From Commensalibacter communis (lineage in GTDB: Bacteria; Pseudomonadota; Alphaproteobacteria; Acetobacterales; Acetobacteraceae), in contig NZ_CAMXCM010000002.1 of assembly GCF_947179015.1 (NCBI RefSeq), forward strand, positions 1-64,000: a DNA stretch of 64,000 bases, read 5' to 3'. The notes beneath the pieces are model-generated. The model saw nothing but the letters and a program-made list of their open reading frames with translations, did no database searches and was not told the DNA's origin. Positions 1 through 64,000 of this stretch are shown here, one piece after another. Position 1 is the stretch's first letter, and every line of letters starts with the position of its first letter. The translations under genes were made by a program, and so were the position numbers.

Positions 1-1
1 T

Positions 2-823
2 AACAAAGGAACGTTTGATTTTCTTCATTTAGACTTTCAACCTCCTTTCACACCAGAACGCTACATAGAAGCGATCCAAACCTGCGAGCAAGCTGGGGCA
101 TCTGTGATTGTCATTGATAGTGCTTCCCATGAATGGAATGGTGAAGGTGGTATTGTTGAAATGTCAGATGAAATAGCTCTTAGGAAAGCAACTGATAGCC
201 AAACTGGAGAAGTTAACTTTAAAAAGCTGGATGCCGTCAAAATGTTATCTTGGGCTGAACCAAAAAAACAACATAAGAAAATGATGGCAAAGCTGACACA
301 AGTCAGAAGTCACATTATCTTCTGCCTTAGAGCAGAAGAAAAAGTTAAACCTATTAAAAACCATAAAGGATTTACAGAAGTTGTCAACCAAGGGTTTCAA
401 CCCATATGCGAAAAAGGCTTTATGTTTGAAATGACAGCATCTTTGACCTTAGAGCCAACAAACCCTGGAAAACCCAATTATGAGTTGGACAAAAAACTTA
501 ATAGAGATATGCAAGTAATTTTCCAAAATGGTCAGCTAATTAGCGTTGAACATGGAAAAAGATTGAAAGAATGGTCTGAAAGTGGCTGTGACATTCAGCC
601 TGAACAGTCAAATCTAAAAAGGGATTATGAACGTCTCGCAAATGCGTTGTCACAAGTTAAAGGTCGCGCTCAATTGGAGAAAATTACGGGTCACAAAGCA
701 ACCATCAACCTTCGCACAGAACTAAAAGAAAAAGAATCCACTTGGGCTGGCGTTATTGATGGCCTAATCGAACAAGCTCTCCGTGAGTTTGATAACGAGG
801 AGGCACAAGTAAATGCTTCGTAA
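2..823 (+). CDS. Phage-type AAA ATPase / nucleotide-binding protein (5' end outside window)
   Basis: The frame is open from the first base, so the N-terminus, including any Walker A motif, lies upstream of the window. About 273 residues are visible. A hydrophobic strand ending in acidic residue and serine (SVIVIDSASHEW, near visible residues 36-47) looks like a Walker B/switch element. A following strand (HIIFCLRAEEKV) fits the sensor strand of RecA-like phage ATPases of the AAA_24 kind, which often act in phage recombination or replication. It overlaps the next gene by 11 bases and belongs to the integrated element that ends at 3416. Family assignment is by pattern only. Confidence 0.6.
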   Translation, partial: NKGTFDFLHLDFQPPFTPERYIEAIQTCEQAGASVIVIDSASHEWNGEGGIVEMSDEIALRKATDSQTGEVNFKKLDAVKMLSWAEPKKQHKKMMAKLTQVRSHIIFCLRAEEKVKPIKNHKGFTEVVNQGFQPICEKGFMFEMTASLTLEPTNPGKPNYELDKKLNRDMQVIFQNGQLISVEHGKRLKEWSESGCDIQPEQSNLKRDYERLANALSQVKGRAQLEKITGHKATINLRTELKEKESTWAGVIDGLIEQALREFDNEEAQVNAS

Positions 824-1262
824 CACCATTCAAGATTTCCAAGATAAGCTCGACAGCCTTGACCGTTTTGATTTCTATACACACAGTTTTCAACGGCGGG
901 ATAAGCCTCATTATACAGAAACGCTGAACGTCGATGAAGGTGTCACGTATCATTTTGGCAATGAGTATTCACGTCGTCTTTTAAAAACCATCGTTCGAAA
1001 TTCTGAAATCTTAGTCAAAGTTTTTGCACGCCCCGTGCAATATGAAGAAAGCACTAATACACATATCTACGAAGACCCAGAATGGTTCACGATTGATGGG
1101 TATAGCATTGGTTGCGGTGAATATCCCCACGAGAACTTCGAGGGCTACAATACAGATGGTGACAAACGCACAGCATATCTCGACGATGTAACATACTTTA
1201 TCATCCTTCCAACACAAAAACCAAACCATGCAAGGAGCTACAACCCATGCTCACCGCAATAA
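813..1262 (+). CDS. Hypothetical protein of the integrated element
   Basis: A 149-residue soluble protein with no motif I recognise. It is rich in aromatic and acidic residues. The start is well supported: a GAGGAGG ribosome-binding site sits about eight bases before the ATG, which lies inside the 3' end of the preceding ATPase gene (11-base overlap), so the two are probably translationally coupled. The position between a phage-type ATPase and the integrase module suggests an accessory phage or island gene. Its role is unknown. Confidence 0.6.
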   Translation: MLRNTIQDFQDKLDSLDRFDFYTHSFQRRDKPHYTETLNVDEGVTYHFGNEYSRRLLKTIVRNSEILVKVFARPVQYEESTNTHIYEDPEWFTIDGYSIGCGEYPHENFEGYNTDGDKRTAYLDDVTYFIILPTQKPNHARSYNPCSPQ

Positions 1263-1333
1263 TACTCACCACGATCTCCAGCTTTTGGCTCGGATACGCG
1301 ATCAATGACTTTATAAAAGGATGTGGAAAATGA
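1247..1333 (+). CDS. Candidate 28-residue membrane peptide
   Basis: A very short frame that begins with ATG inside the end of the preceding gene, preceded by AAGGAG at a spacing of about nine bases. It ends in a TGA that overlaps the ATG of the next gene (ATGA). The N-terminal two thirds are hydrophobic and could form one membrane helix; the end carries lysines and a cysteine. The ribosome-binding site and the coupling on both sides argue for real translation, but there is no homology evidence. Confidence 0.4.
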   Translation: MLTAIILTTISSFWLGYAINDFIKGCGK

Positions 1334-1929
1334 ATGACACTAAAGAATTAATTGAGCAAGAGTTAAAAGATGCAATTTGTGCTATAGCAATCAATATTGC
1401 AGATTCTGTAGATAAAGAAATTATCCAAGATAAAATATATAAATATTTTTCTAAATTGAATTTACCTTTTCACGATGTAGAAAATTTACATTATTTATTT
1501 TTCCAAAACATAACCCAAGCTGCGGAAGCTTGCCTTACGCTTAGAGTAGATAAAAAAAACCAGCAATCAGAAAATTATATTTTGTATTGCCATTTCGTCT
1601 TAAAATACCCGTTTTTTTATAATCACATTCGGAAAATGACTGAATCGTTAGAAGGCTCTTCCTGTTGTGCTGATCGAGCAAGACTCATTGTCAAAGAGGT
1701 GGCTTACTTCCTTTTGAATGGTGAATACAGGAACTTAAAAGACATATACTGCTCATTTAGCATACCAAATCAACCTATAAAAGCATGGGTAGAGTTTGTT
1801 CATAGCTTGTATAATTTCTACCACGGAGATGCGACAGCCTATCTCAGTGCACTTCAAAGATTATATAAAGCACAATCCAATTCAATAGAATTAATGAAAA
1901 AGAAAATAAAGACCACAGGATATAGATGA
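1330..1929 (+). CDS. Hypothetical protein of the integrated element
   Basis: A 199-residue, mainly alpha-helical, charged protein with several cysteines and no recognised domain. I chose the ATG at 1330 over the one at 1321 because AAGGA at 1317-1321 is then eight bases upstream and the start overlaps the stop of the 28-residue frame. Its 3' end overlaps the excisionase-like gene by four bases (ATGA), so it is in the same cargo operon. Function unknown. Confidence 0.55.
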   Translation: MNDTKELIEQELKDAICAIAINIADSVDKEIIQDKIYKYFSKLNLPFHDVENLHYLFFQNITQAAEACLTLRVDKKNQQSENYILYCHFVLKYPFFYNHIRKMTESLEGSSCCADRARLIVKEVAYFLLNGEYRNLKDIYCSFSIPNQPIKAWVEFVHSLYNFYHGDATAYLSALQRLYKAQSNSIELMKKKIKTTGYR

Positions 1930-2183
1930 TGGAAACTGTCAAAAAAAACAAAAAAACTAATACAAACATTATACCCACATGGGGTGCTGACGAACTAGCA
2001 GAGTATTTAGGTAAAAAGCGGTCGACCATTAAAACTTATATGTCAACAAAACGCAAAACTTTACCACCATGTATAAAAGGTTTTAAAAGCAGGTGGTCAC
2101 CAGCTGTTGTGTATGCATTTTATGAAGAAAAAGCGATTACTAGTATTCAAAATGCAAGAGGTCAACCAAGGAAAGACTATTAA
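1926..2183 (+). CDS. Excisionase / AlpA-like helix-turn-helix protein
   Basis: An 85-residue basic protein. Residues about 20-40 (ADELAEYLGKKRSTIKTYMS) form a MerR/AlpA-type winged helix-turn-helix, of the sort found in excisionases and prophage regulators. It starts with an ATGA overlap on the previous gene and lies 22 bases from the 3' end of the convergent integrase gene. Known biology of such pairs: the small protein bends DNA at the attachment site to favour excision, or activates integrase transcription. Which applies here is inference. Confidence 0.6.
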   Translation: MMETVKKNKKTNTNIIPTWGADELAEYLGKKRSTIKTYMSTKRKTLPPCIKGFKSRWSPAVVYAFYEEKAITSIQNARGQPRKDY

Positions 2184-2205
2184 CCTACAACTGAGCCTGT
2201 TCAGT

Positions 2206-3228
2206 TTATCCATCAAGTTTTTTTGCTAAATCCTCTGCCTTGGGTCTATAGTATCTTTTTAAGGTCTGTAGATCCTTATGACCTGTTACTGCTGATAACT
2301 CCAATACATTCGACAATTTCTTTGATAACTGTGTCGTCGCCTCTCTTCTCGAATCGTGAAAATGTAAATCTTTAATTTTTGCTTCCTTGCAGGCTTTGAT
2401 AAAAATCGACGTTAATAAATCTGGACGTAAAGGAACAAGCAATTCCTTTTTATTCTGAGGCTTTAATAACAAAAGTAATTGTTTGGCCACCAATGATAAT
2501 GGAACATCTCTTGCATCACCATTCTTCGTAATCTCAAGATGTATATAAGATTTATCTATATAAATATCGCCCCACCGTATTGATACTATTTCTCCCCTTC
2601 TCATAGCAGTCGCAAGTGCCAAAAAGAATGCAAAAGCAACCCATTGTTTATTTGTTTGTGGAGCAGACTTCTGATCCCAATCCAAAACCTCAGCCAACCG
2701 CAATTGCTCATCCTCAGAAACTCTACGTTCTCTTGATGATGGGTTCTTTGGTCGTCTAATCATGTGAACAGGGTTGTTCTCTAACTTAATACCCCATTCC
2801 TTAATTGCCATATTAAACACAGACGAGATTAAATTCATATCCCTGTTGACCGTAGAACCTCCTACTGACATCAACCGCAAGTCTCGCCAATCAGCAATCA
2901 CTTGTGGTGTCACTTCTGCAATAGGCAATTGAAACGCTGGTTGTGTTTTTAGAAAATTCAATCGAGGCAACTCTTTATTCGCACCTCGTTTCTTTACAGT
3001 GACCTCACGGCCATATTTGTCAAAGATATCTGTCAATAAGACACCCTTATTTGTTAATGGATTTTTAATTGATTTATTGATATAATGACCACTCAAAATA
3101 TCTGATTCAATTCGAGACGCCCACGCTTTTGCTTCTTGTAAAGTATCGAAAGTTCGTGGGAGTGGTTTAACACCTTTACAACAAACAAAAGCTCTCCATG
3201 ACTTACCGCGTTTGTGAAAAGAAGGCAT
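2206..3228 (-). CDS. int: Tyrosine recombinase (site-specific integrase)
   Basis: A 340-residue phage integrase family protein. The N-terminus resembles an arm-binding Arm-DNA-binding domain (GKSWRAFVCCKG), then a SAM-like core-binding domain at about residues 65-165, then the catalytic domain. Catalytic residues are visible: Arg in AMRRGEI, the HxxR box in FHDSRREA, His in TGHKDLQTL and the tyrosine nucleophile in RYYR. All are present, so the enzyme looks active. It is transcribed away from the attachment site about 140 bases behind its start codon, the usual arrangement for an element integrated in a tRNA gene. Confidence 0.93.
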   Translation of the reverse strand: MPSFHKRGKSWRAFVCCKGVKPLPRTFDTLQEAKAWASRIESDILSGHYINKSIKNPLTNKGVLLTDIFDKYGREVTVKKRGANKELPRLNFLKTQPAFQLPIAEVTPQVIADWRDLRLMSVGGSTVNRDMNLISSVFNMAIKEWGIKLENNPVHMIRRPKNPSSRERRVSEDEQLRLAEVLDWDQKSAPQTNKQWVAFAFFLALATAMRRGEIVSIRWGDIYIDKSYIHLEITKNGDARDVPLSLVAKQLLLLLKPQNKKELLVPLRPDLLTSIFIKACKEAKIKDLHFHDSRREATTQLSKKLSNVLELSAVTGHKDLQTLKRYYRPKAEDLAKKLDG

Positions 3229-3367
3229 ATAAAACTCTTAACATGAAAATAATTAAAGCAACAATTTATACTTAAAAACATCTAGTAGACAAAAGCAAGA
3301 TAATTGTAAATTTACACCATATTACACCATATACATATTTAATACATTGTTTTCATTAATAAATATA

Positions 3368-3416
3368 CGCCCTCCGAAGGCGAAGGTCGTGAGTTCGAAT
3401 CTCGTCGGGTCCGCCA
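3368..3416 (+). repeat. Integration attachment site: duplicated 3' half of tRNA-Arg(CCG)
   Basis: This 49-base stretch reads as the 3' half of a tRNA: anticodon loop CTCCGAA (anticodon CCG, arginine), the 3' anticodon strand GGCGA, a short variable loop, a T-arm with the TTCGAAT loop, acceptor strand CGGGTCC, then G and an encoded CCA. No 5' half precedes it: the bases upstream are AT-rich and belong to the element. The integrase gene is next to it. The intact tRNA should lie at the other end of the element, upstream of the window. Confidence 0.85.
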
Positions 3417-3435
3417 TTAAAAAATTATACCCTTC

Positions 3436-3747
3436 ATGTTCATAACAGGTCACAACTTTACAATAGAAATTTACAAAAACTTACTTTTATCAGAACAAGA
3501 TGATATTGAATTTTACTTACATTATAAAGGTAAAGTCTATTTTGGCTGGGCTTTTACCATCAAAGCCATTTATTCTATTATGGAAAAAGATAAACATACT
3601 GGTGAATCCGCAAACGGTAATTTCTTCTGGGCAACAGATATGATTATAGTTCGTGAAATGAATGAAAAAATATTATTAGAAACAATAAACCATATCATTA
3701 ACAAAGAACCAGAACTAATAGATCATATGTTTTCTATAATAAAATAA
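3436..3747 (+). CDS. Hypothetical protein
   Basis: A 103-residue acidic soluble protein with aromatic-rich strands (FYLHYKGKVYFGWAF). No motif is recognised and no signal peptide is seen. The ATG has no clear ribosome-binding site. It is the first gene after the tRNA-Arg half-site, so it is the first chromosomal gene beyond the element, or cargo of an older insertion. Its stop is one base from the stop of the convergent gene. Its size and composition recall small immunity proteins, but this is not evidence of function. Confidence 0.45.
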   Translation: MFITGHNFTIEIYKNLLLSEQDDIEFYLHYKGKVYFGWAFTIKAIYSIMEKDKHTGESANGNFFWATDMIIVREMNEKILLETINHIINKEPELIDHMFSIIK

Positions 3748-3748
3748 A

Positions 3749-4060
3749 TTACTCTGAGTCTAAACCATATTTCTGCCTGTTAATTTTTATTTGTTGATCT
3801 TCAAGGTCGAATTGTGCAGATGTACCCGTAGTTAATTGATAATATTCAATCACTTCAAATTCACATTTGCATTTAGAATATATATATTTTTTCTTTACTT
3901 TAACCATAGTCACATTTGCTGCTGGACCAGTCATACGGCGCTCTAAAAACCTATCTTCTTCCTTATACGAAATACAATCTATGTTTGGTGAATGACAACG
4001 TGTGCATTTAAATTTTTTAGGTTGTTTACCAGCGACAAGAATATATTGTATTCCAACCAT
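3749..4060 (-). CDS. Hypothetical zinc-ribbon-like protein
   Basis: A 103-residue basic protein. An N-terminal CTRCHSPNIDC knuckle and a later CKC pair could bind a metal in zinc-ribbon fashion. The frame can be extended to a TTG at 4084, but I prefer the ATG at 4060. Neither start has a good ribosome-binding site. It is convergent with the preceding gene and divergent from the sulfate importer. Function unknown. Confidence 0.4.
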   Translation of the reverse strand: MVGIQYILVAGKQPKKFKCTRCHSPNIDCISYKEEDRFLERRMTGPAANVTMVKVKKKYIYSKCKCEFEVIEYYQLTTGTSAQFDLEDQQIKINRQKYGLDSE

Positions 4061-4229
4061 AAATACACAAAAGAGATGCCGCAATTATAATTTTATAAAT
4101 TACTCAAATTAATGTTATAAACTATAAAAAATTGTATATTAATAAAAACACTTTTAAATTTGATAAATTAGGTATAAGATACGAAGTATCTACTATTTTT
4201 TTCATCCCATAACAGATAGTTCCCTCATC

Positions 4230-5255
4230 ATGTTGCTCTACAAAACTAGCGCTTGGAAAATTTTTGCTGCTTTTTTGATGGTGGCACCTTTATTTTTTCA
4301 AACAACACATGCCAAGACAGTGACTTTATTGAATGTGTCATACGATCCAACACGAGCATTTTATCATGCCTATAATCAAGCATTTGAAAAATACTGGAAA
4401 GCAAAAACAGGGGACGATGTCGTTGTTTATGAATCGCATGGCCCGTCAGGGAAACAAGCACGATCTGTTATCGATGGGATGCAAGGAGATGTGGTTACCC
4501 TTGCTTTATCAGGCGACATTGACGCCTTAAATAAATATAAGCAGCTCATTGATCCAAATTGGCAAAGTAGATTGCCTTATCATAGCTGTCCCTATTACTC
4601 GACCATCGTGTTCCTAGTTCGCAAAGGAAATCCAAAAAATATTCACGACTGGGATGATTTAATTAAACCAGGCGTGCAAGTCATGACCCCCAATCCCAAA
4701 ACATCAGGCGTTGCACGATGGAATTTCTTAGCCGCTTGGGCATATGCTTTGGAAAAATATGGCTCTGAAGATAGAGCATATGATTTTGTAAAACAAATTT
4801 ATCAACATGCGCCTATCTTAGATACTGGCGCGCGTTCTTCCAGCCTCAGCTTTATCCAAAGGGGATTGGGGGATGTGTTAATTTCGTGGGAAAATGAAGC
4901 CTATATGGCTTTAAACGAATCAAAACCAGGTGAATATGAATTAATTACACCTTCTGTTTCAATCTTAGCAGAACCTCCAGTAGCTGTTGTCGATTCTGTA
5001 GTGGATAAAAAAGGCACGCGTGCTGTCGCAGAGGGATATCTGAACTATTTATATAGTGATGTCGGTCAAACCCTTGCTGGGGAATATTACTATCGCCCCA
5101 GCAATCCAAAAATCGCAGAAAAATTTAAAGATAAATTTCACTCCCTAAAATTAATCCCTATTGACAAAGTGTTTAAAGGATGGAAACAAATAAATAACAA
5201 ATTTTTTAAGGATAATAAAATATTCGACAAAATTATGAGTGAAATTAACCGCTAA
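4230..5255 (+). CDS. sbp: Sulfate/thiosulfate-binding periplasmic protein
   Basis: A 341-residue type-2 periplasmic binding protein that captures sulfate (possibly thiosulfate) for the CysTWA importer. A signal peptide covers about residues 1-28, with a likely cut after THA. The mature protein opens with the family hallmark LLNVSYDPTRAFY and contains the NPKTSGVARWNFL anion-binding segment near residue 160. Length matches Sbp/CysP. It is the first gene of a four-gene importer operon and is followed after 24 bases by cysT. Sbp and CysP cannot be told apart safely from motifs alone. Confidence 0.93.
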   Translation: MLLYKTSAWKIFAAFLMVAPLFFQTTHAKTVTLLNVSYDPTRAFYHAYNQAFEKYWKAKTGDDVVVYESHGPSGKQARSVIDGMQGDVVTLALSGDIDALNKYKQLIDPNWQSRLPYHSCPYYSTIVFLVRKGNPKNIHDWDDLIKPGVQVMTPNPKTSGVARWNFLAAWAYALEKYGSEDRAYDFVKQIYQHAPILDTGARSSSLSFIQRGLGDVLISWENEAYMALNESKPGEYELITPSVSILAEPPVAVVDSVVDKKGTRAVAEGYLNYLYSDVGQTLAGEYYYRPSNPKIAEKFKDKFHSLKLIPIDKVFKGWKQINNKFFKDNKIFDKIMSEINR

Positions 5256-5279
5256 CTTTTTTTGAATTAAGGAACCTTA

Positions 5280-6149
5280 ATGTTTTCTTCTAAATACTCA
5301 GTTATTCCAGGATTCTGGTTAAGTTTAGGATATACGTTATCTTGGCTTTCCTTAATTGTTTTACTTCCCTTGGCTGCATTGCTTTTATATGCCAGCCACA
5401 TCCATTTTGATCAACTTATTACCATCCTAAGTAATCGGCAATTACAAAGTGCTTTAAAGCTATCACTATATACCTCTTTTTACGCCTCTTTATTGGCTTC
5501 AATCTTTGGGGCTTTTTTAGCATGGATGCTGACTCGATATTCATTTACAGGAAAAAAAATCATCGATTCAATGATTGATCTTCCTTTGGCATTACCCACA
5601 GCAATTGCGGGGATTGCGTTAACCACCTTATATGCACCCAATGGGTTATTGGGCTCTCTTTTACCTTTTAAAGTTGCCTATACGCCTCTTGGAATTATCG
5701 TAGCAATGGTCTTTGTGACCATTCCTTTTACCATCAGAACGCTTGAACCGATTATCAAAGACATTCCATATTCTGTTGAAGAAGCAGCTAAAACACTAGG
5801 GGCAACGCCTTTACAAACTTTTTTATATGTTATTTTTCCAATGTTGTTTCCAGCTTGGTTGACAGGGTTTTCTTTGGCAATGGCACGCAGTTTAGGCGAA
5901 TATGGATCCGTCGTCTTTATTGCTGCAAATATCCCTTATAAAACTGAAATCTTACCGATTTTAATTGTCTCTAAGCTAGACCAATTCGATTATACTGGAG
6001 CTACGGTTATCAGTTTATTAATGCTGCTTATTTCTTTTGGATTGCTATTTTTTATTACTATCATTCAACGTTGGATCAAACCTCATCGTTTGATTTGGTT
6101 TATGACTCATTTATCGTTGCCATTTTTTTCTAAAAAGAAATCATCATGA
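5280..6149 (+). CDS. cysT: Sulfate ABC transporter permease CysT
   Basis: A 289-residue inner-membrane permease with about six to seven hydrophobic helices. The EAA loop that docks on the ATPase is visible near residues 160-185 (EEAAKTLGATPLQTF). It forms the CysT-CysW heterodimer channel for sulfate. An AAGGAA ribosome-binding site precedes the ATG. The last four bases overlap the cysW start (ATGA), which indicates coupled translation. Order sbp-cysT-cysW-cysA is the classical one. Confidence 0.94.
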   Translation: MFSSKYSVIPGFWLSLGYTLSWLSLIVLLPLAALLLYASHIHFDQLITILSNRQLQSALKLSLYTSFYASLLASIFGAFLAWMLTRYSFTGKKIIDSMIDLPLALPTAIAGIALTTLYAPNGLLGSLLPFKVAYTPLGIIVAMVFVTIPFTIRTLEPIIKDIPYSVEEAAKTLGATPLQTFLYVIFPMLFPAWLTGFSLAMARSLGEYGSVVFIAANIPYKTEILPILIVSKLDQFDYTGATVISLLMLLISFGLLFFITIIQRWIKPHRLIWFMTHLSLPFFSKKKSS

Positions 6150-6985
6150 CACCTATAATACATAAACAAACCACACTCAAAAGATCGCTTCTTTTGACAC
6201 TCACATGGCTTGTGTTTGGTGTTATTTTTCTGGCACCCTTATCGATTATTTTAATCGAAGGGCTTTCCAAAGGACTTGGTTTCTTTTGGCATACTTTTGC
6301 TAACCCTGTTGCATTATCAGCATTAAAATTGACTCTATTTGCAACAATAGTTTCGGTCATTTTAAATGTAATCTTCGGCGTGATGGCGGCATGGTGTATC
6401 ACGAAATATGAGTTTGTTGGTAAAAGCTTACTGACCACCTTAATTGATCTGCCATTCTCTATTTCACCGATCATTGTTGGATTAATTTATACACTCCTCT
6501 ACGGCTCACAAAGCATTTTATACCCATTTTTAATGGAGTATAATCTACAAGTTATTTATGCCGTGCCAGGGATAGTGCTGGCCACCATTTTCGTCACCTT
6601 TCCTTTTGTTGCACGTTCTTTGATTTCATTGATGCAAGAACAAGGGAATACTGAAGAAGAAGCTGCACGCTTACTAGGTGCAAATGGATGGCAAATTTTT
6701 TGGCTTGTTACTTTTCCCAATATTCGTTGGGCTTTACTGCACGGTGTGACGATGTGTACTGCCAGAGCAATGGGAGAATTTGGGGCTGTCTCCATTATCT
6801 CTGGTCATATTGAGGGGCTAACGAATACGCTGCCTTTACAAATTGAGATTTTATATAATGAATATAATGCAACGGCTGCCTTCAGTATCTCTATTATCTT
6901 GTTGATAATGGCAATGATTATCTTATTTGTAAGACAATGGTGTGAACGTAAAATCACCCACGTAACTTCAGACGCAGAGCAATAA
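6146..6985 (+). CDS. cysW: Sulfate ABC transporter permease CysW
   Basis: A 279-residue permease, partner of CysT, with several transmembrane helices and an EAA loop (EEEAARLLGANGWQIFW). The segment ARAMGEFGAVSIISG is characteristic of CysW. It begins inside the end of cysT and ends one base before cysA. Complete, with no sign of damage. Confidence 0.94.
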   Translation: MTPIIHKQTTLKRSLLLTLTWLVFGVIFLAPLSIILIEGLSKGLGFFWHTFANPVALSALKLTLFATIVSVILNVIFGVMAAWCITKYEFVGKSLLTTLIDLPFSISPIIVGLIYTLLYGSQSILYPFLMEYNLQVIYAVPGIVLATIFVTFPFVARSLISLMQEQGNTEEEAARLLGANGWQIFWLVTFPNIRWALLHGVTMCTARAMGEFGAVSIISGHIEGLTNTLPLQIEILYNEYNATAAFSISIILLIMAMIILFVRQWCERKITHVTSDAEQ

Positions 6986-6986
6986 A

Positions 6987-7967
6987 ATGAATATCCATAT
7001 CAAAGAACTAAATAAATATTTCAATCAATTTCATGTCTTACAAAATATTAATCTTGATATTCGCAAAGGTGAACTAATTGCCCTGCTTGGACCTTCAGGC
7101 TGTGGAAAAACAAGCCTCTTACGTATTATTGCAGGATTAGAACAGCCCAGCTCTGGACAGATATTCTTTAACGATCAAGATATTTCCAACAAAGATATTC
7201 GTGAACGTCGCATTGGGTATATGTTTCAACATTTTGCGCTGTTTCGACATATGACTGTTTTAGAAAATATTTCTTTCGGACTGCGTATCAAGCCGAGAAA
7301 GGAAAGACCCTCTGCATCAGATATTTTGGCAAAATCAAAACATCTGTTAGACATGGTGCAACTCAGCAATTTAGCGGATCGATATCCCGATGAGTTATCA
7401 GGTGGGCAAAAACAACGTGTTGCATTGGCACGTGCCATGGCAATCGATCCCAGCGTTTTGTTATTGGACGAACCTTTTTCTGCTTTAGATACAAAAGTGC
7501 GCAGAGAATTAAGGCAATGGCTGTCCAACTTGCATCATGAAATACAACTAACCAGCGTTTTTGTTACCCATGACCAAGAAGAAGCAATGGAAATCGCCGA
7601 TCGTGTCGTTATTATGAACAAAGGGGTTATTGAGCAAATTGGCTCTCCCAAAGAAATATTGGACACACCAAAGAATGATTTCGTCTATCACTTCCTTGGC
7701 GAAACCAATCATTTTTCAGTGGGTGAACAGAATTTTACATTTAGACCCCATGAAGTAATTTTAAGTATTCACACGGAGAAAGTAGGATATTTCGAAGCAA
7801 CAGCGATTGATATCCGCCCCCTTGGTGCTGTTACAAAGATTGTGTTGAAACCTAAAGACAGTGATTATCCCATCGAGGCCCAAGTGCCGAACACCACTCG
7901 GAATTTAAGTAGTTTAAACAAAGGGGATAAAGTCTATTTTAGACCGATTATGGACTTTGAGATTTAA
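6987..7967 (+). CDS. cysA: Sulfate ABC transporter ATP-binding protein CysA
   Basis: A 326-residue ATPase that powers sulfate import. All ABC motifs are present: Walker A GPSGCGKTS near residue 34, Q-loop YMFQHFALF, signature LSGGQKQRVALARA, Walker B VLLLDEP and the switch histidine in VTHDQEEA. A C-terminal TOBE-like regulatory region follows from about residue 240 (TFRPHEV). The tail is slightly shorter than in enterobacterial CysA. It is the last gene of the importer operon. Confidence 0.95.
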   Translation: MNIHIKELNKYFNQFHVLQNINLDIRKGELIALLGPSGCGKTSLLRIIAGLEQPSSGQIFFNDQDISNKDIRERRIGYMFQHFALFRHMTVLENISFGLRIKPRKERPSASDILAKSKHLLDMVQLSNLADRYPDELSGGQKQRVALARAMAIDPSVLLLDEPFSALDTKVRRELRQWLSNLHHEIQLTSVFVTHDQEEAMEIADRVVIMNKGVIEQIGSPKEILDTPKNDFVYHFLGETNHFSVGEQNFTFRPHEVILSIHTEKVGYFEATAIDIRPLGAVTKIVLKPKDSDYPIEAQVPNTTRNLSSLNKGDKVYFRPIMDFEI

Positions 7968-8226
7968 AATCGCCGATAATGTCTGATATAATAAATCACT
8001 TAAATATTATGTTATTTATATTAATATCCTATAAATAACGATATATTCGTTGATTTATTTTGCAGAAACTATTAAACTACATATAAATAAAGTATTATTA
8101 AAATAACATTTCATTAACCATCTACCTTTTTTCTATTTTTTTTGGTAAAAGATAGGTTCTGACACACCAAAGGATTTTTGTTTTACATCGCTTCTTATTC
8201 TCTTTCTTCAGCAAAGCTCACATATA

Positions 8227-8988
8227 ATGACTCCGATAGAACTATATTCTAAGAAACCTAGTGAATTTTATGAACGTAAACTGCTCGAAACGCAGGAAAT
8301 CCTGCAAAACGCCGTGGCAGAATATGGGAAAATCGTTCAAGCCACCAGCCTTGGGGTTGAGGATATGGTCATCACAGACTTTATCCATCGCCTAGGGCTA
8401 CCTATTTCTATCGCGATGTTGGATACGAAAAAATTACATCAACAAACATTAGATCTTAAAGACCACGCAGAAGCGCACTATGGTTTAACAATCAAAGCAT
8501 ATTACCCCAACCAAGAACAAGTTGATGAATATGTCCAAAAAAACGGTGAGAATGGGATTTTTGAATCGGTTGAGCTCCGCAAAGAATGTTGTCACATCCG
8601 CAAGCTCATCCCGTTAAAAGCGTTGCTGAAAGGTCATGAAGCTTGGATTACTGGGTTAAGAAAAGAGCAATCCAATTTCAGAGCCAACTTAGAAGTTATT
8701 GAACAAGAAAATCCAAGCGACGCAACACAGCCCAAAGTAAAAATTAATCCTTTATTGGATTGGACAATTGGGGATATTTGGCATTATGTAAAAGAATATA
8801 ATGTCCCCTATAATCCCCTACATGACCAATTTTTTGTTAGTATTGGATGTGAGCCTTGTACTCGTGCAATTGCTTTAGGTGAAGATTTCCGTGCTGGCCG
8901 TTGGTGGTGGGAACAAGATGGAGCAAAAGAATGTGGATTACATGTTCACGAAGCCTCTTCTTTATCGAACAGACCTTCAAAACAATAA
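8227..8988 (+). CDS. cysH: Assimilatory APS (phosphoadenylylsulfate) reductase with Fe-S motif
   Basis: A 253-residue reductase that makes sulfite from adenylylsulfate. Residues CC in KECCHIRK and CxxC in GCEPCTRA are the four cysteines that bind a 4Fe-4S cluster in APS-type enzymes; enterobacterial PAPS reductases lack them. The catalytic cysteine motif ECGLH is near the C-terminus. The substrate is therefore probably APS, and the absence of a cysC kinase in this cluster agrees. It starts the cysH-cysD-cysN operon, 259 bases after cysA. The N-terminal P-loop-like motif is TSLGVEDM. Confidence 0.92.
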   Translation: MTPIELYSKKPSEFYERKLLETQEILQNAVAEYGKIVQATSLGVEDMVITDFIHRLGLPISIAMLDTKKLHQQTLDLKDHAEAHYGLTIKAYYPNQEQVDEYVQKNGENGIFESVELRKECCHIRKLIPLKALLKGHEAWITGLRKEQSNFRANLEVIEQENPSDATQPKVKINPLLDWTIGDIWHYVKEYNVPYNPLHDQFFVSIGCEPCTRAIALGEDFRAGRWWWEQDGAKECGLHVHEASSLSNRPSKQ

Positions 8989-9018
8989 CGATTTGATTTA
9001 AGACTTAAGGGAAATTTT

Positions 9019-9933
9019 ATGACTTCTCACTCACCCAATTTATACACCCCTCTTTCTGATTTAGAAGAAGAATCCATTTTTATTATGAGAGAAGTTGCAG
9101 GATCTTTCGAACGTCCTGCTTTGCTTTTCTCTGGCGGTAAAGATTCTTGTGTTATGTTACGCCTTGCTGAAAAAGCGTTCGGGCAAGGACAATTTCCTTT
9201 TCCGTTATTAATGATTGATACTGGACATAATTTCCCTGAAGTTATTGAATTCCGTGATCGTAGAGCTAAGGAAGTTAAGGCAAAACTGATTGTCCGTAGC
9301 GTCGAAGACTCAATGAAGCGTGGAACAGTCAGATTAAGTCATCCTTTGGAAAGTCGTAATCCTCATCAATCAGTGACGCTATTGGAATCTATTGAGGAAT
9401 TCCGTTTTGATGCGTTGCTTGGTGGTGCAAGACGTGACGAAGAAAAAGCACGTGCCAAAGAACGTATTTTCTCTCATCGTGATTCATTTGGCCAATGGCA
9501 ACCCAAAGCTCAGCGTCCAGAATTATGGAATATATTTAATACACGCATTTTACCTGATGAAAATTTCCGTGTATTCCCAATTTCTAATTGGACAGAATTT
9601 GATGTATGGAAATATATCGAACAAGAAGAAATACCACTTCCAAATTTATATTATGCTCATCAACGCCAAGTGATCCCTCGCAAAGGATTATTGGTGCCAG
9701 TCACCGATGTAACCCCTGTGCAAGAAGGCGAAAACATTGAAACCAGAACCGTGCGTTTCCGTACGGTTGGGGATATGACCTGTACTTGCCCCATTGAAAG
9801 TGATGCCGCCAATGCCAGCGATATCGTCAAAGAAACTGCCGCTGTGACCATCAGCGAACGTGGTGCAACCCGTATGGATGATCAAACCTCTGAAGCATCT
9901 ATGGAGAAACGTAAACTTGAAGGTTACTTCTAA
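9019..9933 (+). CDS. cysD: Sulfate adenylyltransferase subunit 2
   Basis: A 304-residue ATP sulfurylase catalytic subunit of the PAPS-reductase-like superfamily. It carries the pyrophosphatase-loop motif FSGGKDS near residue 40 and typical segments GGARRDEEKARAKE and SNWTEFDVWKYI. It activates sulfate to APS with the GTPase CysN. It lies 30 bases after cysH and 42 bases before cysN. Length matches the family. Confidence 0.96.
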   Translation: MTSHSPNLYTPLSDLEEESIFIMREVAGSFERPALLFSGGKDSCVMLRLAEKAFGQGQFPFPLLMIDTGHNFPEVIEFRDRRAKEVKAKLIVRSVEDSMKRGTVRLSHPLESRNPHQSVTLLESIEEFRFDALLGGARRDEEKARAKERIFSHRDSFGQWQPKAQRPELWNIFNTRILPDENFRVFPISNWTEFDVWKYIEQEEIPLPNLYYAHQRQVIPRKGLLVPVTDVTPVQEGENIETRTVRFRTVGDMTCTCPIESDAANASDIVKETAAVTISERGATRMDDQTSEASMEKRKLEGYF

Positions 9934-9975
9934 GTTCGCGCTGTCATCATTTATAAGTCTCAAGGAAACAACTCT

Positions 9976-11292
9976 ATGTCATCTTTACAAAACAAACATA
10001 CCCTTAAATTCTTAACGGCTGGCAGCGTCGACGATGGGAAAAGCACCCTGATTGGACGTTTATTACTGGATAGTAAAGCCATCCTTGCCGACCAACTTTC
10101 TGGTATTCAACATAAACTTGCTGATGATGAATCCTATGATTTAGCCAAATTAACCGATGGGTTACAAGCCGAACGTGAACAAGGCATTACCATTGATGTT
10201 GCCTATCGTTATTTCACGACACCAGAACGTAAATTCATCATTGCTGATGCACCTGGTCATGAACAATATACACGTAACATGGTGACTGCTGCCAGCAGCA
10301 GTGATGCCGCTGTTATTTTAGTTGATGTAACCAAATTAAACTGGGAAGACGAAGTGGTTGATTTATTGCCTCAAACCCGTCGTCATACATTGTTAGCCCA
10401 TCTATTAAAAGTACCCTCTATTTTATTTGCTATTAATAAACTAGATGCAATTAAAGATCCTGATACCGCATTTATCAATGTTAAAAATGCATTAGAAAAG
10501 TTCATCAGCCAAGCTAATGTAACGATTACGAATATTATTCCTATTTCAGCATTAAAAGGATTGAATATTACAACGCGTAATGCTGACAAGCATGGCAATA
10601 TTTTGTGTGAAAAGGTCTATCAAGGACCAAGCCTATTAGAAGCATTAACTGCTCTTCCGTCTCATGTCACTTCTAATACACAAGAATTCCACTTTCCTGT
10701 ACAGTTTGTGCAAAAACTAGAAGAAGCTCATGATGGTTCATCGACACAACATGGTCGCCGTATTTTTTGGGGAAGAATTGCTGCTGGCAACGTAAAGATT
10801 GGGGATCATTTAACGGTTCAATCCTCAGGTGCCAAGGCAAAAGTTAGCAAGATATTCGCCAATGCTTTGCAAGAAGAGCTTCAAGAGGCAGCTACAGGAC
10901 AGTCTGTTGGATTGATCTTGGATCAAGAAATTGACGTTTCCCGTGGAGATTGGTTAATTGCATCCACAGCTTCTGTTGCTGGACAAAAAGAAGCCAAAGC
11001 TACATTGGCATGGTTAGATGATGAGCCCTTGGTTGTCGGGCGCGCCTATTGGTTAAAGCATGGTCATCGTTGGATTAAAACAAAAGTCTCTGCAATTGAA
11101 CATCATTTGAATATTCATACGTTGGAAACGGAACCTGCTGAAAATTTGGATAAAAATAGTATCGGGGAAGTTTCTTTAGTCTTACAACAACCTATTCCTG
11201 TTTTACCTTATAATGATGCCAAAGATGTTGGGGCTGCAATCCTTGTAGATACCGCAACCAACCGCACGGCTGGAGCTGTTTTATTCAAATAA
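9976..11292 (+). CDS. cysN: Sulfate adenylyltransferase GTPase subunit
   Basis: A 438-residue EF-Tu-like GTPase that drives APS formation by CysD. Visible motifs are P-loop GSVDDGKST near residue 17, DAPGHEQY and NKLD. Two beta-barrel domains follow. Many alphaproteobacterial homologues are CysNC fusions with an APS kinase domain at the C-terminus; here the chain stops after the CysN part (ending GAVLFK), so no kinase domain is attached. Last enzyme of the sulfate cluster. Confidence 0.95.
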   Translation: MSSLQNKHTLKFLTAGSVDDGKSTLIGRLLLDSKAILADQLSGIQHKLADDESYDLAKLTDGLQAEREQGITIDVAYRYFTTPERKFIIADAPGHEQYTRNMVTAASSSDAAVILVDVTKLNWEDEVVDLLPQTRRHTLLAHLLKVPSILFAINKLDAIKDPDTAFINVKNALEKFISQANVTITNIIPISALKGLNITTRNADKHGNILCEKVYQGPSLLEALTALPSHVTSNTQEFHFPVQFVQKLEEAHDGSSTQHGRRIFWGRIAAGNVKIGDHLTVQSSGAKAKVSKIFANALQEELQEAATGQSVGLILDQEIDVSRGDWLIASTASVAGQKEAKATLAWLDDEPLVVGRAYWLKHGHRWIKTKVSAIEHHLNIHTLETEPAENLDKNSIGEVSLVLQQPIPVLPYNDAKDVGAAILVDTATNRTAGAVLFK

Positions 11293-11315
11293 TTTAAACA
11301 AATTATAGAGGATCA

Positions 11316-11768
11316 ATGATTAGAGAATTTCAAGCTGCTGATTTAGACCAAGTGATGAATATTTGGTTAGAGCAAAATCTGCTGGCTCACTCTTTCATTG
11401 ATCCTTCTTTTTTCCAGAAAAATACTGACTTAGTCAGAACGATCCTTCCCTCATCCGAAATCTATGTGCAAGATATTCATGGTGTCAAAGGGTTCATTGG
11501 ATTAACAGATCTTTATATTTCTGGCCTTTTTATCAAAACAGAATATCAACGCCAAGGATTGGGTTCTAGCCTGACTGAAAAAGCCAAGCAAGTTCGTTCT
11601 GTATTATTCTTAAATGTTTATACTGAGAATGAAGCTGCGGTTCAGTTTTATGAAAAACATGGATTTGTTCGATTGGAAGATCGGATCAATGAAGAAACGC
11701 ATCACCCTGAATATCTAATGGGATGCAAAATCGATCATATAATTAAAATTGGTCAATGCGCGTTATAG
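11316..11768 (+). CDS. GNAT family N-acetyltransferase (YjaB-like)
   Basis: A 150-residue acetyl-CoA-dependent acetyltransferase. The acetyl-CoA pyrophosphate-binding loop is QRQGLG, and the NEAAVQFYEKHGF segment is the typical motif B of the fold. The N-terminal IWLEQN and overall length recall Escherichia coli YjaB. It starts 23 bases after cysN with a GAGGA site, so it may be transcribed with the sulfate genes; the substrate is unknown. Confidence 0.75.
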   Translation: MIREFQAADLDQVMNIWLEQNLLAHSFIDPSFFQKNTDLVRTILPSSEIYVQDIHGVKGFIGLTDLYISGLFIKTEYQRQGLGSSLTEKAKQVRSVLFLNVYTENEAAVQFYEKHGFVRLEDRINEETHHPEYLMGCKIDHIIKIGQCAL

Positions 11769-11788
11769 AAAACTTTCTTGTTTTATAA

Positions 11789-12673
11789 TTAAAAACCTAA
11801 ATAATATTTTATTCCTTCTACAATCGTTTCAACTGCAACCCCTTTGGCAACTAAGCTGCCCCCAATCGCAACTTTTCCGATCCAGCTTTGAAGCTTACCA
11901 TTTTCCATACCCTCTGTTGCAAGATTAGATTCAACATCAATAATTTCTTTTAATTCTTGAATATCTGGCTCGCTTATTCCCTTATCATTTAGAAAATTTG
12001 CTAAAGACTGAAAATCTCCTTTAGTTACCGATATATTCTGAGCCGTTTGGTTAATTGTTGTATCTGTATTATGATTAGCCATATTTTGAACTGAGCTAAT
12101 ATTATAAGTAATATTTTGTGCCATTTGTTTTTCCTTATCTGTAAATATCCATTCGTCTCCTAGAATTCCTTGCTTTTCACACTTCAAAGTCCAATCTAAA
12201 ATAATCTTTCTTATATTAGAGAAAATTTTTTCCAATTCAGATATATGAACTTCTAAATATGCTTCTATAGCAAATATATACTCAGGATCATCTACAATCA
12301 ATTGCTCTAATTTCGGACTCAGTTTTGCAGATATCCATTTACCTTGCTCTGCTTCTTCGATAATTTTTATCAACGATGAAATGTCATTTGGGAAACCCAT
12401 CCTTGATAGACGAGATGTTTTATCAGCATCAGAAAAAGAGTAACGTTCTACCCTACCATTCATAAAAGAAACCTTTAGTGTACCACCTACACATCTATAT
12501 TCTGGTAGAAAAACTTCGCAATGTTCAGTATAGCCCTCAAGCTCAGCATTACACCATTCTACAAAATCCTGAAGATTCAGTTTATAAGCAATTACATAAG
12601 CATACCTCACCAAATCAACAATATTACTTGATGAATCCATTGTGCGTTTTTGTAGCTCGATAATCGCTTTCAT
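11789..12673 (-). CDS. AbiTii-domain protein, putative phage-defence factor
   Basis: About 294 residues. The N-terminal 60 residues, with IVDLVRYAYVIAYKLNLQDF and WCNAELEGY, match the AbiTii (abortive infection) domain pattern as I know it. A linker rich in Asn, Thr and Gln around residues 185-215 follows, then a helical region. A hydrophobic glycine-rich C-terminus (VAIGGSLVAKGVAVETI) could insert in a membrane. The start is taken at the ATG of MKAIIEL, since the longer frame uses a TTG without a ribosome-binding site. No toxin-antitoxin partner is visible. Function is inferred from the domain only. Confidence 0.6.
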   Translation of the reverse strand: MKAIIELQKRTMDSSSNIVDLVRYAYVIAYKLNLQDFVEWCNAELEGYTEHCEVFLPEYRCVGGTLKVSFMNGRVERYSFSDADKTSRLSRMGFPNDISSLIKIIEEAEQGKWISAKLSPKLEQLIVDDPEYIFAIEAYLEVHISELEKIFSNIRKIILDWTLKCEKQGILGDEWIFTDKEKQMAQNITYNISSVQNMANHNTDTTINQTAQNISVTKGDFQSLANFLNDKGISEPDIQELKEIIDVESNLATEGMENGKLQSWIGKVAIGGSLVAKGVAVETIVEGIKYYLGF

Positions 12674-12828
12674 GATAAATATTTTATCCCTCAAAATAGA
12701 TTAATTATTTTATCATAATAACAAAAACAGAATCCACATTTCTTAAATCCTTTCACAGTTCAGAGTATATTTCTGTTGACTTTCAGGGTAAGATCAATGC
12801 AATTCTTATAACCCCCCGACAAATCAAA

Positions 12829-13707
12829 ATGTATAAACCAAAATTAAGACCTCATTTATTAATAGACAGCAGTATCCATGAGCAAGTCGTTGTTTCAGGA
12901 TTTACTTACAGAGTTATCCATGATTTTTATCATGCTGCTTTGACGGTCAGCTGGCGGAAATTTATCTTCTTTTATGTTTTTATTTTTCTGTTTATTAATC
13001 TTATTTTTGCAATATTTTATTCTATTTTACCTCATGAAATTAGCAATAGTGGTGGACGGTTTATTGATGCTTTTTTCCTAAGCGTTCAGACCATGTCCAC
13101 CGTTGGGTATGGCTCTATCTCACCTAATGGCGATTTTGCTAATATTGTATCTTCCATTGAAATTACTTTTGGCATTATTGTGAATGCACTCTCTACAGGG
13201 CTCATTTTTGCTCGCTTTGCCAAGCCAATGTCTAAAATTATTTTTGCACATCATGCGGTTATTTCTTGTAACAATAATGCACAATCTTTAGATATTCGTA
13301 TGGCAAATGGACGTAAAACAGTGTTATTAGATGTCAATATCGAAGTCTTTTTATGCTCTTTACAAAAAGATGCACAAGATCGCATTTATCGCAAAATAGA
13401 CCGATTACCCTTAATCCAAAGCAATATTCCAATTTTCCAAATTACTTTTGAAGTGAATCACATCATTGATGAACATAGCCCTTTATATCGTTATAATATG
13501 CAAGAATTACTTGAAAAACATTCTGAAATAGCCATTAAAATTACAGGGCTAGATGAAGGAACTGGCCAAATGATTTATTGTTATCATGTCTATAATTTTA
13601 AAAAGATCCCTGAAAACTATCAATTCCAAGAATTACACTATCGAAAGAATAATAATACCCTTTTCATCGATATGAAAAATTTCAACATAATTGAAAAAAT
13701 TTCTTAA
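12829..13707 (+). CDS. Inward-rectifier potassium channel (KirBac type)
   Basis: A 292-residue membrane protein. It has two transmembrane helices (about residues 45-70 and 105-130) around a pore loop with the K+ selectivity filter TVGYG near residue 97. A cytoplasmic beta-sandwich of about 150 residues follows, as in KirBac channels, including the inner-helix end ARFAKP. It should conduct K+ across the inner membrane. It stands alone, divergent from the AbiTii gene across 155 bases. Confidence 0.92.
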   Translation: MYKPKLRPHLLIDSSIHEQVVVSGFTYRVIHDFYHAALTVSWRKFIFFYVFIFLFINLIFAIFYSILPHEISNSGGRFIDAFFLSVQTMSTVGYGSISPNGDFANIVSSIEITFGIIVNALSTGLIFARFAKPMSKIIFAHHAVISCNNNAQSLDIRMANGRKTVLLDVNIEVFLCSLQKDAQDRIYRKIDRLPLIQSNIPIFQITFEVNHIIDEHSPLYRYNMQELLEKHSEIAIKITGLDEGTGQMIYCYHVYNFKKIPENYQFQELHYRKNNNTLFIDMKNFNIIEKIS

Positions 13708-13748
13708 AGAATATTATCCTAAGTTACATCCATCTAAAAACCAATAAC

Positions 13749-14870
13749 TTATTGAACAATATTATCAACTTGACTGGGCACAAAAAAAGGCACCTGCCCC
13801 TTCCCTTTAACAGACATCCAAGCAGCAGCTGCTGTATCCCCACCAGAAGGTAACCATTGATCTGGATCATTCATCCAACTTATAATATCTTTAGCAACGA
13901 TTTTCCTATTTTGATCTCGTAACAATAAATGATATCCATTAGGAACATAATCTTTCCTCACCCACTTAGGAAATTTTTCCCACACGGAATACATTGATGC
14001 TGAGGGAACCAACTGATCATTATCACCGTATTGAACTAGACTATGGTATCTAACCCTCGGCGCAGCCTTAATCGCATCATCCATCAATTTCACCAATCCA
14101 TGCAGTGCCTTAACTCTGGTGTTATGTAGTGTTAATGGATTAAAATATAATCGTATTAAGGAATCATTATTATCGCTGGCAGTGACTCTTTTAACGGGTG
14201 CTTTACTTGGGTTTAATTGCCAATTTGGTGCAATAAGGTTCAAAAAGCGCAAAGAAACATCCCCTATAACTCCGATTTGCTTGGATCCCCAAACCGCAGG
14301 CGCTAGTAAAATATATCCATTGACTTGAGGGGCATCATCACGAGCAGCAAGGCACATTAACACCGCACCACCCATGCTTTCACCCATTAGATATATTGGA
14401 GTATTAGGAAAGCGATTCTTAATGATGGTCACCTCTTCAGCCACATCTTGCACCATTCGATCGGTGCTTGACCATTTCCCACGTAAAGGGGCTTGACCAA
14501 ATCCTCTTTGATCGGGTGAGTAAATACTAATCCCTTTATTAACAAAATATTCTGCCGAATCTTCCCAAGCATCACGACTATCATTAAACCCGTGTAACGC
14601 AAAAATAATCGCACGTTGCGAAGGCGCTTGCCATATGCGCAATGGGATTTTGGCACCATCAGACAAAGTTAACCATTCACTGGCAGGAACAAGGGTTTTA
14701 TAGTTTGCATAAGGATCAGTTGCGTTTGTTTGTTGAGCCATTTCAACCGTCTTTTGGCTATTTTTAGCCTGAGCATTATGACTATTCCCACCCAAAAAAC
14801 TGCATCCCATTATAAAAGAGAAGCACATACGACAGAAATGTGTTAAAAAGGATCGATTTAAAATTCTCAT
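13749..14870 (-). CDS. Alpha/beta hydrolase, monoacylglycerol lipase / lysophospholipase-like
   Basis: A 373-residue secreted or membrane-anchored serine hydrolase. The N-terminal hydrophobic segment ends FIMGC, close to a lipobox, so it may be a lipoprotein. Oxyanion strand FALHGFNDSRDAW, nucleophile elbow GESMGG (serine near residue 168) and a late histidine in NGYHLLL give the catalytic elements. The fold matches hydrolase_4 (monoglyceride lipase) proteins. It is convergent with the K+ channel gene. The substrate is not determinable here. Confidence 0.8.
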   Translation of the reverse strand: MRILNRSFLTHFCRMCFSFIMGCSFLGGNSHNAQAKNSQKTVEMAQQTNATDPYANYKTLVPASEWLTLSDGAKIPLRIWQAPSQRAIIFALHGFNDSRDAWEDSAEYFVNKGISIYSPDQRGFGQAPLRGKWSSTDRMVQDVAEEVTIIKNRFPNTPIYLMGESMGGAVLMCLAARDDAPQVNGYILLAPAVWGSKQIGVIGDVSLRFLNLIAPNWQLNPSKAPVKRVTASDNNDSLIRLYFNPLTLHNTRVKALHGLVKLMDDAIKAAPRVRYHSLVQYGDNDQLVPSASMYSVWEKFPKWVRKDYVPNGYHLLLRDQNRKIVAKDIISWMNDPDQWLPSGGDTAAAAWMSVKGKGQVPFFVPSQVDNIVQ

Positions 14871-14944
14871 GGGACACTCAATACATAATACTTATATAGC
14901 TTTTAGTATTGACGTTTCTTTTAATAATAAACAAGGATATTTTA

Positions 14945-15133
14945 ATGAAAACCGAACAAGCTCTTAATCAAAATCCACAACGCGGACAATTCGAAACCGT
15001 CTATGTAGACAAAAAAACTGTTTCTTGCGAAGGCAATAATCCCGCATTGGGACATCCTCGTGTTTTTTTAAAACTAAAAGATAACAAAGCCGTTTGTCCT
15101 TATTGCTCTAAAACTTTTCTTTTCCAAGAATAA
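14945..15133 (+). CDS. Zinc-finger domain protein (zf-CHCC, NDUFS6-like)
   Basis: A 62-residue protein. The Cys-His-Cys-Cys pattern (Cys in TVSCEGNN, His in LGHPRV, then CPYC) matches the zf-CHCC family, related to the small NDUFS6/complex I accessory subunit of mitochondria and common in alphaproteobacteria. The start is MKTEQ, preceded by AAGGAT; the upstream extension is unlikely. It lies 40 bases before polA, and the two may be cotranscribed. Confidence 0.85.
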   Translation: MKTEQALNQNPQRGQFETVYVDKKTVSCEGNNPALGHPRVFLKLKDNKAVCPYCSKTFLFQE

Positions 15134-15173
15134 TACAGTAAAATCCCATTCATAATATATAGATCTTATCTTC

Positions 15174-17960
15174 ATGTCCTCTTCTTCTGCAGAAAAACAT
15201 CTTATCTTGGTCGATGGATCAGGCTTTATCTTTCGTGCTTTTCACGGAATTCCTCTTATGTTAGATCCTTCTGGAACCCCAGTAAATGCGGTTTATGGAT
15301 TTACCAATATGATGATGAAAATCATTCGTGAACGCACTGCCAGCCACATGGCAGTAATTTTTGATGCAGGACGAAAAACTTTTCGAAATGATATTTATCC
15401 TGCTTATAAAGCCCAAAGACCCCCACCACCAGAAGAGTTGATCCCGCAGTTTGCTTTGGTGAAAGAGGCCTCTCGTTTACTGGGACTGCCAACCATTGAA
15501 ATGGCGGGATGGGAAGCAGATGATTTAATCGCCAGCTATGCCAAAGCAATGGTAAAAGCTGGGGGACAATGCACGATCATTTCATCAGATAAAGACTTAA
15601 TGCAATTGGTAAATGACCATGTTTGTATGCAAGATCCAATCAAAGAAAAGATCATTCGCGAACCCGAAGTTGTTGCTAAATTCGGCGTTCAACCTGCACA
15701 AATGATTTCTTTGCAAGCATTGATGGGGGATTCTGTTGATAATGTACCTGGCGTTCCTGGCATTGGCCCTAAAACTGCAGCCGCATTGATTAATGAATAT
15801 GGTAGTCTGGAAGAAGTATTAGCTGCCATCCCAACAATGAAAGCCTCTAAAAGACGAGATAATTTAGAGGAACATCAAGAAAACGCACGAATTTCCTATC
15901 AGCTGGTGCAATTAAAAGACGATCTTGATCTTCCTACACCAATTGATGAACTAGGATGTTGTCAAACTCAAGAAGAGCCCTTGATTGAATGGTTACAAGA
16001 AAGAGGGTTCCGTTCGATCCTAGCAAGATATACCAAAGGGCAATCGGCTTCGTCTCAGCCATCATCTTTATCCAAAACAGCATCCAATCCTACACAAGAA
16101 GAAAGCAAAGATCACTCTCATATTTTATCCCCTGCTTATGAAAATTATGAAACCATTACGTCCATTGAGCAACTTCAACAATGGATTAAACTGGCTCAAG
16201 ATACCCATTACTGTGCATTGGATACAGAAACAGATAGTCTAAATGCTCTACAAGCAAATATTGTTGGAATATCCATGGCGATTGCGCCAGGAAAAGCATG
16301 CTATATCCCCATTGCGCATCAACAAGATAATCTATTCGAAGAACAAAGTGCGCAACAAATTCATGTTGCTGAATTGATTACAGCTTTTAGCCCATTATTT
16401 ACTGATCCATCTGTTTTGAAAATCTTTCATAATGCCAAATATGATTTTCTGGTTTTTAAACATAATGGGTTTCCTATTCCAACCCCTTATGACGATACAA
16501 TGATGATTTCCTATGTCCAAGCAGCTGGAAAACATCGCCATAATATGGATGAATTGGCAGAGCTACATCTGAACCATAAAACTATATCTTATGATGACGT
16601 AACAGGAACAGGACGTAAACGCATTATTTTTGCACAAGTAGCCATTGACAAAGCCACAGATTACGCAGCAGAAGATGCTGATGTTACATTGCGTTTATGG
16701 CTATTGCTACGCCCAGAAATGCGTTCTTTACAAGTATTAAGCTTATATGAAGAAATGGAACGTCCTTTAATTAATGTTCTGACGCAAATGGAGCAAGATG
16801 GAATCTTAATCAATCCTGATTTATTGCGCTCTTTATCGGATGAATTCAGCCAAAAAATGGCTATTCAAGAAAAAGAAATTCATCAACTTGCAGGAAAAGA
16901 ATTCAATGTTGCTTCTCCTAAACAGCTTGGCGAAGTTCTATTCGATGAAATGGATATGCCTGGCGGGAAAAGAATGAAAACGGGCGCTTGGGGAACAGAT
17001 TCAAAAGTCTTGCAAGAGCTTAGTGATAAAGGCCACACTATTGCCGATCAAATCCTGACATGGCGACAATTGGCAAAATTAAAATCAACCTATACCGATG
17101 CCTTAATTGATCAGATCAATCCACAAACAAAGCGTGTTCATACCAGCTTTAATATGGTCGGCACCGTCACTGGACGGTTATCTTCTACTGATCCTAATTT
17201 GCAAAATATCCCCATTCGGAGCGAAGAAGGTGGTAAAATCAGAGCTGCGTTTATTTCAGCCCCTGGTCATGTATTGGTTTCTGCGGATTACTCCCAAATT
17301 GAGCTGCGTTTACTAGCACATGTCGCGAATATTCCTCAATTAAAAGATTCTTTTATTCATAATGAAGATATTCACGCCCGAACTGCTTCTGAAGTGTTTA
17401 ATACACCCATAGAAGGCATGAGCTCCTTGGTTCGTCGTCAAGCCAAAGCAATTAACTTTGGAATTATTTACGGAATCAGTGCGTTTGGTTTGGCAAAACA
17501 ATTAGGTGTTTCATCAAGTGTGGCGAAACAATATATTGATACTTATTTCGAACGTTACCCCGAAATCAAAACTTATATGCAAACCACACAAGAGGAAGCA
17601 AAAGAAAACGGGTATGTCTTAACACCTTTTGGTCGTAAATGTTGGATATCAGGCATTCAAACAGCTAAAGGGCCAATGCGCGCCTATGCAGAGCGTCAAG
17701 CCATTAACGCGCCTTTACAAGGTGGGGCTGCGGATATTATCAAAAGTGCAATGTTGGATATGGATAAGGCGATTAAAGAACATCAACTCCAAGCAAAAAT
17801 GTTATTACAAGTGCATGATGAACTATTATTCGAAGTCAAAGAAGAGGATGCTGAAAAACTAGTCAATCTTGCCAAAGAAGTAATGGAAAAAACTGTAACA
17901 TTATCTATTCCACTTGTTGTAGAGGCAGGAATCGGTAAAAACTGGTCAGAAGCACATTAA
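15174..17960 (+). CDS. polA: DNA polymerase I
   Basis: A 928-residue repair and Okazaki-fragment polymerase. The 5' nuclease domain (about 1-300) begins with LILVDGSGFIFRAFHG. The 3'-5' exonuclease domain (about 325-520) keeps the DxE motif in ALDTETDSL, so proofreading is probably active. The polymerase domain shows motif A VSADYSQIELR, the O-helix RRQAKAINFGIIYG and motif C LQVHDELLFEV. Length and order are typical. No nearby gene shares the pathway. Confidence 0.97.
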   Translation: MSSSSAEKHLILVDGSGFIFRAFHGIPLMLDPSGTPVNAVYGFTNMMMKIIRERTASHMAVIFDAGRKTFRNDIYPAYKAQRPPPPEELIPQFALVKEASRLLGLPTIEMAGWEADDLIASYAKAMVKAGGQCTIISSDKDLMQLVNDHVCMQDPIKEKIIREPEVVAKFGVQPAQMISLQALMGDSVDNVPGVPGIGPKTAAALINEYGSLEEVLAAIPTMKASKRRDNLEEHQENARISYQLVQLKDDLDLPTPIDELGCCQTQEEPLIEWLQERGFRSILARYTKGQSASSQPSSLSKTASNPTQEESKDHSHILSPAYENYETITSIEQLQQWIKLAQDTHYCALDTETDSLNALQANIVGISMAIAPGKACYIPIAHQQDNLFEEQSAQQIHVAELITAFSPLFTDPSVLKIFHNAKYDFLVFKHNGFPIPTPYDDTMMISYVQAAGKHRHNMDELAELHLNHKTISYDDVTGTGRKRIIFAQVAIDKATDYAAEDADVTLRLWLLLRPEMRSLQVLSLYEEMERPLINVLTQMEQDGILINPDLLRSLSDEFSQKMAIQEKEIHQLAGKEFNVASPKQLGEVLFDEMDMPGGKRMKTGAWGTDSKVLQELSDKGHTIADQILTWRQLAKLKSTYTDALIDQINPQTKRVHTSFNMVGTVTGRLSSTDPNLQNIPIRSEEGGKIRAAFISAPGHVLVSADYSQIELRLLAHVANIPQLKDSFIHNEDIHARTASEVFNTPIEGMSSLVRRQAKAINFGIIYGISAFGLAKQLGVSSSVAKQYIDTYFERYPEIKTYMQTTQEEAKENGYVLTPFGRKCWISGIQTAKGPMRAYAERQAINAPLQGGAADIIKSAMLDMDKAIKEHQLQAKMLLQVHDELLFEVKEEDAEKLVNLAKEVMEKTVTLSIPLVVEAGIGKNWSEAH

Positions 17961-18384
17961 TGGCTCAGATAAGATCATTTATATTCCAACCTTTACTTTA
18001 TAGATTCAACTAAACAACTTCAAAGTAGAATACAGATCTACTACATCACACAAAAAACTTTAAGTTATCGTGAATATTCTATTTTTCTGATGGCTTAAAG
18101 TTTATTTCTGAACACTGAAGCTAACCAAACTATTATTTTAGCAACACCAACACATAACAAATGAAAGAGAATCATTAAAATAAGCACCAAACCTTGTAAT
18201 TTTATTTGCTTACTATTAAACAATGATCGAAATAATATTTGTGTCACTTATAAAAGGGATGACCTCTCTTCCCTTTTAAAATATTTTTAATTCTAGAAAA
18301 CCAAAGACCACACTCTTAACACATTCAAATATTATGAGATTCTTACTTTAATTTCTTTATTTGTACATCAAAAGGTTCAGTATA
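17961..18384. other. Intergenic region polA to glycine-zipper lipoprotein
   Basis: About 420 AT-rich bases with no convincing gene on either strand. The only structure I see is the hairpin at 18055-18103. The second half (18110-18360) should contain the promoter of the lipoprotein gene, but I cannot name a clear -35/-10 pair. Confidence 0.5.
18055..18103 (+). terminator. Long hairpin downstream of polA
   Basis: A perfect 10-bp inverted repeat (AAACTTTAAG / CTTAAAGTTT) extends inward with six more pairs that include G-U wobbles only if transcribed from the plus strand, giving a stem of about 16 pairs and a 17-base loop. It lies about 95 bases after the polA stop. The U-tract is weak (TTTATTT), so it could be a terminator or a 3' stability element. 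Confidence 0.5.
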
Positions 18385-18855
18385 ATGAAAATTTATAAAC
18401 TCCGCACTATTGCATTGATGGGGGCAATTCTTGCGCTAACTTCCTGTGCTGAAACACCACTAGGACCACAGGTACAAATGACTCCCCCTCCTGGAAAAAC
18501 ATTTGAACAGTTCTTAGCTGAAAAGCAAGATTGTCAAAAATATGCTGCTAATGATGTCCACGGGCAAGCCTCACACCAAAATAAAAGAGCAATTATTGGT
18601 GGATTACTGGCAACCGGTGCTGGGGCTGGACTGGGTGCTGCATTAGGTGGCGGCAGTGGTGCTGCTATTGGTGCCGCAGGTGGTGCGTTAGGTGGTGGAT
18701 TAGGCGCAACCAGTTACTCCAACGGAAAGCAAGGCAATATCCAAACACAATATGACCAAACCTATACAGCTTGTATGGTGTCGCGTGGTAATAAAATGAA
18801 ACCTGATGCTGTCATTACGCAACCTAATGGTGATAACTCAGTTTACGCACAATAA
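18385..18855 (+). CDS. Glycine-zipper lipoprotein
   Basis: A 156-residue lipoprotein. The start at MKIYK has an AAAAGG site upstream; a longer TTG-initiated frame is unlikely. The signal peptide ends in the lipobox LTSC near residue 20. A glycine-zipper at about residues 68-105 (GAGAGLGAALGGGSGAA and similar repeats) forms a hairpin of small-residue helices, as in YMGG/glycine-zipper envelope proteins. Role probably in the outer membrane or envelope; the specific function is unknown. Confidence 0.75.
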   Translation: MKIYKLRTIALMGAILALTSCAETPLGPQVQMTPPPGKTFEQFLAEKQDCQKYAANDVHGQASHQNKRAIIGGLLATGAGAGLGAALGGGSGAAIGAAGGALGGGLGATSYSNGKQGNIQTQYDQTYTACMVSRGNKMKPDAVITQPNGDNSVYAQ

Positions 18856-18870
18856 AATACATAAATTATA

Positions 18871-18939
18871 TCAGATGGATAAGGTGATTTTGAAAAGATA
18901 GTTTCAAACTTTTCATATTTTACTAACCATTCCATCTGA
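18871..18939 (+). terminator. Nested inverted repeats after the lipoprotein gene
   Basis: A perfect 9-bp outer repeat (TCAGATGGA / TCCATCTGA) encloses an inner 7-bp hairpin (TTTGAAA / TTTCAAA, 18889-18908). A competing pair is TGAAAAG / CTTTTCA (18891-18915). The position 15 bases after the stop suggests a 3' end structure. There is no strong U-tract, and the two inner pairings are mutually exclusive. Confidence 0.4.
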
Positions 18940-19065
18940 ACTTCATCCAAAATAAATAATCATATATAGTCCTGAACTAATAATTCATCTTTAAAACAAA
19001 CAATAAAAAATAGATCTTTCCTATCGTTCTGTAATCTCGTTTTCCCAGAGACATATAATATTATA

Positions 19066-19095
19066 TTGACTTCTTTTTTTGGGGCTTAATATAAT
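19066..19095 (+). promoter_or_regulatory. Sigma-70-type promoter for the thiazole operon
   Basis: TTGACT at 19066-19071 and TATAAT at 19090-19095 are separated by 18 bases, a near-consensus housekeeping promoter. It lies about 75 bases before the thiO start, leaving a 5' leader of about 70 bases. That is too short for a full TPP riboswitch plus expression platform. Confidence 0.6.
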
Positions 19096-19172
19096 ATAAA
19101 CTATGATTCGATATTTGTGCTGAAAAAGAGTATATTTACTATGATGTTCTCTTACAAAGTGAAAATAATATT

Positions 19173-20087
19173 ATGAGTAGTTGGTCTGTTATAGGTAGTG
19201 GCGTCACAGGATTATGTGTTGCCACAATGCTATCTGAATATAATGAAAAAGTCGAAGTTATTGAATCCCCTGACGTTAAAACGGCATCTTTGTTAGCTGG
19301 TGGCATGTTAGCCCCTTTTTGCGAAGGGGAAAGTGCGCCTGATATTGTCGTTGAATATGGAATGACAGCCATTGAGTGGTGGTCAAATCATGTTAGTAGT
19401 GTAAAAAAAACAGGAACATTAGTACTTGCCCCAGCACGTGATACAGTTGAACTTAAAAACTTTGCCAGCAAAACACAATCGCATACATGGGTTGCACCTG
19501 AATCCTTAGAAAGTGATTTATCCAACCGATTTTCACAAGGACTCTTTTTCCCAGAGGAAGCCCATTTAGACCCAAGATTATCTTTAAAAGAATTACGCTC
19601 AACATTAATCGAAAAGGGTGTCGTTTTTCATACCAACAAACCATCAGGCAAAATTGTTGACTGTACTGGTATCAGCGCAGAAAAAACGCTGCCCAATCTA
19701 AGAGCCGTTAGAGGAGAAATGTTAATTTTCGAATCTCATGATGTTTCTTTTTCACGTTCTATTCGTTTATTACATCCTCGCTTCCCATGCTATTTAGTGC
19801 CACGCCATAATGGACAATTTATGTTAGGAGCAACGATGGTAGAAAGCCATGATGGCAGCTCTATTAGCGCCAAAGCATTAATTGAAATGCTGGGATCTGC
19901 CTATGCGATTCATCCAGCCTTTGCCGAGGCACGGCTTGTTGAAACAGGAACGGGATTAAGACCTTCCTTTCCCAATAATGTTCCTGAAATTACCTATCAA
20001 GATGGGTGTTTCTTTATCAACGGCATGTATCGTCATGGCTTTTTACTAGCCCCCTATATGGCACAACAATTCGTAAAAAAACTCTAG
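19173..20087 (+). CDS. thiO: Glycine oxidase ThiO (FAD-dependent)
   Basis: A 304-residue DAO-family flavoprotein that oxidises glycine to iminoglycine, the dehydroglycine donor for thiazole formation in aerobes. The FAD-binding motif VIGSGVTGLCVA is at residues 6-17 and the C-terminal FAD segment is GMYRHGFLLAP. It is a little shorter than Bacillus ThiO. It leads an operon thiO-thiS-thiG-thiE-thiF with gaps of 13 bases or less, which fixes the assignment. Confidence 0.9.
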   Translation: MSSWSVIGSGVTGLCVATMLSEYNEKVEVIESPDVKTASLLAGGMLAPFCEGESAPDIVVEYGMTAIEWWSNHVSSVKKTGTLVLAPARDTVELKNFASKTQSHTWVAPESLESDLSNRFSQGLFFPEEAHLDPRLSLKELRSTLIEKGVVFHTNKPSGKIVDCTGISAEKTLPNLRAVRGEMLIFESHDVSFSRSIRLLHPRFPCYLVPRHNGQFMLGATMVESHDGSSISAKALIEMLGSAYAIHPAFAEARLVETGTGLRPSFPNNVPEITYQDGCFFINGMYRHGFLLAPYMAQQFVKKL

Positions 20088-20100
20088 GGAAAACAGTTCA

Positions 20101-20298
20101 ATGAACATTTATTTAAATGGAAATCTATTAACGACTTCTGCAAAAACACTTTCTGAATTATTAAAAGAACAAAATATAGATAGTACTGTCGTTGCAGCTG
20201 CAATGAATGGTGATTTTGTTCCTCGCCATGTTTATGAAACGACAGCAGTCACAGAAGGGTCTAAAATTGAAATCTTATCTCCTATGCAAGGGGGTTAA
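20101..20298 (+). CDS. thiS: Sulfur carrier protein ThiS
   Basis: A 65-residue beta-grasp protein ending in GG (PMQGG), the C-terminus that is adenylated by ThiF and converted to a thiocarboxylate. It donates sulfur to ThiG. The stop codon shares one base with the thiG start. Confidence 0.93.
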
Positions 20299-21059
20299 TG
20301 ATGTTTTACGATCATAAGATAAATTCTAGACTTTTACTAGGAACTGCGGGCTACCCCTCACCAGAGATTCTTTCTGATGCGATCATAGAATCACAAACAG
20401 AAATTATTACCGTCAGTTTGAGACGTGAAGGAAAAGCAGGCGCCTCCTTTCGCACGCTGTTAAACCAAGTCAACAAGAAGTTTCTACCTAATACCGCAGG
20501 GTGCCATACCGTCAAAGAAGCAGTTACAACAGCCCAAATGGCAAGAGAACTCTTTAATACTGACTGGATTAAATTAGAAGTCATTGGGAATGCAGACACC
20601 TTGCAACCCGACCCATTTGCTTTGGTAGAAGCAGCACGCATTCTAACCCAAGATGGTTTTAAAGTTTTTCCATATACAACAGAGGATTTAATTGTTGGAG
20701 AAAAATTACTAGAGGCAGGTTGTGAAGTATTAATGCCTTGGGGGGCTCCTATTGGTTCTGGACAAGGGTTAAGGAACATAGAAGCCTTACGTACAATGCG
20801 CGCTTATTTTAAAAATGTTCCTTTGATTGTTGATGCGGGTATAGGATCCCCTAGCCAAGCGGCACATGCGATGGAAATAGGATTTGATGGAATTTTACTG
20901 AATACTGCAGTTGCTAAAGCCAAAGATCCAATTTTAATGGCAGCAGCTTTTCGTGACGCCATTGTTGCGGGACATCATGCGTATCGTGCAGGCATTATGG
21001 AAAAACGCGATATGGCTTATGCTTCTACCCCTATTTATGGTTTGGCGGATTTTAATTAA
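20298..21059 (+). CDS. thiG: Thiazole synthase
   Basis: A 253-residue TIM-barrel enzyme that joins deoxyxylulose 5-phosphate, dehydroglycine and ThiS-bound sulfur into thiazole phosphate. Segments typical of ThiG are visible: [19 protein letters not shown] (Schiff-base lysine region), [12 protein letters not shown] and [20 protein letters not shown]. It overlaps thiS by one base and abuts thiE directly. Confidence 0.96.
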
Positions 21060-21662
21060 ATGGAAAAATTTTACCTTGTCACTGACTCTGTTGATCTCAT
21101 AAAAAGACTATTACCTATTGGGGTTAAATTAGTCCAATTACGAATTAAGGACACTCCCCTTGATCAATTGAGGCAGCGTATTTACGAAGCAAAACTCTAC
21201 TGCGAAAAATATAACGCACAACTTGTTTTAAATGATTATTGGCAATTGGCTTTGGAATTAGGGGTTAATTTCGTTCATTTGGGTCAAGAGGATCTGGTGA
21301 ATGCAGATTTTAAAGCTTTAAATCAGGCAAATATTCATTTCGGCTTATCAACACATGATGAAGCCGAATTAGATTTAGCCCTTTCTTACAATCCGCATTA
21401 TATTGCATTGGGACCTATCTATCCAACCAAATTGAAAAAAATGAACTGCCCTCCTCAAGGACTAGAACGTATCACTTTATGGAAACAAAAAATTAAGGAT
21501 ATTCCTCTTGTAGCAATCGGCGGTATTGTTCCTGAACGAATTGAGAATGTTTTACGTGCAGGTGCTGATAGTGCTGCAGTAGTTACGGATATTCAATATG
21601 CAGCTGATCCGATCCAGCGATGCAATGAATGGTTCTCTCATATTCAAAAAAGTTATTCATGA
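21060..21662 (+). CDS. thiE: Thiamine-phosphate synthase
   Basis: A 200-residue TIM-barrel protein that couples HMP diphosphate with thiazole phosphate. Characteristic segments are VQLRIKD, LVLNDYWQLALELGVNFVHLGQEDL and AIGGIVPERIENVLRAGADS. It follows thiG without a gap and overlaps thiF by four bases. HMP enzymes (thiC, thiD) are not in the window. Confidence 0.93.
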   Translation: MEKFYLVTDSVDLIKRLLPIGVKLVQLRIKDTPLDQLRQRIYEAKLYCEKYNAQLVLNDYWQLALELGVNFVHLGQEDLVNADFKALNQANIHFGLSTHDEAELDLALSYNPHYIALGPIYPTKLKKMNCPPQGLERITLWKQKIKDIPLVAIGGIVPERIENVLRAGADSAAVVTDIQYAADPIQRCNEWFSHIQKSYS

Positions 21663-22627
21663 TGGAACGCTATGAAAGACAAATGAAGCTACCAGAAATT
21701 GGTAAGGATGGGCAATATAAGTTACAGGCAGCTCACGTTTTAGTTGTCGGTTGTGGCGGATTAGGATGCACGGTTCTACCACTCTTATGCGGTGCTGGTG
21801 TTGGATATATTCGCCTGTACGATCACGATATTGTTGAGGAACATAATTTACATCGGCAAATCTTATATCGAATGGAAAACATAGGCAAAGGCAAAGCAAT
21901 TTGTGCAAAGGCAATATTACACCAATCTAATCCTCATTGTGAAATAGAAGTGCATCAGGAAAGGTTGACACCTGGAAATGTGCATCAAGCCTTGCAAAAT
22001 ATAGATCTGGTTATTGATGCCTCAGATAGTTTTATGGTTACCTATACATTGTCAGATGCTTGCCTAAAACAGTCATTACCCTTGATTAGTGCCTCTGTTA
22101 TAGAAAGACATGGATATGTTGGTGGTTTTTGTAATAGCGCACCCAGTTACAGAGCTCTATTTCCCAAAATGATATTAGGAGGTGGGAATTGTAGCACAAT
22201 AGGCGTGATGGGACCGATCGTATCTATCCTAGGGGCAATACAAGCCCAAATGGCATTAAGTGTCTTACTCGATTTTACCCCTACGCCACTTGGTCAGTTA
22301 ATAAATGTTGATTGTCGCACGTGGCGTTTTAGCGAATTTCGTTTTGATAAAGCTCAAGAACCAAAAGATAATAATGTTACTTTTATAGATTATAACGATC
22401 TTTTACCTGAAGATTGCGTGATTGAGTTAAGAGACATCAAAGAAGCCCCGCAAAGTGTCAGAACAGATGTGATCCGTCTTTTGCCCAGTGAAATTGTTGC
22501 ATGGCAACCGCCTTTATCACAACGTATTGTTTGCGTTTGCAAAACTGGTGTCAGAGCAGCAAGAGCAGCCTATGCACTACAAGAAAAGACCACATCAGAA
22601 ATTGTTATTTTAGTTGATGATAAATAA
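21659..22627 (+). CDS. thiF: ThiF/MoeB-type adenylyltransferase with C-terminal rhodanese-like domain
   Basis: A 322-residue E1-like enzyme that should adenylate the ThiS C-terminus. The nucleotide-binding loop GCGGLGC is near residue 31 and the DHDIVEEHNLHRQIL helix is typical. From about residue 240 a rhodanese-like domain ends in a CVCKTGVRAARAA cysteine loop, which could carry persulfide sulfur. The first zinc CxxC pair of MoeB/ThiF (CYRCLFP) is replaced by PSYRALFP, so the zinc site looks lost. I chose the ATG that overlaps the thiE stop (ATGA). Confidence 0.88.
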   Translation: MMERYERQMKLPEIGKDGQYKLQAAHVLVVGCGGLGCTVLPLLCGAGVGYIRLYDHDIVEEHNLHRQILYRMENIGKGKAICAKAILHQSNPHCEIEVHQERLTPGNVHQALQNIDLVIDASDSFMVTYTLSDACLKQSLPLISASVIERHGYVGGFCNSAPSYRALFPKMILGGGNCSTIGVMGPIVSILGAIQAQMALSVLLDFTPTPLGQLINVDCRTWRFSEFRFDKAQEPKDNNVTFIDYNDLLPEDCVIELRDIKEAPQSVRTDVIRLLPSEIVAWQPPLSQRIVCVCKTGVRAARAAYALQEKTTSEIVILVDDK

Positions 22628-22707
22628 ATGAATAGTTCAAAAGCGATAAAATAATTCTAATGTAGCTGATCTTTAAAGGTCTCGAGGCTTTTTTTGATAG
22701 GTAGCAA

Positions 22708-22953
22708 ATGATAGAACAAAACCCTATTGTCACGAAAAAAGAATTCCTAATTTTTTTAGAAAATTTTCGTCAAAATTTACATGACCATCCTGAAGAATGG
22801 GAAAATCTAGATTTACCTTCTTTTCTTGAGGCAATGCAAGCATGGGTCGAAGATATGGAGGGATATTATAAAAATATAAACCAAGATACTCCCACTCATA
22901 TTTCATGGGATATATTTGCAGATTTCCTACAGGCTGCCAAAATATATGAATAA
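22708..22953 (+). CDS. DUF7660 family protein
   Basis: An 81-residue acidic protein. The patterns EEWENLDLPSFLEAMQAWVEDMEGYY and the terminal WDIFADFLQAAKIYE-type ending match the DUF7660 family as I know it. Such proteins are often scattered near polymorphic-toxin or defence loci, but here neighbours are metabolic. Function unknown. Confidence 0.7.
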   Translation: MIEQNPIVTKKEFLIFLENFRQNLHDHPEEWENLDLPSFLEAMQAWVEDMEGYYKNINQDTPTHISWDIFADFLQAAKIYE

Positions 22954-22989
22954 CTGGTATGGTTTAACCTTAATCAAAACTCACATTAC

Positions 22990-23490
22990 ATGAAAAATTT
23001 AATTGTCTTAGTCATCTCTTTATCTTTTCTATCTATTTTTGCCCATGCGAAGGAATGCAAAAATATGATTGGAACATTTCAAATCATTCCCTTTCTTGAC
23101 TCTAATGGTATGAATAGCATGACCCAAGATTTTGCCGATGTTTCTCTGGGTAAACCTTTGTTCAAAATTGAGAAACAGGATAATCAAGCAAAATTAATCG
23201 ATTTACTTCATAGCAAGAGCTATATCATAAAATTCCAGCCTTTTAAAAATGACTCAATTCTCGATTCAATCTTTAAAACGCCAGTTACCATCTGTTCTGC
23301 AACAATCAACCATAAATCAAATATCGCTCAAGTGGAGCTGAGCAAAGTAAAGCAACAACAATTAACCAATGGATTGAAAGCAATACGCAAAAGTTGGGGG
23401 AAGCATCCTTGTTACATCGCTGGCAAGAATGCTAATCCTTTACAAACCAATCCCAATATTCAATACTATACTATAAATACCCAATCTTAA
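22990..23490 (+). CDS. Secreted hypothetical protein
   Basis: A 166-residue protein with a clear signal peptide (residues about 1-20, cut after AHA), then a mostly basic mature part with four cysteines that may form disulfides in the periplasm. No domain is recognised. It lies 36 bases after the DUF7660 gene and 153 bases before the SCO-like gene. Confidence 0.55.
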   Translation: MKNLIVLVISLSFLSIFAHAKECKNMIGTFQIIPFLDSNGMNSMTQDFADVSLGKPLFKIEKQDNQAKLIDLLHSKSYIIKFQPFKNDSILDSIFKTPVTICSATINHKSNIAQVELSKVKQQQLTNGLKAIRKSWGKHPCYIAGKNANPLQTNPNIQYYTINTQS

Positions 23491-23643
23491 CAAAAAATTG
23501 AATATTTACTATTAATCAACGATAATGAAAGCAAGAATAAAGAAAAAATCTTTCTCTTCCCTTTACAAAAAACAACAGATCAATCCAAATTTACACCTTT
23601 AATGAACCCTTCTATACACCCATAAACAAACCAAGTAAGTTCA

Positions 23644-24252
23644 ATGTCGCAGCAAAAGAAAATACCTTTTTGGCTAATCATAACAGTTACAGTTTTTATC
23701 GCTTTAGGTGGCGGGGCCTTTGGAATCTTTTATACTAAAAAAACAATCCAAACCCCACCGCAACAAACCGAAACAATCGGCGGAGGGTTTCAACTGTTAA
23801 GCCCTTCTGGAAACGTCGTCAGTAATGGCAGTTTTAGAGGGCGATGGATGCTAATGTATTTTGGAGCTTCTCGTTGTTTGCATGATGTATGCAGTCAGAA
23901 TCTGAATAAAATAGGTAAAGTGGTGGAGCTATTAGGAAAGAAATCATCTAAACTTGCCCCAATCTTCATCTCTTTTGATAGTCAATATGATACTCCAGAA
24001 CGATTAATGCTTTATATGAAGCCTTTTAACAGTAAAATTATAGCTTTATCTGGTGGAGAACTGGCCATCCGAGATATTTCTATTTTATACCATGTCCCCT
24101 TTAAAACGGTTCAAGCCACTGAAAAAACTAAATTAATTGATCCTTTCGACCAATTTATCTTAATGAACCCAACAGGACAATATGACCGTTCGATTAGCAC
24201 CAATGAATCAGCAGAGCAATTGGCTGAAACATTAAATACAATTATTCAATAA
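23644..24252 (+). CDS. SCO1/SenC-like thioredoxin-fold protein, degenerate metal site
   Basis: A 202-residue protein with an N-terminal membrane anchor (about residues 8-30) and a periplasmic thioredoxin-like domain of SCO type, as in copper chaperones for cytochrome oxidase. Where SCO proteins have CxxxC, this one has C-x4-C (SRCLHDVC). The conserved late histidine (DH before the final strand) appears as DQ in PFDQFILMNP. Copper binding may thus be lost or changed. A cytochrome oxidase neighbour is absent, but copper-uptake genes lie 2 kb away. Confidence 0.75.
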   Translation: MSQQKKIPFWLIITVTVFIALGGGAFGIFYTKKTIQTPPQQTETIGGGFQLLSPSGNVVSNGSFRGRWMLMYFGASRCLHDVCSQNLNKIGKVVELLGKKSSKLAPIFISFDSQYDTPERLMLYMKPFNSKIIALSGGELAIRDISILYHVPFKTVQATEKTKLIDPFDQFILMNPTGQYDRSISTNESAEQLAETLNTIIQ

Positions 24253-24267
24253 TATATAGACAATTTT

Positions 24268-24313
24268 TCAAGATAGGTTATTAAGGCACTTCAAATGATC
24301 TATCTTGATTTTA
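24268..24313 (+). terminator. Terminator between convergent SCO-like and acyltransferase genes
   Basis: A perfect 9-bp inverted repeat (TCAAGATAG / CTATCTTGA, 24268-24276 and 24300-24308) is followed by TTTTAT. It lies 16 bases after the SCO-like gene stop and just before the 3' end of the minus-strand acyltransferase gene. The loop is long (23 bases). Confidence 0.5.
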
Positions 24314-24322
24314 TATGACCAA

Positions 24323-25327
24323 TCATAATAAAATTGCTCTGATATATTTAAGATAACTACAGCCTAAGCAAAATATAAAAGAGGTACCAAATACAATCAA
24401 TGTATTGATAATTGGCCCCACAATCGCAGAGCCAAAATAACAAATATTCATGCGAAATAAAGCTTCAGTGACAAGAACATGGCATAGATATATGCCAAAA
24501 GAACATTCTCCAATTTTATAGACTAACCAAGCAAGCTTGCCTTTGATAAAACTTAAATCAGCATTAATAAATAAATTAAAAAGAACTAAAGAAGACGTAA
24601 AGACAAAAAAAGTCGTGTCTGTGAACCAATAATCAGAAAAACGTCCCTTTTGATAGGTCGAAATCATTGCCAATATCATGTTGATGATAATCAATACGCT
24701 ATATGAAACAATGCTATAAATCATTTTAATTTTTTTCAAAATAAATGGCATAGCCAAAGCAAACACTAAATAGGCTGGAAGATCAAAATAAAACCCAGAA
24801 ATGGGGGCTATTTTTATCCCGAAAAGAACTAAAAAATGATACAAAGACGGTAGGATTATTGCAAAGGTAAAAATAAGAATAATGGTAGGCTTATACTCAT
24901 TTTTATCAGCACTTTTGGCAAAAGATAATAATAATGGTAAAAGAAACGAGTATCCAATAAAGATATATAAAAACCACAGATGATAAACCCTTGGGTTAAT
25001 TAATATTCCCCAAAATGTATCCCATATATGGGGATTTAAAAAATACCAATAAATTACCGACCACGCAAAGAATGGAAGCAATAAGCGTCTAGCACGCTTC
25101 ATATACTGAAATGGTTTATTGCTTGTAAAATAAAGATAAGCACTAATGATAAAAAAAACAGGAACACAAAATCTGGACATGGTATAATAAAAACAAATCA
25201 CACCCCATCCAAGAATATCTTTGTGAATCAAACTATTATCGACAAAATAAGGTGCAGAATTATGTATTAAAATCACCGCAATAATTGCAAGACATCTTAG
25301 TACTTCAATATTAATATTTTTCCTCAC
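24323..25327 (-). CDS. Acyltransferase family 3 membrane protein
   Basis: A 334-residue integral membrane protein with about ten hydrophobic helices. The N-terminal INIEVLRCLAIIAVILIHNS contains the catalytic-histidine helix of the acyltransferase_3 (OafA/WecH-like) family, and FFIISAYLYF is the second family hallmark. Such enzymes O-acetylate surface polysaccharide or other envelope sugars. No glycan cluster is adjacent, so the acceptor is unknown. Confidence 0.85.
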   Translation of the reverse strand: MRKNINIEVLRCLAIIAVILIHNSAPYFVDNSLIHKDILGWGVICFYYTMSRFCVPVFFIISAYLYFTSNKPFQYMKRARRLLLPFFAWSVIYWYFLNPHIWDTFWGILINPRVYHLWFLYIFIGYSFLLPLLLSFAKSADKNEYKPTIILIFTFAIILPSLYHFLVLFGIKIAPISGFYFDLPAYLVFALAMPFILKKIKMIYSIVSYSVLIIINMILAMISTYQKGRFSDYWFTDTTFFVFTSSLVLFNLFINADLSFIKGKLAWLVYKIGECSFGIYLCHVLVTEALFRMNICYFGSAIVGPIINTLIVFGTSFIFCLGCSYLKYIRAILL

Positions 25328-25357
25328 CTATTTCCCTTATAAATACATGGTCAAAAA

Positions 25358-26161
25358 TTAATTATTTTTATTTAATGAAAAATTGACAGGGACACTTGTT
25401 GTAATAATCGGTTGTTCTGAGGCGGACTGGCATTTAATTGCCTGAACTGCATTCATAGCTGCACGATCCAAACTTGAGAAACCACTCGATTCTAATATTT
25501 CGACATGTTGGATCTGCCCATTGGGTAAGAGCTGATATCCTACTCGAACGGTTCCTTCCTCATGTCGCCTGCGCGCAGCCATCGGGTATTCTTTGGATAA
25601 GGCACTGCATCGTTGTGCAGAGGTAAGATTTTTCGACACAGGTGGTTTAGTAGGGCGAACCACGTTCTCTGATGGCTGCGTTGTTTGCCGTCCAACTTGA
25701 GGCGATACAGAACGAGCCTCTTCGCTCCTCTTTGGTCTTACGGATGATTGTGGACGAGAGGAAATTTTTTCTTTTATCACGGGCTGAGATTTAACCACTG
25801 GCAAAGCAGCAAAGGCCTCACTTTCGGGCAATGCCTCTGAAGGTAAAGGCGTTTCCATTGATCTGCTTTCGGGTTCATCATTAATGACATCAGGTAACTC
25901 TTGGACTCGTTCAGGAGTTGGAAGTGTTTCGGGTGCTTCAAAAGCCACTTCTATTGTTGAATGCAAAGGATTGTCATGCTTTGGAATGTCCATACACCAA
26001 AACGCAATCAACATACATAAACCATGCAACAAGACAGCAACAAACCCATCCCCTACCAAACGGCATGCACCTATCTTCGTCAAAACAGGTATCATGCGTT
26101 TTGGTGGAACAGCCATCTTGGAAACATCTATAGATGGTGGAATCGGTTCCTGTTTCATCAT
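25358..26161 (-). CDS. tonB: TonB family energy transducer
   Basis: About 267 residues. One N-terminal membrane helix (VAVLLHGLCMLIAFWCM) is followed by a proline-, glutamate- and arginine-rich periplasmic linker. The C-terminal TonB domain shows YPMAARRRHEEGTVRVGY and LDRAAMNAVQ. It passes proton-motive force to outer-membrane receptors. A TTG at 26173 could extend it by four residues. It is divergent from the DUF2946-like gene and receptor, suggesting a dedicated TonB; exbB and exbD are not in the window. Confidence 0.88.
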   Translation of the reverse strand: MMKQEPIPPSIDVSKMAVPPKRMIPVLTKIGACRLVGDGFVAVLLHGLCMLIAFWCMDIPKHDNPLHSTIEVAFEAPETLPTPERVQELPDVINDEPESRSMETPLPSEALPESEAFAALPVVKSQPVIKEKISSRPQSSVRPKRSEEARSVSPQVGRQTTQPSENVVRPTKPPVSKNLTSAQRCSALSKEYPMAARRRHEEGTVRVGYQLLPNGQIQHVEILESSGFSSLDRAAMNAVQAIKCQSASEQPIITTSVPVNFSLNKNN

Positions 26162-26320
26162 TTCATTTTGCAACCATAATTATTGATGCAGACTTACCCT
26201 TTCTTTTGTTGATATACCTGCCACACCAAGAAAGCAATTCTCTATTCTTACAAAATGATATTTGACAATCCTGTTCTTTTTAACCAGAAAAGAAACACAG
26301 TATAAAATATAAGATCGTCA

Positions 26321-26797
26321 ATGCAGCCTTTTAATTTACATATTAATTGGATACAAAATAGAAATAAAACCCAGCATTCTGGTTTTTTGTACACGATCTA
26401 CGTCGTTTTGGCGCTCTTTATCCTCCAATTATTGATTTCACCTTTAACATTCAGTAGTTGGTGGCATTGCCCAATGATGATGGATGAAGCTCCAGCTTCT
26501 ATGGCATCAATGGATATGGAAGACTGCATGCATATGGAACATATGCAACCCTCCGACCAAACCAAGCAAGATCATCATCAGAAATCGCAGCATGGCATGG
26601 TTTTATGTCCTCTATGCACCAGCTTTGCCATACCTACACCTTTATTATCGGACAATCCTAGACTTCCTGCATTAAGTATAGTTCTTATCGCTTTTGAAAT
26701 AAAATCATATTTCTCACAAGCGCCACCGACGGTTTCAACCAAAAACAACCCTCCCCGGGCGCCCCCATCTTTTGATTCTGATTCCGCTTCTCTTTAA
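26321..26797 (+). CDS. Met/His-rich DUF2946-like membrane protein, probably copper-linked
   Basis: A 158-residue protein. It has an N-terminal membrane helix (IYVVLALFILQLLISPL), then a strikingly metal-ligand-rich segment (MMMDEAPASMASMDMEDC, then MHMEHM, then DHHQ) and a CPLC motif near residue 98. The length, the single helix and CPLC recall DUF2946 proteins found beside copper TonB receptors. It lies 54 bases before an OprC-like receptor. A copper-binding role is inferred from composition and neighbourhood. Confidence 0.6.
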   Translation: MQPFNLHINWIQNRNKTQHSGFLYTIYVVLALFILQLLISPLTFSSWWHCPMMMDEAPASMASMDMEDCMHMEHMQPSDQTKQDHHQKSQHGMVLCPLCTSFAIPTPLLSDNPRLPALSIVLIAFEIKSYFSQAPPTVSTKNNPPRAPPSFDSDSASL

Positions 26798-26850
26798 CCT
26801 CCAAAGAAAAGCTCACTCTATTTGTATTTACTTTATATCAGAGTCGAACC

Positions 26851-29055
26851 ATGTTCCCTTCTACACGCGCAAGCTATAAACTGTCGTTGATGCTTTCTGT
26901 CTTTTTTATACATACATCATCTACTTTCGCAGCAGAAACGCCCTCTTCTTCTGCACAATCCGTATCCACGAATACTCCCCCTATTCCAACGATTAATATT
27001 AATGCGGATGATGTCTCTGACAACCCAACAGAAATCACACCTGGCAGTACCGTTTTAAAAGCAGATCAGCTTAAAAATATTGTGAATAACAGTCCTGATA
27101 CTGGTGCATTACTCGAAAACCAAATGGGGGTTAGCCTTTACAAGTCAGGACGTATTGCCTCTTTGCCCGTTTTAAATGGCATGGCAGATGACCGAGTTGC
27201 CACGACCATTGATGGGATGCGCATCACTGGTGACTGCCCCAATCATATGAATCCTGCACTTTCATACCTAAACCCCCATGATGTATCGATAATTAATATC
27301 ATGGCTGGGATCTCCCCTGTCAGTTTGGGTGGAGACAGCACAGGTGGAACCATTGATATCCAACGTAAATCTCCTGTTTTCTCAAAGAAAAAAGATAAAA
27401 TCGTTGTAAAAGGACAAGTCTCTGGCTTTTTCCATAGTAATGGGAAGGGATTAGGCGCCTCGGGAGATGTTACCGTCGCTAACGATCATCTTAGCATTCG
27501 ATATAATGGTGGATGGTCTCAATCAAGAAATTATCATGCTGGGGCTGGCGGTGGTCAGGTTAAATCCACACAATATAAAATGTTCAATCACGACGTAACA
27601 TTAGCCTATAAAAAAGATAATCATGTATTATCCTTAAACATAGGACAAACGGATACGCCTTATGAAGGCTTTCCCAATGCGTATATGGACATGACAAAAA
27701 ATCAATCAGTCTTTATTAATGGTAGATATAAAGGTGATTTTGATTGGGGAACTGTGGAAGCACGTGGCTATTGGCAACGCGTAACCCATGCCATGAATAT
27801 GCTTGGCGACAAGGGGGGGCATTCACCCACCACAGGGATGCCCATGAATAATCTTGGACGTTTAGCAGGATATGATATCAAAGGAAGCATTTATCTTGAT
27901 GATAAAAATACCCTGCGTATCGGAAATGAATTCGCATATTACACACTAAATGACTGGTGGCCTGCCTTAGAAGGCAGCATGATGATGGGACCTAATACCT
28001 ATCATAATATTAATAACGGCCATCGTAATCGCCTTGGAACCTATGCCGAGCTTGAAACACAATGGAACCATAAAGTAACCACGTTGCTGGGTGTCAGAAA
28101 TGACGTTATCATGACAAATACAGGGCAGGTTTCTGGCTATCAAGGGCTGGCGGGCATGAACGCCACCGAACGTGCTGCAATTAATCGCTTTAATCAAGCC
28201 GATCGAGGAAAAACAGATGTCAATTTTGATGTAACAGCTCTTGTCCGTTACAAAGTGGATCCTCATTTAACTTGGGAAACAGGTTACGCCAGAAAGACCC
28301 GCTCTCCTAATTTATACGAACGCTACTCTTGGGGAACCTCAGGCATGGCCATGCGGATGGTTGGCTGGTTTGGTGATGGAAACGGGTATAGGGGTGATAT
28401 TAATCTTAAACCTGAAATTGCCAATACCATCAGCACCAGCTTTAATTTCCATGATGTCAAACAAGAAGTCTGGGAATTAAAAATACAACCTTATTATACC
28501 TATATCCATCATTATATTAACGTCAATTATTTGGGCAGTGCCTCTGGGCGTGCTGGAACCACCATTTCAAACTTGCAATTTGCCAATCATAATGCACAAT
28601 TATACGGTGTTAACTCTGTTGGTACCTATAATGTATGGAATAATAAGAAATTTGGTAAAGGCGTTTTACGGGGTAATTTAAACTGGGTCAGAGGCACAGA
28701 CTTAACCAATCATACGAATCTGTATCATATGATGCCAGTCAATGGCACATTAAGCCTTAATCAATATATCGGTGCCTGGAGTGGCCGTATCGAAGGAGAA
28801 TTCGTCAATGCCAAAGGCTTAACCGATCCATTGCGTCGTGAACCTAAAACACCTGGTTACATCTTATTGAACATCGGCACCAGCTATACGTGGAATATGT
28901 TCCGCCTTGACGGCAGCATCGAAAATGTCATGAATAAAAAATATTATATGCCCATGGGTGGATTATCCATTGGGGATTTAATTGCCAATAACCAAGTCAG
29001 AGCCTTACCCGGCATTGGGCGTTCTTTTAACGTCTCTTTGACCGCTAGCTTTTAA
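26851..29055 (+). CDS. TonB-dependent outer-membrane copper receptor (OprC/NosA-like)
   Basis: A 734-residue receptor with a signal peptide (cut after TFA), plug domain (about residues 60-180) and a 22-strand barrel ending in an aromatic residue (SLTASF). The plug motif GDCPNHM contains CxxxM, and the barrel has HAM (HxM) near residue 313; in OprC these two elements bind copper. The plug segment DGMRITG and the surrounding phrases also match that subfamily. The 3' end overlaps gntK by 11 bases (convergent). Substrate assignment rests on these motifs. Confidence 0.85.
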   Translation: MFPSTRASYKLSLMLSVFFIHTSSTFAAETPSSSAQSVSTNTPPIPTININADDVSDNPTEITPGSTVLKADQLKNIVNNSPDTGALLENQMGVSLYKSGRIASLPVLNGMADDRVATTIDGMRITGDCPNHMNPALSYLNPHDVSIINIMAGISPVSLGGDSTGGTIDIQRKSPVFSKKKDKIVVKGQVSGFFHSNGKGLGASGDVTVANDHLSIRYNGGWSQSRNYHAGAGGGQVKSTQYKMFNHDVTLAYKKDNHVLSLNIGQTDTPYEGFPNAYMDMTKNQSVFINGRYKGDFDWGTVEARGYWQRVTHAMNMLGDKGGHSPTTGMPMNNLGRLAGYDIKGSIYLDDKNTLRIGNEFAYYTLNDWWPALEGSMMMGPNTYHNINNGHRNRLGTYAELETQWNHKVTTLLGVRNDVIMTNTGQVSGYQGLAGMNATERAAINRFNQADRGKTDVNFDVTALVRYKVDPHLTWETGYARKTRSPNLYERYSWGTSGMAMRMVGWFGDGNGYRGDINLKPEIANTISTSFNFHDVKQEVWELKIQPYYTYIHHYINVNYLGSASGRAGTTISNLQFANHNAQLYGVNSVGTYNVWNNKKFGKGVLRGNLNWVRGTDLTNHTNLYHMMPVNGTLSLNQYIGAWSGRIEGEFVNAKGLTDPLRREPKTPGYILLNIGTSYTWNMFRLDGSIENVMNKKYYMPMGGLSIGDLIANNQVRALPGIGRSFNVSLTASF

Positions 29056-29602
29056 GTGAAATATGCTGCAATTGGAGCAATACCTTTTGCAGCACTTCTT
29101 CAAACGGATCATTTCTGACAGTAATTTTGATAAAATTCTCATCAGCATCAGGCGTATCCAATGTTTCAAGCTGGCTTGAAAGCAGACTTGCAGGCATAAA
29201 ATGCCCTTTTCGTTTTTGCAGACGCTGCAATAAAATATCTTGAGGCACATCAATATAGATGAAATAAAAAGACCCGCGAATATCTTTTCTTAGAATATCG
29301 CGATAACTCTTTTTCAACGCTGAGCAGGTTAAAATTCCACATCCATCGCCAGAGACTTCACGTTCTTTTAACCAATCATGACATTTTTCTAGCCAAGGTA
29401 AACGATCTTCATCTGTCAAAGGAATGCCCTCTGACATTTTTTGAATGTTTTGCGCTGAATGCAAGCTATCCCCTTCCTGAAAAGGCCAATTTAATTGTTG
29501 CTGCAATCCCTTGGCAAGCTTGCTTTTCCCACAGCCAGAAACCCCCATTATAACCAGCAAACAAGGTTTGATTAAAGAAACGTCAGCGATGGGATGATTC
29601 AT
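29045..29602 (-). CDS. gntK: Gluconokinase
   Basis: A 185-residue P-loop kinase that phosphorylates gluconate to 6-phosphogluconate. Walker A GVSGCGKSKLAKGL is near residue 20, and the EGDSLHSAQNIQKM and CSALKKSYRD segments are typical of GntK. It follows rpiA after 16 bases, so both are probably one transcript. It connects oxidised glucose (gluconate), abundant in acetic acid bacteria, with the pentose phosphate genes upstream. Confidence 0.94.
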   Translation of the reverse strand: MNHPIADVSLIKPCLLVIMGVSGCGKSKLAKGLQQQLNWPFQEGDSLHSAQNIQKMSEGIPLTDEDRLPWLEKCHDWLKEREVSGDGCGILTCSALKKSYRDILRKDIRGSFYFIYIDVPQDILLQRLQKRKGHFMPASLLSSQLETLDTPDADENFIKITVRNDPFEEVLQKVLLQLQHISLKS

Positions 29603-29618
29603 TACAAAGATACTCCGC

Positions 29619-30314
29619 CTATTTTAAATGTTGTATTCCATCATGACCAGCGATTAAGACTTCGTCTGTACAATGGATGAATAGACCATTCTCCATCACC
29701 CCAACGATTTCATTAATTTCTTTTTCTAATTTGGCTGGATCCGTAATTAATCCAAAATGACAATCCAAAATCATATTCGCACCATCTGTTAAGAAAAACT
29801 CTTGGCTTTCTTTCTTAAGGCGAATGCTAATGGTTGCACCAATCTTTTCAAGATGTTTTGCTGTTGCTTCCCATCCAAATGGCGTTACTTCTACAGGGAC
29901 AGGCGTATGATCGCCTAATTGATCTACCATTTTACGTTCGTCAACCACCACCACAAATTTCTTTGCAGCGTAACGAACAATCTTCTCTCTTAATAACGCA
30001 CCACCTAATCCTTTGATTAAATGATAATGTTGGTGGGTTACCTCATCAGCACCATCGATATCCAAATCTAATTCGGGACATTTGCCTAACGTGGTCAATT
30101 CAATCCCAAAAGACTGCGCCAAGTGGGCTGTATCAACGGAAGTTGGCACGCCAATAAAACGTAGCCCTTCTTCTTGCCACCGCTTTCCCAAAGCACGCAC
30201 AACACAGGCAGCAGTACTACCACTTCCTAGACCAACCTTCATTCCTGAAGTAACCAAAGAAGCTGCAACTTTTCCCACTTGTTGTTTATAAATTTCTATT
30301 TGACTTGCATCCAT
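29619..30314 (-). CDS. rpiA: Ribose-5-phosphate isomerase A
   Basis: A 231-residue enzyme interconverting ribose 5-phosphate and ribulose 5-phosphate. Phosphate-binding GLGSGSTAACVVRAL is near residue 28, the catalytic region DLDIDGADEV near residue 84 and KGLGGALLREK near 97. Complete length. It sits between pgl and gntK on the minus strand, 82 bases downstream of pgl behind a hairpin, so it may have its own promoter. Confidence 0.95.
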   Translation of the reverse strand: MDASQIEIYKQQVGKVAASLVTSGMKVGLGSGSTAACVVRALGKRWQEEGLRFIGVPTSVDTAHLAQSFGIELTTLGKCPELDLDIDGADEVTHQHYHLIKGLGGALLREKIVRYAAKKFVVVVDERKMVDQLGDHTPVPVEVTPFGWEATAKHLEKIGATISIRLKKESQEFFLTDGANMILDCHFGLITDPAKLEKEINEIVGVMENGLFIHCTDEVLIAGHDGIQHLK

Positions 30315-30340
30315 GACCTTCGACCGTTCCCTTGATATGG

Positions 30341-30382
30341 CAAAATAAAATCTCTACAACTAAATCCATAATAATTGTAGAG
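30341..30382 (-). terminator. Terminator after pgl
   Basis: On the minus strand CTCTACAA and TTGTAGAG form an 8-bp stem (30352-30359 with 30375-30382) followed by ATTTTATTTT. It lies 15 bases past the pgl stop and before the rpiA start, so it separates pgl from rpiA-gntK at least partly. Confidence 0.5.
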
Positions 30383-30396
30383 CTATTTGCTATAAC

Positions 30397-31167
30397 CTAC
30401 TCACCACCAGCTGCACGATCAAGAATCCAATGTAATTCTCCCTCGGTTTTAATCGCTGCAGAAGGATAAGGTTTATTTTCATCACGCACTTCACGAATAA
30501 TTTGCGCTTTGTTTTCACCACTGACCACAAACATCACAAAACGACTAGAAGCAATTGCAGGGTAAGTTAATGTCATTCTTTTATGCGGAGCATCGGAAGG
30601 TTGGCTCCAAGAAACCCATTTGTCTTTTTCTTCTAAAACAGGCGTACCAGGAAATAAAGAGGCCGTATGACCATCCCCACCGAGACCCAATAACACAATA
30701 TCAAACAAAGGCTTTCCAGCTTGTAACGTATCAGAACCATAAATTGCTTGCAATTCTGCTTGATAGATTTCTGCAGCCTTTACGGGGTCATCCAGCACAG
30801 GCATTGGATGAACATTACGAAAAGGAATATCAATATGCGCCAATAAAGATTCTTTGACCATATGAAAATTACTATCTGAATCGGTATGGGGAACCATTCT
30901 TTCATCCCCAAAGAATAAATGTATTTTGTGCCATGGCATACGATCCGCATATTCGGAACTGCCAAGTAATTCATATAATCTTTTTGGAGTAGATCCTCCT
31001 GATAAAGCAATTCGAAGGGTTTCGCCTTGCTCTTTTTCTTCTGCGTGATGTAAAATAGAGCTGGCCAAATACTCAGCTTGCGCAATTACATCTGATAGTA
31101 CAAGCACATACCCTGTTGTCGCTGTATGGCCTTTTTCCCCTGTATCTTCTATTTTATCACTCATCAT
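30397..31167 (-). CDS. pgl: 6-phosphogluconolactonase
   Basis: A 256-residue DevB/Pgl-type lactonase. Family motifs ALSGGSTPKRLYELL near residue 55, FFGDERMVP and GLGGDGHTASLFPGTP are present. It hydrolyses 6-phosphogluconolactone, the step between glucose-6-phosphate dehydrogenase (not in the window) and Gnd. An AAGAGG site precedes two consecutive ATG codons. Confidence 0.94.
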   Translation of the reverse strand: MMSDKIEDTGEKGHTATTGYVLVLSDVIAQAEYLASSILHHAEEKEQGETLRIALSGGSTPKRLYELLGSSEYADRMPWHKIHLFFGDERMVPHTDSDSNFHMVKESLLAHIDIPFRNVHPMPVLDDPVKAAEIYQAELQAIYGSDTLQAGKPLFDIVLLGLGGDGHTASLFPGTPVLEEKDKWVSWSQPSDAPHKRMTLTYPAIASSRFVMFVVSGENKAQIIREVRDENKPYPSAAIKTEGELHWILDRAAGGE

Positions 31168-31204
31168 TAAATCCTCTTTGTAAAATACTATTCTAATTAA
31201 AATA

Positions 31205-31229
31205 AATAATAACGAAAATTTATTATTTT
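31205..31229 (-). terminator. AT-only hairpin after the HAD phosphatase gene
   Basis: AAATAATAA and TTATTATTT (31205-31213, 31221-31229) form a 9-bp AT-only stem with a 7-base loop, followed on the minus strand by ATTTTAATT. It is weak, but placed 19 bases past the stop. Confidence 0.3.
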
Positions 31230-31247
31230 TCTATCAAATAAAACTTA

Positions 31248-32102
31248 TTAAGCTCGAGGCAAAATATACTGCTCTACGGCATAAGCCCAACCATTATCTT
31301 CGTTGCTTTTGGTTTGGAAATGAGCATGTCGATATACATTTTCCGTGGATTGTCCCATTGCAATCGATAAACCTGCAATTTCCAGCATTGGAATATCATT
31401 ATCCATATCCCCAATACAGGCAATCTCTGAAATATCAATTCCATATTGTTTACCCAGCTCAATCGCCGCAGAGCCTTTGTTCGCTTTTGGATGGGTAATA
31501 TCTAAATAATGATCAGAGGAACGTAATGCTTTGACTGTATTGGGATATTTTTGATTAATATGTGCTGCCAGCTTGTCTAACACAGCAGTATTAGAAGACA
31601 CACCTTCAATTTTTACAATTCTCTTTTTATATTCATTAATATGATTTAAAAGCTCTGGATTAGACCCCACAACTGCTTTTTCATGTGGAATATATGGGTC
31701 ATTCATATCAAACACAACCCAATCAAATCCTCCAAAAACCCAAGCTTTTACATCATGACTATGTAATAGATCATATACTTCATGCGCATCTTTCGTATCC
31801 ATCATCATACTGGATACAACTGTTCCATCATTGCCAATAATTTCCCCACCATTCAACGCAGCAAAAGGGGTTAATATATTCAACTCTTTAAAAAACATCT
31901 GAATCCCTTGAGGAGGCCTGCTACTGACCAAACATAAATGTATGCCAGCCTCTTGTAACTTTTGCGTAGCCGCAAGAGCTTCTAATGTTATTTTTTTATC
32001 ATTTGTTACCAACGTTCCATCAATATCAGAAACCAGTAGTTTTATTTTCCCTGATGCCTCTTTTTTACTCTTTGCTCGATTAAAAGTTGAAAGATTCAAC
32101 AT
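31248..32102 (-). CDS. HAD superfamily (Cof-type) phosphatase
   Basis: About 284 residues. The nucleophile motif LVSDIDGTLVTND is near residue 24 and the final motif GDMDNDIPMLEIAGLSIAMG is near 235, with a C2-type cap between, as in Cof/YidA sugar-phosphate phosphatases. An AAGGAGG site lies only two bases before the chosen ATG, so a TTG one codon later, or a TTG at 32117, is possible. It sits between pgl and the PFOR operon; a sugar-phosphate substrate is plausible but unproven. Confidence 0.85.
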   Translation of the reverse strand: MLNLSTFNRAKSKKEASGKIKLLVSDIDGTLVTNDKKITLEALAATQKLQEAGIHLCLVSSRPPQGIQMFFKELNILTPFAALNGGEIIGNDGTVVSSMMMDTKDAHEVYDLLHSHDVKAWVFGGFDWVVFDMNDPYIPHEKAVVGSNPELLNHINEYKKRIVKIEGVSSNTAVLDKLAAHINQKYPNTVKALRSSDHYLDITHPKANKGSAAIELGKQYGIDISEIACIGDMDNDIPMLEIAGLSIAMGQSTENVYRHAHFQTKSNEDNGWAYAVEQYILPRA

Positions 32103-32224
32103 AACCTCCTTCGTCAAATATGGTTATTTATTTTATTGATCCTATCATGAAAATAAAAACTGTCTCTAAGTAAAACATCTTTATCTAATAGAATATCTGT
32201 GAATTCAGTATCCTTTCAACCAAA

Positions 32225-32254
32225 TAAAAAACCCTGCCACTTTCATGACAGGGT
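32225..32254 (-). terminator. Rho-independent terminator of the PFOR operon
   Basis: ACCCTGTCA and TGGCAGGGT pair over nine bases (one G-T) with loop TGAAAG on the minus strand and run into TTTTTTATTT. It starts 25 bases past the nifJ stop. A strong canonical terminator. Confidence 0.85.
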
Positions 32255-32278
32255 CTTTCTACCTAAACTACATGCATT

Positions 32279-35200
32279 TTAATGTGTTTTAAGACCAAAA
32301 ACAACGGGGTTCATTTCGCTGCCTTCCATTGATGCCAATGCTTCATATTGCTCATATTTACGAGTAACCGCTTTTTGAGCTGCTTCCATGATTTGCTCTG
32401 CATCGTTTGGACGAATACGAGCCAAATTACGATAACGAATTTCATTACCCGCATATTTCTTCAGTGGAATTGAAGGTTTAGGAGAATCTAATTGGAATGG
32501 ATTTTTACCAATTTTACGCATCATTGGATCAAATCTAAACAAAGGCCAATATCCAGAATCTGTAGCTAGCCCTTGTTGTACCAACCCTTGACGCATATCT
32601 AATCCTTGACCAATACAATGGCTATACGCAACAATCAAAGATGGCCCATCATAAGCTTCTGCTTGACGGAAAACATCCAATGTATGTTGAGGACTTGCAC
32701 CCATTGCAACTTGAGCTACATAAACATTATCATAAGTCATTGCCATCAAGGCCAAATCTTTACGAACTGTTTCTTTACCCGAAGATGCGAACTTAGCGAC
32801 TGAACCAAAAGGAGACGCCTTAGACGCTTGCCCGCCAGTATTAGAATACATTTCTGTATCCATCACTAAAATATTGACATTCTGACCAGAAGCAAGGACA
32901 TGATCCAAACCGCCATATCCAATATCATATGCCCAACCATCACCACCGACAATCCAAATACTACGGCGAATGAAATGATCTACAACTGTGCTTAACCGCT
33001 TTGCTGTGACGTCATTAATTTGAGATAATTTGGTTTTTAGCTCACCCACACGCAAACGCTGCGCTCTGATTTCTGATTCATGAACTTGCTTAGAAGTAAG
33101 AATTGCATTAACCAATTCTTCTCCCACTTGATCTTTCAGTTTTAAAAGTAAATGAGTGGCAACTTCTAATTGTTTATCTGCTGCTACTCTGAAACCCAAT
33201 CCAAATTCAGCGTTATCTTCATAAAGCGAGTTGGACCAAGCAGGTCCCTTACCTTCTTTGTTCATTGCCCAAGGGGTTACTGGCATATTCCCACCATAAA
33301 TTGAGGAACAGCCCGTTGCGTTTGCAACTTGTAAACGATCACCAAATAGTTGCGTTAATACTTTTAAATAAGGGGTTTCACCACATCCCGCACAAGCACC
33401 AGAGAACTCAAATAAAGGCTCAAGGAACTGCACACCACGAACATTAGAGAAGTTGATCTTGCTACGATCATTAACAGGTAGTTCTTTAAAGAACTCTAAA
33501 TTACGTTTTTCACGATCCAACAACGTTTCTTTTGCGGTCATGTTAATCGCACGAACATCAGGTTCTGTTGGGCTGCTTGCTGGGCAAACGCTCACACATA
33601 AAGTACATCCTGTGCAATCTTCTACATAGAATTGTAAGGTAAAGTTTGTATTTGGGTAACCACGCGCATTGACTGGGGCTGTTTTAAAGTCCTCTGGGGC
33701 ATTTGCCAATTCTTTTTTATCATAAGTTTTGGCACGAATCACACTATGTGGGCAAACATAACCACATTGTCCACATTGAATGCATAGATCTTCACGCCAT
33801 TCAGGCACGAAATCAGAAATATTGCGCTTTTCATATGCCGCAGTCCCAGAAGGGAACGTTCCATCAGCAGGTAAAAGACTAACTGGCAAGCTTTCACCTT
33901 GACCAGAGAACATAGGCACAATCACATCATGAATAAATTTAGGTGCATCAGCTGGCACTGGATTTTCTTGAGCTAAATTGCTGGAAGCATATTCTGGCAC
34001 CTTAACTTCAAATAAATGATCGCAAGCAGCATCAACCGCTTTATAATTCTTTTGAACGACTGCATCACCCTTAGATGAGTAAGTTTTATGGATTGATTTT
34101 TTAATATAATCAATCGCTTCATCACGAGGCAACACCCCAGAAATTGCAAAAAAACAAGTTTGTAGAATGGTATTGGTACGCATACCCAAACCAACTTCTT
34201 GAGCGACCTTGGACGCGTCCACAACAAAGAATTTTAATTTTTTCTCAATAATGCGTTGTTGTGTTAAGCGTGGCAAATGTTGCCATACTTCCTCAGCACT
34301 GTAATGGGAATTCAATAAAAACGTACCATTGTCCGCAGCATTTTCCAAAATATCTTGACGATACAAGAAATGGAATTGATGACACCCAACAAAATCAGCT
34401 TGTTGTACTAAATACGCTGCTTTGATAGGTTCGTGACCAAAACGCAAGTGAGAAACTGTTTGTGCGCCTGCTTTACGAGAATCATACACAAAATACCCTT
34501 GGGCATATTGTCCTACATCTTCGGAAATAATTTTTACACTATTCTTATTTGCACCAACCGTACCGTCTGAACCCAATCCAAAGAACATCGCGCGTTTTGT
34601 ATCTGCATGCTCAATATTAAACGCAGGATCATAATCCAAACTGGTATGTGTTAAATCATCTTTAATACCAACGGTAAATCCATGGCGTGGTTTTTCAACT
34701 TTTAATTCATCAAATACAGCTTTAACCATTGCTGGGGTAAAATCTTTAGAAGATAACCCATAGCGCCCACCAATAATTAATGGCAAATGCTCACGATTTC
34801 CTCTGGCGACCGCTTCAGCCAAAGTTGCCATAACATCTAGATATAAAGGCTCACCCAACGCACCAGATTCTTTGGTACGATCCATTACTGCAATACGCTT
34901 AACCGTTTTAGGTAAAGCATCTAATACTTGTTGTGCTGGGAATGGACGGTATAAACGAACCTTTAAAATACCAACAGACTCACCTTGTTGCCTTAGAATT
35001 TTAACTGTTTCTTCAGCAGTTTCCGCAGCAGAACCAATTAATACAATCACATGCTCTGCGTTTGGATCACCATTATACTCAACCAACCCATAATGACGAC
35101 CTGTTAATTTGCCAAAACGGTCCATATATTGTTCAACAATTTCAGCCGTTTTATTGTAATATTGGTTGACCGCTTCCCTTGCTTGGAAGAACGTATCTGG

Positions 35201-35857
35201 ATTATGTGCAGTCCCACGAATAAATGGATTTTCAGGGCTTAATCCACGTTCGCGATGCGCTGCAACCAGATCATCATCAATCATTTTTTCAATAACATCA
35301 TCAGGAATCATATCCAACGTGTTTAATTCATGAGATGTACGGAAACCATCAAAGAAATGAATAAAAGGTACCCGTGCAGCCAAAGTTGCAGCATGGGTAA
35401 TTAACGATAAATCATGTGCCTCTTGAACAGATGCAGCACCAAGAATACCAAATCCTGTCATTCTGGCAGCCATCACATCAGAATGGTCGCCAAAGATTGA
35501 CAATGCAGAAGTTGCAATAGAGCGTGCTGCAACATGAAAAACGGTCGAGGTTAATTCACCAGCGATTTTATACATATTTGGCAACATTAATAACAGCCCC
35601 TGAGAAGCTGTAAAAGTCGTCGTTAATGCACCAGATTGCAATGCCCCATGAACCGTCCCAGCAGCACCGCCCTCACTTTGCATTTGTTGAACAAATGGGA
35701 TATTGCCCCATATATTCTTTTTGCCTTTAGCTGCCCAATCATCAATATCTTCTGCCATCGGGGATGAAGGTGTAATTGGGAAAATAGCGCAAACCTCATT
35801 TACACGATAAGCAATATGCGCAACTGCTGTATTCGCATCCATAATTGTCTTAGACAT
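32279..35857 (-). CDS. nifJ: Pyruvate:ferredoxin (flavodoxin) oxidoreductase
   Basis: A 1192-residue single-chain PFOR that decarboxylates pyruvate to acetyl-CoA while reducing ferredoxin. The pyruvate-binding domain (ITPSSPMAEDIDDWAA), the gamma domain, two ferredoxin-type 4Fe-4S motifs (CIQCGQCGYVCP near residue 690 and CTGCTLCVSVCP near 745) and the TPP domain with GDGWAYDIGYGGLDHV and MDTEMYSNTGGQ are all present. Length is typical. GGGAGAA precedes the ATG. It lies 18 bases after the GltD-like reductase gene and is cotranscribed. The enzyme is oxygen-sensitive in most hosts, notable for an acetic acid bacterium. Confidence 0.96.
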   Translation of the reverse strand: MSKTIMDANTAVAHIAYRVNEVCAIFPITPSSPMAEDIDDWAAKGKKNIWGNIPFVQQMQSEGGAAGTVHGALQSGALTTTFTASQGLLLMLPNMYKIAGELTSTVFHVAARSIATSALSIFGDHSDVMAARMTGFGILGAASVQEAHDLSLITHAATLAARVPFIHFFDGFRTSHELNTLDMIPDDVIEKMIDDDLVAAHRERGLSPENPFIRGTAHNPDTFFQAREAVNQYYNKTAEIVEQYMDRFGKLTGRHYGLVEYNGDPNAEHVIVLIGSAAETAEETVKILRQQGESVGILKVRLYRPFPAQQVLDALPKTVKRIAVMDRTKESGALGEPLYLDVMATLAEAVARGNREHLPLIIGGRYGLSSKDFTPAMVKAVFDELKVEKPRHGFTVGIKDDLTHTSLDYDPAFNIEHADTKRAMFFGLGSDGTVGANKNSVKIISEDVGQYAQGYFVYDSRKAGAQTVSHLRFGHEPIKAAYLVQQADFVGCHQFHFLYRQDILENAADNGTFLLNSHYSAEEVWQHLPRLTQQRIIEKKLKFFVVDASKVAQEVGLGMRTNTILQTCFFAISGVLPRDEAIDYIKKSIHKTYSSKGDAVVQKNYKAVDAACDHLFEVKVPEYASSNLAQENPVPADAPKFIHDVIVPMFSGQGESLPVSLLPADGTFPSGTAAYEKRNISDFVPEWREDLCIQCGQCGYVCPHSVIRAKTYDKKELANAPEDFKTAPVNARGYPNTNFTLQFYVEDCTGCTLCVSVCPASSPTEPDVRAINMTAKETLLDREKRNLEFFKELPVNDRSKINFSNVRGVQFLEPLFEFSGACAGCGETPYLKVLTQLFGDRLQVANATGCSSIYGGNMPVTPWAMNKEGKGPAWSNSLYEDNAEFGLGFRVAADKQLEVATHLLLKLKDQVGEELVNAILTSKQVHESEIRAQRLRVGELKTKLSQINDVTAKRLSTVVDHFIRRSIWIVGGDGWAYDIGYGGLDHVLASGQNVNILVMDTEMYSNTGGQASKASPFGSVAKFASSGKETVRKDLALMAMTYDNVYVAQVAMGASPQHTLDVFRQAEAYDGPSLIVAYSHCIGQGLDMRQGLVQQGLATDSGYWPLFRFDPMMRKIGKNPFQLDSPKPSIPLKKYAGNEIRYRNLARIRPNDAEQIMEAAQKAVTRKYEQYEALASMEGSEMNPVVFGLKTH

Positions 35858-35875
35858 TGATTATTCTCCCTTACC

Positions 35876-37507
35876 TTACACCCGTTGCTCTGTAACCATA
35901 TCGATCGCTTGACATGGACATGTTTCAAAACAAGCAGAACAGCCAGTGCAAAGATCCATATCCACTGCATACCCATTGCCTGGACCTAATTTTGTCAAAG
36001 CCTGCTCAGGACAAGCAGCTAAGCAGTTATCGCATTCATAACAATTCCCACAAGACAAGCATCGTTGCGCTTCGTAAACTGCTTCGTCTTCAGAAAAACC
36101 GACTAGGGTTTCTTTAAATCCAATACGTTCATCAACAGGCAATTCTTTTTGAATAGTTTGTGGGGTTTCTGCTAATAAAGGTAAATGTAAATCTTTATAA
36201 TAAGAAATTGGATTTTTAGAAGGAACCTGATAAGCATTCCCACTTAACCAACCATTGATAAATCTGGCAGCTTTTTTCCCTAATCCAACAGCTGTTGTAA
36301 CACTGCGTGGTCCACGAATTGCATCACCACCAGCAAAAACACCCGCAGCACCCGTCATCATCGCTTTATCAATTACAATTGTACCATCTGGATTCAGTTC
36401 AATCCCAGCAACATTGCTTAAGAAATCGCTTTCAGGTCTTTGCCCTAATGCCATAATCACTGTATCCATTGGCATATCTTCAAATTCTTCTGTAGGCTCT
36501 GGACGACCGGTATCGCCAACAACCATTTTTCTTAACACAACTTTATTTTTTTCGATCGAAGCAATCGTGCTCATGCATTTAAATTCAGTGCCTTCGGCAT
36601 CAGCATCCACGATTTCAAAATCATGTGCCTCCATATGAGGACGATCCCAAAAGAAAATGATCTTAACGGTTTTTGCACCCATACGAAATGCTGAACGTGC
36701 GGCATCCATCGCAGTATTCCCTGCACCGTAAACCAATACATTTTCACCGACTTTAGGCTCATTTCCTGCGCTGACATCATGTAAAAATTCAGCCGCAGAT
36801 AAAACATGAGACCCTTCTTGTGTAGGGATATCAATTAAAGAAGGTTTTCCCGCACCAATCCCAAGGAACACAGCATCAAACTTACCATCTTTTCTTTCTT
36901 GTTCCAGATCAGCAACACGGTGATTACAAACGATCTTAACGCCCATTCCGACGATACGATCAATGTCTTGTTTTAAAATATCACGAGGTAAGCGATAAGC
37001 TGGAATACCATATTGCATCATACCACCTGGTATCGAAAAAGCCTCTCTTATTTCGACTTCATGACCCATGCGACGCAAATGATAGGCAGCCGATAATCCA
37101 CCAGGACCCGCACCCACGATTAAAATACGCTTACTATTTTTATTTTCTGCAATAGGAACCTGCCATCCACTGGCATTTGCCATATCCCCTAAAAATCGTT
37201 CAACGGCATGAATAGTAATAGAACCATCCAAATCACCACGATTACAGGAATCTTCGCAAGGGTGATAGCAAGCACGTCCGTGGACTGCTGGCATTGGATT
37301 ATTCATCAAAATATGTTCCCAAGCAGCTTGGAATTGACCAGCTTGAGCCAGAGATAGCCATCCTTGAATATCCTCACCAGCTGGGCAGGCATGATTACAA
37401 GGAGGTAAATGATGATTATAAACGGGGACTACCGTTCGAACTGGCCCAGCAAAGTCCTTTTTCTCCATATTGATCTGAGGACTCATATCATGTTGTTTGA
37501 TTGTCAT
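35876..37507 (-). CDS. GltD-like NAD(P)H:ferredoxin oxidoreductase with C-terminal 2x[4Fe-4S] domain
   Basis: About 543 residues. The N-terminal Fer4_20 domain of GltD type carries CNHACPAGEDIQ and GRACYHPCEDSC. FAD-binding GAGPGGLSAAYHL is near residue 137, and an NAD(P)-binding GAGNTAMDAARSA follows near residue 265. The C-terminal 65 residues add clustered cysteines (CLSCGNCYECDNC, CTGCSACFETCP) of ferredoxin type. There is no GltB large subunit nearby. AAGGAGG lies seven bases before the ATG at 37507. As first gene of the nifJ operon it probably exchanges electrons between ferredoxin and NAD(P)H. Confidence 0.85.
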   Translation of the reverse strand: MTIKQHDMSPQINMEKKDFAGPVRTVVPVYNHHLPPCNHACPAGEDIQGWLSLAQAGQFQAAWEHILMNNPMPAVHGRACYHPCEDSCNRGDLDGSITIHAVERFLGDMANASGWQVPIAENKNSKRILIVGAGPGGLSAAYHLRRMGHEVEIREAFSIPGGMMQYGIPAYRLPRDILKQDIDRIVGMGVKIVCNHRVADLEQERKDGKFDAVFLGIGAGKPSLIDIPTQEGSHVLSAAEFLHDVSAGNEPKVGENVLVYGAGNTAMDAARSAFRMGAKTVKIIFFWDRPHMEAHDFEIVDADAEGTEFKCMSTIASIEKNKVVLRKMVVGDTGRPEPTEEFEDMPMDTVIMALGQRPESDFLSNVAGIELNPDGTIVIDKAMMTGAAGVFAGGDAIRGPRSVTTAVGLGKKAARFINGWLSGNAYQVPSKNPISYYKDLHLPLLAETPQTIQKELPVDERIGFKETLVGFSEDEAVYEAQRCLSCGNCYECDNCLAACPEQALTKLGPGNGYAVDMDLCTGCSACFETCPCQAIDMVTEQRV

Positions 37508-37590
37508 ACCATGACCTCCTTGTAAGGAATAGGCATTCACAATGTCATTCCTTGTTATTTTGTTTCTTGAATAATAAAATTATTTTTGAT

Positions 37591-37606
37591 TTCGATATAT
37601 ATCGAA
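37591..37606. promoter_or_regulatory. 16-bp perfect palindrome, candidate operator of the PFOR operon
   Basis: TTCGATATATATCGAA is identical to its reverse complement and lies about 85 bases upstream of the reductase start codon, immediately downstream (minus strand) of a TATACT-like -10. This is the place for a repressor site. It resembles but does not match an FNR box (TTGAT-N4-ATCAA). The regulator is unknown. Confidence 0.45.
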
Positions 37607-37837
37607 TGAATAGTATAATTATGCTTTATACTTAAACTGAGAAAATATGACTATTGCTTCATAAATTCTTCACCTTTTAATCCCTAATAATAACTGCACA
37701 ACAGCTCTTCACCAGCATTCTATAATAAAATATTGTAAAGAATATATAACAAATAGTTTACTTTTTTATAAAAGAAAATAAAAACTCATATAAAATTATA
37801 AAATTATTTTTTTACTGCAAATAACGAAATAAATGAC

Positions 37838-37872
37838 ATAAAAAAAAGCCTTAATCTTTATGATTAAAGCTT
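37838..37872 (-). terminator. Rho-independent terminator of gnd
   Basis: On the minus strand AAGCTTTAATC and GATTAAGGCTT form an 11-bp stem (one G-T pair) with loop ATAAA, followed by a run of seven T. It lies 26 bases past the gnd stop and separates the pentose phosphate operon from the PFOR operon. Confidence 0.88.
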
Positions 37873-37898
37873 TTATTTCAATAAAATTTATATTTATT

Positions 37899-38882
37899 TT
37901 ATTTTTTTTCTACGTGCCCACCAAATCCAAAACGCATTGCTGATAACATTTTCTCAGCATATGTATTTCCTGAACGAGAACGGAAACGTGTAAATAACGC
38001 AGCTGTAATAACTGGAGCAGGAACTGCCTCTTCAATTGCAGCTTCGATTGTCCAACGACCTTCACCTGTATCAGCAACATCACCTTGGAATTTAGATAAA
38101 TCACCATCAACAGCCAAAGCATCCGCACAAAGATCTAATAACCATGATGGAATAACGCTGCCACGACGCCATACTTCAGCAATATCAGCCATATTTAAAT
38201 CAAAACGTTGTTCTTCTGGTAAGCGATCTGATCCTTTCATACGCATAATATCGAACCCTTCTGCATAGGCTTGCATCATTCCATATTCGATACCGTTATG
38301 AACCATTTTCACAAAATGACCAGAACCTGCTGGACCACAATGTAAATATCCTTTTTCTGCACGTGGGTTCAAGTTTGAACCACGATTTTTTGTACGAGGA
38401 ATATCGCCCATTCCAGGTGCCAAAGAATCTAGAATTGGATCAATATGATCAACCGCTTCTTGATTACCACCATACATCATGCAATAACCGCGTTCTAATC
38501 CCCAAACGCCACCTGATGTACCAACGTCGACATAATGAATACCTTTGGCATGCAAGATTTTTGCACGACGTACATCATCTTTATAACAAGTGTTACCACC
38601 ATCAATAACGATATCGCCTTTGCTCAGCATATTGCCAAGTGTTTCAATCGCTTTTTCCGTTACATCACCAGATGGTAACATGACCCAAATAATTTTAGGA
38701 GAAGGAAGTGATGCAACTAATTCTTCTAAATTATCTGCAATTGCACTTTTAGGAGCTTCAGCATGAACTTTTTCACTAACTGCACGTGTACGATTTAACA
38801 ATACAACTTCATGACCATGACGAGCCAAACGGATAGCCATATTGCCACCCATTCTACCTAAGCCATACATACCTAATTTCAT
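37899..38882 (-). CDS. gnd: 6-phosphogluconate dehydrogenase, short decarboxylating type
   Basis: A 327-residue enzyme producing ribulose 5-phosphate, CO2 and NAD(P)H. The Rossmann motif [10 protein letters not shown] is at residues 6-15, [16 protein letters not shown] is the substrate loop, and [15 protein letters not shown] is the typical C-terminal-domain helix. The short length fits the NAD-preferring type seen in acetic acid bacteria. The start is MKLGMYG, with AAAGGA eight bases upstream; the upstream extension has no site. Last gene of tkt-tal-pgi-gnd. Confidence 0.95.
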
Positions 38883-38917
38883 AATAATTTCCTTTAAATT
38901 AATGTCATAAAATGAAA

Positions 38918-38946
38918 GTGCCCTGTATATTATCTTCACAAGGCAC
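38918..38946 (-). terminator. Intercistronic hairpin between pgi and gnd
   Basis: GTGCCCTGT and ACAAGGCAC pair over nine positions with one mismatch and an 11-base loop, followed on the minus strand by TTTCATTTTA. It could be a partial terminator or an mRNA processing/stability element that sets gnd levels apart from pgi. Confidence 0.5.
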
Positions 38947-38958
38947 GATCTGTTTAAA

Positions 38959-40680
38959 CTACAAAGCGTTCAAAATAGTCTTGCTCAAAGCTTCCAAACC
39001 TGACTTCATATCCCCTTTGACGTGAATACGAATAACTCTTCTATCACGTTCTGATAAAACATCAAAATCGCCACGTGCTTGGGCTTCTTTTACAATTCCA
39101 AAAGTATATTTTTCTGCTGGAACTGGCAAGTCACTTACATCATCGACTGTAATTTGTAAAAATACACCTGTTTTAGGTCCACCTTTATAAGCTTGCCCCG
39201 TTGAGTGCAAGAAGCGAGGACCGAATTCCGCAGCAGTTGCGACTTTTTTCTTGTCACGAATAGCCAGGCGGATCTTTTGAATCCAATCACGCGTTGCAAG
39301 ATCACGTTCAATATAGGCTAATACACCAACATAATCACCAACTTGCACTTGTGAGAATAAAGTCTTCAAAGCATCCGTCAAAGATGAAACATTCCTTAAT
39401 TTTTCAACTTCAACCTTACCTGCATAAACTTCAAAATTACCATCACGAACCACAGGAGTAATTTCTGGTAATTTACCATGATCGTTGTAGGCATTGGTAA
39501 TTTTTTTTGTTTCGATTTTACTTGCTTCAACATCAGGTTGATCGAACGGATCAATTCCAATAAAAGACCCTGCTACAGCTGTTGCAAATTCAGTTTGAAA
39601 GAAAACTTGCGTAATTTGGTTCTTATCATGCAAGTTCAGTGTAACAACAGGATGACCAGCAGCTTTCAATGCTTCCAATGCTTTTTCTTGAGCAGCATCA
39701 ACATTACCATTTAAACGCAAATAAATGAATAAACGATCATTTCCGTAATGGTCTGGAGATGTCAATGTTTCTTCATCAATTGGAACAATACCTGTACCAA
39801 TTTTACCTGTTGATTCAGCCAAGAGTTGTTCTAACCACGCACCCAAAGAATTAATAGCAGGAGAAGCAACAATCGTGAATTTATCTCTTTTAAATTGTGC
39901 TACAGCTGTTCCCCAAATAGCCCCTAACTGAAGACCAATATTCTCAGTCAAAGAACTCTCTGCGGCACATACTTTTTCCATCTTGTGTGCAGATTCCAAC
40001 AATGCCTTCAGCGGTAAACCCGCTGCTGCGGCTGGAATAATACCAAAGTTAGATAAAACAGAATAACGTCCACCAATATCTTTTTTGCCATAAAAGATTT
40101 TCCAAAAACCATCTTGCTTGGCAACATCTTCCATATGAGAACCAGGATCGGTAACCGTTACAAAATGACTGCCGACCTGATCGCCAACGACTTTTTTCGC
40201 TTCATTATAAAAATAAGCTTTTAAGATATTAGGCTCTAAGGTTCCACCTGATTTTGAAGAAACAATAAATAAAGTTTTTCCTAGATTAACTTTTTGTTGG
40301 AAAGTAAAAACCTGTTGTGGGTCCGTGCTATCCAACACATGCAAAGTTGGGAAACCAGCTTGATGACCAAATACTTCGCCAAGAACTTCTGGTCCAAGGC
40401 TAGAGCCACCCATTCCTAATAATAGAATATCGGTAAAGCCTCTGGCTTTTACTTCATTTTGAAATGCTTCAAGTGCAGCAAGATCACCAATTTGTTCATC
40501 GACAATATCGAGCCAACCAAGCCACTTACTTTCATCATTTCCCGTCCAAACAGAAGCATCACGCGCCCAGATTTTTTTGACTTTACCGTCTTTATCCCAA
40601 GCGTTTAACCCTTCTTGAACAGCTTTTTCATGATCTGCGGGCAGTGCAGATTGCATTTGAATTAATTGTCCATCCTGCAT
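38959..40680 (-). CDS. pgi: Glucose-6-phosphate isomerase
   Basis: About 573 residues from the ATG at 40680 (a GTG at 40695 would add five). Phosphosugar-binding [14 protein letters not shown] is near residue 90, followed by [10 protein letters not shown] and [11 protein letters not shown]. The chain is longer than bacterial Pgi and looks like the C-terminal half of the tal-pgi fusion described in acetic acid bacteria. Here it is a separate frame starting four bases after the tal stop. The reading frame is +1 relative to tal, and the two frames are both open for only about 20 bases. Confidence 0.92.
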
Positions 40681-40684
40681 TGAA

Positions 40685-41821
40685 CTATTTCCCACTTTGT
40701 AAAGTTTCTAATTTTTCTTTAACGGATCCTAATAATTGATCAAACGCAGTTGCGAATTGAGCAACACCATCAGTCAATAATTTTTCTGTAACACCAGCCA
40801 AATCTAGATTGAGGCGTTGTGCTTCTGACAATATTTTCTTAGCACCTTCAACATCTTTATCTAATGTTTGAGAGGCTGTTCCATGATCACGGAACGCATC
40901 CATCGTCGCAGGAGGAATGGTATTTACAGTATCTTGACCAATTAACCCATCAACATAAATTGTGTCTGGGAAAGTCTTGTCTTTACATCCAGTACTTGCC
41001 CATAACAAACGTTGTGGTTGTGCGCCTGCAGCAGCAAGTTTTTTCCAACGATCTGTTTTCAAAACTTCCAAATAATGCTGATAAGCCATTTTTGCATTTG
41101 CAAGAGCTACTTTGCCACGAAGTGCTTTTAAAGCATCACTGTCTTTGTCACCAGCTGCAACACGAGAATCAATTTCTTTATCAATAGCAACATCAATACG
41201 GCTAACAAAGAAAGAAGCAACACTAGCAATATGACCAATTTGATGACCTTTTGCTAAATGCTTTTCTAAACCAGAAATATACGCTTCTAAAACATTTTTA
41301 TAAGCATCCAAAGAGAATAATAATGTTACGTTTACATTAATGCCTTCAGAAATTGCGGTTTCAATCGCAGGAATACAAGGAGGGGTTGCTGGAATTTTAA
41401 TCATCAAATTCTTTTCAGAAACTTGCTTCCATAAACGGCGTGCTTCTTCGATGGTTTTATGACCATCCATCGCAATATAAGGTGATACTTCAAGACTTAC
41501 ATATCCATCCACACCTTTTGTTTTTTCCCATACAGGGAACATTACTTTACAAGTATTCCGAATATCTTCAATCGCTGCGGTTTCATATAATGTCGAAACG
41601 TCAGTTACACCTGAAGCAATTAATTCTTTGAATTGTGGATCATATTCTGTGCCATGACCCATTGCTTTTTCAAAAATTGCAGGATTGGAAGTGACGCCTT
41701 TAAGATTATCTTCATCAACCAATTTTTTCAGACTGCCATTTGCAGTAAAAGAACGCTGAATAAAGTCCAACCAAGGAGATTGACCATATTTTTCAAGTTG
41801 AACCAGAGGATTTTCAGCCAT
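40685..41821 (-). CDS. tal: Transaldolase
   Basis: A 378-residue transaldolase of the longer (actinobacterial/plant-like) type. The Schiff-base lysine is in LMIKIPAT near residue 142; GVTSNPAIFEKAM near residue 43 and NVTLLFSLDAYKNV are family hallmarks. It exchanges dihydroxyacetone units between sedoheptulose 7-phosphate and glyceraldehyde 3-phosphate. AAGGAA lies eight bases before the ATG. It is followed directly by pgi. In several acetic acid bacteria the two are fused (family knowledge); here they are split. Confidence 0.93.
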   Translation of the reverse strand: MAENPLVQLEKYGQSPWLDFIQRSFTANGSLKKLVDEDNLKGVTSNPAIFEKAMGHGTEYDPQFKELIASGVTDVSTLYETAAIEDIRNTCKVMFPVWEKTKGVDGYVSLEVSPYIAMDGHKTIEEARRLWKQVSEKNLMIKIPATPPCIPAIETAISEGINVNVTLLFSLDAYKNVLEAYISGLEKHLAKGHQIGHIASVASFFVSRIDVAIDKEIDSRVAAGDKDSDALKALRGKVALANAKMAYQHYLEVLKTDRWKKLAAAGAQPQRLLWASTGCKDKTFPDTIYVDGLIGQDTVNTIPPATMDAFRDHGTASQTLDKDVEGAKKILSEAQRLNLDLAGVTEKLLTDGVAQFATAFDQLLGSVKEKLETLQSGK

Positions 41822-41891
41822 TGGATGTTTTTCCTTCTAAAATTAATTTATATAAAAACGAATTATGTATTATTGATTCGATATTAGAAAT

Positions 41892-41932
41892 ATTAAAGCC
41901 CTCTTTTACATGATTGTAAAGAAGGCTTTAAT
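41892..41932 (-). terminator. Strong intercistronic hairpin between tkt and tal
   Basis: ATTAAAGCC / GGCTTTAAT (9 bp) continues inward with CTTTTAC / GTAAAG pairing with one bulge, giving a long stem over 41892-41932. On the minus strand it is followed by ATTTCT only. It may attenuate transcription from tkt into tal or protect the tkt mRNA end. Confidence 0.6.
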
Positions 41933-41943
41933 GAGTTTAGGCT

Positions 41944-44016
41944 TTATTTTTTAAGCTGCTCTTTTGCTGCAGCTAACACATTTTCTAGGGTAAAACCAAA
42001 ATGTTCGCGTAATTTATCATAAGGTGCAGAAGCCCCAAAACTACGCATTGCAATAATGGTTCCTGTTGGGCCTGCATAACGATCCCAACCGATTGGAGAT
42101 GCTTGTTCGATCGCAACACGACCTGTGATATGTGGAGGTAATACTTCGTCACGATAAGATTTTGGTTGCTCTTCAAAAATTTCCCATGAAGGCATAGAAA
42201 CAACACGAGCTTTTTGACCTTCTTTAATCAATACCTCATATGCTTCCATCGCCAACCCAACTTCACTGCCAGATGCAATTAAGATCACTTCAGGCAATTC
42301 ACCACAACAAGCAACAACATAACCCCCTTTGTGTAACCCTGCAGCAGAGGCGTATTTAGAACGATCAATAGTCGGTAAATTTTGACGGCTCAATGCCAAA
42401 ATAACAGGATGAGCATGGTTATAATCTTGTCCCATTGCCAATTTCCATGCTTCCACAACTTCATTTGCATCCGCTGGTCGAATTGTGCGAATCCCTGGGG
42501 TTGCACGGAAATGTGCTAATTGTTCAATAGGTTGATGGGTCGGACCATCTTCGCCAACACCAATACTGTCATGTGTAAATACATAAACAATCGGCAAGCC
42601 CATAATAGAAGCCAAGCGAACTGGGTTTTTCATGTAATCAGAGAAAATAAAGAACCCAGCAGCATAAGTTCTGAGACCACTTAATGCGATACCATTGGCG
42701 ATTGCACCCATTGCATGTTCACGAACACCGTAATGAATATTACGACCACAAAAAGTACCATTACCTTCTGGATAATCAGGGCTTTGGAATACACCTGCGT
42801 CAGCAAATTCTAACCAGCTTTTATTTGAAGGTGCAAGGTCAGCAGATCCACCAACCATCCAAGGAATGTTTTTAGCAATTGCGTTCAATACTTTTCCAGA
42901 ACTTGCACGAGAAGCAACCCCTTTTGGATCAGCCTCAAAAACTGGAATATCTTTATCCCACCCTTTTGGTAAACGATGATGAATAATATCTTCAATTTCT
43001 TGAGCAAGTTCTGGATGCTTTGTTTTATATTCAGCAAATAATGCATTCCATTTTTGGCTTGCTTCTGCACCACGCTTACCAATTCCAGCAGCGAAATGCT
43101 CTTTAACACCATCGGCAACATAAAATGTTTTATCTTCAGGCATACCATATACTTTTTTAGTTGCCTTAACTTCATCTGGTCCAAGAGGTTCACCATGAAC
43201 ACCATGTGTACCAGCTTTGTTAGGAGAACCATACCCAATGATACTATCTAAGATAACCAAACTTGGTGCATCAGATGCTTGACGTGCTTCGTTTAATTTA
43301 GCTTGAAAATCTGCAATGTTATTTGCATCTTTAACTTCATGAATATGCCAACCTTGAGCTTTGAAGCGTTTTGCAACATCATCTGTAAAGGCAATATTAA
43401 TATTACCTTCAATAGAAATGCGGTTACGATCATATACCCAAACTAAATTCCCTAATTTCAAGTGACCTGCAACAGAAGCTGCTTCATAAGAAATCCCTTC
43501 CATCAAATCACCATCACCACAGAAGGTGTAGATGTGATAATCAAACAAAGGAAAACCTTGTTGATTATATCTTGAGGCCAACCATTTTTGTGCAATGGCC
43601 ATCCCTACAGAAGTTGCCAACCCTTGTCCCAAAGGTCCTGTAGTTGTTTCAACACCAGCTGTGTGACGATATTCTGGATGACCAGGAGTTTTTGAATTAA
43701 ACTGTCTAAACTGTTCTAAATCTTGTAGAGTCAACGCTGGTTTTTGTTCAACTTTACCATCATGGGTAACATTATGAATTCCAGCCAAATGAATCATTGA
43801 ATATAATAATGCAGAGGCATGACCACCAGAAAGTACAAAACGATCGCGTGCTGGCCATAGTGGATTTGCAGGATCATAATTTAGCACATTATTCCACAGC
43901 GCATATGCGGCTGGTGCCAAACCCATTGGTGTTCCAGGATGCCCAGAATTGGCAGCCTGCACTTGGTCAATGGCCAAGCCACGAATAGTATTAATACAAA
44001 GTTCATCAATATTCAT
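41944..44016 (-). CDS. tkt: Transketolase
   Basis: A 690-residue TPP enzyme. Residues GGHASALLYSM (catalytic His region, near 63), the TPP-binding motif GDGDLMEGISYEA near 160, THDSIGVGEDGPTHQP near 470 and a C-terminal transketolase domain are present. It moves two-carbon units between pentose phosphates and erythrose 4-phosphate. First gene of the tkt-tal-pgi-gnd operon, reading leftward. Confidence 0.97.
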   Translation of the reverse strand: MNIDELCINTIRGLAIDQVQAANSGHPGTPMGLAPAAYALWNNVLNYDPANPLWPARDRFVLSGGHASALLYSMIHLAGIHNVTHDGKVEQKPALTLQDLEQFRQFNSKTPGHPEYRHTAGVETTTGPLGQGLATSVGMAIAQKWLASRYNQQGFPLFDYHIYTFCGDGDLMEGISYEAASVAGHLKLGNLVWVYDRNRISIEGNINIAFTDDVAKRFKAQGWHIHEVKDANNIADFQAKLNEARQASDAPSLVILDSIIGYGSPNKAGTHGVHGEPLGPDEVKATKKVYGMPEDKTFYVADGVKEHFAAGIGKRGAEASQKWNALFAEYKTKHPELAQEIEDIIHHRLPKGWDKDIPVFEADPKGVASRASSGKVLNAIAKNIPWMVGGSADLAPSNKSWLEFADAGVFQSPDYPEGNGTFCGRNIHYGVREHAMGAIANGIALSGLRTYAAGFFIFSDYMKNPVRLASIMGLPIVYVFTHDSIGVGEDGPTHQPIEQLAHFRATPGIRTIRPADANEVVEAWKLAMGQDYNHAHPVILALSRQNLPTIDRSKYASAAGLHKGGYVVACCGELPEVILIASGSEVGLAMEAYEVLIKEGQKARVVSMPSWEIFEEQPKSYRDEVLPPHITGRVAIEQASPIGWDRYAGPTGTIIAMRSFGASAPYDKLREHFGFTLENVLAAAKEQLKK

Positions 44017-44747
44017 TCAAATCTCTCCTAAAAAGTCTTTTATCCTAATTTGAAACCTAGGATACTTAACGTATGATCTTAATACTCATTTTAAAAAAGA
44101 AAACAAAAAAACTTTATAAAATAAAATTATTCATTTTAAACATATCAAAAAATGCAAGTATTCATTGCGTTGAAGCCTATTAATCTTTTTTACGTGTCAT
44201 TATTAGCACAAAAAGATGTTAAAAACTACAAAAAACATTCTTTTTCAATATAAGTATGAATCGTTATTTTACAGTATAGTGGTAGAATGAAACGATGGAT
44301 AACTATCCAACTATTTTCCAATTACCCCAATAAAAACCGCGACTAGTATTATTCCTCCAATAACAATATTTTCCTCAAGCATGGTACCTGTGTAATAGCT
44401 ACCATCAATAAGCAAATCGCCTTGCATCCACCGTGCAAACGCACGATAAAAAAGCTGATTAAAAAATTATTAGACCACAATCTCCTCGTGAGCTTGAGAT
44501 AATCAAACAATATCAAAATTTACGTATTGAAAAAACAAATGCTTTATTTTGGAACTAGGCAAGTTTACTTGATCTTCAGCAACTTCATAAAAATCATTGT
44601 AATCAATTAACATGCATTAAAGTAAAGTGAACTGTTAATCTCTAACAACCTACTTTCTCTGTCATTTCGATGGGCTGTTACATTAACAAATATGAACGAT
44701 GTCCCCATCAAATTATGAAGTAAAATTTTAAAATAATACCTATTATT
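44017..44747. other. 731-base region without a convincing gene
   Basis: The right flank of tkt (44017-44100) should hold its promoter; TATCCTA / TAGGATA (44041-44064) is a small inverted repeat there. The rest is AT-rich with only broken short frames. A minus-strand frame from 44613 to 44311 is noted separately as a possible decayed gene. No transposase, repeat or tRNA was seen. Confidence 0.5.
44311..44613 (-). pseudogene. Possible decayed gene, or 38-residue membrane peptide at its end
   Basis: One minus-strand frame runs 101 codons from an ATG at 44613 to a TAG at 44311 but is broken by three internal stops (TGA, then TAATAA). The last uninterrupted part, from an ATG at 44427, codes for 38 residues with a credible membrane helix (ENIVIGGIILVAVFIGVIG). 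No ribosome-binding site is clear. In AT-rich DNA this could be chance; I recognise no family. Confidence 0.2.
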
Positions 44748-45410
44748 TTAAGGATTATGTAAGTGAACTTGATTTAAATTTGAATAAATTACCAAGACTT
44801 CTCTTATGGTATCATTAGAATATTTTTTACGGTTTAAAAAAGTTATATATAATAAATCATTAATAGGAGTTATTTCATAATAAGCTATTTCAAAATTTTT
44901 CTTGAATTCTATCAATTCCTCAAAACCATCTCCATTTCGAAATGGGTATACACTTGTATCTATAGAAAACAATATAGTAAAATATTGGCTTTTAGTATCT
45001 TCTAAATGATCATTTTCTGTGAAAAAAGGTGCTTCAAAGAAATTATATTTAACAAGTTTACCATCATAAATAAACATAGCTAATGTTTTATATTCTTGAC
45101 CATCAACAGTTTTATATTTTTGCAAATCAAATGAAATACCCGTAATTTTTTTAATATCTTGATTACTATAACTACGGGTATTAGGAAAAAAATAAGCTTT
45201 ATCCCATTTAAAAGATGTAATTTCATGTAAATGAACTTTACAGGAGTAATATTCACATTTCTTTTTAACAGCCTTAAATAGTTGATCATCTAACGATGGA
45301 AACAGGCACATATATAAATAAAATGCACCTATCGATATCCCAGTCGTACAAAGGGAAAATAAAACTACTTTTTTAGTGAATTTATAAGGCAGATATGTAG
45401 ATATTAACAT
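44748..45410 (-). CDS. Hypothetical membrane-anchored protein
   Basis: A 220-residue protein. One N-terminal helix (VVLFSLCTTGISIGAFYLYMCL, about residues 15-36) is followed by a polar domain rich in Tyr, Phe and Lys, probably outside the inner membrane, with two cysteines close together (KKCEYYSCKV). No domain is recognised. It stands alone between AT-rich gaps; base composition is more AT-rich than the metabolic neighbours, so it may be acquired. Confidence 0.45.
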   Translation of the reverse strand: MLISTYLPYKFTKKVVLFSLCTTGISIGAFYLYMCLFPSLDDQLFKAVKKKCEYYSCKVHLHEITSFKWDKAYFFPNTRSYSNQDIKKITGISFDLQKYKTVDGQEYKTLAMFIYDGKLVKYNFFEAPFFTENDHLEDTKSQYFTILFSIDTSVYPFRNGDGFEELIEFKKNFEIAYYEITPINDLLYITFLNRKKYSNDTIREVLVIYSNLNQVHLHNP

Positions 45411-45610
45411 GTTATTAGGATTTCTTTCTAACAGGATAAAGAATGATAATATTTTAATTCATCTGACAAATTGATCTAGTTCATCGATATAGACATTTTT
45501 TAGGCTTTCATGCTGTTTTTAACAAAAATTAAAAAGGATTACTTTTCTTTTTATTCAATAACGATAAAATAAAAACAACACCTATATTTTAGCATGAACA
45601 AACAAGGCAA

Positions 45611-46135
45611 ATGATGATGTCCAATTCCCCTCAAGAACCTATTTTTACTCCCGAAAAAATCGAAGCGTTATATTTTGACACAGCACGTCAAGGGGAAACG
45701 GAATTACTTGCTGAATTTATCAGGGCTGGCATGGATATTAACCACCAAAATCACGAAGGGCATACTGCACTGATTTTGGCTTGTTATCATAACCAACTTG
45801 AAGCGGTTAAATTATTATTAGAAAAAGGTGCTGATCCTAACATAGTTGATAACAAAGGTGCCACCGCTTTGACTGGAGTTGCTTTTAAGGGATATATTCC
45901 TATCGCACAATTATTAATTAAAGCAGGTGCGAATGTTGATGCTGAAAATAACCTTAAACGCACAGCATTAATGTTTGCAATTTTATTTGGTCGAAATGAC
46001 ATGGCTAAATTTTTAATAGAATCAGGGGCTAATCCACATCATACTGACGGTGAAGGGGTCACCCCTATTCAACTGGCTGAACGCCAAGGGGATGAAGAGT
46101 TAGTTACCTTATTAAAAGCTAAAAATATTATCTAA
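45611..46135 (+). CDS. Ankyrin repeat protein
   Basis: A 174-residue protein with about four ankyrin repeats from residue 20 on (for example GHTALILACYHNQLEAVKLL and GATALTGVAFKGYIPIAQLL). No signal peptide, so probably cytoplasmic. Such proteins mediate protein-protein contacts; in host-associated bacteria some are effectors, but a housekeeping ankyrin of this size is also common in acetic acid bacteria. It lies 17-20 bases before hisC and is likely cotranscribed. Confidence 0.85.
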   Translation: MMMSNSPQEPIFTPEKIEALYFDTARQGETELLAEFIRAGMDINHQNHEGHTALILACYHNQLEAVKLLLEKGADPNIVDNKGATALTGVAFKGYIPIAQLLIKAGANVDAENNLKRTALMFAILFGRNDMAKFLIESGANPHHTDGEGVTPIQLAERQGDEELVTLLKAKNII

Positions 46136-46155
46136 AACTATTATTTCAGGAATTG

Positions 46156-47232
46156 ATGATGAATAATCCATATTGGAGCCCCTTTGTGAATGATATTGTT
46201 CCCTATACGCCTGGGGAACAACCAAAAGTAACCAATCTTATTAAACTCAACACAAACGAAAATGCTTATGGTGTTTCACCCAAAGTGTTACAAGCACTAA
46301 AAGATGCAGTTGATGACCACTTAAAGTTATATCCAGATCCAACATCACAACAGCTTTGTGCTGAGCTCGCCAAATTACACTCTGTTGATATTAATAATAT
46401 TTTTGTCGGCAATGGTTCTGATGAAGTGCTAGGGTTTGCATTTTTTGCATTATTAAAACATGATAAACCTATTTTATTTCCCGATATCACCTATAGCTTT
46501 TACCCCGTTTATTGCAATTTATTCGGCATCCACTATAAAACAATTCCTCTAACGGATAATTTTGAAATTAATCTTCAAGAGTATGAAAAAGAAGATTGTG
46601 CTGGAATTGTCATTACCAATCCCAATGCACCAACAGGATTATTGCTGAACCCACAATTAATAAAAAAATATCTTATCGAACACCCACAGCAAGTCGTTAT
46701 TGTTGATGAAGCCTATATCGATTTTGGAGGGGAATCAGTTGTTTCATTAATTAATCAATTTCCAAATTTATTAGTTGTAAGAACCTTTTCAAAATTCTAT
46801 GGGCTAGCTGGACTAAGAGTTGGCTATGCTGTAGGCAATTCCGAACTAATCGAAGGGATAGGGCGGGTTAAAGATAGCTTTAACTCTTATCCTTTGGATA
46901 GACTTGCTCAAATTGCAGCAACAACCGCCGTACAAGATATTCAATGGTCTATTGATAATGCTAATCGTATCATTGAAAACAGAGACTATTTAACCAAAGC
47001 TCTACAAAAATTAGGATTTAGAGTATTAGATTCAAAATCAAACTTTCTCTTTATTTCCCATTCTAACATTGCTGGAGATAAACTCGCAGCTAAACTAAGA
47101 GAAAAGAATATATTAATCCGATATTTCAATACCCCTAGAATAAAAGATTGGCTAAGGGTTACCGTGGGAAATGAAGAAGAATGCAAGATGCTTATTCGGG
47201 AAATGCATACTATTTGTGATAATGAACTTTAG
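46156..47232 (+). CDS. hisC: Histidinol-phosphate aminotransferase
   Basis: About 358 residues, PLP-dependent fold-type I aminotransferase of histidine synthesis. LNTNENAYGVSP at the N-terminus, NPNAPTG near residue 155 and the PLP-lysine segment RTFSKFYGLAGLRVGY near residue 218 are hallmarks. The AGGA site favours one of the two ATG codons at 46156/46159 over the TTG at 46153. Other his genes are absent. HisC homologues may also act on phenylalanine or tyrosine precursors. Confidence 0.92.
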   Translation: MMNNPYWSPFVNDIVPYTPGEQPKVTNLIKLNTNENAYGVSPKVLQALKDAVDDHLKLYPDPTSQQLCAELAKLHSVDINNIFVGNGSDEVLGFAFFALLKHDKPILFPDITYSFYPVYCNLFGIHYKTIPLTDNFEINLQEYEKEDCAGIVITNPNAPTGLLLNPQLIKKYLIEHPQQVVIVDEAYIDFGGESVVSLINQFPNLLVVRTFSKFYGLAGLRVGYAVGNSELIEGIGRVKDSFNSYPLDRLAQIAATTAVQDIQWSIDNANRIIENRDYLTKALQKLGFRVLDSKSNFLFISHSNIAGDKLAAKLREKNILIRYFNTPRIKDWLRVTVGNEEECKMLIREMHTICDNEL

Positions 47233-47567
47233 CAGCAAGATATAATAATGTTATTGAATTAATAGTTTAAGTAATACATCTATTAAGTAATTATTGATGT
47301 ATTACTTTGTTTACTATTTTATATATGAAATAAAAAGCTGTAAAATTTGTTATTAAGTAGCAATATAAAATCAGATATACCTTCTAATTTTATTAATATT
47401 TGCAATAGATATATATAAATTACATAATATTATAATATATATCAGAAAGTATTGTACATAAATATCACAGTATTTATTTACTGGTTATTATCTTTACATA
47501 TAAATTGACAAAAAAGGATTATAATAGTTGAAATAAGCTAATCTCAATTAATATAAGATTCAATCCC
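47233..47567. other. Intergenic region hisC to OprB porin
   Basis: A 335-base AT-rich gap. It begins with the hisC terminator-like hairpin (47269-47307). Near 47505-47526 TTGACA and TATAAT occur but are too close together for a standard pair, so I cannot place the porin promoter with confidence. No gene is seen. Confidence 0.5.
47269..47307 (+). terminator. Terminator-like hairpin after hisC
   Basis: A perfect 12-bp inverted repeat (AAGTAATACATC / GATGTATTACTT) with a 15-base loop, 37 bases after the hisC stop, followed by TGTTTACTATTTTA. The U-tract is interrupted, so termination may be inefficient. Confidence 0.55.
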
Positions 47568-49118
47568 ATGACTAAAATCTTAAATCCTTCTTTATGTACT
47601 TTTATTGTATATGGTAAGAAATTAGCATCATATTCTTATTATCTTCCTCTAATCATTATATTTTGCAGCAATCAATCTCATGCTGCTCAGCCCTCTGCAT
47701 TAACAACTCACGATGCGTCACCATCACCTAATAGCAGCAGCGCAAACCCCACAAAAAAGACACCTCCTCCTGCGAAAGTTCTGGATCAAGACACAGGGCA
47801 ACATCCTGAAGACAAGGATATGTTATTAAAAGATATGTGGGGCGTTCGCCCTTGGTTAGCAAATTATGGCATTACCTTTACCGCAGTTGACATTAACGAA
47901 GTATGGGGAAACCCTTATGGCGGCAACAAGCAAGGTGCTGCATATGAAGGCATGACCACGTTGACTTTGAACTGGGATCCTGAGAAAATTTTGGAAATAA
48001 AACATGGACTGTTTAATATCAGTGGTATGCAAATCAGAGGTCGGCAATTCACAGCAGAGAATCTTAGCAACCTTAATAATATCAGTGGTATTGAAGCCAA
48101 TCGTTCCACAAGGCTATGGGAACTATGGTACCAACAAGGATTTTGGGATGACAAATTTACAGTACGTATCGGTAAATTGAGCTTGGATCAAGAATTTAAT
48201 ATCAGCGATTATGCCACTATGTTTATGAATGCTTCCTTTGGTTGGTCGATGGTCAGCTCTGTTGATACCTATAGCGGTGGAGTAGACTATCCTCTGGCTG
48301 CTCCTGGTATTCGATTTGCTTTTCAGCCCAATGAAAATTGGACAAATTTATTTGCAATTACCAATGACAATCCAAATAATGTTCCTTTTTGTAATCCATC
48401 AGGGGCATTTACATGTGATCCACAAGCAAAACATCTTTCTGGAACGCATTTTAATTTTACAACGGGTGTGTTTATTATCAATGAGCTGCAATATCATTTA
48501 AACCCTGCTCCTGATGATAAGGACAAATTATCATCGACAGGATATCCAGGAACTTACAGGATTGGCGCTTATTTTGACAGCGCTGGTTTTCCCGATCAAC
48601 GATATAATGCGCAAAAACTACCGCTTGCTGATCCTGACAATGCCCAAACTATGTGGAAACATCGTCATAATTGGTCTCTCTATGGAATCATCGACCAAAT
48701 GGTGTGGCGTAATAAAAATAGAAACCATTCTATAGGTCTATTTGGTCGTATTCAAACTTCACCAGGAGACCGTAGCCCTGTTAATCTTGGTGGCGATGCT
48801 GGGATTGTCTATAAAGGTATGTTTAATAGGGAAGATGACTCTATTGGTTTTGCTTGGGGATTTGGTCGCTTTGGAGATCGAGCCAGACAATATGATCGTG
48901 ATTATCGCTATTTCAATAATGATCCCTCATGGCGCATCAGAAGAACAGAACACCACATAGAATTAGCATGGCAAATCCAAGCAACCCCATGGTGGGAAAT
49001 CAAACCAGATTTTCAATATATATTTAATCCTGGTGGGGGATTAAATTTAGAAGAAGGGTACCATAAACGCATTCAAAATGAAGCTATATTTGGATTAAGA
49101 TCGACAATTAATTTTTAA
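47568..49118 (+). CDS. oprB: OprB-type carbohydrate porin
   Basis: A 516-residue outer-membrane protein. The signal segment is unusual in length (about residues 1-42, cut after SHA). A Pro/Ser/Thr-rich linker follows, then a beta-barrel with alternating aromatic strands ending in STINF. Phrases WGVRPWLANYGITF, RIGKLSLDQEFNISDYATMFMNASFGW and EWKPDFQYIFNPGG-like repeats match the OprB family. It lets sugars and polyols through the outer membrane, in keeping with the downstream polyol genes. Confidence 0.9.
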   Translation: MTKILNPSLCTFIVYGKKLASYSYYLPLIIIFCSNQSHAAQPSALTTHDASPSPNSSSANPTKKTPPPAKVLDQDTGQHPEDKDMLLKDMWGVRPWLANYGITFTAVDINEVWGNPYGGNKQGAAYEGMTTLTLNWDPEKILEIKHGLFNISGMQIRGRQFTAENLSNLNNISGIEANRSTRLWELWYQQGFWDDKFTVRIGKLSLDQEFNISDYATMFMNASFGWSMVSSVDTYSGGVDYPLAAPGIRFAFQPNENWTNLFAITNDNPNNVPFCNPSGAFTCDPQAKHLSGTHFNFTTGVFIINELQYHLNPAPDDKDKLSSTGYPGTYRIGAYFDSAGFPDQRYNAQKLPLADPDNAQTMWKHRHNWSLYGIIDQMVWRNKNRNHSIGLFGRIQTSPGDRSPVNLGGDAGIVYKGMFNREDDSIGFAWGFGRFGDRARQYDRDYRYFNNDPSWRIRRTEHHIELAWQIQATPWWEIKPDFQYIFNPGGGLNLEEGYHKRIQNEAIFGLRSTINF

Positions 49119-49126
49119 ATCTTTTT

Positions 49127-49165
49127 GATCTCTCTATATCTTTTCAATGAATAAATAGAGAGATC
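49127..49165 (+). terminator. Inverted repeat after the porin gene
   Basis: A perfect 11-bp inverted repeat (GATCTCTCTAT / ATAGAGAGATC) with a 17-base loop, nine bases after the porin stop. No T-tract follows on the plus strand. Probably an mRNA 3' end structure, possibly Rho-dependent or processed. Confidence 0.45.
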
Positions 49166-49218
49166 AATATGCCAAAAGCTTAAGAGATATTTATAGTGAA
49201 TGCTTTTGCTGATGAATA

Positions 49219-49635
49219 TTACCGACTATCCCAATGCAAATTATTCCATCGCATCTCTTTATAATAGCCTTGTTGAATTTTCTTAAAAATTGCTGAAGGT
49301 TTATCTTGTGTAAGATAATTGAAATGCAAAATAGAATCTTGACCTTCTAAAAACATTTGTAAGATTGGCGTTATAGATGAAATTATATAACGAGGTCTAT
49401 AATTTTCCTCTTGCGCTACAACAGCACAAATTAAAGGACGATTTGTAGCAACAACCCAGCATGCTTTACCATCACTAATCCTTGGAAGATCATATTGTTG
49501 TGATAATATCGTTAACAGTTCATGCATAGTCATTTTAACGCTACATGAATAGTTTCTTCGATGATCTACAATATCATCTGCCATACAAACACTATCACGA
49601 TCAATCACTACATCAATACATTGCATGATAATCAT
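49219..49635 (-). CDS. Hypothetical protein
   Basis: A 138-residue protein with five cysteines, three of them within the first 31 residues. No domain, signal peptide or membrane helix is recognised. The patterns TMHELLTILSQQYDLPRI and GKACWVVAT suggest a compact alpha/beta fold. It stands between the porin and the dhaL terminator, opposite in direction to the porin. Function unknown. Confidence 0.5.
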   Translation of the reverse strand: MIIMQCIDVVIDRDSVCMADDIVDHRRNYSCSVKMTMHELLTILSQQYDLPRISDGKACWVVATNRPLICAVVAQEENYRPRYIISSITPILQMFLEGQDSILHFNYLTQDKPSAIFKKIQQGYYKEMRWNNLHWDSR

Positions 49636-49650
49636 CTCTTATAAACATAT

Positions 49651-49685
49651 AAAAAAACCGTGACCTCTTAAAAGAAGACACAGTT
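49651..49685 (-). terminator. Terminator of the tetritol/dhaKL operon
   Basis: On the minus strand AACTGTGTCTTC and GAGGTCACGGTT pair over 12 positions with one mismatch, loop TTTTAA, then seven T. It starts 33 bases past the dhaL stop. A canonical intrinsic terminator. Confidence 0.85.
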
Positions 49686-49718
49686 CTTTTAACATTTAAC
49701 AAGAATAATCAAGGAGAA

Positions 49719-50363
49719 TTATTTAATTCTTGCTTCTAGACTGTCAGCGAGTTGAGTTACCAATAAACAACATGATGTCGCACCAGCATCCAAAACGCCT
49801 TTTGAACGTTCACCCAAACGGCTTGCACGGCCAATTTTAGCCACTAAATCTTTGGTTGAATCACGACCTTTTGCAGCAGCATCTTTCATAATATTCAATG
49901 CTTCTTTAAAAGTTTTACCGTCTTTCACTGCTTGTTGAAAAGTTTCAACCGCAGGAAATAATGTATCGACTAAACATTTATCACCCTTTTGAGCTGGGCT
50001 GATATCTTGAAGTTCACTCATCCCATTCACCAACATGGCTTGAACATCTTCTTTGGTGAGTTCAGTTTTACCTTGAATACTGTCTGACCAACCGGTGAAG
50101 ATACAGCCATATAATGGCCCCATAGAACCACCAATGCCTTCCATCAAAGAATCACTAAGTTCAGCCAAGGCTTCTGATAAAGTTAATTCCTTACCATCAA
50201 TACGGGTTTTACAAATATTAAACCCTTTAGCCATGTTAATGCCATGATCCCCGTCGCCGATCGCACCATCGATTTCACTTAAGTAATCCCGATTGCTAAC
50301 GATCACATTGATCAAATCATTAACGACATCAACACCATTTTTAATAACAACAACTTCAGACAT
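49719..50363 (-). CDS. dhaL: Dihydroxyacetone/erythrulose kinase, L subunit
   Basis: A 214-residue DhaL-type nucleotide-binding subunit. DGAIGDGDHGINMAKGF near residue 30 holds the conserved aspartates that bind Mg-ADP, and GGSMGPLYG and GARSRLGERS-like segments (GRASRLGERSKGVLDAGA) follow. The start is MSEVVVI, four bases after the dhaK stop; the longer upstream frame overlaps dhaK and lacks a site. No DhaM phosphotransferase subunit is nearby, so phosphate donor (ATP or PEP via ADP) is open. Confidence 0.9.
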   Translation of the reverse strand: MSEVVVIKNGVDVVNDLINVIVSNRDYLSEIDGAIGDGDHGINMAKGFNICKTRIDGKELTLSEALAELSDSLMEGIGGSMGPLYGCIFTGWSDSIQGKTELTKEDVQAMLVNGMSELQDISPAQKGDKCLVDTLFPAVETFQQAVKDGKTFKEALNIMKDAAAKGRDSTKDLVAKIGRASRLGERSKGVLDAGATSCCLLVTQLADSLEARIK

Positions 50364-50367
50364 TTTA

Positions 50368-51372
50368 TTAACCTTGAACCATACCAAGAGAATGAACAGG
50401 AGCATCAACAAGTTTCTTCAACTCGTCATCTAATTTCATCATAGAAAGGGTAACACCCATCATTTCAAGCGAAGTGAAATAGTTGCCCACGTAGCTACGA
50501 TGAACCTTAACGCCTTTTTCTTTTAAAATACGATCAACTTCAGCATAATAAATATACAGCTCCATCGTAGGGGTCGCACCCAAACCGGAAACCAAGACAA
50601 CAACTTCAGAACCGGCTTCAAAAATACCCTCTGTTAAAATTGGTTCTAACATAGTTGCTGCCATTTCTTTAGCAGGTTGTAATGGAACAACATTGATACC
50701 AGGCTCACCATGATGACCGATACCAACTTCCATCATTCCATTATCAATGTTGAAATTAGGATGACCAACAGCTGGAATAATACAAGAGCTTAATCCAACC
50801 CCAATAGAACGACAATTATCAATTGCTTTTTGAGCAGCTGCAATCACGCCATCAAGGTCGTAACCGGCCGCTGCAGCTGCACCACCTACTTTCCACATCA
50901 AAATTTCGCCAGCAACGCCACGACGTTTTTCTTTTTCTGTGATTGGTGCAGAAGCAACATCATCATTAGCAACCACTGTTTTTACAGTAATACCAGCAGC
51001 AGCAGCTTTTTTCACTGCCATTTTGACATTCATATTGTCGCCAGCATAATTTCCGTATAAGCACGCAACGCCAGCGCCACCATCAGCAGCTTTCATCGCA
51101 TCAAGAAAAGCACCCGCGGTTGGTGAAGAAAAGATTTCACCAATAGCAACAGCATCCACCATGTTTTTACCAACATAGCCCAAGAAAGCAGGCTCATGAC
51201 CAGAACCACCACCAGTGACAATCCCAACTTTTCCTTGTTGTGGAATAGAAGGATATTTCAATACTCTTTCGTGATTTGTTTTGGAAAAAAACTCTGGATG
51301 AGCAGCAACATATCCTTCAATCGCATCTTCTACAACAAGATTAGGGTCGTTAATTATTCTGTTCAATTTCAT
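50368..51372 (-). CDS. dhaK: Dihydroxyacetone/erythrulose kinase, K subunit
   Basis: A 334-residue substrate-binding subunit. GGGSGHEPAFLGYVG near residue 55 and GIGHHGEPGI near 215 include the histidines that bind the ketone covalently in DhaK. Family knowledge: DhaK homologues phosphorylate dihydroxyacetone, but close relatives in tetritol operons use D- or L-erythrulose. The neighbours here (threitol-type SDR, erythritol/L-threitol-type dehydrogenase, RpiB-like isomerase) favour erythrulose. Confidence 0.9.
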   Translation of the reverse strand: MKLNRIINDPNLVVEDAIEGYVAAHPEFFSKTNHERVLKYPSIPQQGKVGIVTGGGSGHEPAFLGYVGKNMVDAVAIGEIFSSPTAGAFLDAMKAADGGAGVACLYGNYAGDNMNVKMAVKKAAAAGITVKTVVANDDVASAPITEKEKRRGVAGEILMWKVGGAAAAAGYDLDGVIAAAQKAIDNCRSIGVGLSSCIIPAVGHPNFNIDNGMMEVGIGHHGEPGINVVPLQPAKEMAATMLEPILTEGIFEAGSEVVVLVSGLGATPTMELYIYYAEVDRILKEKGVKVHRSYVGNYFTSLEMMGVTLSMMKLDDELKKLVDAPVHSLGMVQG

Positions 51373-51410
51373 AATTTATTCACTTCTATTTAAGTAACAT
51401 GTATGTGATC

Positions 51411-52166
51411 TTACTGAATTGTAAAACCACCATCAATAACTAAATTTGCACCATTAATAATAGACGCTTCACTGCTTGCCAAATACACGGCAGCAGCAGC
51501 AATTTGATCTGGTTCAGCAAAACGGCGTGATGGAATTTTTGCTTTGAACTCATCTCCCACAGCACCAGCCCACACCGTTTTACCCATTGCCGTTAAGACA
51601 ACAGTCGGAGAAATCGAATTCACATTGATATTGGATGGTCCCCATTCCAAAGCCAATACTTTGGTTAAACCAATAACACCCGCTTTGCTGGCACAATATG
51701 AAAGATGGTTTGGAAGTGCGACAACACCTGCTTGAGAAGCAAAGTTAATGATAGAACCTTGCTTTTGTTTTAGCATCACTTTACCGACAGCTTGAGAAAC
51801 AAAGAATGTTCCTTTGAGATTAATCGCAATCGTTGCATCCCAACCTTCTTCACTGACATCCTCAGCAGCATCTAATATTGCAACACCTGCGCAATTCACT
51901 AAAATATCAATACGACCATAATGATCGACGACTGCTTTGATGGTCTGATCAATTTGATCTTTTTTGGTTACATCAAGTTGTAATCCAATTACATTTTCTG
52001 CATTCAATTCTTTGGCGATTTCTGCAATATTTTCTGCACGATCTAGTAGTGCAACTTTAACACCTTTTTCTAGATAAGCCTTGGCAATTTCATTACCAAT
52101 CCCTGCACCACCACCTGTAATGATAGCAACTTTTCCAGATAAATCGAACATTTCTTTTTGAGACAT
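51411..52166 (-). CDS. SDR family polyol dehydrogenase, probable D-threitol dehydrogenase
   Basis: About 251 residues. Cofactor motif TGGGAGIG near residue 15, NCAG, catalytic Ser in NFASQAG and YCASK give a classical SDR. The C-terminal phrases SISPTVVLTAMGKTVWAGAVG and LVIDGGFTIQ match the D-threitol dehydrogenase (DthD) group as I know it. The start MSQKEMF has AAAGGA seven bases upstream. It sits between the MFS gene and dhaK in one operon. Substrate is inferred; xylitol or arabinitol are alternatives. Confidence 0.75.
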   Translation of the reverse strand: MSQKEMFDLSGKVAIITGGGAGIGNEIAKAYLEKGVKVALLDRAENIAEIAKELNAENVIGLQLDVTKKDQIDQTIKAVVDHYGRIDILVNCAGVAILDAAEDVSEEGWDATIAINLKGTFFVSQAVGKVMLKQKQGSIINFASQAGVVALPNHLSYCASKAGVIGLTKVLALEWGPSNINVNSISPTVVLTAMGKTVWAGAVGDEFKAKIPSRRFAEPDQIAAAAVYLASSEASIINGANLVIDGGFTIQ

Positions 52167-52200
52167 GATGATATCCTTTGTGATCTGATTGTTAATTTGT

Positions 52201-53475
52201 TTAAAGGGCTTCTTTAACTGCAACGCTTAACTCATGCTCAACACTGTCGCCAGAGGGCTGTCTTACATTTACAAAAATCATCAATATAGCGGCTACTATA
52301 TATAAGACTGTATAAATATAAATAACGCCCGCACTGCCAATAGAAGCAATAAATAATGTTACAATAAAATATCCAAAGAAATAGCTCATCCCTGCACCAA
52401 AATTAAGAATGGACATCGCTGCACCTTTTTCATTTGGAGCCAACATTGGCATGATTGCAGATAATGGAACAAACGCAGCAAGGAAACAGCCATAAACACT
52501 AGCAATAACAGTAATCGTTAAAACAGAAGCATGAGATATAATAGCATAATAGAACAAGAATGTTGTAATTGCACAGCCAACACAACCAAACCACATCACC
52601 ACATTACGCCAACCTAATTTATCCGCAATAATGCCCCATAATAAATTAAATGCAACATTGGTCATCCATAACCAGAAAACGACAGACAACCAAACACTTT
52701 TGTCATAACTTTGAGCAATTAAGAGCGCAGGAATAAAAACAGGGAACCCATAAGCAGCACTGGTATTAATCATACGAACGATACCGCCCATTGCAACCTT
52801 TGGCTTTTTGGTGAGAATTGTTAACCCGTTAAGCAAATAAGCAAAAGATGCTTTTTCTGATTTTTGATTATTGTTACTAGCAGTATCACCACCACTCAAA
52901 GCCAAAGCAATAATCGCGCCCAATGTTACAAAAATTAACGCCGTCCACAATAAATGCAAATGCTGCATGTGGAAATAATTCAGCATAATATCAGAATATT
53001 TGGTGCCTATGACAGCAACCCCACCTGAATACATAAACCAAAAAATACCAACAGCAGATCCCAAACGTTCTGCAGGTGCTTCATACGCAACCCAAACTAA
53101 AAAGCCATAAGCAAATAATGGATATGCCAATCCACGAATAGCATAAGTCGGAATAATCCAATATAAGCTATTCGTAGGGATACCAAAGGTCAGAAAGAAG
53201 AATGAACCAATATAAAATAAAACGAGCCCGATGAACATCACACGCCTGACACCAAAGATTTCAGCCAAAACGCCAGAAAACCATGATGAAATAGCCACCA
53301 TCAGTCCATATATGGTATAAATAAGACCCGTTTGAGCCTCGGTCATACCGTTATGCTGTAAATAGTCAGGTAACCAGTTGAGTTCCAACCCTTCACCGGC
53401 CATAAATATCATTACCCCAAAATAACCCAACATTAATTTTGGTGAAACGAAAATTCTATTAATTATATTGCCCAT
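52201..53475 (-). CDS. MFS polyol transporter (RbtT/DalT-like)
   Basis: About 424 residues with 12 predicted helices. The N-terminal GYFGVMIFMAGEGLELNWLP and the later GLAYPLFAYGFLVW and LSAIMPMLAPNEKGAAMSI resemble ribitol/D-arabinitol proton symporters. The start is MGNIIN, with GGGAAGAG before it; the longer frame would run through the upstream hairpin. It follows the zinc dehydrogenase gene and precedes the SDR gene, so a tetritol or pentitol is the likely cargo. Confidence 0.85.
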   Translation of the reverse strand: MGNIINRIFVSPKLMLGYFGVMIFMAGEGLELNWLPDYLQHNGMTEAQTGLIYTIYGLMVAISSWFSGVLAEIFGVRRVMFIGLVLFYIGSFFFLTFGIPTNSLYWIIPTYAIRGLAYPLFAYGFLVWVAYEAPAERLGSAVGIFWFMYSGGVAVIGTKYSDIMLNYFHMQHLHLLWTALIFVTLGAIIALALSGGDTASNNNQKSEKASFAYLLNGLTILTKKPKVAMGGIVRMINTSAAYGFPVFIPALLIAQSYDKSVWLSVVFWLWMTNVAFNLLWGIIADKLGWRNVVMWFGCVGCAITTFLFYYAIISHASVLTITVIASVYGCFLAAFVPLSAIMPMLAPNEKGAAMSILNFGAGMSYFFGYFIVTLFIASIGSAGVIYIYTVLYIVAAILMIFVNVRQPSGDSVEHELSVAVKEAL

Positions 53476-53495
53476 ACACTCTTCCCTTATAAACA

Positions 53496-53524
53496 AAAGC
53501 CTAGCCATTAGTCAGCTAGGCTTT
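53496..53524 (-). terminator. Internal hairpin between dehydrogenase and MFS genes
   Basis: AAAGCCTAGC / GCTAGGCTTT form a perfect 10-bp stem with a 9-base loop, followed by TTGTTTAT on the minus strand, about 20 bases before the MFS start. It would lower readthrough from the dehydrogenase gene into the rest of the operon or stabilise the upstream mRNA. Confidence 0.6.
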
Positions 53525-53540
53525 GCATCAACCGAAATGG

Positions 53541-54656
53541 CTATCTTCTATTTGGATCCAAAACGATTTTCAAAGAACCAACGCCTTTTTTCATTAGTCC
53601 AAAGGCTTCTTGATATTCTTCTAATGCGAATACGTGTGTTACAACGCCCTCTGTTGGGAAATCTCCATTTTGAATACCCTTAATGGTCATTGGATAACAA
53701 TATGGACCAAGATGAGACCCTAATACATCCAACTCTTTACGATCGCTGATAATGCTCCAATCAACTGCCACAGGATCTTTGAATACTGAAAATTCAACAA
53801 AACGACCCAATTTGCGGATCATCGCTAATCCTTGTTCAACAGATTTACCCGCACCTGTTGCTTCAATATAAATATCACAACCATAACCTTCGGTCATATC
53901 TTTGATTTTTTGAACGACGTCTTCTTTGGCAGGATTCATCACGATATCGGCACCGAATTTCTTTGCCATAGCAAGACGGTCTTCGTTTAAATCGAGAACA
54001 ACTAATTTATCTGGACCAGACTTTTTAATCGCACCAATCATCCCTAGGCCAAGAGTACCAGCACCAGAAAGCACAACAACGTCACCCAATTTAACGCTTG
54101 CACGTTGCACAGCATGCATTGAACATGCATATGGTTCGATCAATACAGCTTTTTCCATTGGCAAATCATCAGGAACGCGATGGTTGATTCCTTCTTTTGG
54201 AAGTTTGATATATTCCGCCATTGCACCATTAACGTTCTTTTGGAAACCATATAGATCGTGTTTTTCACACATCCAATATTCACCACGATTACAAAAGCGG
54301 CAATCCCAACAAGGAACGATTTGTTCAGAGGTAATACGATCATTTAATTTAAAATCGTTAATCCCCTCGCCATAAGCAACGACGTGACCAATGAACTCGT
54401 GCCCTGGAATCATTGGGGCCTTGATATAAGCAGGTTGTTTTTCATCCCCCCAAAAGCTTGGGGCACCTTCGAAAGATTTAATATCTCCAGCACAAATACC
54501 GCATGCCTCGACCTTGACTAAAATTTCGTTTGGACCAATTTCAGGAACAGGCACTTCTTCAAAACGATAATCACCAGGAGCATATGCCACAATAGCACGC
54601 ATCGTCTTAGGAATATTATCTAATTTAGCAACTGGGCCAGTTTTAATCTCTGTCAT
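53541..54656 (-). CDS. Zinc-dependent polyol dehydrogenase, probable erythritol/L-threitol dehydrogenase
   Basis: A 371-residue medium-chain dehydrogenase. Catalytic zinc ligands are seen in CGICAGD and GHEFIG; the structural zinc loop CWDCRFCNRGEYWMC has all four cysteines; the NAD-binding GAGTLGLGMIG is near residue 200. EGAPSFWG and the YWMCEKHDLYGFQ phrase match the erythritol/L-threitol dehydrogenase (EltD) group as I recall it. First gene of the minus-strand polyol operon, divergent from rpiB. Confidence 0.8.
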   Translation of the reverse strand: MTEIKTGPVAKLDNIPKTMRAIVAYAPGDYRFEEVPVPEIGPNEILVKVEACGICAGDIKSFEGAPSFWGDEKQPAYIKAPMIPGHEFIGHVVAYGEGINDFKLNDRITSEQIVPCWDCRFCNRGEYWMCEKHDLYGFQKNVNGAMAEYIKLPKEGINHRVPDDLPMEKAVLIEPYACSMHAVQRASVKLGDVVVLSGAGTLGLGMIGAIKKSGPDKLVVLDLNEDRLAMAKKFGADIVMNPAKEDVVQKIKDMTEGYGCDIYIEATGAGKSVEQGLAMIRKLGRFVEFSVFKDPVAVDWSIISDRKELDVLGSHLGPYCYPMTIKGIQNGDFPTEGVVTHVFALEEYQEAFGLMKKGVGSLKIVLDPNRR

Positions 54657-54839
54657 CGTGTGACTCTTTCTTGAACTTTTTAGGTTTAATTCTAGTCTGA
54701 CATCATTTATTAATTTAAAAATTAATACAAATAAAATACTTGTGATTTGACTTTTAAGATCGTTAGAACAACAAAGGTTAATCAGACAAATTCTCTTTGA
54801 TATTAGAGTGTTTATTATTGGAAATAATATATTTTCTGT

Positions 54840-54850
54840 ATGTTATCATT
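54840..54850 (+). promoter_or_regulatory. Extended -10 element upstream of the RpiB-like gene
   Basis: ATGTTATCATT contains TGn before TATCAT (54844-54849), an extended -10 pattern about 65 bases ahead of the start codon. The surrounding ATTTTC-TGTATG-TATCATT is nearly repeated at 55811-55831 (see findings), so it may be part of a common promoter/operator. No good -35 is visible. Confidence 0.35.
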
Positions 54851-54913
54851 GAACTCTTTGTGATATTTACAGAAAGCAAATATTAACGAAAACTTTAACC
54901 CTAGGAAAAAGTA

Positions 54914-55372
54914 ATGTTACCTATTGCTATTGGCTGTGATGATGCAGCGGTTAATTTAAAAAATACACTTGTGGAATGGTTAGAATCTATCGGCATCAAA
55001 GTCGTTGATTACAGCACAGACGCCAATCGTGAGTCTAATTATTATCCTGATATTGCGTGGTCTGTTGGCCAAGCAATCAAAGAAGGAAAACACGAACGCG
55101 GAATTTTAGTTTGCGGGACTGGTATTGGCATGGCTATTACTGCTAATAAAATTCCTGGAATTCGTGCAGCACAATGTCATGATACATTTTCTGCTGAACG
55201 TGCCAGAAAAAGCAACGATGCGCAAATTATCACTTTGGGCGAAAGAGTTATTGGTCCAGAATTAGCAAAAACCGTCGTTAAAGCTTGGCTAGATTCTGAA
55301 TTTTCTGGCGGTGGTTCAACCCCTAAGGTAGAACGCATCTCTTATTATGAAAAGAAAGCCATTTCTTCTTAA
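54914..55372 (+). CDS. RpiB/LacAB family sugar-phosphate isomerase
   Basis: A 152-residue isomerase. IAIGCDDAAVNLKNTL at the N-terminus, CGTGIGMAITANKIPGIRAA around the catalytic cysteine (near residue 71) and SNDAQIITLGERVIGPELA are hallmarks. Classical RpiB has HEAA where this has DDAA. Since rpiA is present elsewhere, a specialised role is likely: in tetritol pathways the RpiB homologue converts erythrulose 4-phosphate to erythrose 4-phosphate. It is divergent from the polyol operon across 257 bases. Confidence 0.85.
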   Translation: MLPIAIGCDDAAVNLKNTLVEWLESIGIKVVDYSTDANRESNYYPDIAWSVGQAIKEGKHERGILVCGTGIGMAITANKIPGIRAAQCHDTFSAERARKSNDAQIITLGERVIGPELAKTVVKAWLDSEFSGGGSTPKVERISYYEKKAISS

Positions 55373-55399
55373 AGGTCAAATTCATAACACTATCCAAAG

Positions 55400-55434
55400 C
55401 CACTCTTAAAACTTATTAAAGAGTGGTTTTTTTT
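55400..55434 (+). terminator. Rho-independent terminator of the RpiB-like gene
   Basis: CCACTCTT / AAGAGTGG form an 8-bp stem with an 11-base loop, followed by eight T. It starts 27 bases after the stop and just before the 3' end of the convergent DUF1971 gene. Confidence 0.85.
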
Positions 55435-55439
55435 AATTC

Positions 55440-55742
55440 TCAACAGGGTTCTTTGGCATAAAAAGATAGTTGGCAACGAACATCCTCACTACAAGATACA
55501 ATTCGATGATATTGTTTGGGTTGTATTAAGGGAGGCTGATTCTCTTTGGAATATTCAAGTCGATCGATGACTTCATCCTCATCTGACATAAACTCCATTA
55601 TTAAAGAGCCAGACAAGATTACTAACTTTGCCCATGTTCCAGACTTAGTATTATGACGACTTTTAAATCCTTCTGGTATCGTTTGTGCCGTCCAAACAGA
55701 AAGAGTTTTATAACATACTAAATCTTCATTTTTATTACTCAT
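55440..55742 (-). CDS. DUF1971 (TehB/YeaR-like) cupin protein
   Basis: A 100-residue small cupin. The patterns VWTAQTIPEGFKSRHNTKSGTW-like (SVWTAQTIPEGF, HNTKSGTWAKLVILSGSL) and PKQYHRI match the DUF1971 family, related to YeaR and the N-terminal domain of some tellurite-resistance TehB proteins. The histidines could bind a metal. It stands alone inside the polyol locus; role unknown. Confidence 0.75.
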   Translation of the reverse strand: MSNKNEDLVCYKTLSVWTAQTIPEGFKSRHNTKSGTWAKLVILSGSLIMEFMSDEDEVIDRLEYSKENQPPLIQPKQYHRIVSCSEDVRCQLSFYAKEPC

Positions 55743-55802
55743 TACTAACCCCTTTATTCAATTTTATCACATAATTTTGACCAAAAAATGTAAAACAATA
55801 AA

Positions 55803-55830
55803 TTGCTCTTATTTTCCAGTATGCTATCAT
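55803..55830 (+). promoter_or_regulatory. Promoter-like element upstream of the small ORF and polyol dehydrogenase
   Basis: TTGCTC (55803-55808), 16 bases, then TATCAT (55825-55830) preceded by TGC, an extended -10. It shares ATTTTC, GTATG and TATCATT with the element before the RpiB-like gene. It would drive the 40-residue frame at 55945 and perhaps the dehydrogenase at 56239. Confidence 0.4.
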
Positions 55831-55944
55831 TAATATGAACAAATATTAAAGTTTTTCAGAAAGATGACATAATATACATATCTAAAACAAAGAATAATTT
55901 ATTTATTAGGGTGTTGAACTTTATTAACTCATAAGGGGGCAAAA

Positions 55945-56067
55945 ATGCGTATTTTAAAGCTTACAAACTGGTTCAAAATTTTTGCCATAAGTACAACCAT
56001 CATTCTAATAAAACCTATGCTAGACGATACAGAATTCCTAATTAATTTACTCATGACTTGGGAATAA
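55945..56067 (+). CDS. Candidate 40-residue small protein
   Basis: A short frame with an unusually strong AAGGGGG ribosome-binding site five to eight bases before the ATG. The residues start basic (MRILKLTNW), then form a hydrophobic helix (FAISTTIILIK), and end acidic with a short second helix. It lies in a 496-base gap, 115 bases downstream of a promoter-like element. It looks like a small membrane protein or a leader peptide. No homologue is known to me. Confidence 0.4.
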   Translation: MRILKLTNWFKIFAISTTIILIKPMLDDTEFLINLLMTWE

Positions 56068-56238
56068 CAAAACGTATATATACGATGGACAAAGCACCAC
56101 ATAAAACAGAGTCACAATAAAATTTACTCAGCTATCTAGTTCCATATTGACCAAAATCACATCTTTGTGATTGTTCAATAAATGAGGTTGATGCTATTTC
56201 CCATATTACTGTTTTTTCTCGTCTTTTAGGAGGTTTTT

Positions 56239-57282
56239 ATGGCAAAAGCTCTTGTTTTAGAAAGCAAAGGTAAGCTGAGCATTCGTGACATCGATTTACC
56301 CAGTCATGTCGGCGCAAATGATGTTAAAATCAAAATCCATAACGTTGGTGTTTGTGGCAGTGATGTCCATTATTATACACATGGAAAAATTGGGCCTTTT
56401 GTTGTAAATGAACCAATGGTCCTGGGGCACGAAGCCTCTGGTACTGTGATCGAAGTCGGCAAAAACGTTACTAATCTTAATGTTGGCGATCGCGTTTGTA
56501 TGGAACCTGGTATTCCAAACCTGCATTCTAAAGCTACACAGTTGGGGATTTATAACGTTGATCCTGATGTGCGCTTTTGGGCGACCCCTCCTATTCATGG
56601 ATGCCTGACCGAAACGGTTGTTCATCCTGCTGCCTATACATTTAAATTACCTGATAATGTTTCTTTTGCCGAAGGTGCTTTTGTCGAACCTTTTGCAACT
56701 GGTGTACATGCTTGTGTCAAAGCACAAATTAAACCAGGAGATGTGTGTTTAGTTGCTGGGTGTGGTCCAATTGGTATTTTAACCGCATTGGCTGCATTGG
56801 CTTCTGGTGCAAGTAAAGTCTTTATTTCTGATGTTGCGGCTCCAAAACTAGCAATCGCAGGCCAATATGAAGGGTTGATCCCTGTTAATATTACCAAGGA
56901 ATCCTTGGTTGACAAAGTCAGAGCTGAATGTGGCAAAGACTGGGGCGTCGATGTGGCATTAGAAGCTTCTGGACATCCTTCTTCTTATGATCCATTACTT
57001 GCATGTGTCAGACCTGGTGGAACCATTGTATTTGTTGGAATGCCTGTTGATAAAGTTCCATTTGACTTGGTAACAGCACAAAGTAAAGAAGTGCGTATGG
57101 AAACTGTATTCCGTTATGCCAATGTATATGATCGTGCAGTCAGCTTAATCGCATCAGGAAAAGTCAACCTAAAACCATTGATTTCAGGTGTTTATCCATT
57201 TGAAAAAGCAATTGAAGCATTTGAACGTGCAGCATCTGCGAAACCTGATGATGTAAAATTACAAATTCAATTGGTTGAGTAA
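56239..57282 (+). CDS. Xylitol/sorbitol-type NAD-dependent polyol dehydrogenase
   Basis: A 347-residue medium-chain dehydrogenase that should oxidise xylitol or a related polyol to its ketose. Catalytic zinc ligands lie in [10 protein letters not shown] and GHEASG; NAD-binding [13 protein letters not shown] is near residue 175. The structural zinc cysteines are absent: the loop reads [18 protein letters not shown], a pattern I associate with Gluconobacter/rhizobial xylitol dehydrogenases. AGGAGG precedes the ATG by five bases. It is followed by its own terminator and then by an MFS transporter. Confidence 0.85.
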
Positions 57283-57306
57283 ATTATTTTACTTCTGTGA
57301 ATATCT

Positions 57307-57341
57307 AAGCCCGTCATGACAATGATTATGACGGGCTTTTT
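57307..57341 (+). terminator. Rho-independent terminator of the xylitol dehydrogenase gene
   Basis: AAGCCCGTCAT / ATGACGGGCTT form a perfect GC-rich 11-bp stem with a 10-base loop followed by TTTTT, 24 bases after the stop. Confidence 0.9.
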
Positions 57342-57380
57342 CCCCTTTACTGATTATTTCTCTTTTTGTGGACATTACAA

Positions 57381-58667
57381 ATGAGCAATTCCCAAACAAA
57401 ATCCCGTATGGTGATTGGTATGCCTGTTTCCCTGTTTTGGGGATATATTGCAGTTGCCCTATTTATGGCTGGAGACGGCTTTGAACAAAGTTTCTTGGCC
57501 CATTATATTCATCATGATTTAGGCATCGCCGAAGATAAAGGTAGCTTAATTTTTTCCATTTATGGGTTAACTGCTGCACTTTCCAGTTGGTTATCAGGGG
57601 TTTTCGCTGAAACCTTTGGTGCCAAGAGGATTATGATTATTGGTGTCATCATGTGGATTGTTTTGCATGCTGCTTTTATGCAATTTGGGATTGTTCCACA
57701 TAATTACTACGCTATTTTCGCTTTTTATGGATTAAGAGGATTTGCCTATCCTTTATTCTTTTATGGATTCTTTTATTGGGTCGTTAAAGAAACGCCTGAT
57801 AATCAACTAGCCTCAGCAGTAGGCTGGATTTGGTCTATGTTTACCATCGGGTATGGGATTATCGGATATTGTGTGCCTTATTTCTTTGTAGAAAAAATGG
57901 GAGCAGAATTTACCCTGTGGCAAGCACTCATCTGGGCGACTGCTGGTGCTGCAATTACAATCTTTCTTTTAAAAACCCCACCTGAAAGCAAAAGCGAGAA
58001 AGAACATAAATCACAATTATCTTTTGGTGCCAGAGTCAGCGAAATTTGCAGTGATTTAACACTCGTATTTCGTAGCCGTGATTTAGCCATTGCATTGGTT
58101 ATTAGAGCCATTTGTAATTTCTCTCTTTTCGGGGTGCTCACCGTTGTTCTCCCGAATTTCATGACTGCCAATGATGGGGGACAATTTACATTACATCAAT
58201 GGCAATTAATCAGTATATTTATTTATCCTATTCAACCTTTTACCAATGTCTTATGGGGAATTATTGGGGATCGTATTGGATGGTTAAAACAAATGCGTTG
58301 GGTTGGCTTTATTGGCTGCGGAACAGCGACTATCTTATTATATTATGTGCCAACCCTATTCCCAGGTAATGTTTACGCCAGCATTGCAGTAATGCTCTTC
58401 TTTGCCTTAACAATTACTTCTTTTGTACCAATGGGTGCTATTTTTCCAATGTTAGCCCCCGAAAGAAAAGGGGCTGCCGTCTCTATTCAAAATCTAGGTG
58501 GTGGGCTCAGCCAATTTCTTGGAAATGCTTTAGTTTCTGTTATCTACTTTATCGGTTTCGGAAACTATGGAGTCTTTATCATTTATGGACTTTTATATTA
58601 CTTTGCTGCCATATTGACTTACTTTATTCGCTTAAAACAACCCGGTGTTGATTACAAAATGACTTAA
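57381..58667 (+). CDS. MFS polyol transporter (RbtT/DalT-like), second copy
   Basis: About 428 residues and 12 helices. MPVSLFWGYIAVALFMAGDGFE, HYIHHDLG, GLRGFAYPLFFYGFFYW and MGAIFPMLAPERKGAAVSI closely resemble the Klebsiella ribitol and arabinitol symporters. It is homologous to the transporter at 52201-53475 but clearly diverged. The start is MSNSQ. Placed after the xylitol-type dehydrogenase and its terminator, it probably imports that enzyme's substrate. Confidence 0.88.
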   Translation: MSNSQTKSRMVIGMPVSLFWGYIAVALFMAGDGFEQSFLAHYIHHDLGIAEDKGSLIFSIYGLTAALSSWLSGVFAETFGAKRIMIIGVIMWIVLHAAFMQFGIVPHNYYAIFAFYGLRGFAYPLFFYGFFYWVVKETPDNQLASAVGWIWSMFTIGYGIIGYCVPYFFVEKMGAEFTLWQALIWATAGAAITIFLLKTPPESKSEKEHKSQLSFGARVSEICSDLTLVFRSRDLAIALVIRAICNFSLFGVLTVVLPNFMTANDGGQFTLHQWQLISIFIYPIQPFTNVLWGIIGDRIGWLKQMRWVGFIGCGTATILLYYVPTLFPGNVYASIAVMLFFALTITSFVPMGAIFPMLAPERKGAAVSIQNLGGGLSQFLGNALVSVIYFIGFGNYGVFIIYGLLYYFAAILTYFIRLKQPGVDYKMT

Positions 58668-58673
58668 TTTAAC

Positions 58674-58708
58674 AAGAGCTATTCAATAACTGAATAGCTC
58701 TTTTTTTT
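58674..58708 (+). terminator. Rho-independent terminator of the second MFS gene
   Basis: AGAGCTATTCA / TGAATAGCTCT form a perfect 11-bp stem with loop ATAAC, followed by eight T, immediately after the stop codon. Confidence 0.92.
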
Positions 58709-58839
58709 GGATAAATCAGTAACCATAGCCAATTTAGCAACATCCAAGTAATTTTACAAAATACACAATGAATATATTTGATTATTCTATACATTATGGG
58801 TAACAATAAATTCTATAATCACAAGGTAGGAATATCTTT

Positions 58840-59634
58840 ATGGAAAACACTAAAATCGTTGCTTGTATTGATCAATCCACCTATTCTGCTTATGTCACAG
58901 ATTATGCAGCCTGGTTCGCAAACACCCTAAACAAACCATTAGAATTGCTTCATATTGGCGACTGTCCATCTCCAAATATGAAAAATGATATAACGCAAAA
59001 AACACCTCGCAGACAACTTTTGAACATGTATTATGATCGTGCTTTGGAAAAAGGTGTCGAGCCATCTTTACTGGGAATTCACGAAGAGTACGGTTATTTT
59101 ATCGAAAAAATCATTCAATATGAGTCTAAGATTGACTTACTCGTTATGGGTAGACGTGGTGAACAAACTGAAAAACACCAAGAAGTGATTGGCAAGAGCA
59201 TTCAACAAGTTATGCGCACGCTTCATACGCCTATTTTAACCATTGCCGAAGAGTTCAAAACCCCTAAGAATAGTATGTTAGCCTTCAGTGGCAGCGAAAT
59301 TTCGAAGCGCCTTGTAAAGCATTTGGCACAAGAGAAATACTGTTTGTCTATTCCATTATACCTAATCATGTCAGGCGACAGAACAGATGAACGTCAAGAA
59401 GAATTAGATTGGGCGCACAAAACCTTGGAACACGCTGGGTATAAAGTCATTTCTTCTTTTATTTTAGGAGGAGGCAATATCGAAGATACTGTCATCCGAA
59501 CAGTTCAAGAACAGTGTATTGATATTTTATTTATGGGCGCGTTCGAAAATAACTCTTTGTATAATATGATATTTGGCAGCAAAACCGTTGATCTATTGAG
59601 ATATTTGAATATCCCTATCCTACACTTACATTAG
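58840..59634 (+). CDS. Tandem-domain universal stress protein
   Basis: A 264-residue protein with two UspA domains, about residues 1-140 and 145-264. The first ends with GRRG-x9-GKS (MGRRGEQTEKHQEVIGKSI), an ATP-binding-type motif; the second with MGAFENNSLYNMIFGSKT, a more divergent version. AAGGTAGGA precedes the start. It resembles the UspE-like two-domain type and probably acts in stress survival. It forms its own unit. Confidence 0.85.
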   Translation: MENTKIVACIDQSTYSAYVTDYAAWFANTLNKPLELLHIGDCPSPNMKNDITQKTPRRQLLNMYYDRALEKGVEPSLLGIHEEYGYFIEKIIQYESKIDLLVMGRRGEQTEKHQEVIGKSIQQVMRTLHTPILTIAEEFKTPKNSMLAFSGSEISKRLVKHLAQEKYCLSIPLYLIMSGDRTDERQEELDWAHKTLEHAGYKVISSFILGGGNIEDTVIRTVQEQCIDILFMGAFENNSLYNMIFGSKTVDLLRYLNIPILHLH

Positions 59635-59651
59635 AAAAAACGTATAAAATA

Positions 59652-60584
59652 CTATTTAATTAACAAACCACTTTTGTAATAATTTGCCACGCGTTTAATG
59701 AACTCTTCCATATCTGGATTTTCTTTAACCAGGCGGTTGATTGAACGCCAATCTGGTGTTTCCCTAAATTTTGCAGGGATAATAATATTACTTTCAGAGG
59801 GATTTTCTGTAACTAGATTTATGACACCTATTCCATGCAATGCACATAGCATCCTTAACTCCTCCTCCGTCTCTTCACCTTCAATTGTTGCACAAACTAA
59901 ATACCCATAATTTGCCCAACTAAAGTTGCTGACTGTTTGGAAAAAATCTTCTCTAATGGTTGACATAGTTATTCTTTTTTTCACTTCAAATGCCCAAAGA
60001 TGAATCATATCGCCACCTCCTGCTTGAACACAGGTTTGAACAACGTGATGCCAACGCTCAGGGATGGCTTGCATCGCAACAATATCTGGATGTAACCACT
60101 TATTTGCATTTTTCACTTTTTTCTTTGATCTTGTTTCAACTAGCCTTTTTGAAATCAATCCAATATCACTCAAATAATGTTGTAGTAGAGGATACATTTC
60201 TTTTTCAGAAATAATTTCGGCCTTTGATTGCGTTTCAATAGTTTCGGATATTTCTTGATCTGCAATATCTTGCCCCTCAGACGTCAAAGTAAGATCTGTT
60301 TTCACAGAGGAAAACCAAAATTTCCTTGGTCTAGGTTGATCTTGAATTTCTATTGCAGAATAGCTTTTAATCGTCGTCGTCGCACGAGATCCGATTTCGG
60401 CTACGATTTGATTGACAAAAGCAGCATCAGTGGCAAACTCTTGAGTGCTATTAAGGCGCTTTTGGGCATAGAACTCAGGATATTCCTTAATTAAAGCTTC
60501 TGCTATTTCCCTAGCCGTAAAACGCTGATCTGGATTTGTTTTTAAAAAGGAAATAATCTTACTGACTTGGGAAGCAGTTTGCAT
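59652..60584 (-). CDS. COG2958-type protein: N-terminal HTH plus PD-(D/E)xK nuclease-like domain
   Basis: A 310-residue protein. Residues 1-100 form a HARE-HTH-like winged helix (FLKTNPDQRFTAREIAEAL). The C-terminal half carries WLHPDIVAM followed by LWAFEVKKRI, a PD...ExK catalytic pattern of restriction-endonuclease folds. ALHGIGVI and NPSESNIIIPA near the end match the COG2958 family as I remember it. A DNA-targeted nuclease or restriction-like role is an inference; no methylase is adjacent. Confidence 0.75.
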   Translation of the reverse strand: MQTASQVSKIISFLKTNPDQRFTAREIAEALIKEYPEFYAQKRLNSTQEFATDAAFVNQIVAEIGSRATTTIKSYSAIEIQDQPRPRKFWFSSVKTDLTLTSEGQDIADQEISETIETQSKAEIISEKEMYPLLQHYLSDIGLISKRLVETRSKKKVKNANKWLHPDIVAMQAIPERWHHVVQTCVQAGGGDMIHLWAFEVKKRITMSTIREDFFQTVSNFSWANYGYLVCATIEGEETEEELRMLCALHGIGVINLVTENPSESNIIIPAKFRETPDWRSINRLVKENPDMEEFIKRVANYYKSGLLIK

Positions 60585-60654
60585 ATAAAAACCATATCCT
60601 ATAAAAATAACTCTGATAAAATAATAATATACACGCTATTTCTCCATTCTCAAC

Positions 60655-60697
60655 ATATGATGATATTAATGCACTCCGTACACTAATATCATCATAT
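60655..60697. repeat. 14-bp perfect inverted repeat between SDR and COG2958-type gene
   Basis: ATATGATGATATTA / TAATATCATCATAT (60655-60668, 60684-60697) with a 15-base loop. It is 38 bases past the stop of the SDR gene and about 70 bases before the COG2958-type start. No T-tract follows on the minus strand, so it may be a weak terminator, a Rho-linked structure or an operator of the downstream gene. Confidence 0.5.
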
Positions 60698-60734
60698 TTT
60701 GGACTAAGTGAATATGTTAACGATTCCTACACGA

Positions 60735-61484
60735 TTAAAAAACCTTGTTCGTTAGCCCACCGTCAATTACTAAATTTGTTCCTGTAATAAATTCTGCACG
60801 TTCACTTGCTAAGAAAAGAACAGATTCAGCAACCGCTTCTGCAGTCACCATTTTGCCCATCGGATTTTTCTTCAGGCATTCTTGAAAGAAATCTGGTGTT
60901 TCAGTTTCTATTTTATTCCAAATCCCACCTTTGAAATAAACATTACCAGGGGAAACCATATTCACACGCACATTATCGCCTGCCAACCGTAAAGCTAATG
61001 TTTTTCCATAATGATTTAATGCTGCTTTCAAAGAACCATATGGTTCTGAAAATCCATCAATCTCGACCGCTGAAACGGTTGAAATAATGACAATATTTCC
61101 ATTTTTTTGTTCGGTTAAATATGGTACCACCGCATTCATCAGCGCAATATTTCCAAATAGATCGATATCTGCTGCTTTTTTCCACGTGTCCAAATCGGTG
61201 CCAGAAGCAAGCGCGCTGACATTTGAAACTACGATGTCTATTCCGCCCATTTCTTTATGAGCTTGATGGATCCAACTTTCAATTTGCTTTGGCTCTGACA
61301 TGTCAACAACAGCACCTCTTGCTCTGTTACCCAAAGCAGCAACCGCTTCATTTACACCTTTTTCTTGGCGCGCACAAATATATACTTCAGCACCCTCAGC
61401 AATAAATTGTTGTGCAATGGCAAAACCAATTCCTTTGGAGCCACCGCTAATCACTATTTTTTTATTCTTTAAACCAAGTTCCAT
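60735..61484 (-). CDS. SDR family oxidoreductase
   Basis: A 249-residue short-chain dehydrogenase. Cofactor motif SGGSKGIG near residue 12, catalytic Ser in IISTVSA and YGSLK near residue 155 are intact. Arg and Lys after the cofactor strand (CARQEKG) suggest NADPH preference. The end LVIDGGLTNKVF is typical. No partner genes are close, so the substrate is unknown; polyols or ketoacyl compounds are both possible. Confidence 0.85.
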   Translation of the reverse strand: MELGLKNKKIVISGGSKGIGFAIAQQFIAEGAEVYICARQEKGVNEAVAALGNRARGAVVDMSEPKQIESWIHQAHKEMGGIDIVVSNVSALASGTDLDTWKKAADIDLFGNIALMNAVVPYLTEQKNGNIVIISTVSAVEIDGFSEPYGSLKAALNHYGKTLALRLAGDNVRVNMVSPGNVYFKGGIWNKIETETPDFFQECLKKNPMGKMVTAEAVAESVLFLASERAEFITGTNLVIDGGLTNKVF

Positions 61485-61591
61485 TATAAACTCCTACGTT
61501 TACTTAAATTTAGTTATGTCAAAGACTTTTCTTTACAAAATGACAATCATCGGAAAAACTATAATTTCCAATATTAAAAAAGATTTTATCC

Positions 61592-62410
61592 ATGTTCACA
61601 GCCCTCGAAGTTTCACAAACTTTACGTAAAATCCGCCGACAAAACCCATTGATCCATAATATTACCAATATGGTTGTTACCCAATTTACAGCCAATATAC
61701 TATTAGCCTTGGGTGCTTCCCCTGCAATGGTAAATGCCGAAGAAGAGGTCGAAGAATTCGTACAAATAGCCAAAGCTTTGGTCATTAACCTTGGAACTAT
61801 CAATGCTCCGCAAGCCAAAGCCATGCAACTGGCCTCTCGAACCGCACACGACCATCATATCCCATGGGTTTTAGATCCCGTCGGTGTCGGCGCATGCACC
61901 TATCGTTCAAGAGTTGCTGTTGAATTATTAGCCAATCATCCAACAACTATTCGAGGCAATGCATCAGAAATCCTTGCTTTGTATGCATTATATACACAAC
62001 AAGCGTCTCATCATAGCGGTCATGGCGTTGATAGTAAAGACCAACCTGAACAAGCATTAGAAGCTGCAAAAAAATTAGCTCTATCTTGTCACGCCATCGT
62101 TTCAATCAGTGGAAAAACGGATTACATCACCGATGGTCATCAAGTCATAGAAATTCATAACAGCCATATCATGATGACCAAAGTAACTGGATCAGGGTGC
62201 AGCGCCACTGCCATCACTGCGGCTTGTCTGGCCGTTGAAACCGATGCGTTGGCTGCATCAGCACATGCCATGGCTTTGATCGGTACTGCTGGAGATATTG
62301 CCATGCAAAACACCAAGGGTCCGGGAAGTTTGCAAATTGCTTTACTTGATGCGCTTTATCTTTTAAATGAAGATCAACTAATCAGCCAAACCAACATTAA
62401 ATTGCAATAA
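61592..62410 (+). CDS. thiM: Hydroxyethylthiazole kinase
   Basis: A 272-residue ribokinase-fold kinase that salvages hydroxyethylthiazole. NPLIHNITNMVVTQFTAN near residue 20, LDPVGVGA near 93, and MTKVTGSGCSATAITAA with the catalytic cysteine near 205 are hallmarks. It stands apart from the thiO-thiF operon 40 kb away, which suggests both synthesis and salvage of the thiazole moiety. Confidence 0.94.
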   Translation: MFTALEVSQTLRKIRRQNPLIHNITNMVVTQFTANILLALGASPAMVNAEEEVEEFVQIAKALVINLGTINAPQAKAMQLASRTAHDHHIPWVLDPVGVGACTYRSRVAVELLANHPTTIRGNASEILALYALYTQQASHHSGHGVDSKDQPEQALEAAKKLALSCHAIVSISGKTDYITDGHQVIEIHNSHIMMTKVTGSGCSATAITAACLAVETDALAASAHAMALIGTAGDIAMQNTKGPGSLQIALLDALYLLNEDQLISQTNIKLQ

Positions 62411-62447
62411 AAATATATATAGTTTCTTATTCCTATGAAATGAGTCA

Positions 62448-63827
62448 ATGTTATTCAGCACGCAAGAATTTTTAATTCTTTTCCTTCCTCTTGTCCTCAT
62501 TGCTTTTTACAGCGTTGTTCAAGTCAGAATTGCAAGACAGCTGGTTATTATCGCAGCCTCTTTATTTTTTTACGGCGTGTGGAACTGGCATTTTGTGCCT
62601 TTTTTAGTTTTGCTTACCTTTATCAACTGGGCAATTGCTTGCCAATATAGCAAGAGTCTAAATAAAATTTGGCTAACCAGTGGGGTCATTCTGAACCTTT
62701 CCATGCTGGGATTCTTTAAATATGCCAACTTCTTTGCTGAAAACATAGATGATTTGTTTGGTATTCATCATACCACATGGAATATCATTATGCCTTTAGG
62801 GATTTCATTCTTTGCCTTTCAAAAAATCTCTTATTTAATCGATTTAAGACGTGGCGATAAACATATCTATAGCCTTGTCGATTTCTTTGAATTTGTAACT
62901 TTCTTTCCGCAACTCATCTCTGGCCCTATTGTTCGTCATAATGAAATTATTCCACAATTTGAAAAGAACCCTGTTAATCCACAATTATGGGAAAATATTA
63001 GCAAAGGCTTGTGCTTAATCCTGATTGGCTTGGTTAAAAAGGCGGGGATTGCCGAGAGTATTGCAATGACCTGTAATCCTTTATTCGACCAAGCAGCTCA
63101 AGGACATCTTTTAAATATCACCGAAGCATGGGTTGCTGCAATTGCTTATAGTTTACAAATCTTTTTTGATTTCTCTGGCTATTCGGATATGGCTATTGGA
63201 GCTGCATTATTATTTGGTTTGCAACTGCCTTATAATTTCAATGCCCCTTACCAATCCCATAATCTGCAAGAATTTTGGCGGCGTTGGCATATGACATTAT
63301 CCCGTTTCCTTAAAGATTATCTTTATATTCCTTTGGGTGGAAATCGATGCAGTCCAGCACGACAAAGTGCTAATTTAATCACTACGATGCTACTGGCTGG
63401 GTTATGGCATGGTGCGGGATGGAGCTTTGTCGCATGGGGAGGAATGCATGGCGTTGGGTTAACGATAAATCATGGTTGGAAGAAGATTGCACCATTCCAC
63501 TTGCCCAAGCCCATTGCTTGGATCATCACCCTCTCATTTTTACTGTTTAGCTGGGTGCTCTTTCGTGCCGAAAGTTTCTCAACGGCTACCCATATTTGGC
63601 AATCGATGATTGGCTTGAATGGTTTTGGAACCTATAAAATCCGCCATAATGTTGTTTTCTATCTTGCCATTTTGTTGGTATTATTTTGCCCTGCCAGCCA
63701 AAATCTAGTGAATAACTATCTACGCCCTTCAAAATGGATTGCTATTGTTGGAGGCATTGCCGCTGCTTTTTTCATTCTTTTGATTGGGGGACGCATTCCT
63801 GATGCCTTCATCTACTTCCGCTTCTAA
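62448..63827 (+). CDS. MBOAT family O-acyltransferase (AlgI-like)
   Basis: A 459-residue membrane protein with about 11 helices. Hallmarks are FYGVWNWHFVPFL, FPQLISGPIVRHNEI, FFDFSGYSDMAIG and EFWRRWHMTLSRFLKDYLYIPLGGNR; the catalytic histidine is in LWHGAGWSFVAWGGMHG. Such proteins move acetyl groups across the membrane for a secreted polysaccharide or cell-wall polymer. It overlaps the next gene by 26 bases, a typical MBOAT plus AlgJ/AlgX-like pair. Confidence 0.92.
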   Translation: MLFSTQEFLILFLPLVLIAFYSVVQVRIARQLVIIAASLFFYGVWNWHFVPFLVLLTFINWAIACQYSKSLNKIWLTSGVILNLSMLGFFKYANFFAENIDDLFGIHHTTWNIIMPLGISFFAFQKISYLIDLRRGDKHIYSLVDFFEFVTFFPQLISGPIVRHNEIIPQFEKNPVNPQLWENISKGLCLILIGLVKKAGIAESIAMTCNPLFDQAAQGHLLNITEAWVAAIAYSLQIFFDFSGYSDMAIGAALLFGLQLPYNFNAPYQSHNLQEFWRRWHMTLSRFLKDYLYIPLGGNRCSPARQSANLITTMLLAGLWHGAGWSFVAWGGMHGVGLTINHGWKKIAPFHLPKPIAWIITLSFLLFSWVLFRAESFSTATHIWQSMIGLNGFGTYKIRHNVVFYLAILLVLFCPASQNLVNNYLRPSKWIAIVGGIAAAFFILLIGGRIPDAFIYFRF

Positions 63828-64000
63828 CGCTTGGCGTAAATTCGCTTTCGTTTTCCTTGGAATTACGGGCGGAGCAATCTTCTTCATTTGGTTATTTATT
63901 GTTGTTGTGGACCCTTGGGGAATGTTACCTTTATCACCGCCATTTCATCGGATTCCAATATCCACCAATGCACGTTATAGTTTCCCTGCATTGGCGGTTG
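63802..64000 (+). CDS. AlgJ/AlgX-like partner of the MBOAT protein (3' end outside window)
   Basis: A frame that begins at an ATG inside the end of the MBOAT gene and runs open to the window edge (66 codons). One N-terminal membrane helix (FAFVFLGITGGAIFFIWLFIV) is followed by VDPWGMLPL and STNARYSFP, a pattern I know from the periplasmic SGNH-like partners of MBOAT acyltransferases. The overlap indicates coupled translation. The domain itself is outside the window. Confidence 0.65.
   Translation, partial: MPSSTSASNAWRKFAFVFLGITGGAIFFIWLFIVVVDPWGMLPLSPPFHRIPISTNARYSFPALAV

Follow-up and report, generated by a model that had tools for sequence, protein, structure and literature searches.

To which sugar alcohol does an operon belong that joins two dehydrogenases and a transporter to the two parts of a DhaK-type kinase, with an RpiB-like isomerase gene diverging from it? 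The question is raised by a locus in the window, here the whole 64,000-nucleotide stretch of Commensalibacter communis DNA that was analysed. An earlier note had placed the locus in an acetic acid bacterium, correctly given that the organism is Commensalibacter, and had read it as a tetritol route in which erythrulose is taken to erythrose 4-phosphate by a DhaK-type kinase and an RpiB homologue; gene content, conservation and active-site residues support that route. A tetritol catabolic operon, as a whole mechanism, is in our opinion likely, and the cluster very probably lets Commensalibacter consume erythritol.

The locus and its relatives

The six genes are intact frames in the order and on the strands given by the earlier note, five of them in one operon and the rpiB-like gene divergent. 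The features are as follows.

47568..49118, plus strand: OprB-family porin, converging on dhaL (Pfam OprB, 310 bits)
49719..50363, minus strand: dhaL (Pfam Dak2, 174 bits; TIGR02365, 167 bits, cut-off 138)
50368..51372, minus strand: dhaK (Pfam Dak1, 382 bits)
51411..52166, minus strand: SDR of the GolD/DthD family (NF005309, 371 bits, cut-off 286)
52201..53475, minus strand: RbtT/DalT/CsbX MFS transporter (TIGR00897, 465 bits, cut-off 375)
53496..53524, minus strand: 12-pair hairpin between the dehydrogenase and transporter genes (hairpin/terminator scan)
53541..54656, minus strand: zinc-dependent dehydrogenase, 371 aa, EltD-like (Pfam ADH_N and ADH_zinc_N)
54657..54913, no strand: divergent intergenic region, presumed by position alone to hold the promoters of both units
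54914..55372, plus strand: RpiB-like isomerase (Pfam LacAB_rpiB; PRK05571, 190 bits, cut-off 135)

Probable starts were revised from the longest frames for dhaL (50363), the SDR (52166) and the transporter (53475), the longest-frame ATG of the last falling inside the hairpin 3' of the dehydrogenase gene. dhaL starts 4 bases past the end of dhaK. C. papalotli and C. melissae also have the OprB porin gene next to dhaL, and the porin is treated here as associated with the operon.

From 142 confirmed stretches the best 80 were kept for comparison, and 79 named loci with the dehydrogenase were counted in them. Within this set dhaK is present in 61/79 loci, dhaK with dhaL in 60/79, and both with an rpiB homologue in 55/79, so the grouping of dehydrogenase, kinase and isomerase is not chance. 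A homologue of the transporter accompanies 39 of the 61 dhaK loci in these best 80 stretches, and an SDR homologue at least 50% identical accompanies 31 of them. Against the tetritol reading, dehydrogenase relatives about 47-58% identical adjoin FGGY or other genes, without dhaK.

A tkt, tal or glpX gene adjoins 36/57 kinase-bearing loci outside Commensalibacter and 0/18 loci without the kinase, again among the best 80 of 142 stretches, a comparison for which the Fisher test counts related genomes as independent. Of the 18 kinase-free loci, 15 are only distantly related (51-58% identity) and 8 span less than 17 kb, so distance and short flanks may account for part of this contrast. The tkt and tal genes of the window itself (40685-44016) had been said to lie near the operon and to receive its product. 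The nearness is real but the link to the pathway is weak, since in the congener G214, which lacks the operon, both genes occupy the same position, next to the ankyrin and hisC genes; their position was accordingly dropped as pathway evidence.

Active sites of the kinase and the isomerase

The annotation of DhaK and DhaL would suit a glycerol or dihydroxyacetone operon, with the zinc enzyme acting as a glycerol dehydrogenase and DhaK/DhaL forming dihydroxyacetone phosphate. DhaL passes TIGR02365, and the catalytic residues His56, Asp109 and His218 of DhaK are retained. However, DhaK falls below the dhaK1 model (349 bits, cut-off 406), and Lys104, which we take to be a substrate-contacting residue, is Gly in the window and in 61/61 locus copies covering the site (best 80 of 142 stretches). 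Ile217 is replaced by His in the window protein. Among the dhaK rows aligned, L094 is a second kinase of fused type and L067 is a fragment. The genome possesses a separate fused kinase that is nearer to glycerone kinase (563 bits, under the cut-off of 575), and an RpiB homologue, often with tkt, tal or glpX, accompanies the operon. Rejected as the main reading on account of the DhaK residue, the model mismatch and the RpiB homologue in the unit, a glycerol or dihydroxyacetone operon is highly improbable.

Joined end to end, DhaK and DhaL pass the PRK14479 family model (NF011049; 602 bits, cut-off 492), which neither half reaches singly (425 and 187 bits), and fail the glycerone kinase model (355 bits, cut-off 575). 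In 3 genomes of the family this dehydrogenase has as its neighbour a naturally fused relative of the kinase, with Dak1 and Dak2 domains only. DhaK and DhaL are proposed to be the substrate-binding and nucleotide-binding parts of a tetrulose kinase. Against this proposal, a DhaK with both residue changes is found in S. meliloti as well, where the 16 annotated neighbours include no such dehydrogenase or rpiB.

That the split kinase comes without DhaM, as the earlier note had it, is borne out by a genome-wide search for PF03610 (EIIA-Man) that gave no match, the control search being positive in 5/14 genomes; DhaK/DhaL must therefore work without DhaM. They might be a PTS-type kinase deprived of DhaM, either requiring an unseen phosphoryl donor or non-functional, and the GDGDHG motif of DhaL does resemble the PTS subunits of E. 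coli (GDADHG) and L. lactis (GDGDHG). The same GDGDHG core, however, is present in the fused PRK14479 kinase of locus L094, the fused relatives beside the dehydrogenase have nothing beyond Dak1 and Dak2, and the operon genes are intact in all Commensalibacter copies examined. The chance that either of these holds appears very small.

Two curated RpiB models accept the isomerase, PRK05571 and the TIGR01120 equivalog (148 bits, cut-off 139). Together with the RbtT/DalT-type transporter and the GolD-type SDR, this would fit a pentitol operon (D-arabitol or similar), with dehydrogenases that yield pentuloses and an RpiB-like enzyme that really acts as a ribose-5-phosphate isomerase. Against this, the ring-opening His (E. 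coli His99) is Ser in the window and in 56/56 locus copies, with the Cys and Thr retained, and the substitution H99N in E. coli RpiB lowered kcat 26-fold according to the available text of PMC4783025. Pointing the other way, His10 is retained in 27/56 locus copies. RpiA is already present in the genome, and the operon has no FGGY pentulose kinase, the four FGGY genes of the genome lying elsewhere. With no such kinase, the ring-opening His replaced and RpiA present, a pentitol operon was discarded as the main reading and we assign it only a slight probability.

Ser for the ring-opening His would be expected with a tetrose phosphate that cannot cyclise, and we propose that the RpiB-like enzyme is a D-erythrulose-4-phosphate isomerase. 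Against this, it fails the DerI model NF051858 (174 bits, cut-off 240), which by its name was built on rhizobial DerI and which scores 178 in Serratia, 162 in Staphylococcus and 151 in Listeria. The RpiB-like protein of Coccidioides immitis (3qd5/3sdw) also combines the RpiB fold with Ser for the ring-opening His and has changes of the same kind, Asp at the His10 site and Lys for one phosphate Arg; it is fungal, unlike the window isomerase, and its authors suspected a shorter-chain substrate. Yarrowia YALI0F01628g, likewise fungal and of RpiB type, has a role in erythritol use (PMC5992420), a likeness drawn from its description only.

Dehydrogenases, the proposed pathway and its regulation

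The zinc-binding dehydrogenase passed no NCBIfam cut-off in the curated model search. Its nearest named stand-in, 53.5% identical, is a Providencia plasmid protein with the RefSeq name erythritol/L-threitol dehydrogenase, and an erythritol dehydrogenase is proposed. The DthD-like character claimed for the SDR is upheld by the GolD/DthD model NF005309 (371 bits against 286); less favourably, the protein also passes a glucose 1-dehydrogenase model (227 bits, cut-off 215), and its nearest solved relative is named sorbitol dehydrogenase. We propose it as a D-threitol dehydrogenase, and the RbtT-type transporter as a tetritol importer.

The use of L-threitol, suggested earlier, is not sustained. 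As described in PMC10733421, the L-threitol arm yields L-erythrulose-1-phosphate and requires LerI; Brucella EryH, which matches LerI, is described as a triosephosphate-isomerase homologue (PMC5992420). Just one PF00121 match was found genome-wide, far from the operon on another contig, and for this reason we limit the claim to the erythritol and D-threitol arms. The same lack of a LerI-type TIM gene would suit another role for the SDR: it would reduce L-erythrulose, and the zinc enzyme would re-oxidise the resulting erythritol to D-erythrulose, a redox-neutral inversion standing in for LerI. By a stereochemical argument of our own, the S carbon is the target of an EltD-type enzyme (in line with PMC10733421) and the R carbon that of a D-threitol enzyme, and both together would connect the two erythruloses through erythritol. 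But many loci, e.g. in Staphylococcus, have no SDR next to the operon, and the genome has no TIGR03074 membrane PQQ dehydrogenase to form L-erythrulose outside. The inversion is rather unlikely, and would alter the role of the SDR only, leaving the rest of the best explanation in place.

In the preferred tetritol pathway the transporter would import erythritol and probably D-threitol. D-erythrulose would be formed from erythritol by the zinc dehydrogenase and from D-threitol by the SDR. DhaK and DhaL, acting as one two-part kinase without DhaM, would hold the ketose covalently on the DhaK His218 equivalent and phosphorylate it from ATP on DhaL, giving D-erythrulose-4-phosphate, which the RpiB-like enzyme would turn into D-erythrose-4-phosphate. 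This product would enter central metabolism, the pentose phosphate pathway, via transketolase and transaldolase.

A promoter scan of the divergent region gave no excess over shuffles, and the region is poorly conserved among five aligned Commensalibacter copies. Terminator-like sites numbered 5 in total against 4.8 expected, likewise no excess over shuffles, so that as a class they carry little weight. No regulator gene adjoins the operon in the Commensalibacter copies compared, a point against the tetritol reading. The single SorC-domain gene of the genome (C3:104770), which shares 27-30% identity with the SorC proteins accompanying the operon in Providencia and in genome G013, sits inside another polyol locus and was rejected as the operon regulator. 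A DeoR-domain gene is located at C4:24448.

Spread between lineages and comparison with known systems

In the dhaK tree, among the rows listed, Commensalibacter clusters with Enterobacterales, apart from most Acetobacteraceae, and among the matches listed its cluster is closest to that of Serratia-type bacteria. Whole copies occur on enterobacterial plasmids. This displacement of dhaK and the plasmid-borne copies indicate that the cluster is mobile. The operons of Serratia, Pantoea and Klebsiella plasmids (L037-L039, L046-L049, L143, L144) have the same gene set as Commensalibacter, in Serratia and Pantoea also the same order, but there dhaL is followed by a SorC regulator gene and rpiB by tal (often tkt), all absent beside the Commensalibacter operon. 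Serratia marcescens is reported in PMC9148086 to use erythritol as sole carbon source, and its close kin have the operon in the window's order. There is perhaps an even chance that all this reflects a mobile erythritol cassette that forms a lineage of its own, marked by a split tetrulose kinase that does without DhaM (Lys104 to Gly and mostly also Ile217 to His) and an acyclic-tetrose-phosphate isomerase (His99 to Ser), and often equipped with its own tal/tkt or glpX. Such a cassette would account for the selective growth on erythritol of Serratia marcescens, a trait known since 1972, and would have been passed between Enterobacterales and insect-gut Commensalibacter, where SorC was lost.

A candidate erythritol gene set is thereby offered for Commensalibacter, Serratia, Providencia, Listeria, staphylococci and plasmid-bearing enterobacteria; among the matches listed from open-licence papers, none describes such a set for erythritol growth in these bacteria. 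The two residue signatures may serve to tell tetrulose pathways apart from genes with a ribose-5-phosphate isomerase or dihydroxyacetone kinase annotation. Erythritol is a common sweetener, so its plasmid-borne use by gut bacteria would be of practical interest.

The genes proposed for erythritol in Halanaerobium polyolivorans are of other kinds, as far as the available text of PMC10536098 describes them; PMC12542623 and PMC10547157 proved to have no bearing on the operon. In the ery operon of Brucella and rhizobia an RpiB-type enzyme, EryI, also acts last and D-erythrose-4-phosphate is also the product (PMC5992420, PMC3599248), but in Brucella phosphorylation by the FGGY kinase EryA comes first, and EryB, EryC and EryH are used as well, all four absent from the window operon; none of the four FGGY matches of the genome is in the window. 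The PTS-dependent DhaKLM system shares the separate DhaK and DhaL and the DhaL motif, but the genome lacks DhaM and the window DhaK has lost Lys104. Closest in logic is the tetritol pathway of Mycolicibacterium smegmatis (EltD, DthD, LerK, LerI and DerI; PMC10733421, PMC12780249), in which, by its description, oxidation likewise comes first and D-erythrose-4-phosphate is reached through a DhaK-type kinase and an RpiB-type isomerase. EltD, LerK, LerI and DerI are reported in PMC10733421 to relieve a need for erythrose-4-phosphate. The pathway's combination of a tetritol dehydrogenase, a DhaK-type kinase and an RpiB-type isomerase, the first as proposed above, is encoded together in the window. 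The differences from the published description are that DhaK and DhaL are separate proteins in the window, that no LerI-type TIM gene accompanies them, and that operons of the window type have an MFS importer and often their own tal/tkt or glpX. Judged by its genes, the operon is probably a variant of this known tetritol pathway, with a split, DhaM-free kinase.

Gene content of the operon

The earlier note had proposed a tetritol route in which oxidation to erythrulose is followed by phosphorylation by a DhaK-type kinase and isomerization by an RpiB homologue to erythrose 4-phosphate. Judged from sequence, this main idea probably holds, and the genes named are present as stated. The locus spans 49719-55372. 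Its minus strand encodes, in order of transcription, a zinc dehydrogenase, a transporter of the RbtT family, an SDR of the GolD/DthD family, DhaK and DhaL; the RpiB-like gene diverges from this five-gene run on the plus strand. With revised starts, the gaps of 65, 34, 38 and 4 bases fit a single operon. The source genome is a Commensalibacter of 2.58 Mb in 66 contigs (completeness 99.76%). In the named-genome dehydrogenase scan (best 80 of 142 stretches), the closest named relatives of the window are C. papalotli and C. intestini, the former having a common gene order across ~18 kb. The features flanking the operon are as follows.

49219-49635, minus strand: 138-aa frame downstream of dhaL, no Pfam or NCBIfam match
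55440-55742, minus strand: DUF1971 small protein (TehB N-terminal-like), its gene separating rpiB from that of the second dehydrogenase
56239-58667, plus strand: second polyol pair, comprising a 347-aa zinc dehydrogenase and another transporter of the RbtT family (TIGR00897, 457 bits)

In C. papalotli and C. melissae the DUF1971 gene has the same position, and the polyol pair adjoining the operon is also kept. No counterpart of the 138-aa frame is listed at its place in either species, so it is possibly no gene.

Kinase and isomerase

DhaK retains His56, Asp109 and His218. Lys104 is replaced by Gly in all 61 locus rows covering the site and Ile217 by His in 57 of 62 (three have Val, two Ile), whereas Lys and Ile stand at these sites in all three comparison kinases, those of E. 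coli and L. lactis and the fused one of this genome. These changes could plausibly give room for a longer ketose. By itself the signature does not prove erythritol use, since a DhaK on S. meliloti pSymB, beside ABC transporter genes, has both changes and no such dehydrogenase or rpiB was found among its 16 annotated neighbours. In that locus (L145, 8001-12572), a split dhaK/dhaL precedes a protein in which SorC is fused to DhaK, and then another dhaL; the binding protein of the adjoining ABC transporter carries an autoinducer-2 type annotation.

Concatenated, the DhaK and DhaL sequences reach 602 bits with PRK14479 (cut-off 492) and 355 with the glycerone kinase model (cut-off 575). On C3, another contig of the genome, the fused kinase scores 467 and 563, below both cut-offs. 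Naturally fused Dak1-Dak2 proteins lie beside the dehydrogenase in three Acetobacteraceae genomes (PRK14479, 609-614 bits). The split kinase was described as lacking DhaM, and indeed the genome gave no match to the EIIA-Man domain in a search positive in 5 of 14 control genomes. A two-part ATP-dependent kinase is the simplest reading predicted for DhaK and DhaL. One locus with a split kinase, L094, additionally encodes at 15662-17955 a fused kinase matching PRK14479 (716 bits), and it has another RpiB-like gene as well.

Lacking the free hydroxyl, tetrose and tetrulose 4-phosphates cannot close to a furanose, and an acyclic substrate of this kind would need no ring-opening base. In the window isomerase and all 56 locus copies, Ser replaces the ring-opening His, and the catalytic Cys and Thr are retained. 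In RpiB, the ring is reported to be opened by a conserved histidine, His102 in C. thermocellum (PMC3212906), and H99N in the E. coli enzyme to lower kcat 26-fold (PMC4783025). Further changes in the window copy are Asp at the His10 site (His in 27 and Asp in 23 of the 56 locus copies) and Gly and Lys in place of two phosphate-binding Arg. This copy scores above the cut-off of two RpiB models, including TIGR01120, and below that of the DerI model, which would count against a tetrulose-phosphate isomerase. Active-site changes of the same type as those that suggest such an isomerase occur in a Coccidioides RpiB-like protein, for which a shorter-chain substrate is suspected by its authors (PMC3212906). 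An RpiA-like gene (29619-30314, named by eye) is retained in the genome.

Distribution and descent of the gene set

The named-genome scan with the dehydrogenase as query gave 79 loci from the best 80 of 142 confirmed stretches; 61 have dhaK, 60 dhaK with dhaL and 55 an rpiB homologue too, and among the 61 a transporter homologue occurs in 39 and an SDR at least 50% identical in 31. The window's order, with rpiB divergent, recurs in Serratia, Pantoea and one Erwinia bin. In Serratia and Pantoea, dhaL is followed by a SorC regulator, which is also kept after dhaL in G013, a genome of another Acetobacteraceae genus; it was not found there in the Erwinia bin, C. papalotli or C. melissae. The Listeria order is dehydrogenase-transporter-rpiB-dhaK-dhaL-SDR-tkt-DeoR, several Bacilli have glpX in their operon loci, and in Pleomorphomonas a dhaK-dhaL-dehydrogenase run shares its stretch with tal. 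Relatives of the dehydrogenase in Lachnospiraceae (56-58%; L096-L105, L107) lack dhaK, mostly lie beside ABC-importer genes, several with an isomerase/epimerase-like gene, and therefore likely serve another substrate.

Outside Commensalibacter, tkt, tal or glpX occurs in the flanks covered by the analysis at 36 of 57 kinase loci (27 for tkt or tal alone) versus 0 of 18 kinase-less loci, a difference (p = 7e-7) between related genomes in which most of the 18 loci are distant or short. These genes would be superfluous in a dihydroxyacetone operon and would be needed by a product entering the pentose phosphate pathway, which favours the link to erythrose 4-phosphate. In the window itself, tkt and tal do lie nearby, ~5 kb away, as had been pointed out, but their nearness proves nothing about the pathway, because in the operon-less congener G214, too, they lie beside ankyrin and hisC genes, in an unchanged order.

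G214 is the exception among seven Commensalibacter genomes, six having the dehydrogenase homologue; after its hisC comes a homologue of window gene 26851-29052, so the operon block is not at that place. In a sample of Acetobacteraceae, homologues at E 1e-100 or better (47-100% identical) occur in 31 of 299 genomes and 11 of 102 genera. In the dhaK tree (75 rows, leaving out L131-L133 and rows below 43% identity or 80% coverage), Commensalibacter and G013 fall in a group with Enterobacterales (21 rows, 98/96), and the remaining Acetobacteraceae form a separate cluster with Pleomorphomonas (23 rows, 100/98). Inside the Enterobacterales group, the Commensalibacter-Providencia join is weak (80/45) and carries no direction of transfer. 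For the dehydrogenase, too, 13 Acetobacteraceae members and Pleomorphomonas form a set of 24 rows (98/91) excluding the window.

Plasmids also carry the genes. A dehydrogenase homologue at 1e-100 occurs in 21 of 72,556 plasmid records, seven of which (Raoultella, Klebsiella, E. coli, Salmonella) are ~77% identical to the window's. Gene order, taken from the annotation of two of the seven, is tkt-tal-rpiB divergent from dehydrogenase-MFS-dhaK-dhaL-regulator, without the SDR, in Klebsiella (L143, 2636-11836) and tal-rpiB divergent from dehydrogenase-MFS-SDR-dhaK-dhaL-regulator in Salmonella (L144, 3926-11711). Both are whole tetritol-type gene sets, and insertion-sequence genes lie close by. Across its full 9.2 kb, the Klebsiella cluster is matched at 99.8% by the E. 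coli plasmid, which is the one case among 5,426 E. coli genomes to cover at least 80% of it.

Predicted substrate range and relation to known pathways

Periplasmic oxidation is known in Gluconobacter, by an enzyme presumably of the membrane PQQ dehydrogenase family TIGR03074. A search of the genome gave no match to this family (positive in 4 of 14 control genomes, above cut-off in 1 of 14), so oxidation of this type is not expected. Another polyol locus of the genome (L139 on C3, 5683-13715) has two transketolase-like halves (by eye), an FGGY kinase, two SDRs, a SorC regulator and an RbtT-type transporter that shares 51% identity with that of the operon.

The Mycolicibacterium smegmatis enzymes EltD and LerK are reported to convert erythritol to D-erythrulose-4-P and L-threitol to L-erythrulose-1-P, the latter requiring isomerization by LerI (PMC10733421). 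As the genome has one TIM gene, erythritol and D-threitol fit and L-threitol, also put forward as a substrate, does not.

The operon is present in the window's order in S. ureilytica, S. bockelmannii and S. nevei, members of the S. marcescens complex. A selective medium for S. marcescens, after a 1972 method, is described with 0.5% erythritol as sole carbon source (PMC9148086), and an isolate closest to S. nevei with origin in a D-erythrose enrichment (PMC12780249). Erythritol growth in Serratia and the operon in its kin are a correlation. Among the open-licence papers searched, a single one mentions both Commensalibacter and erythritol, and its title and abstract concern food additives.

Pathways of this kind are known. 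What would set this one apart as a distinct variant is its split DhaM-free kinase, together with the residue signatures, the tal, tkt and glpX genes that accompany it, and the spread on plasmids and across phyla.
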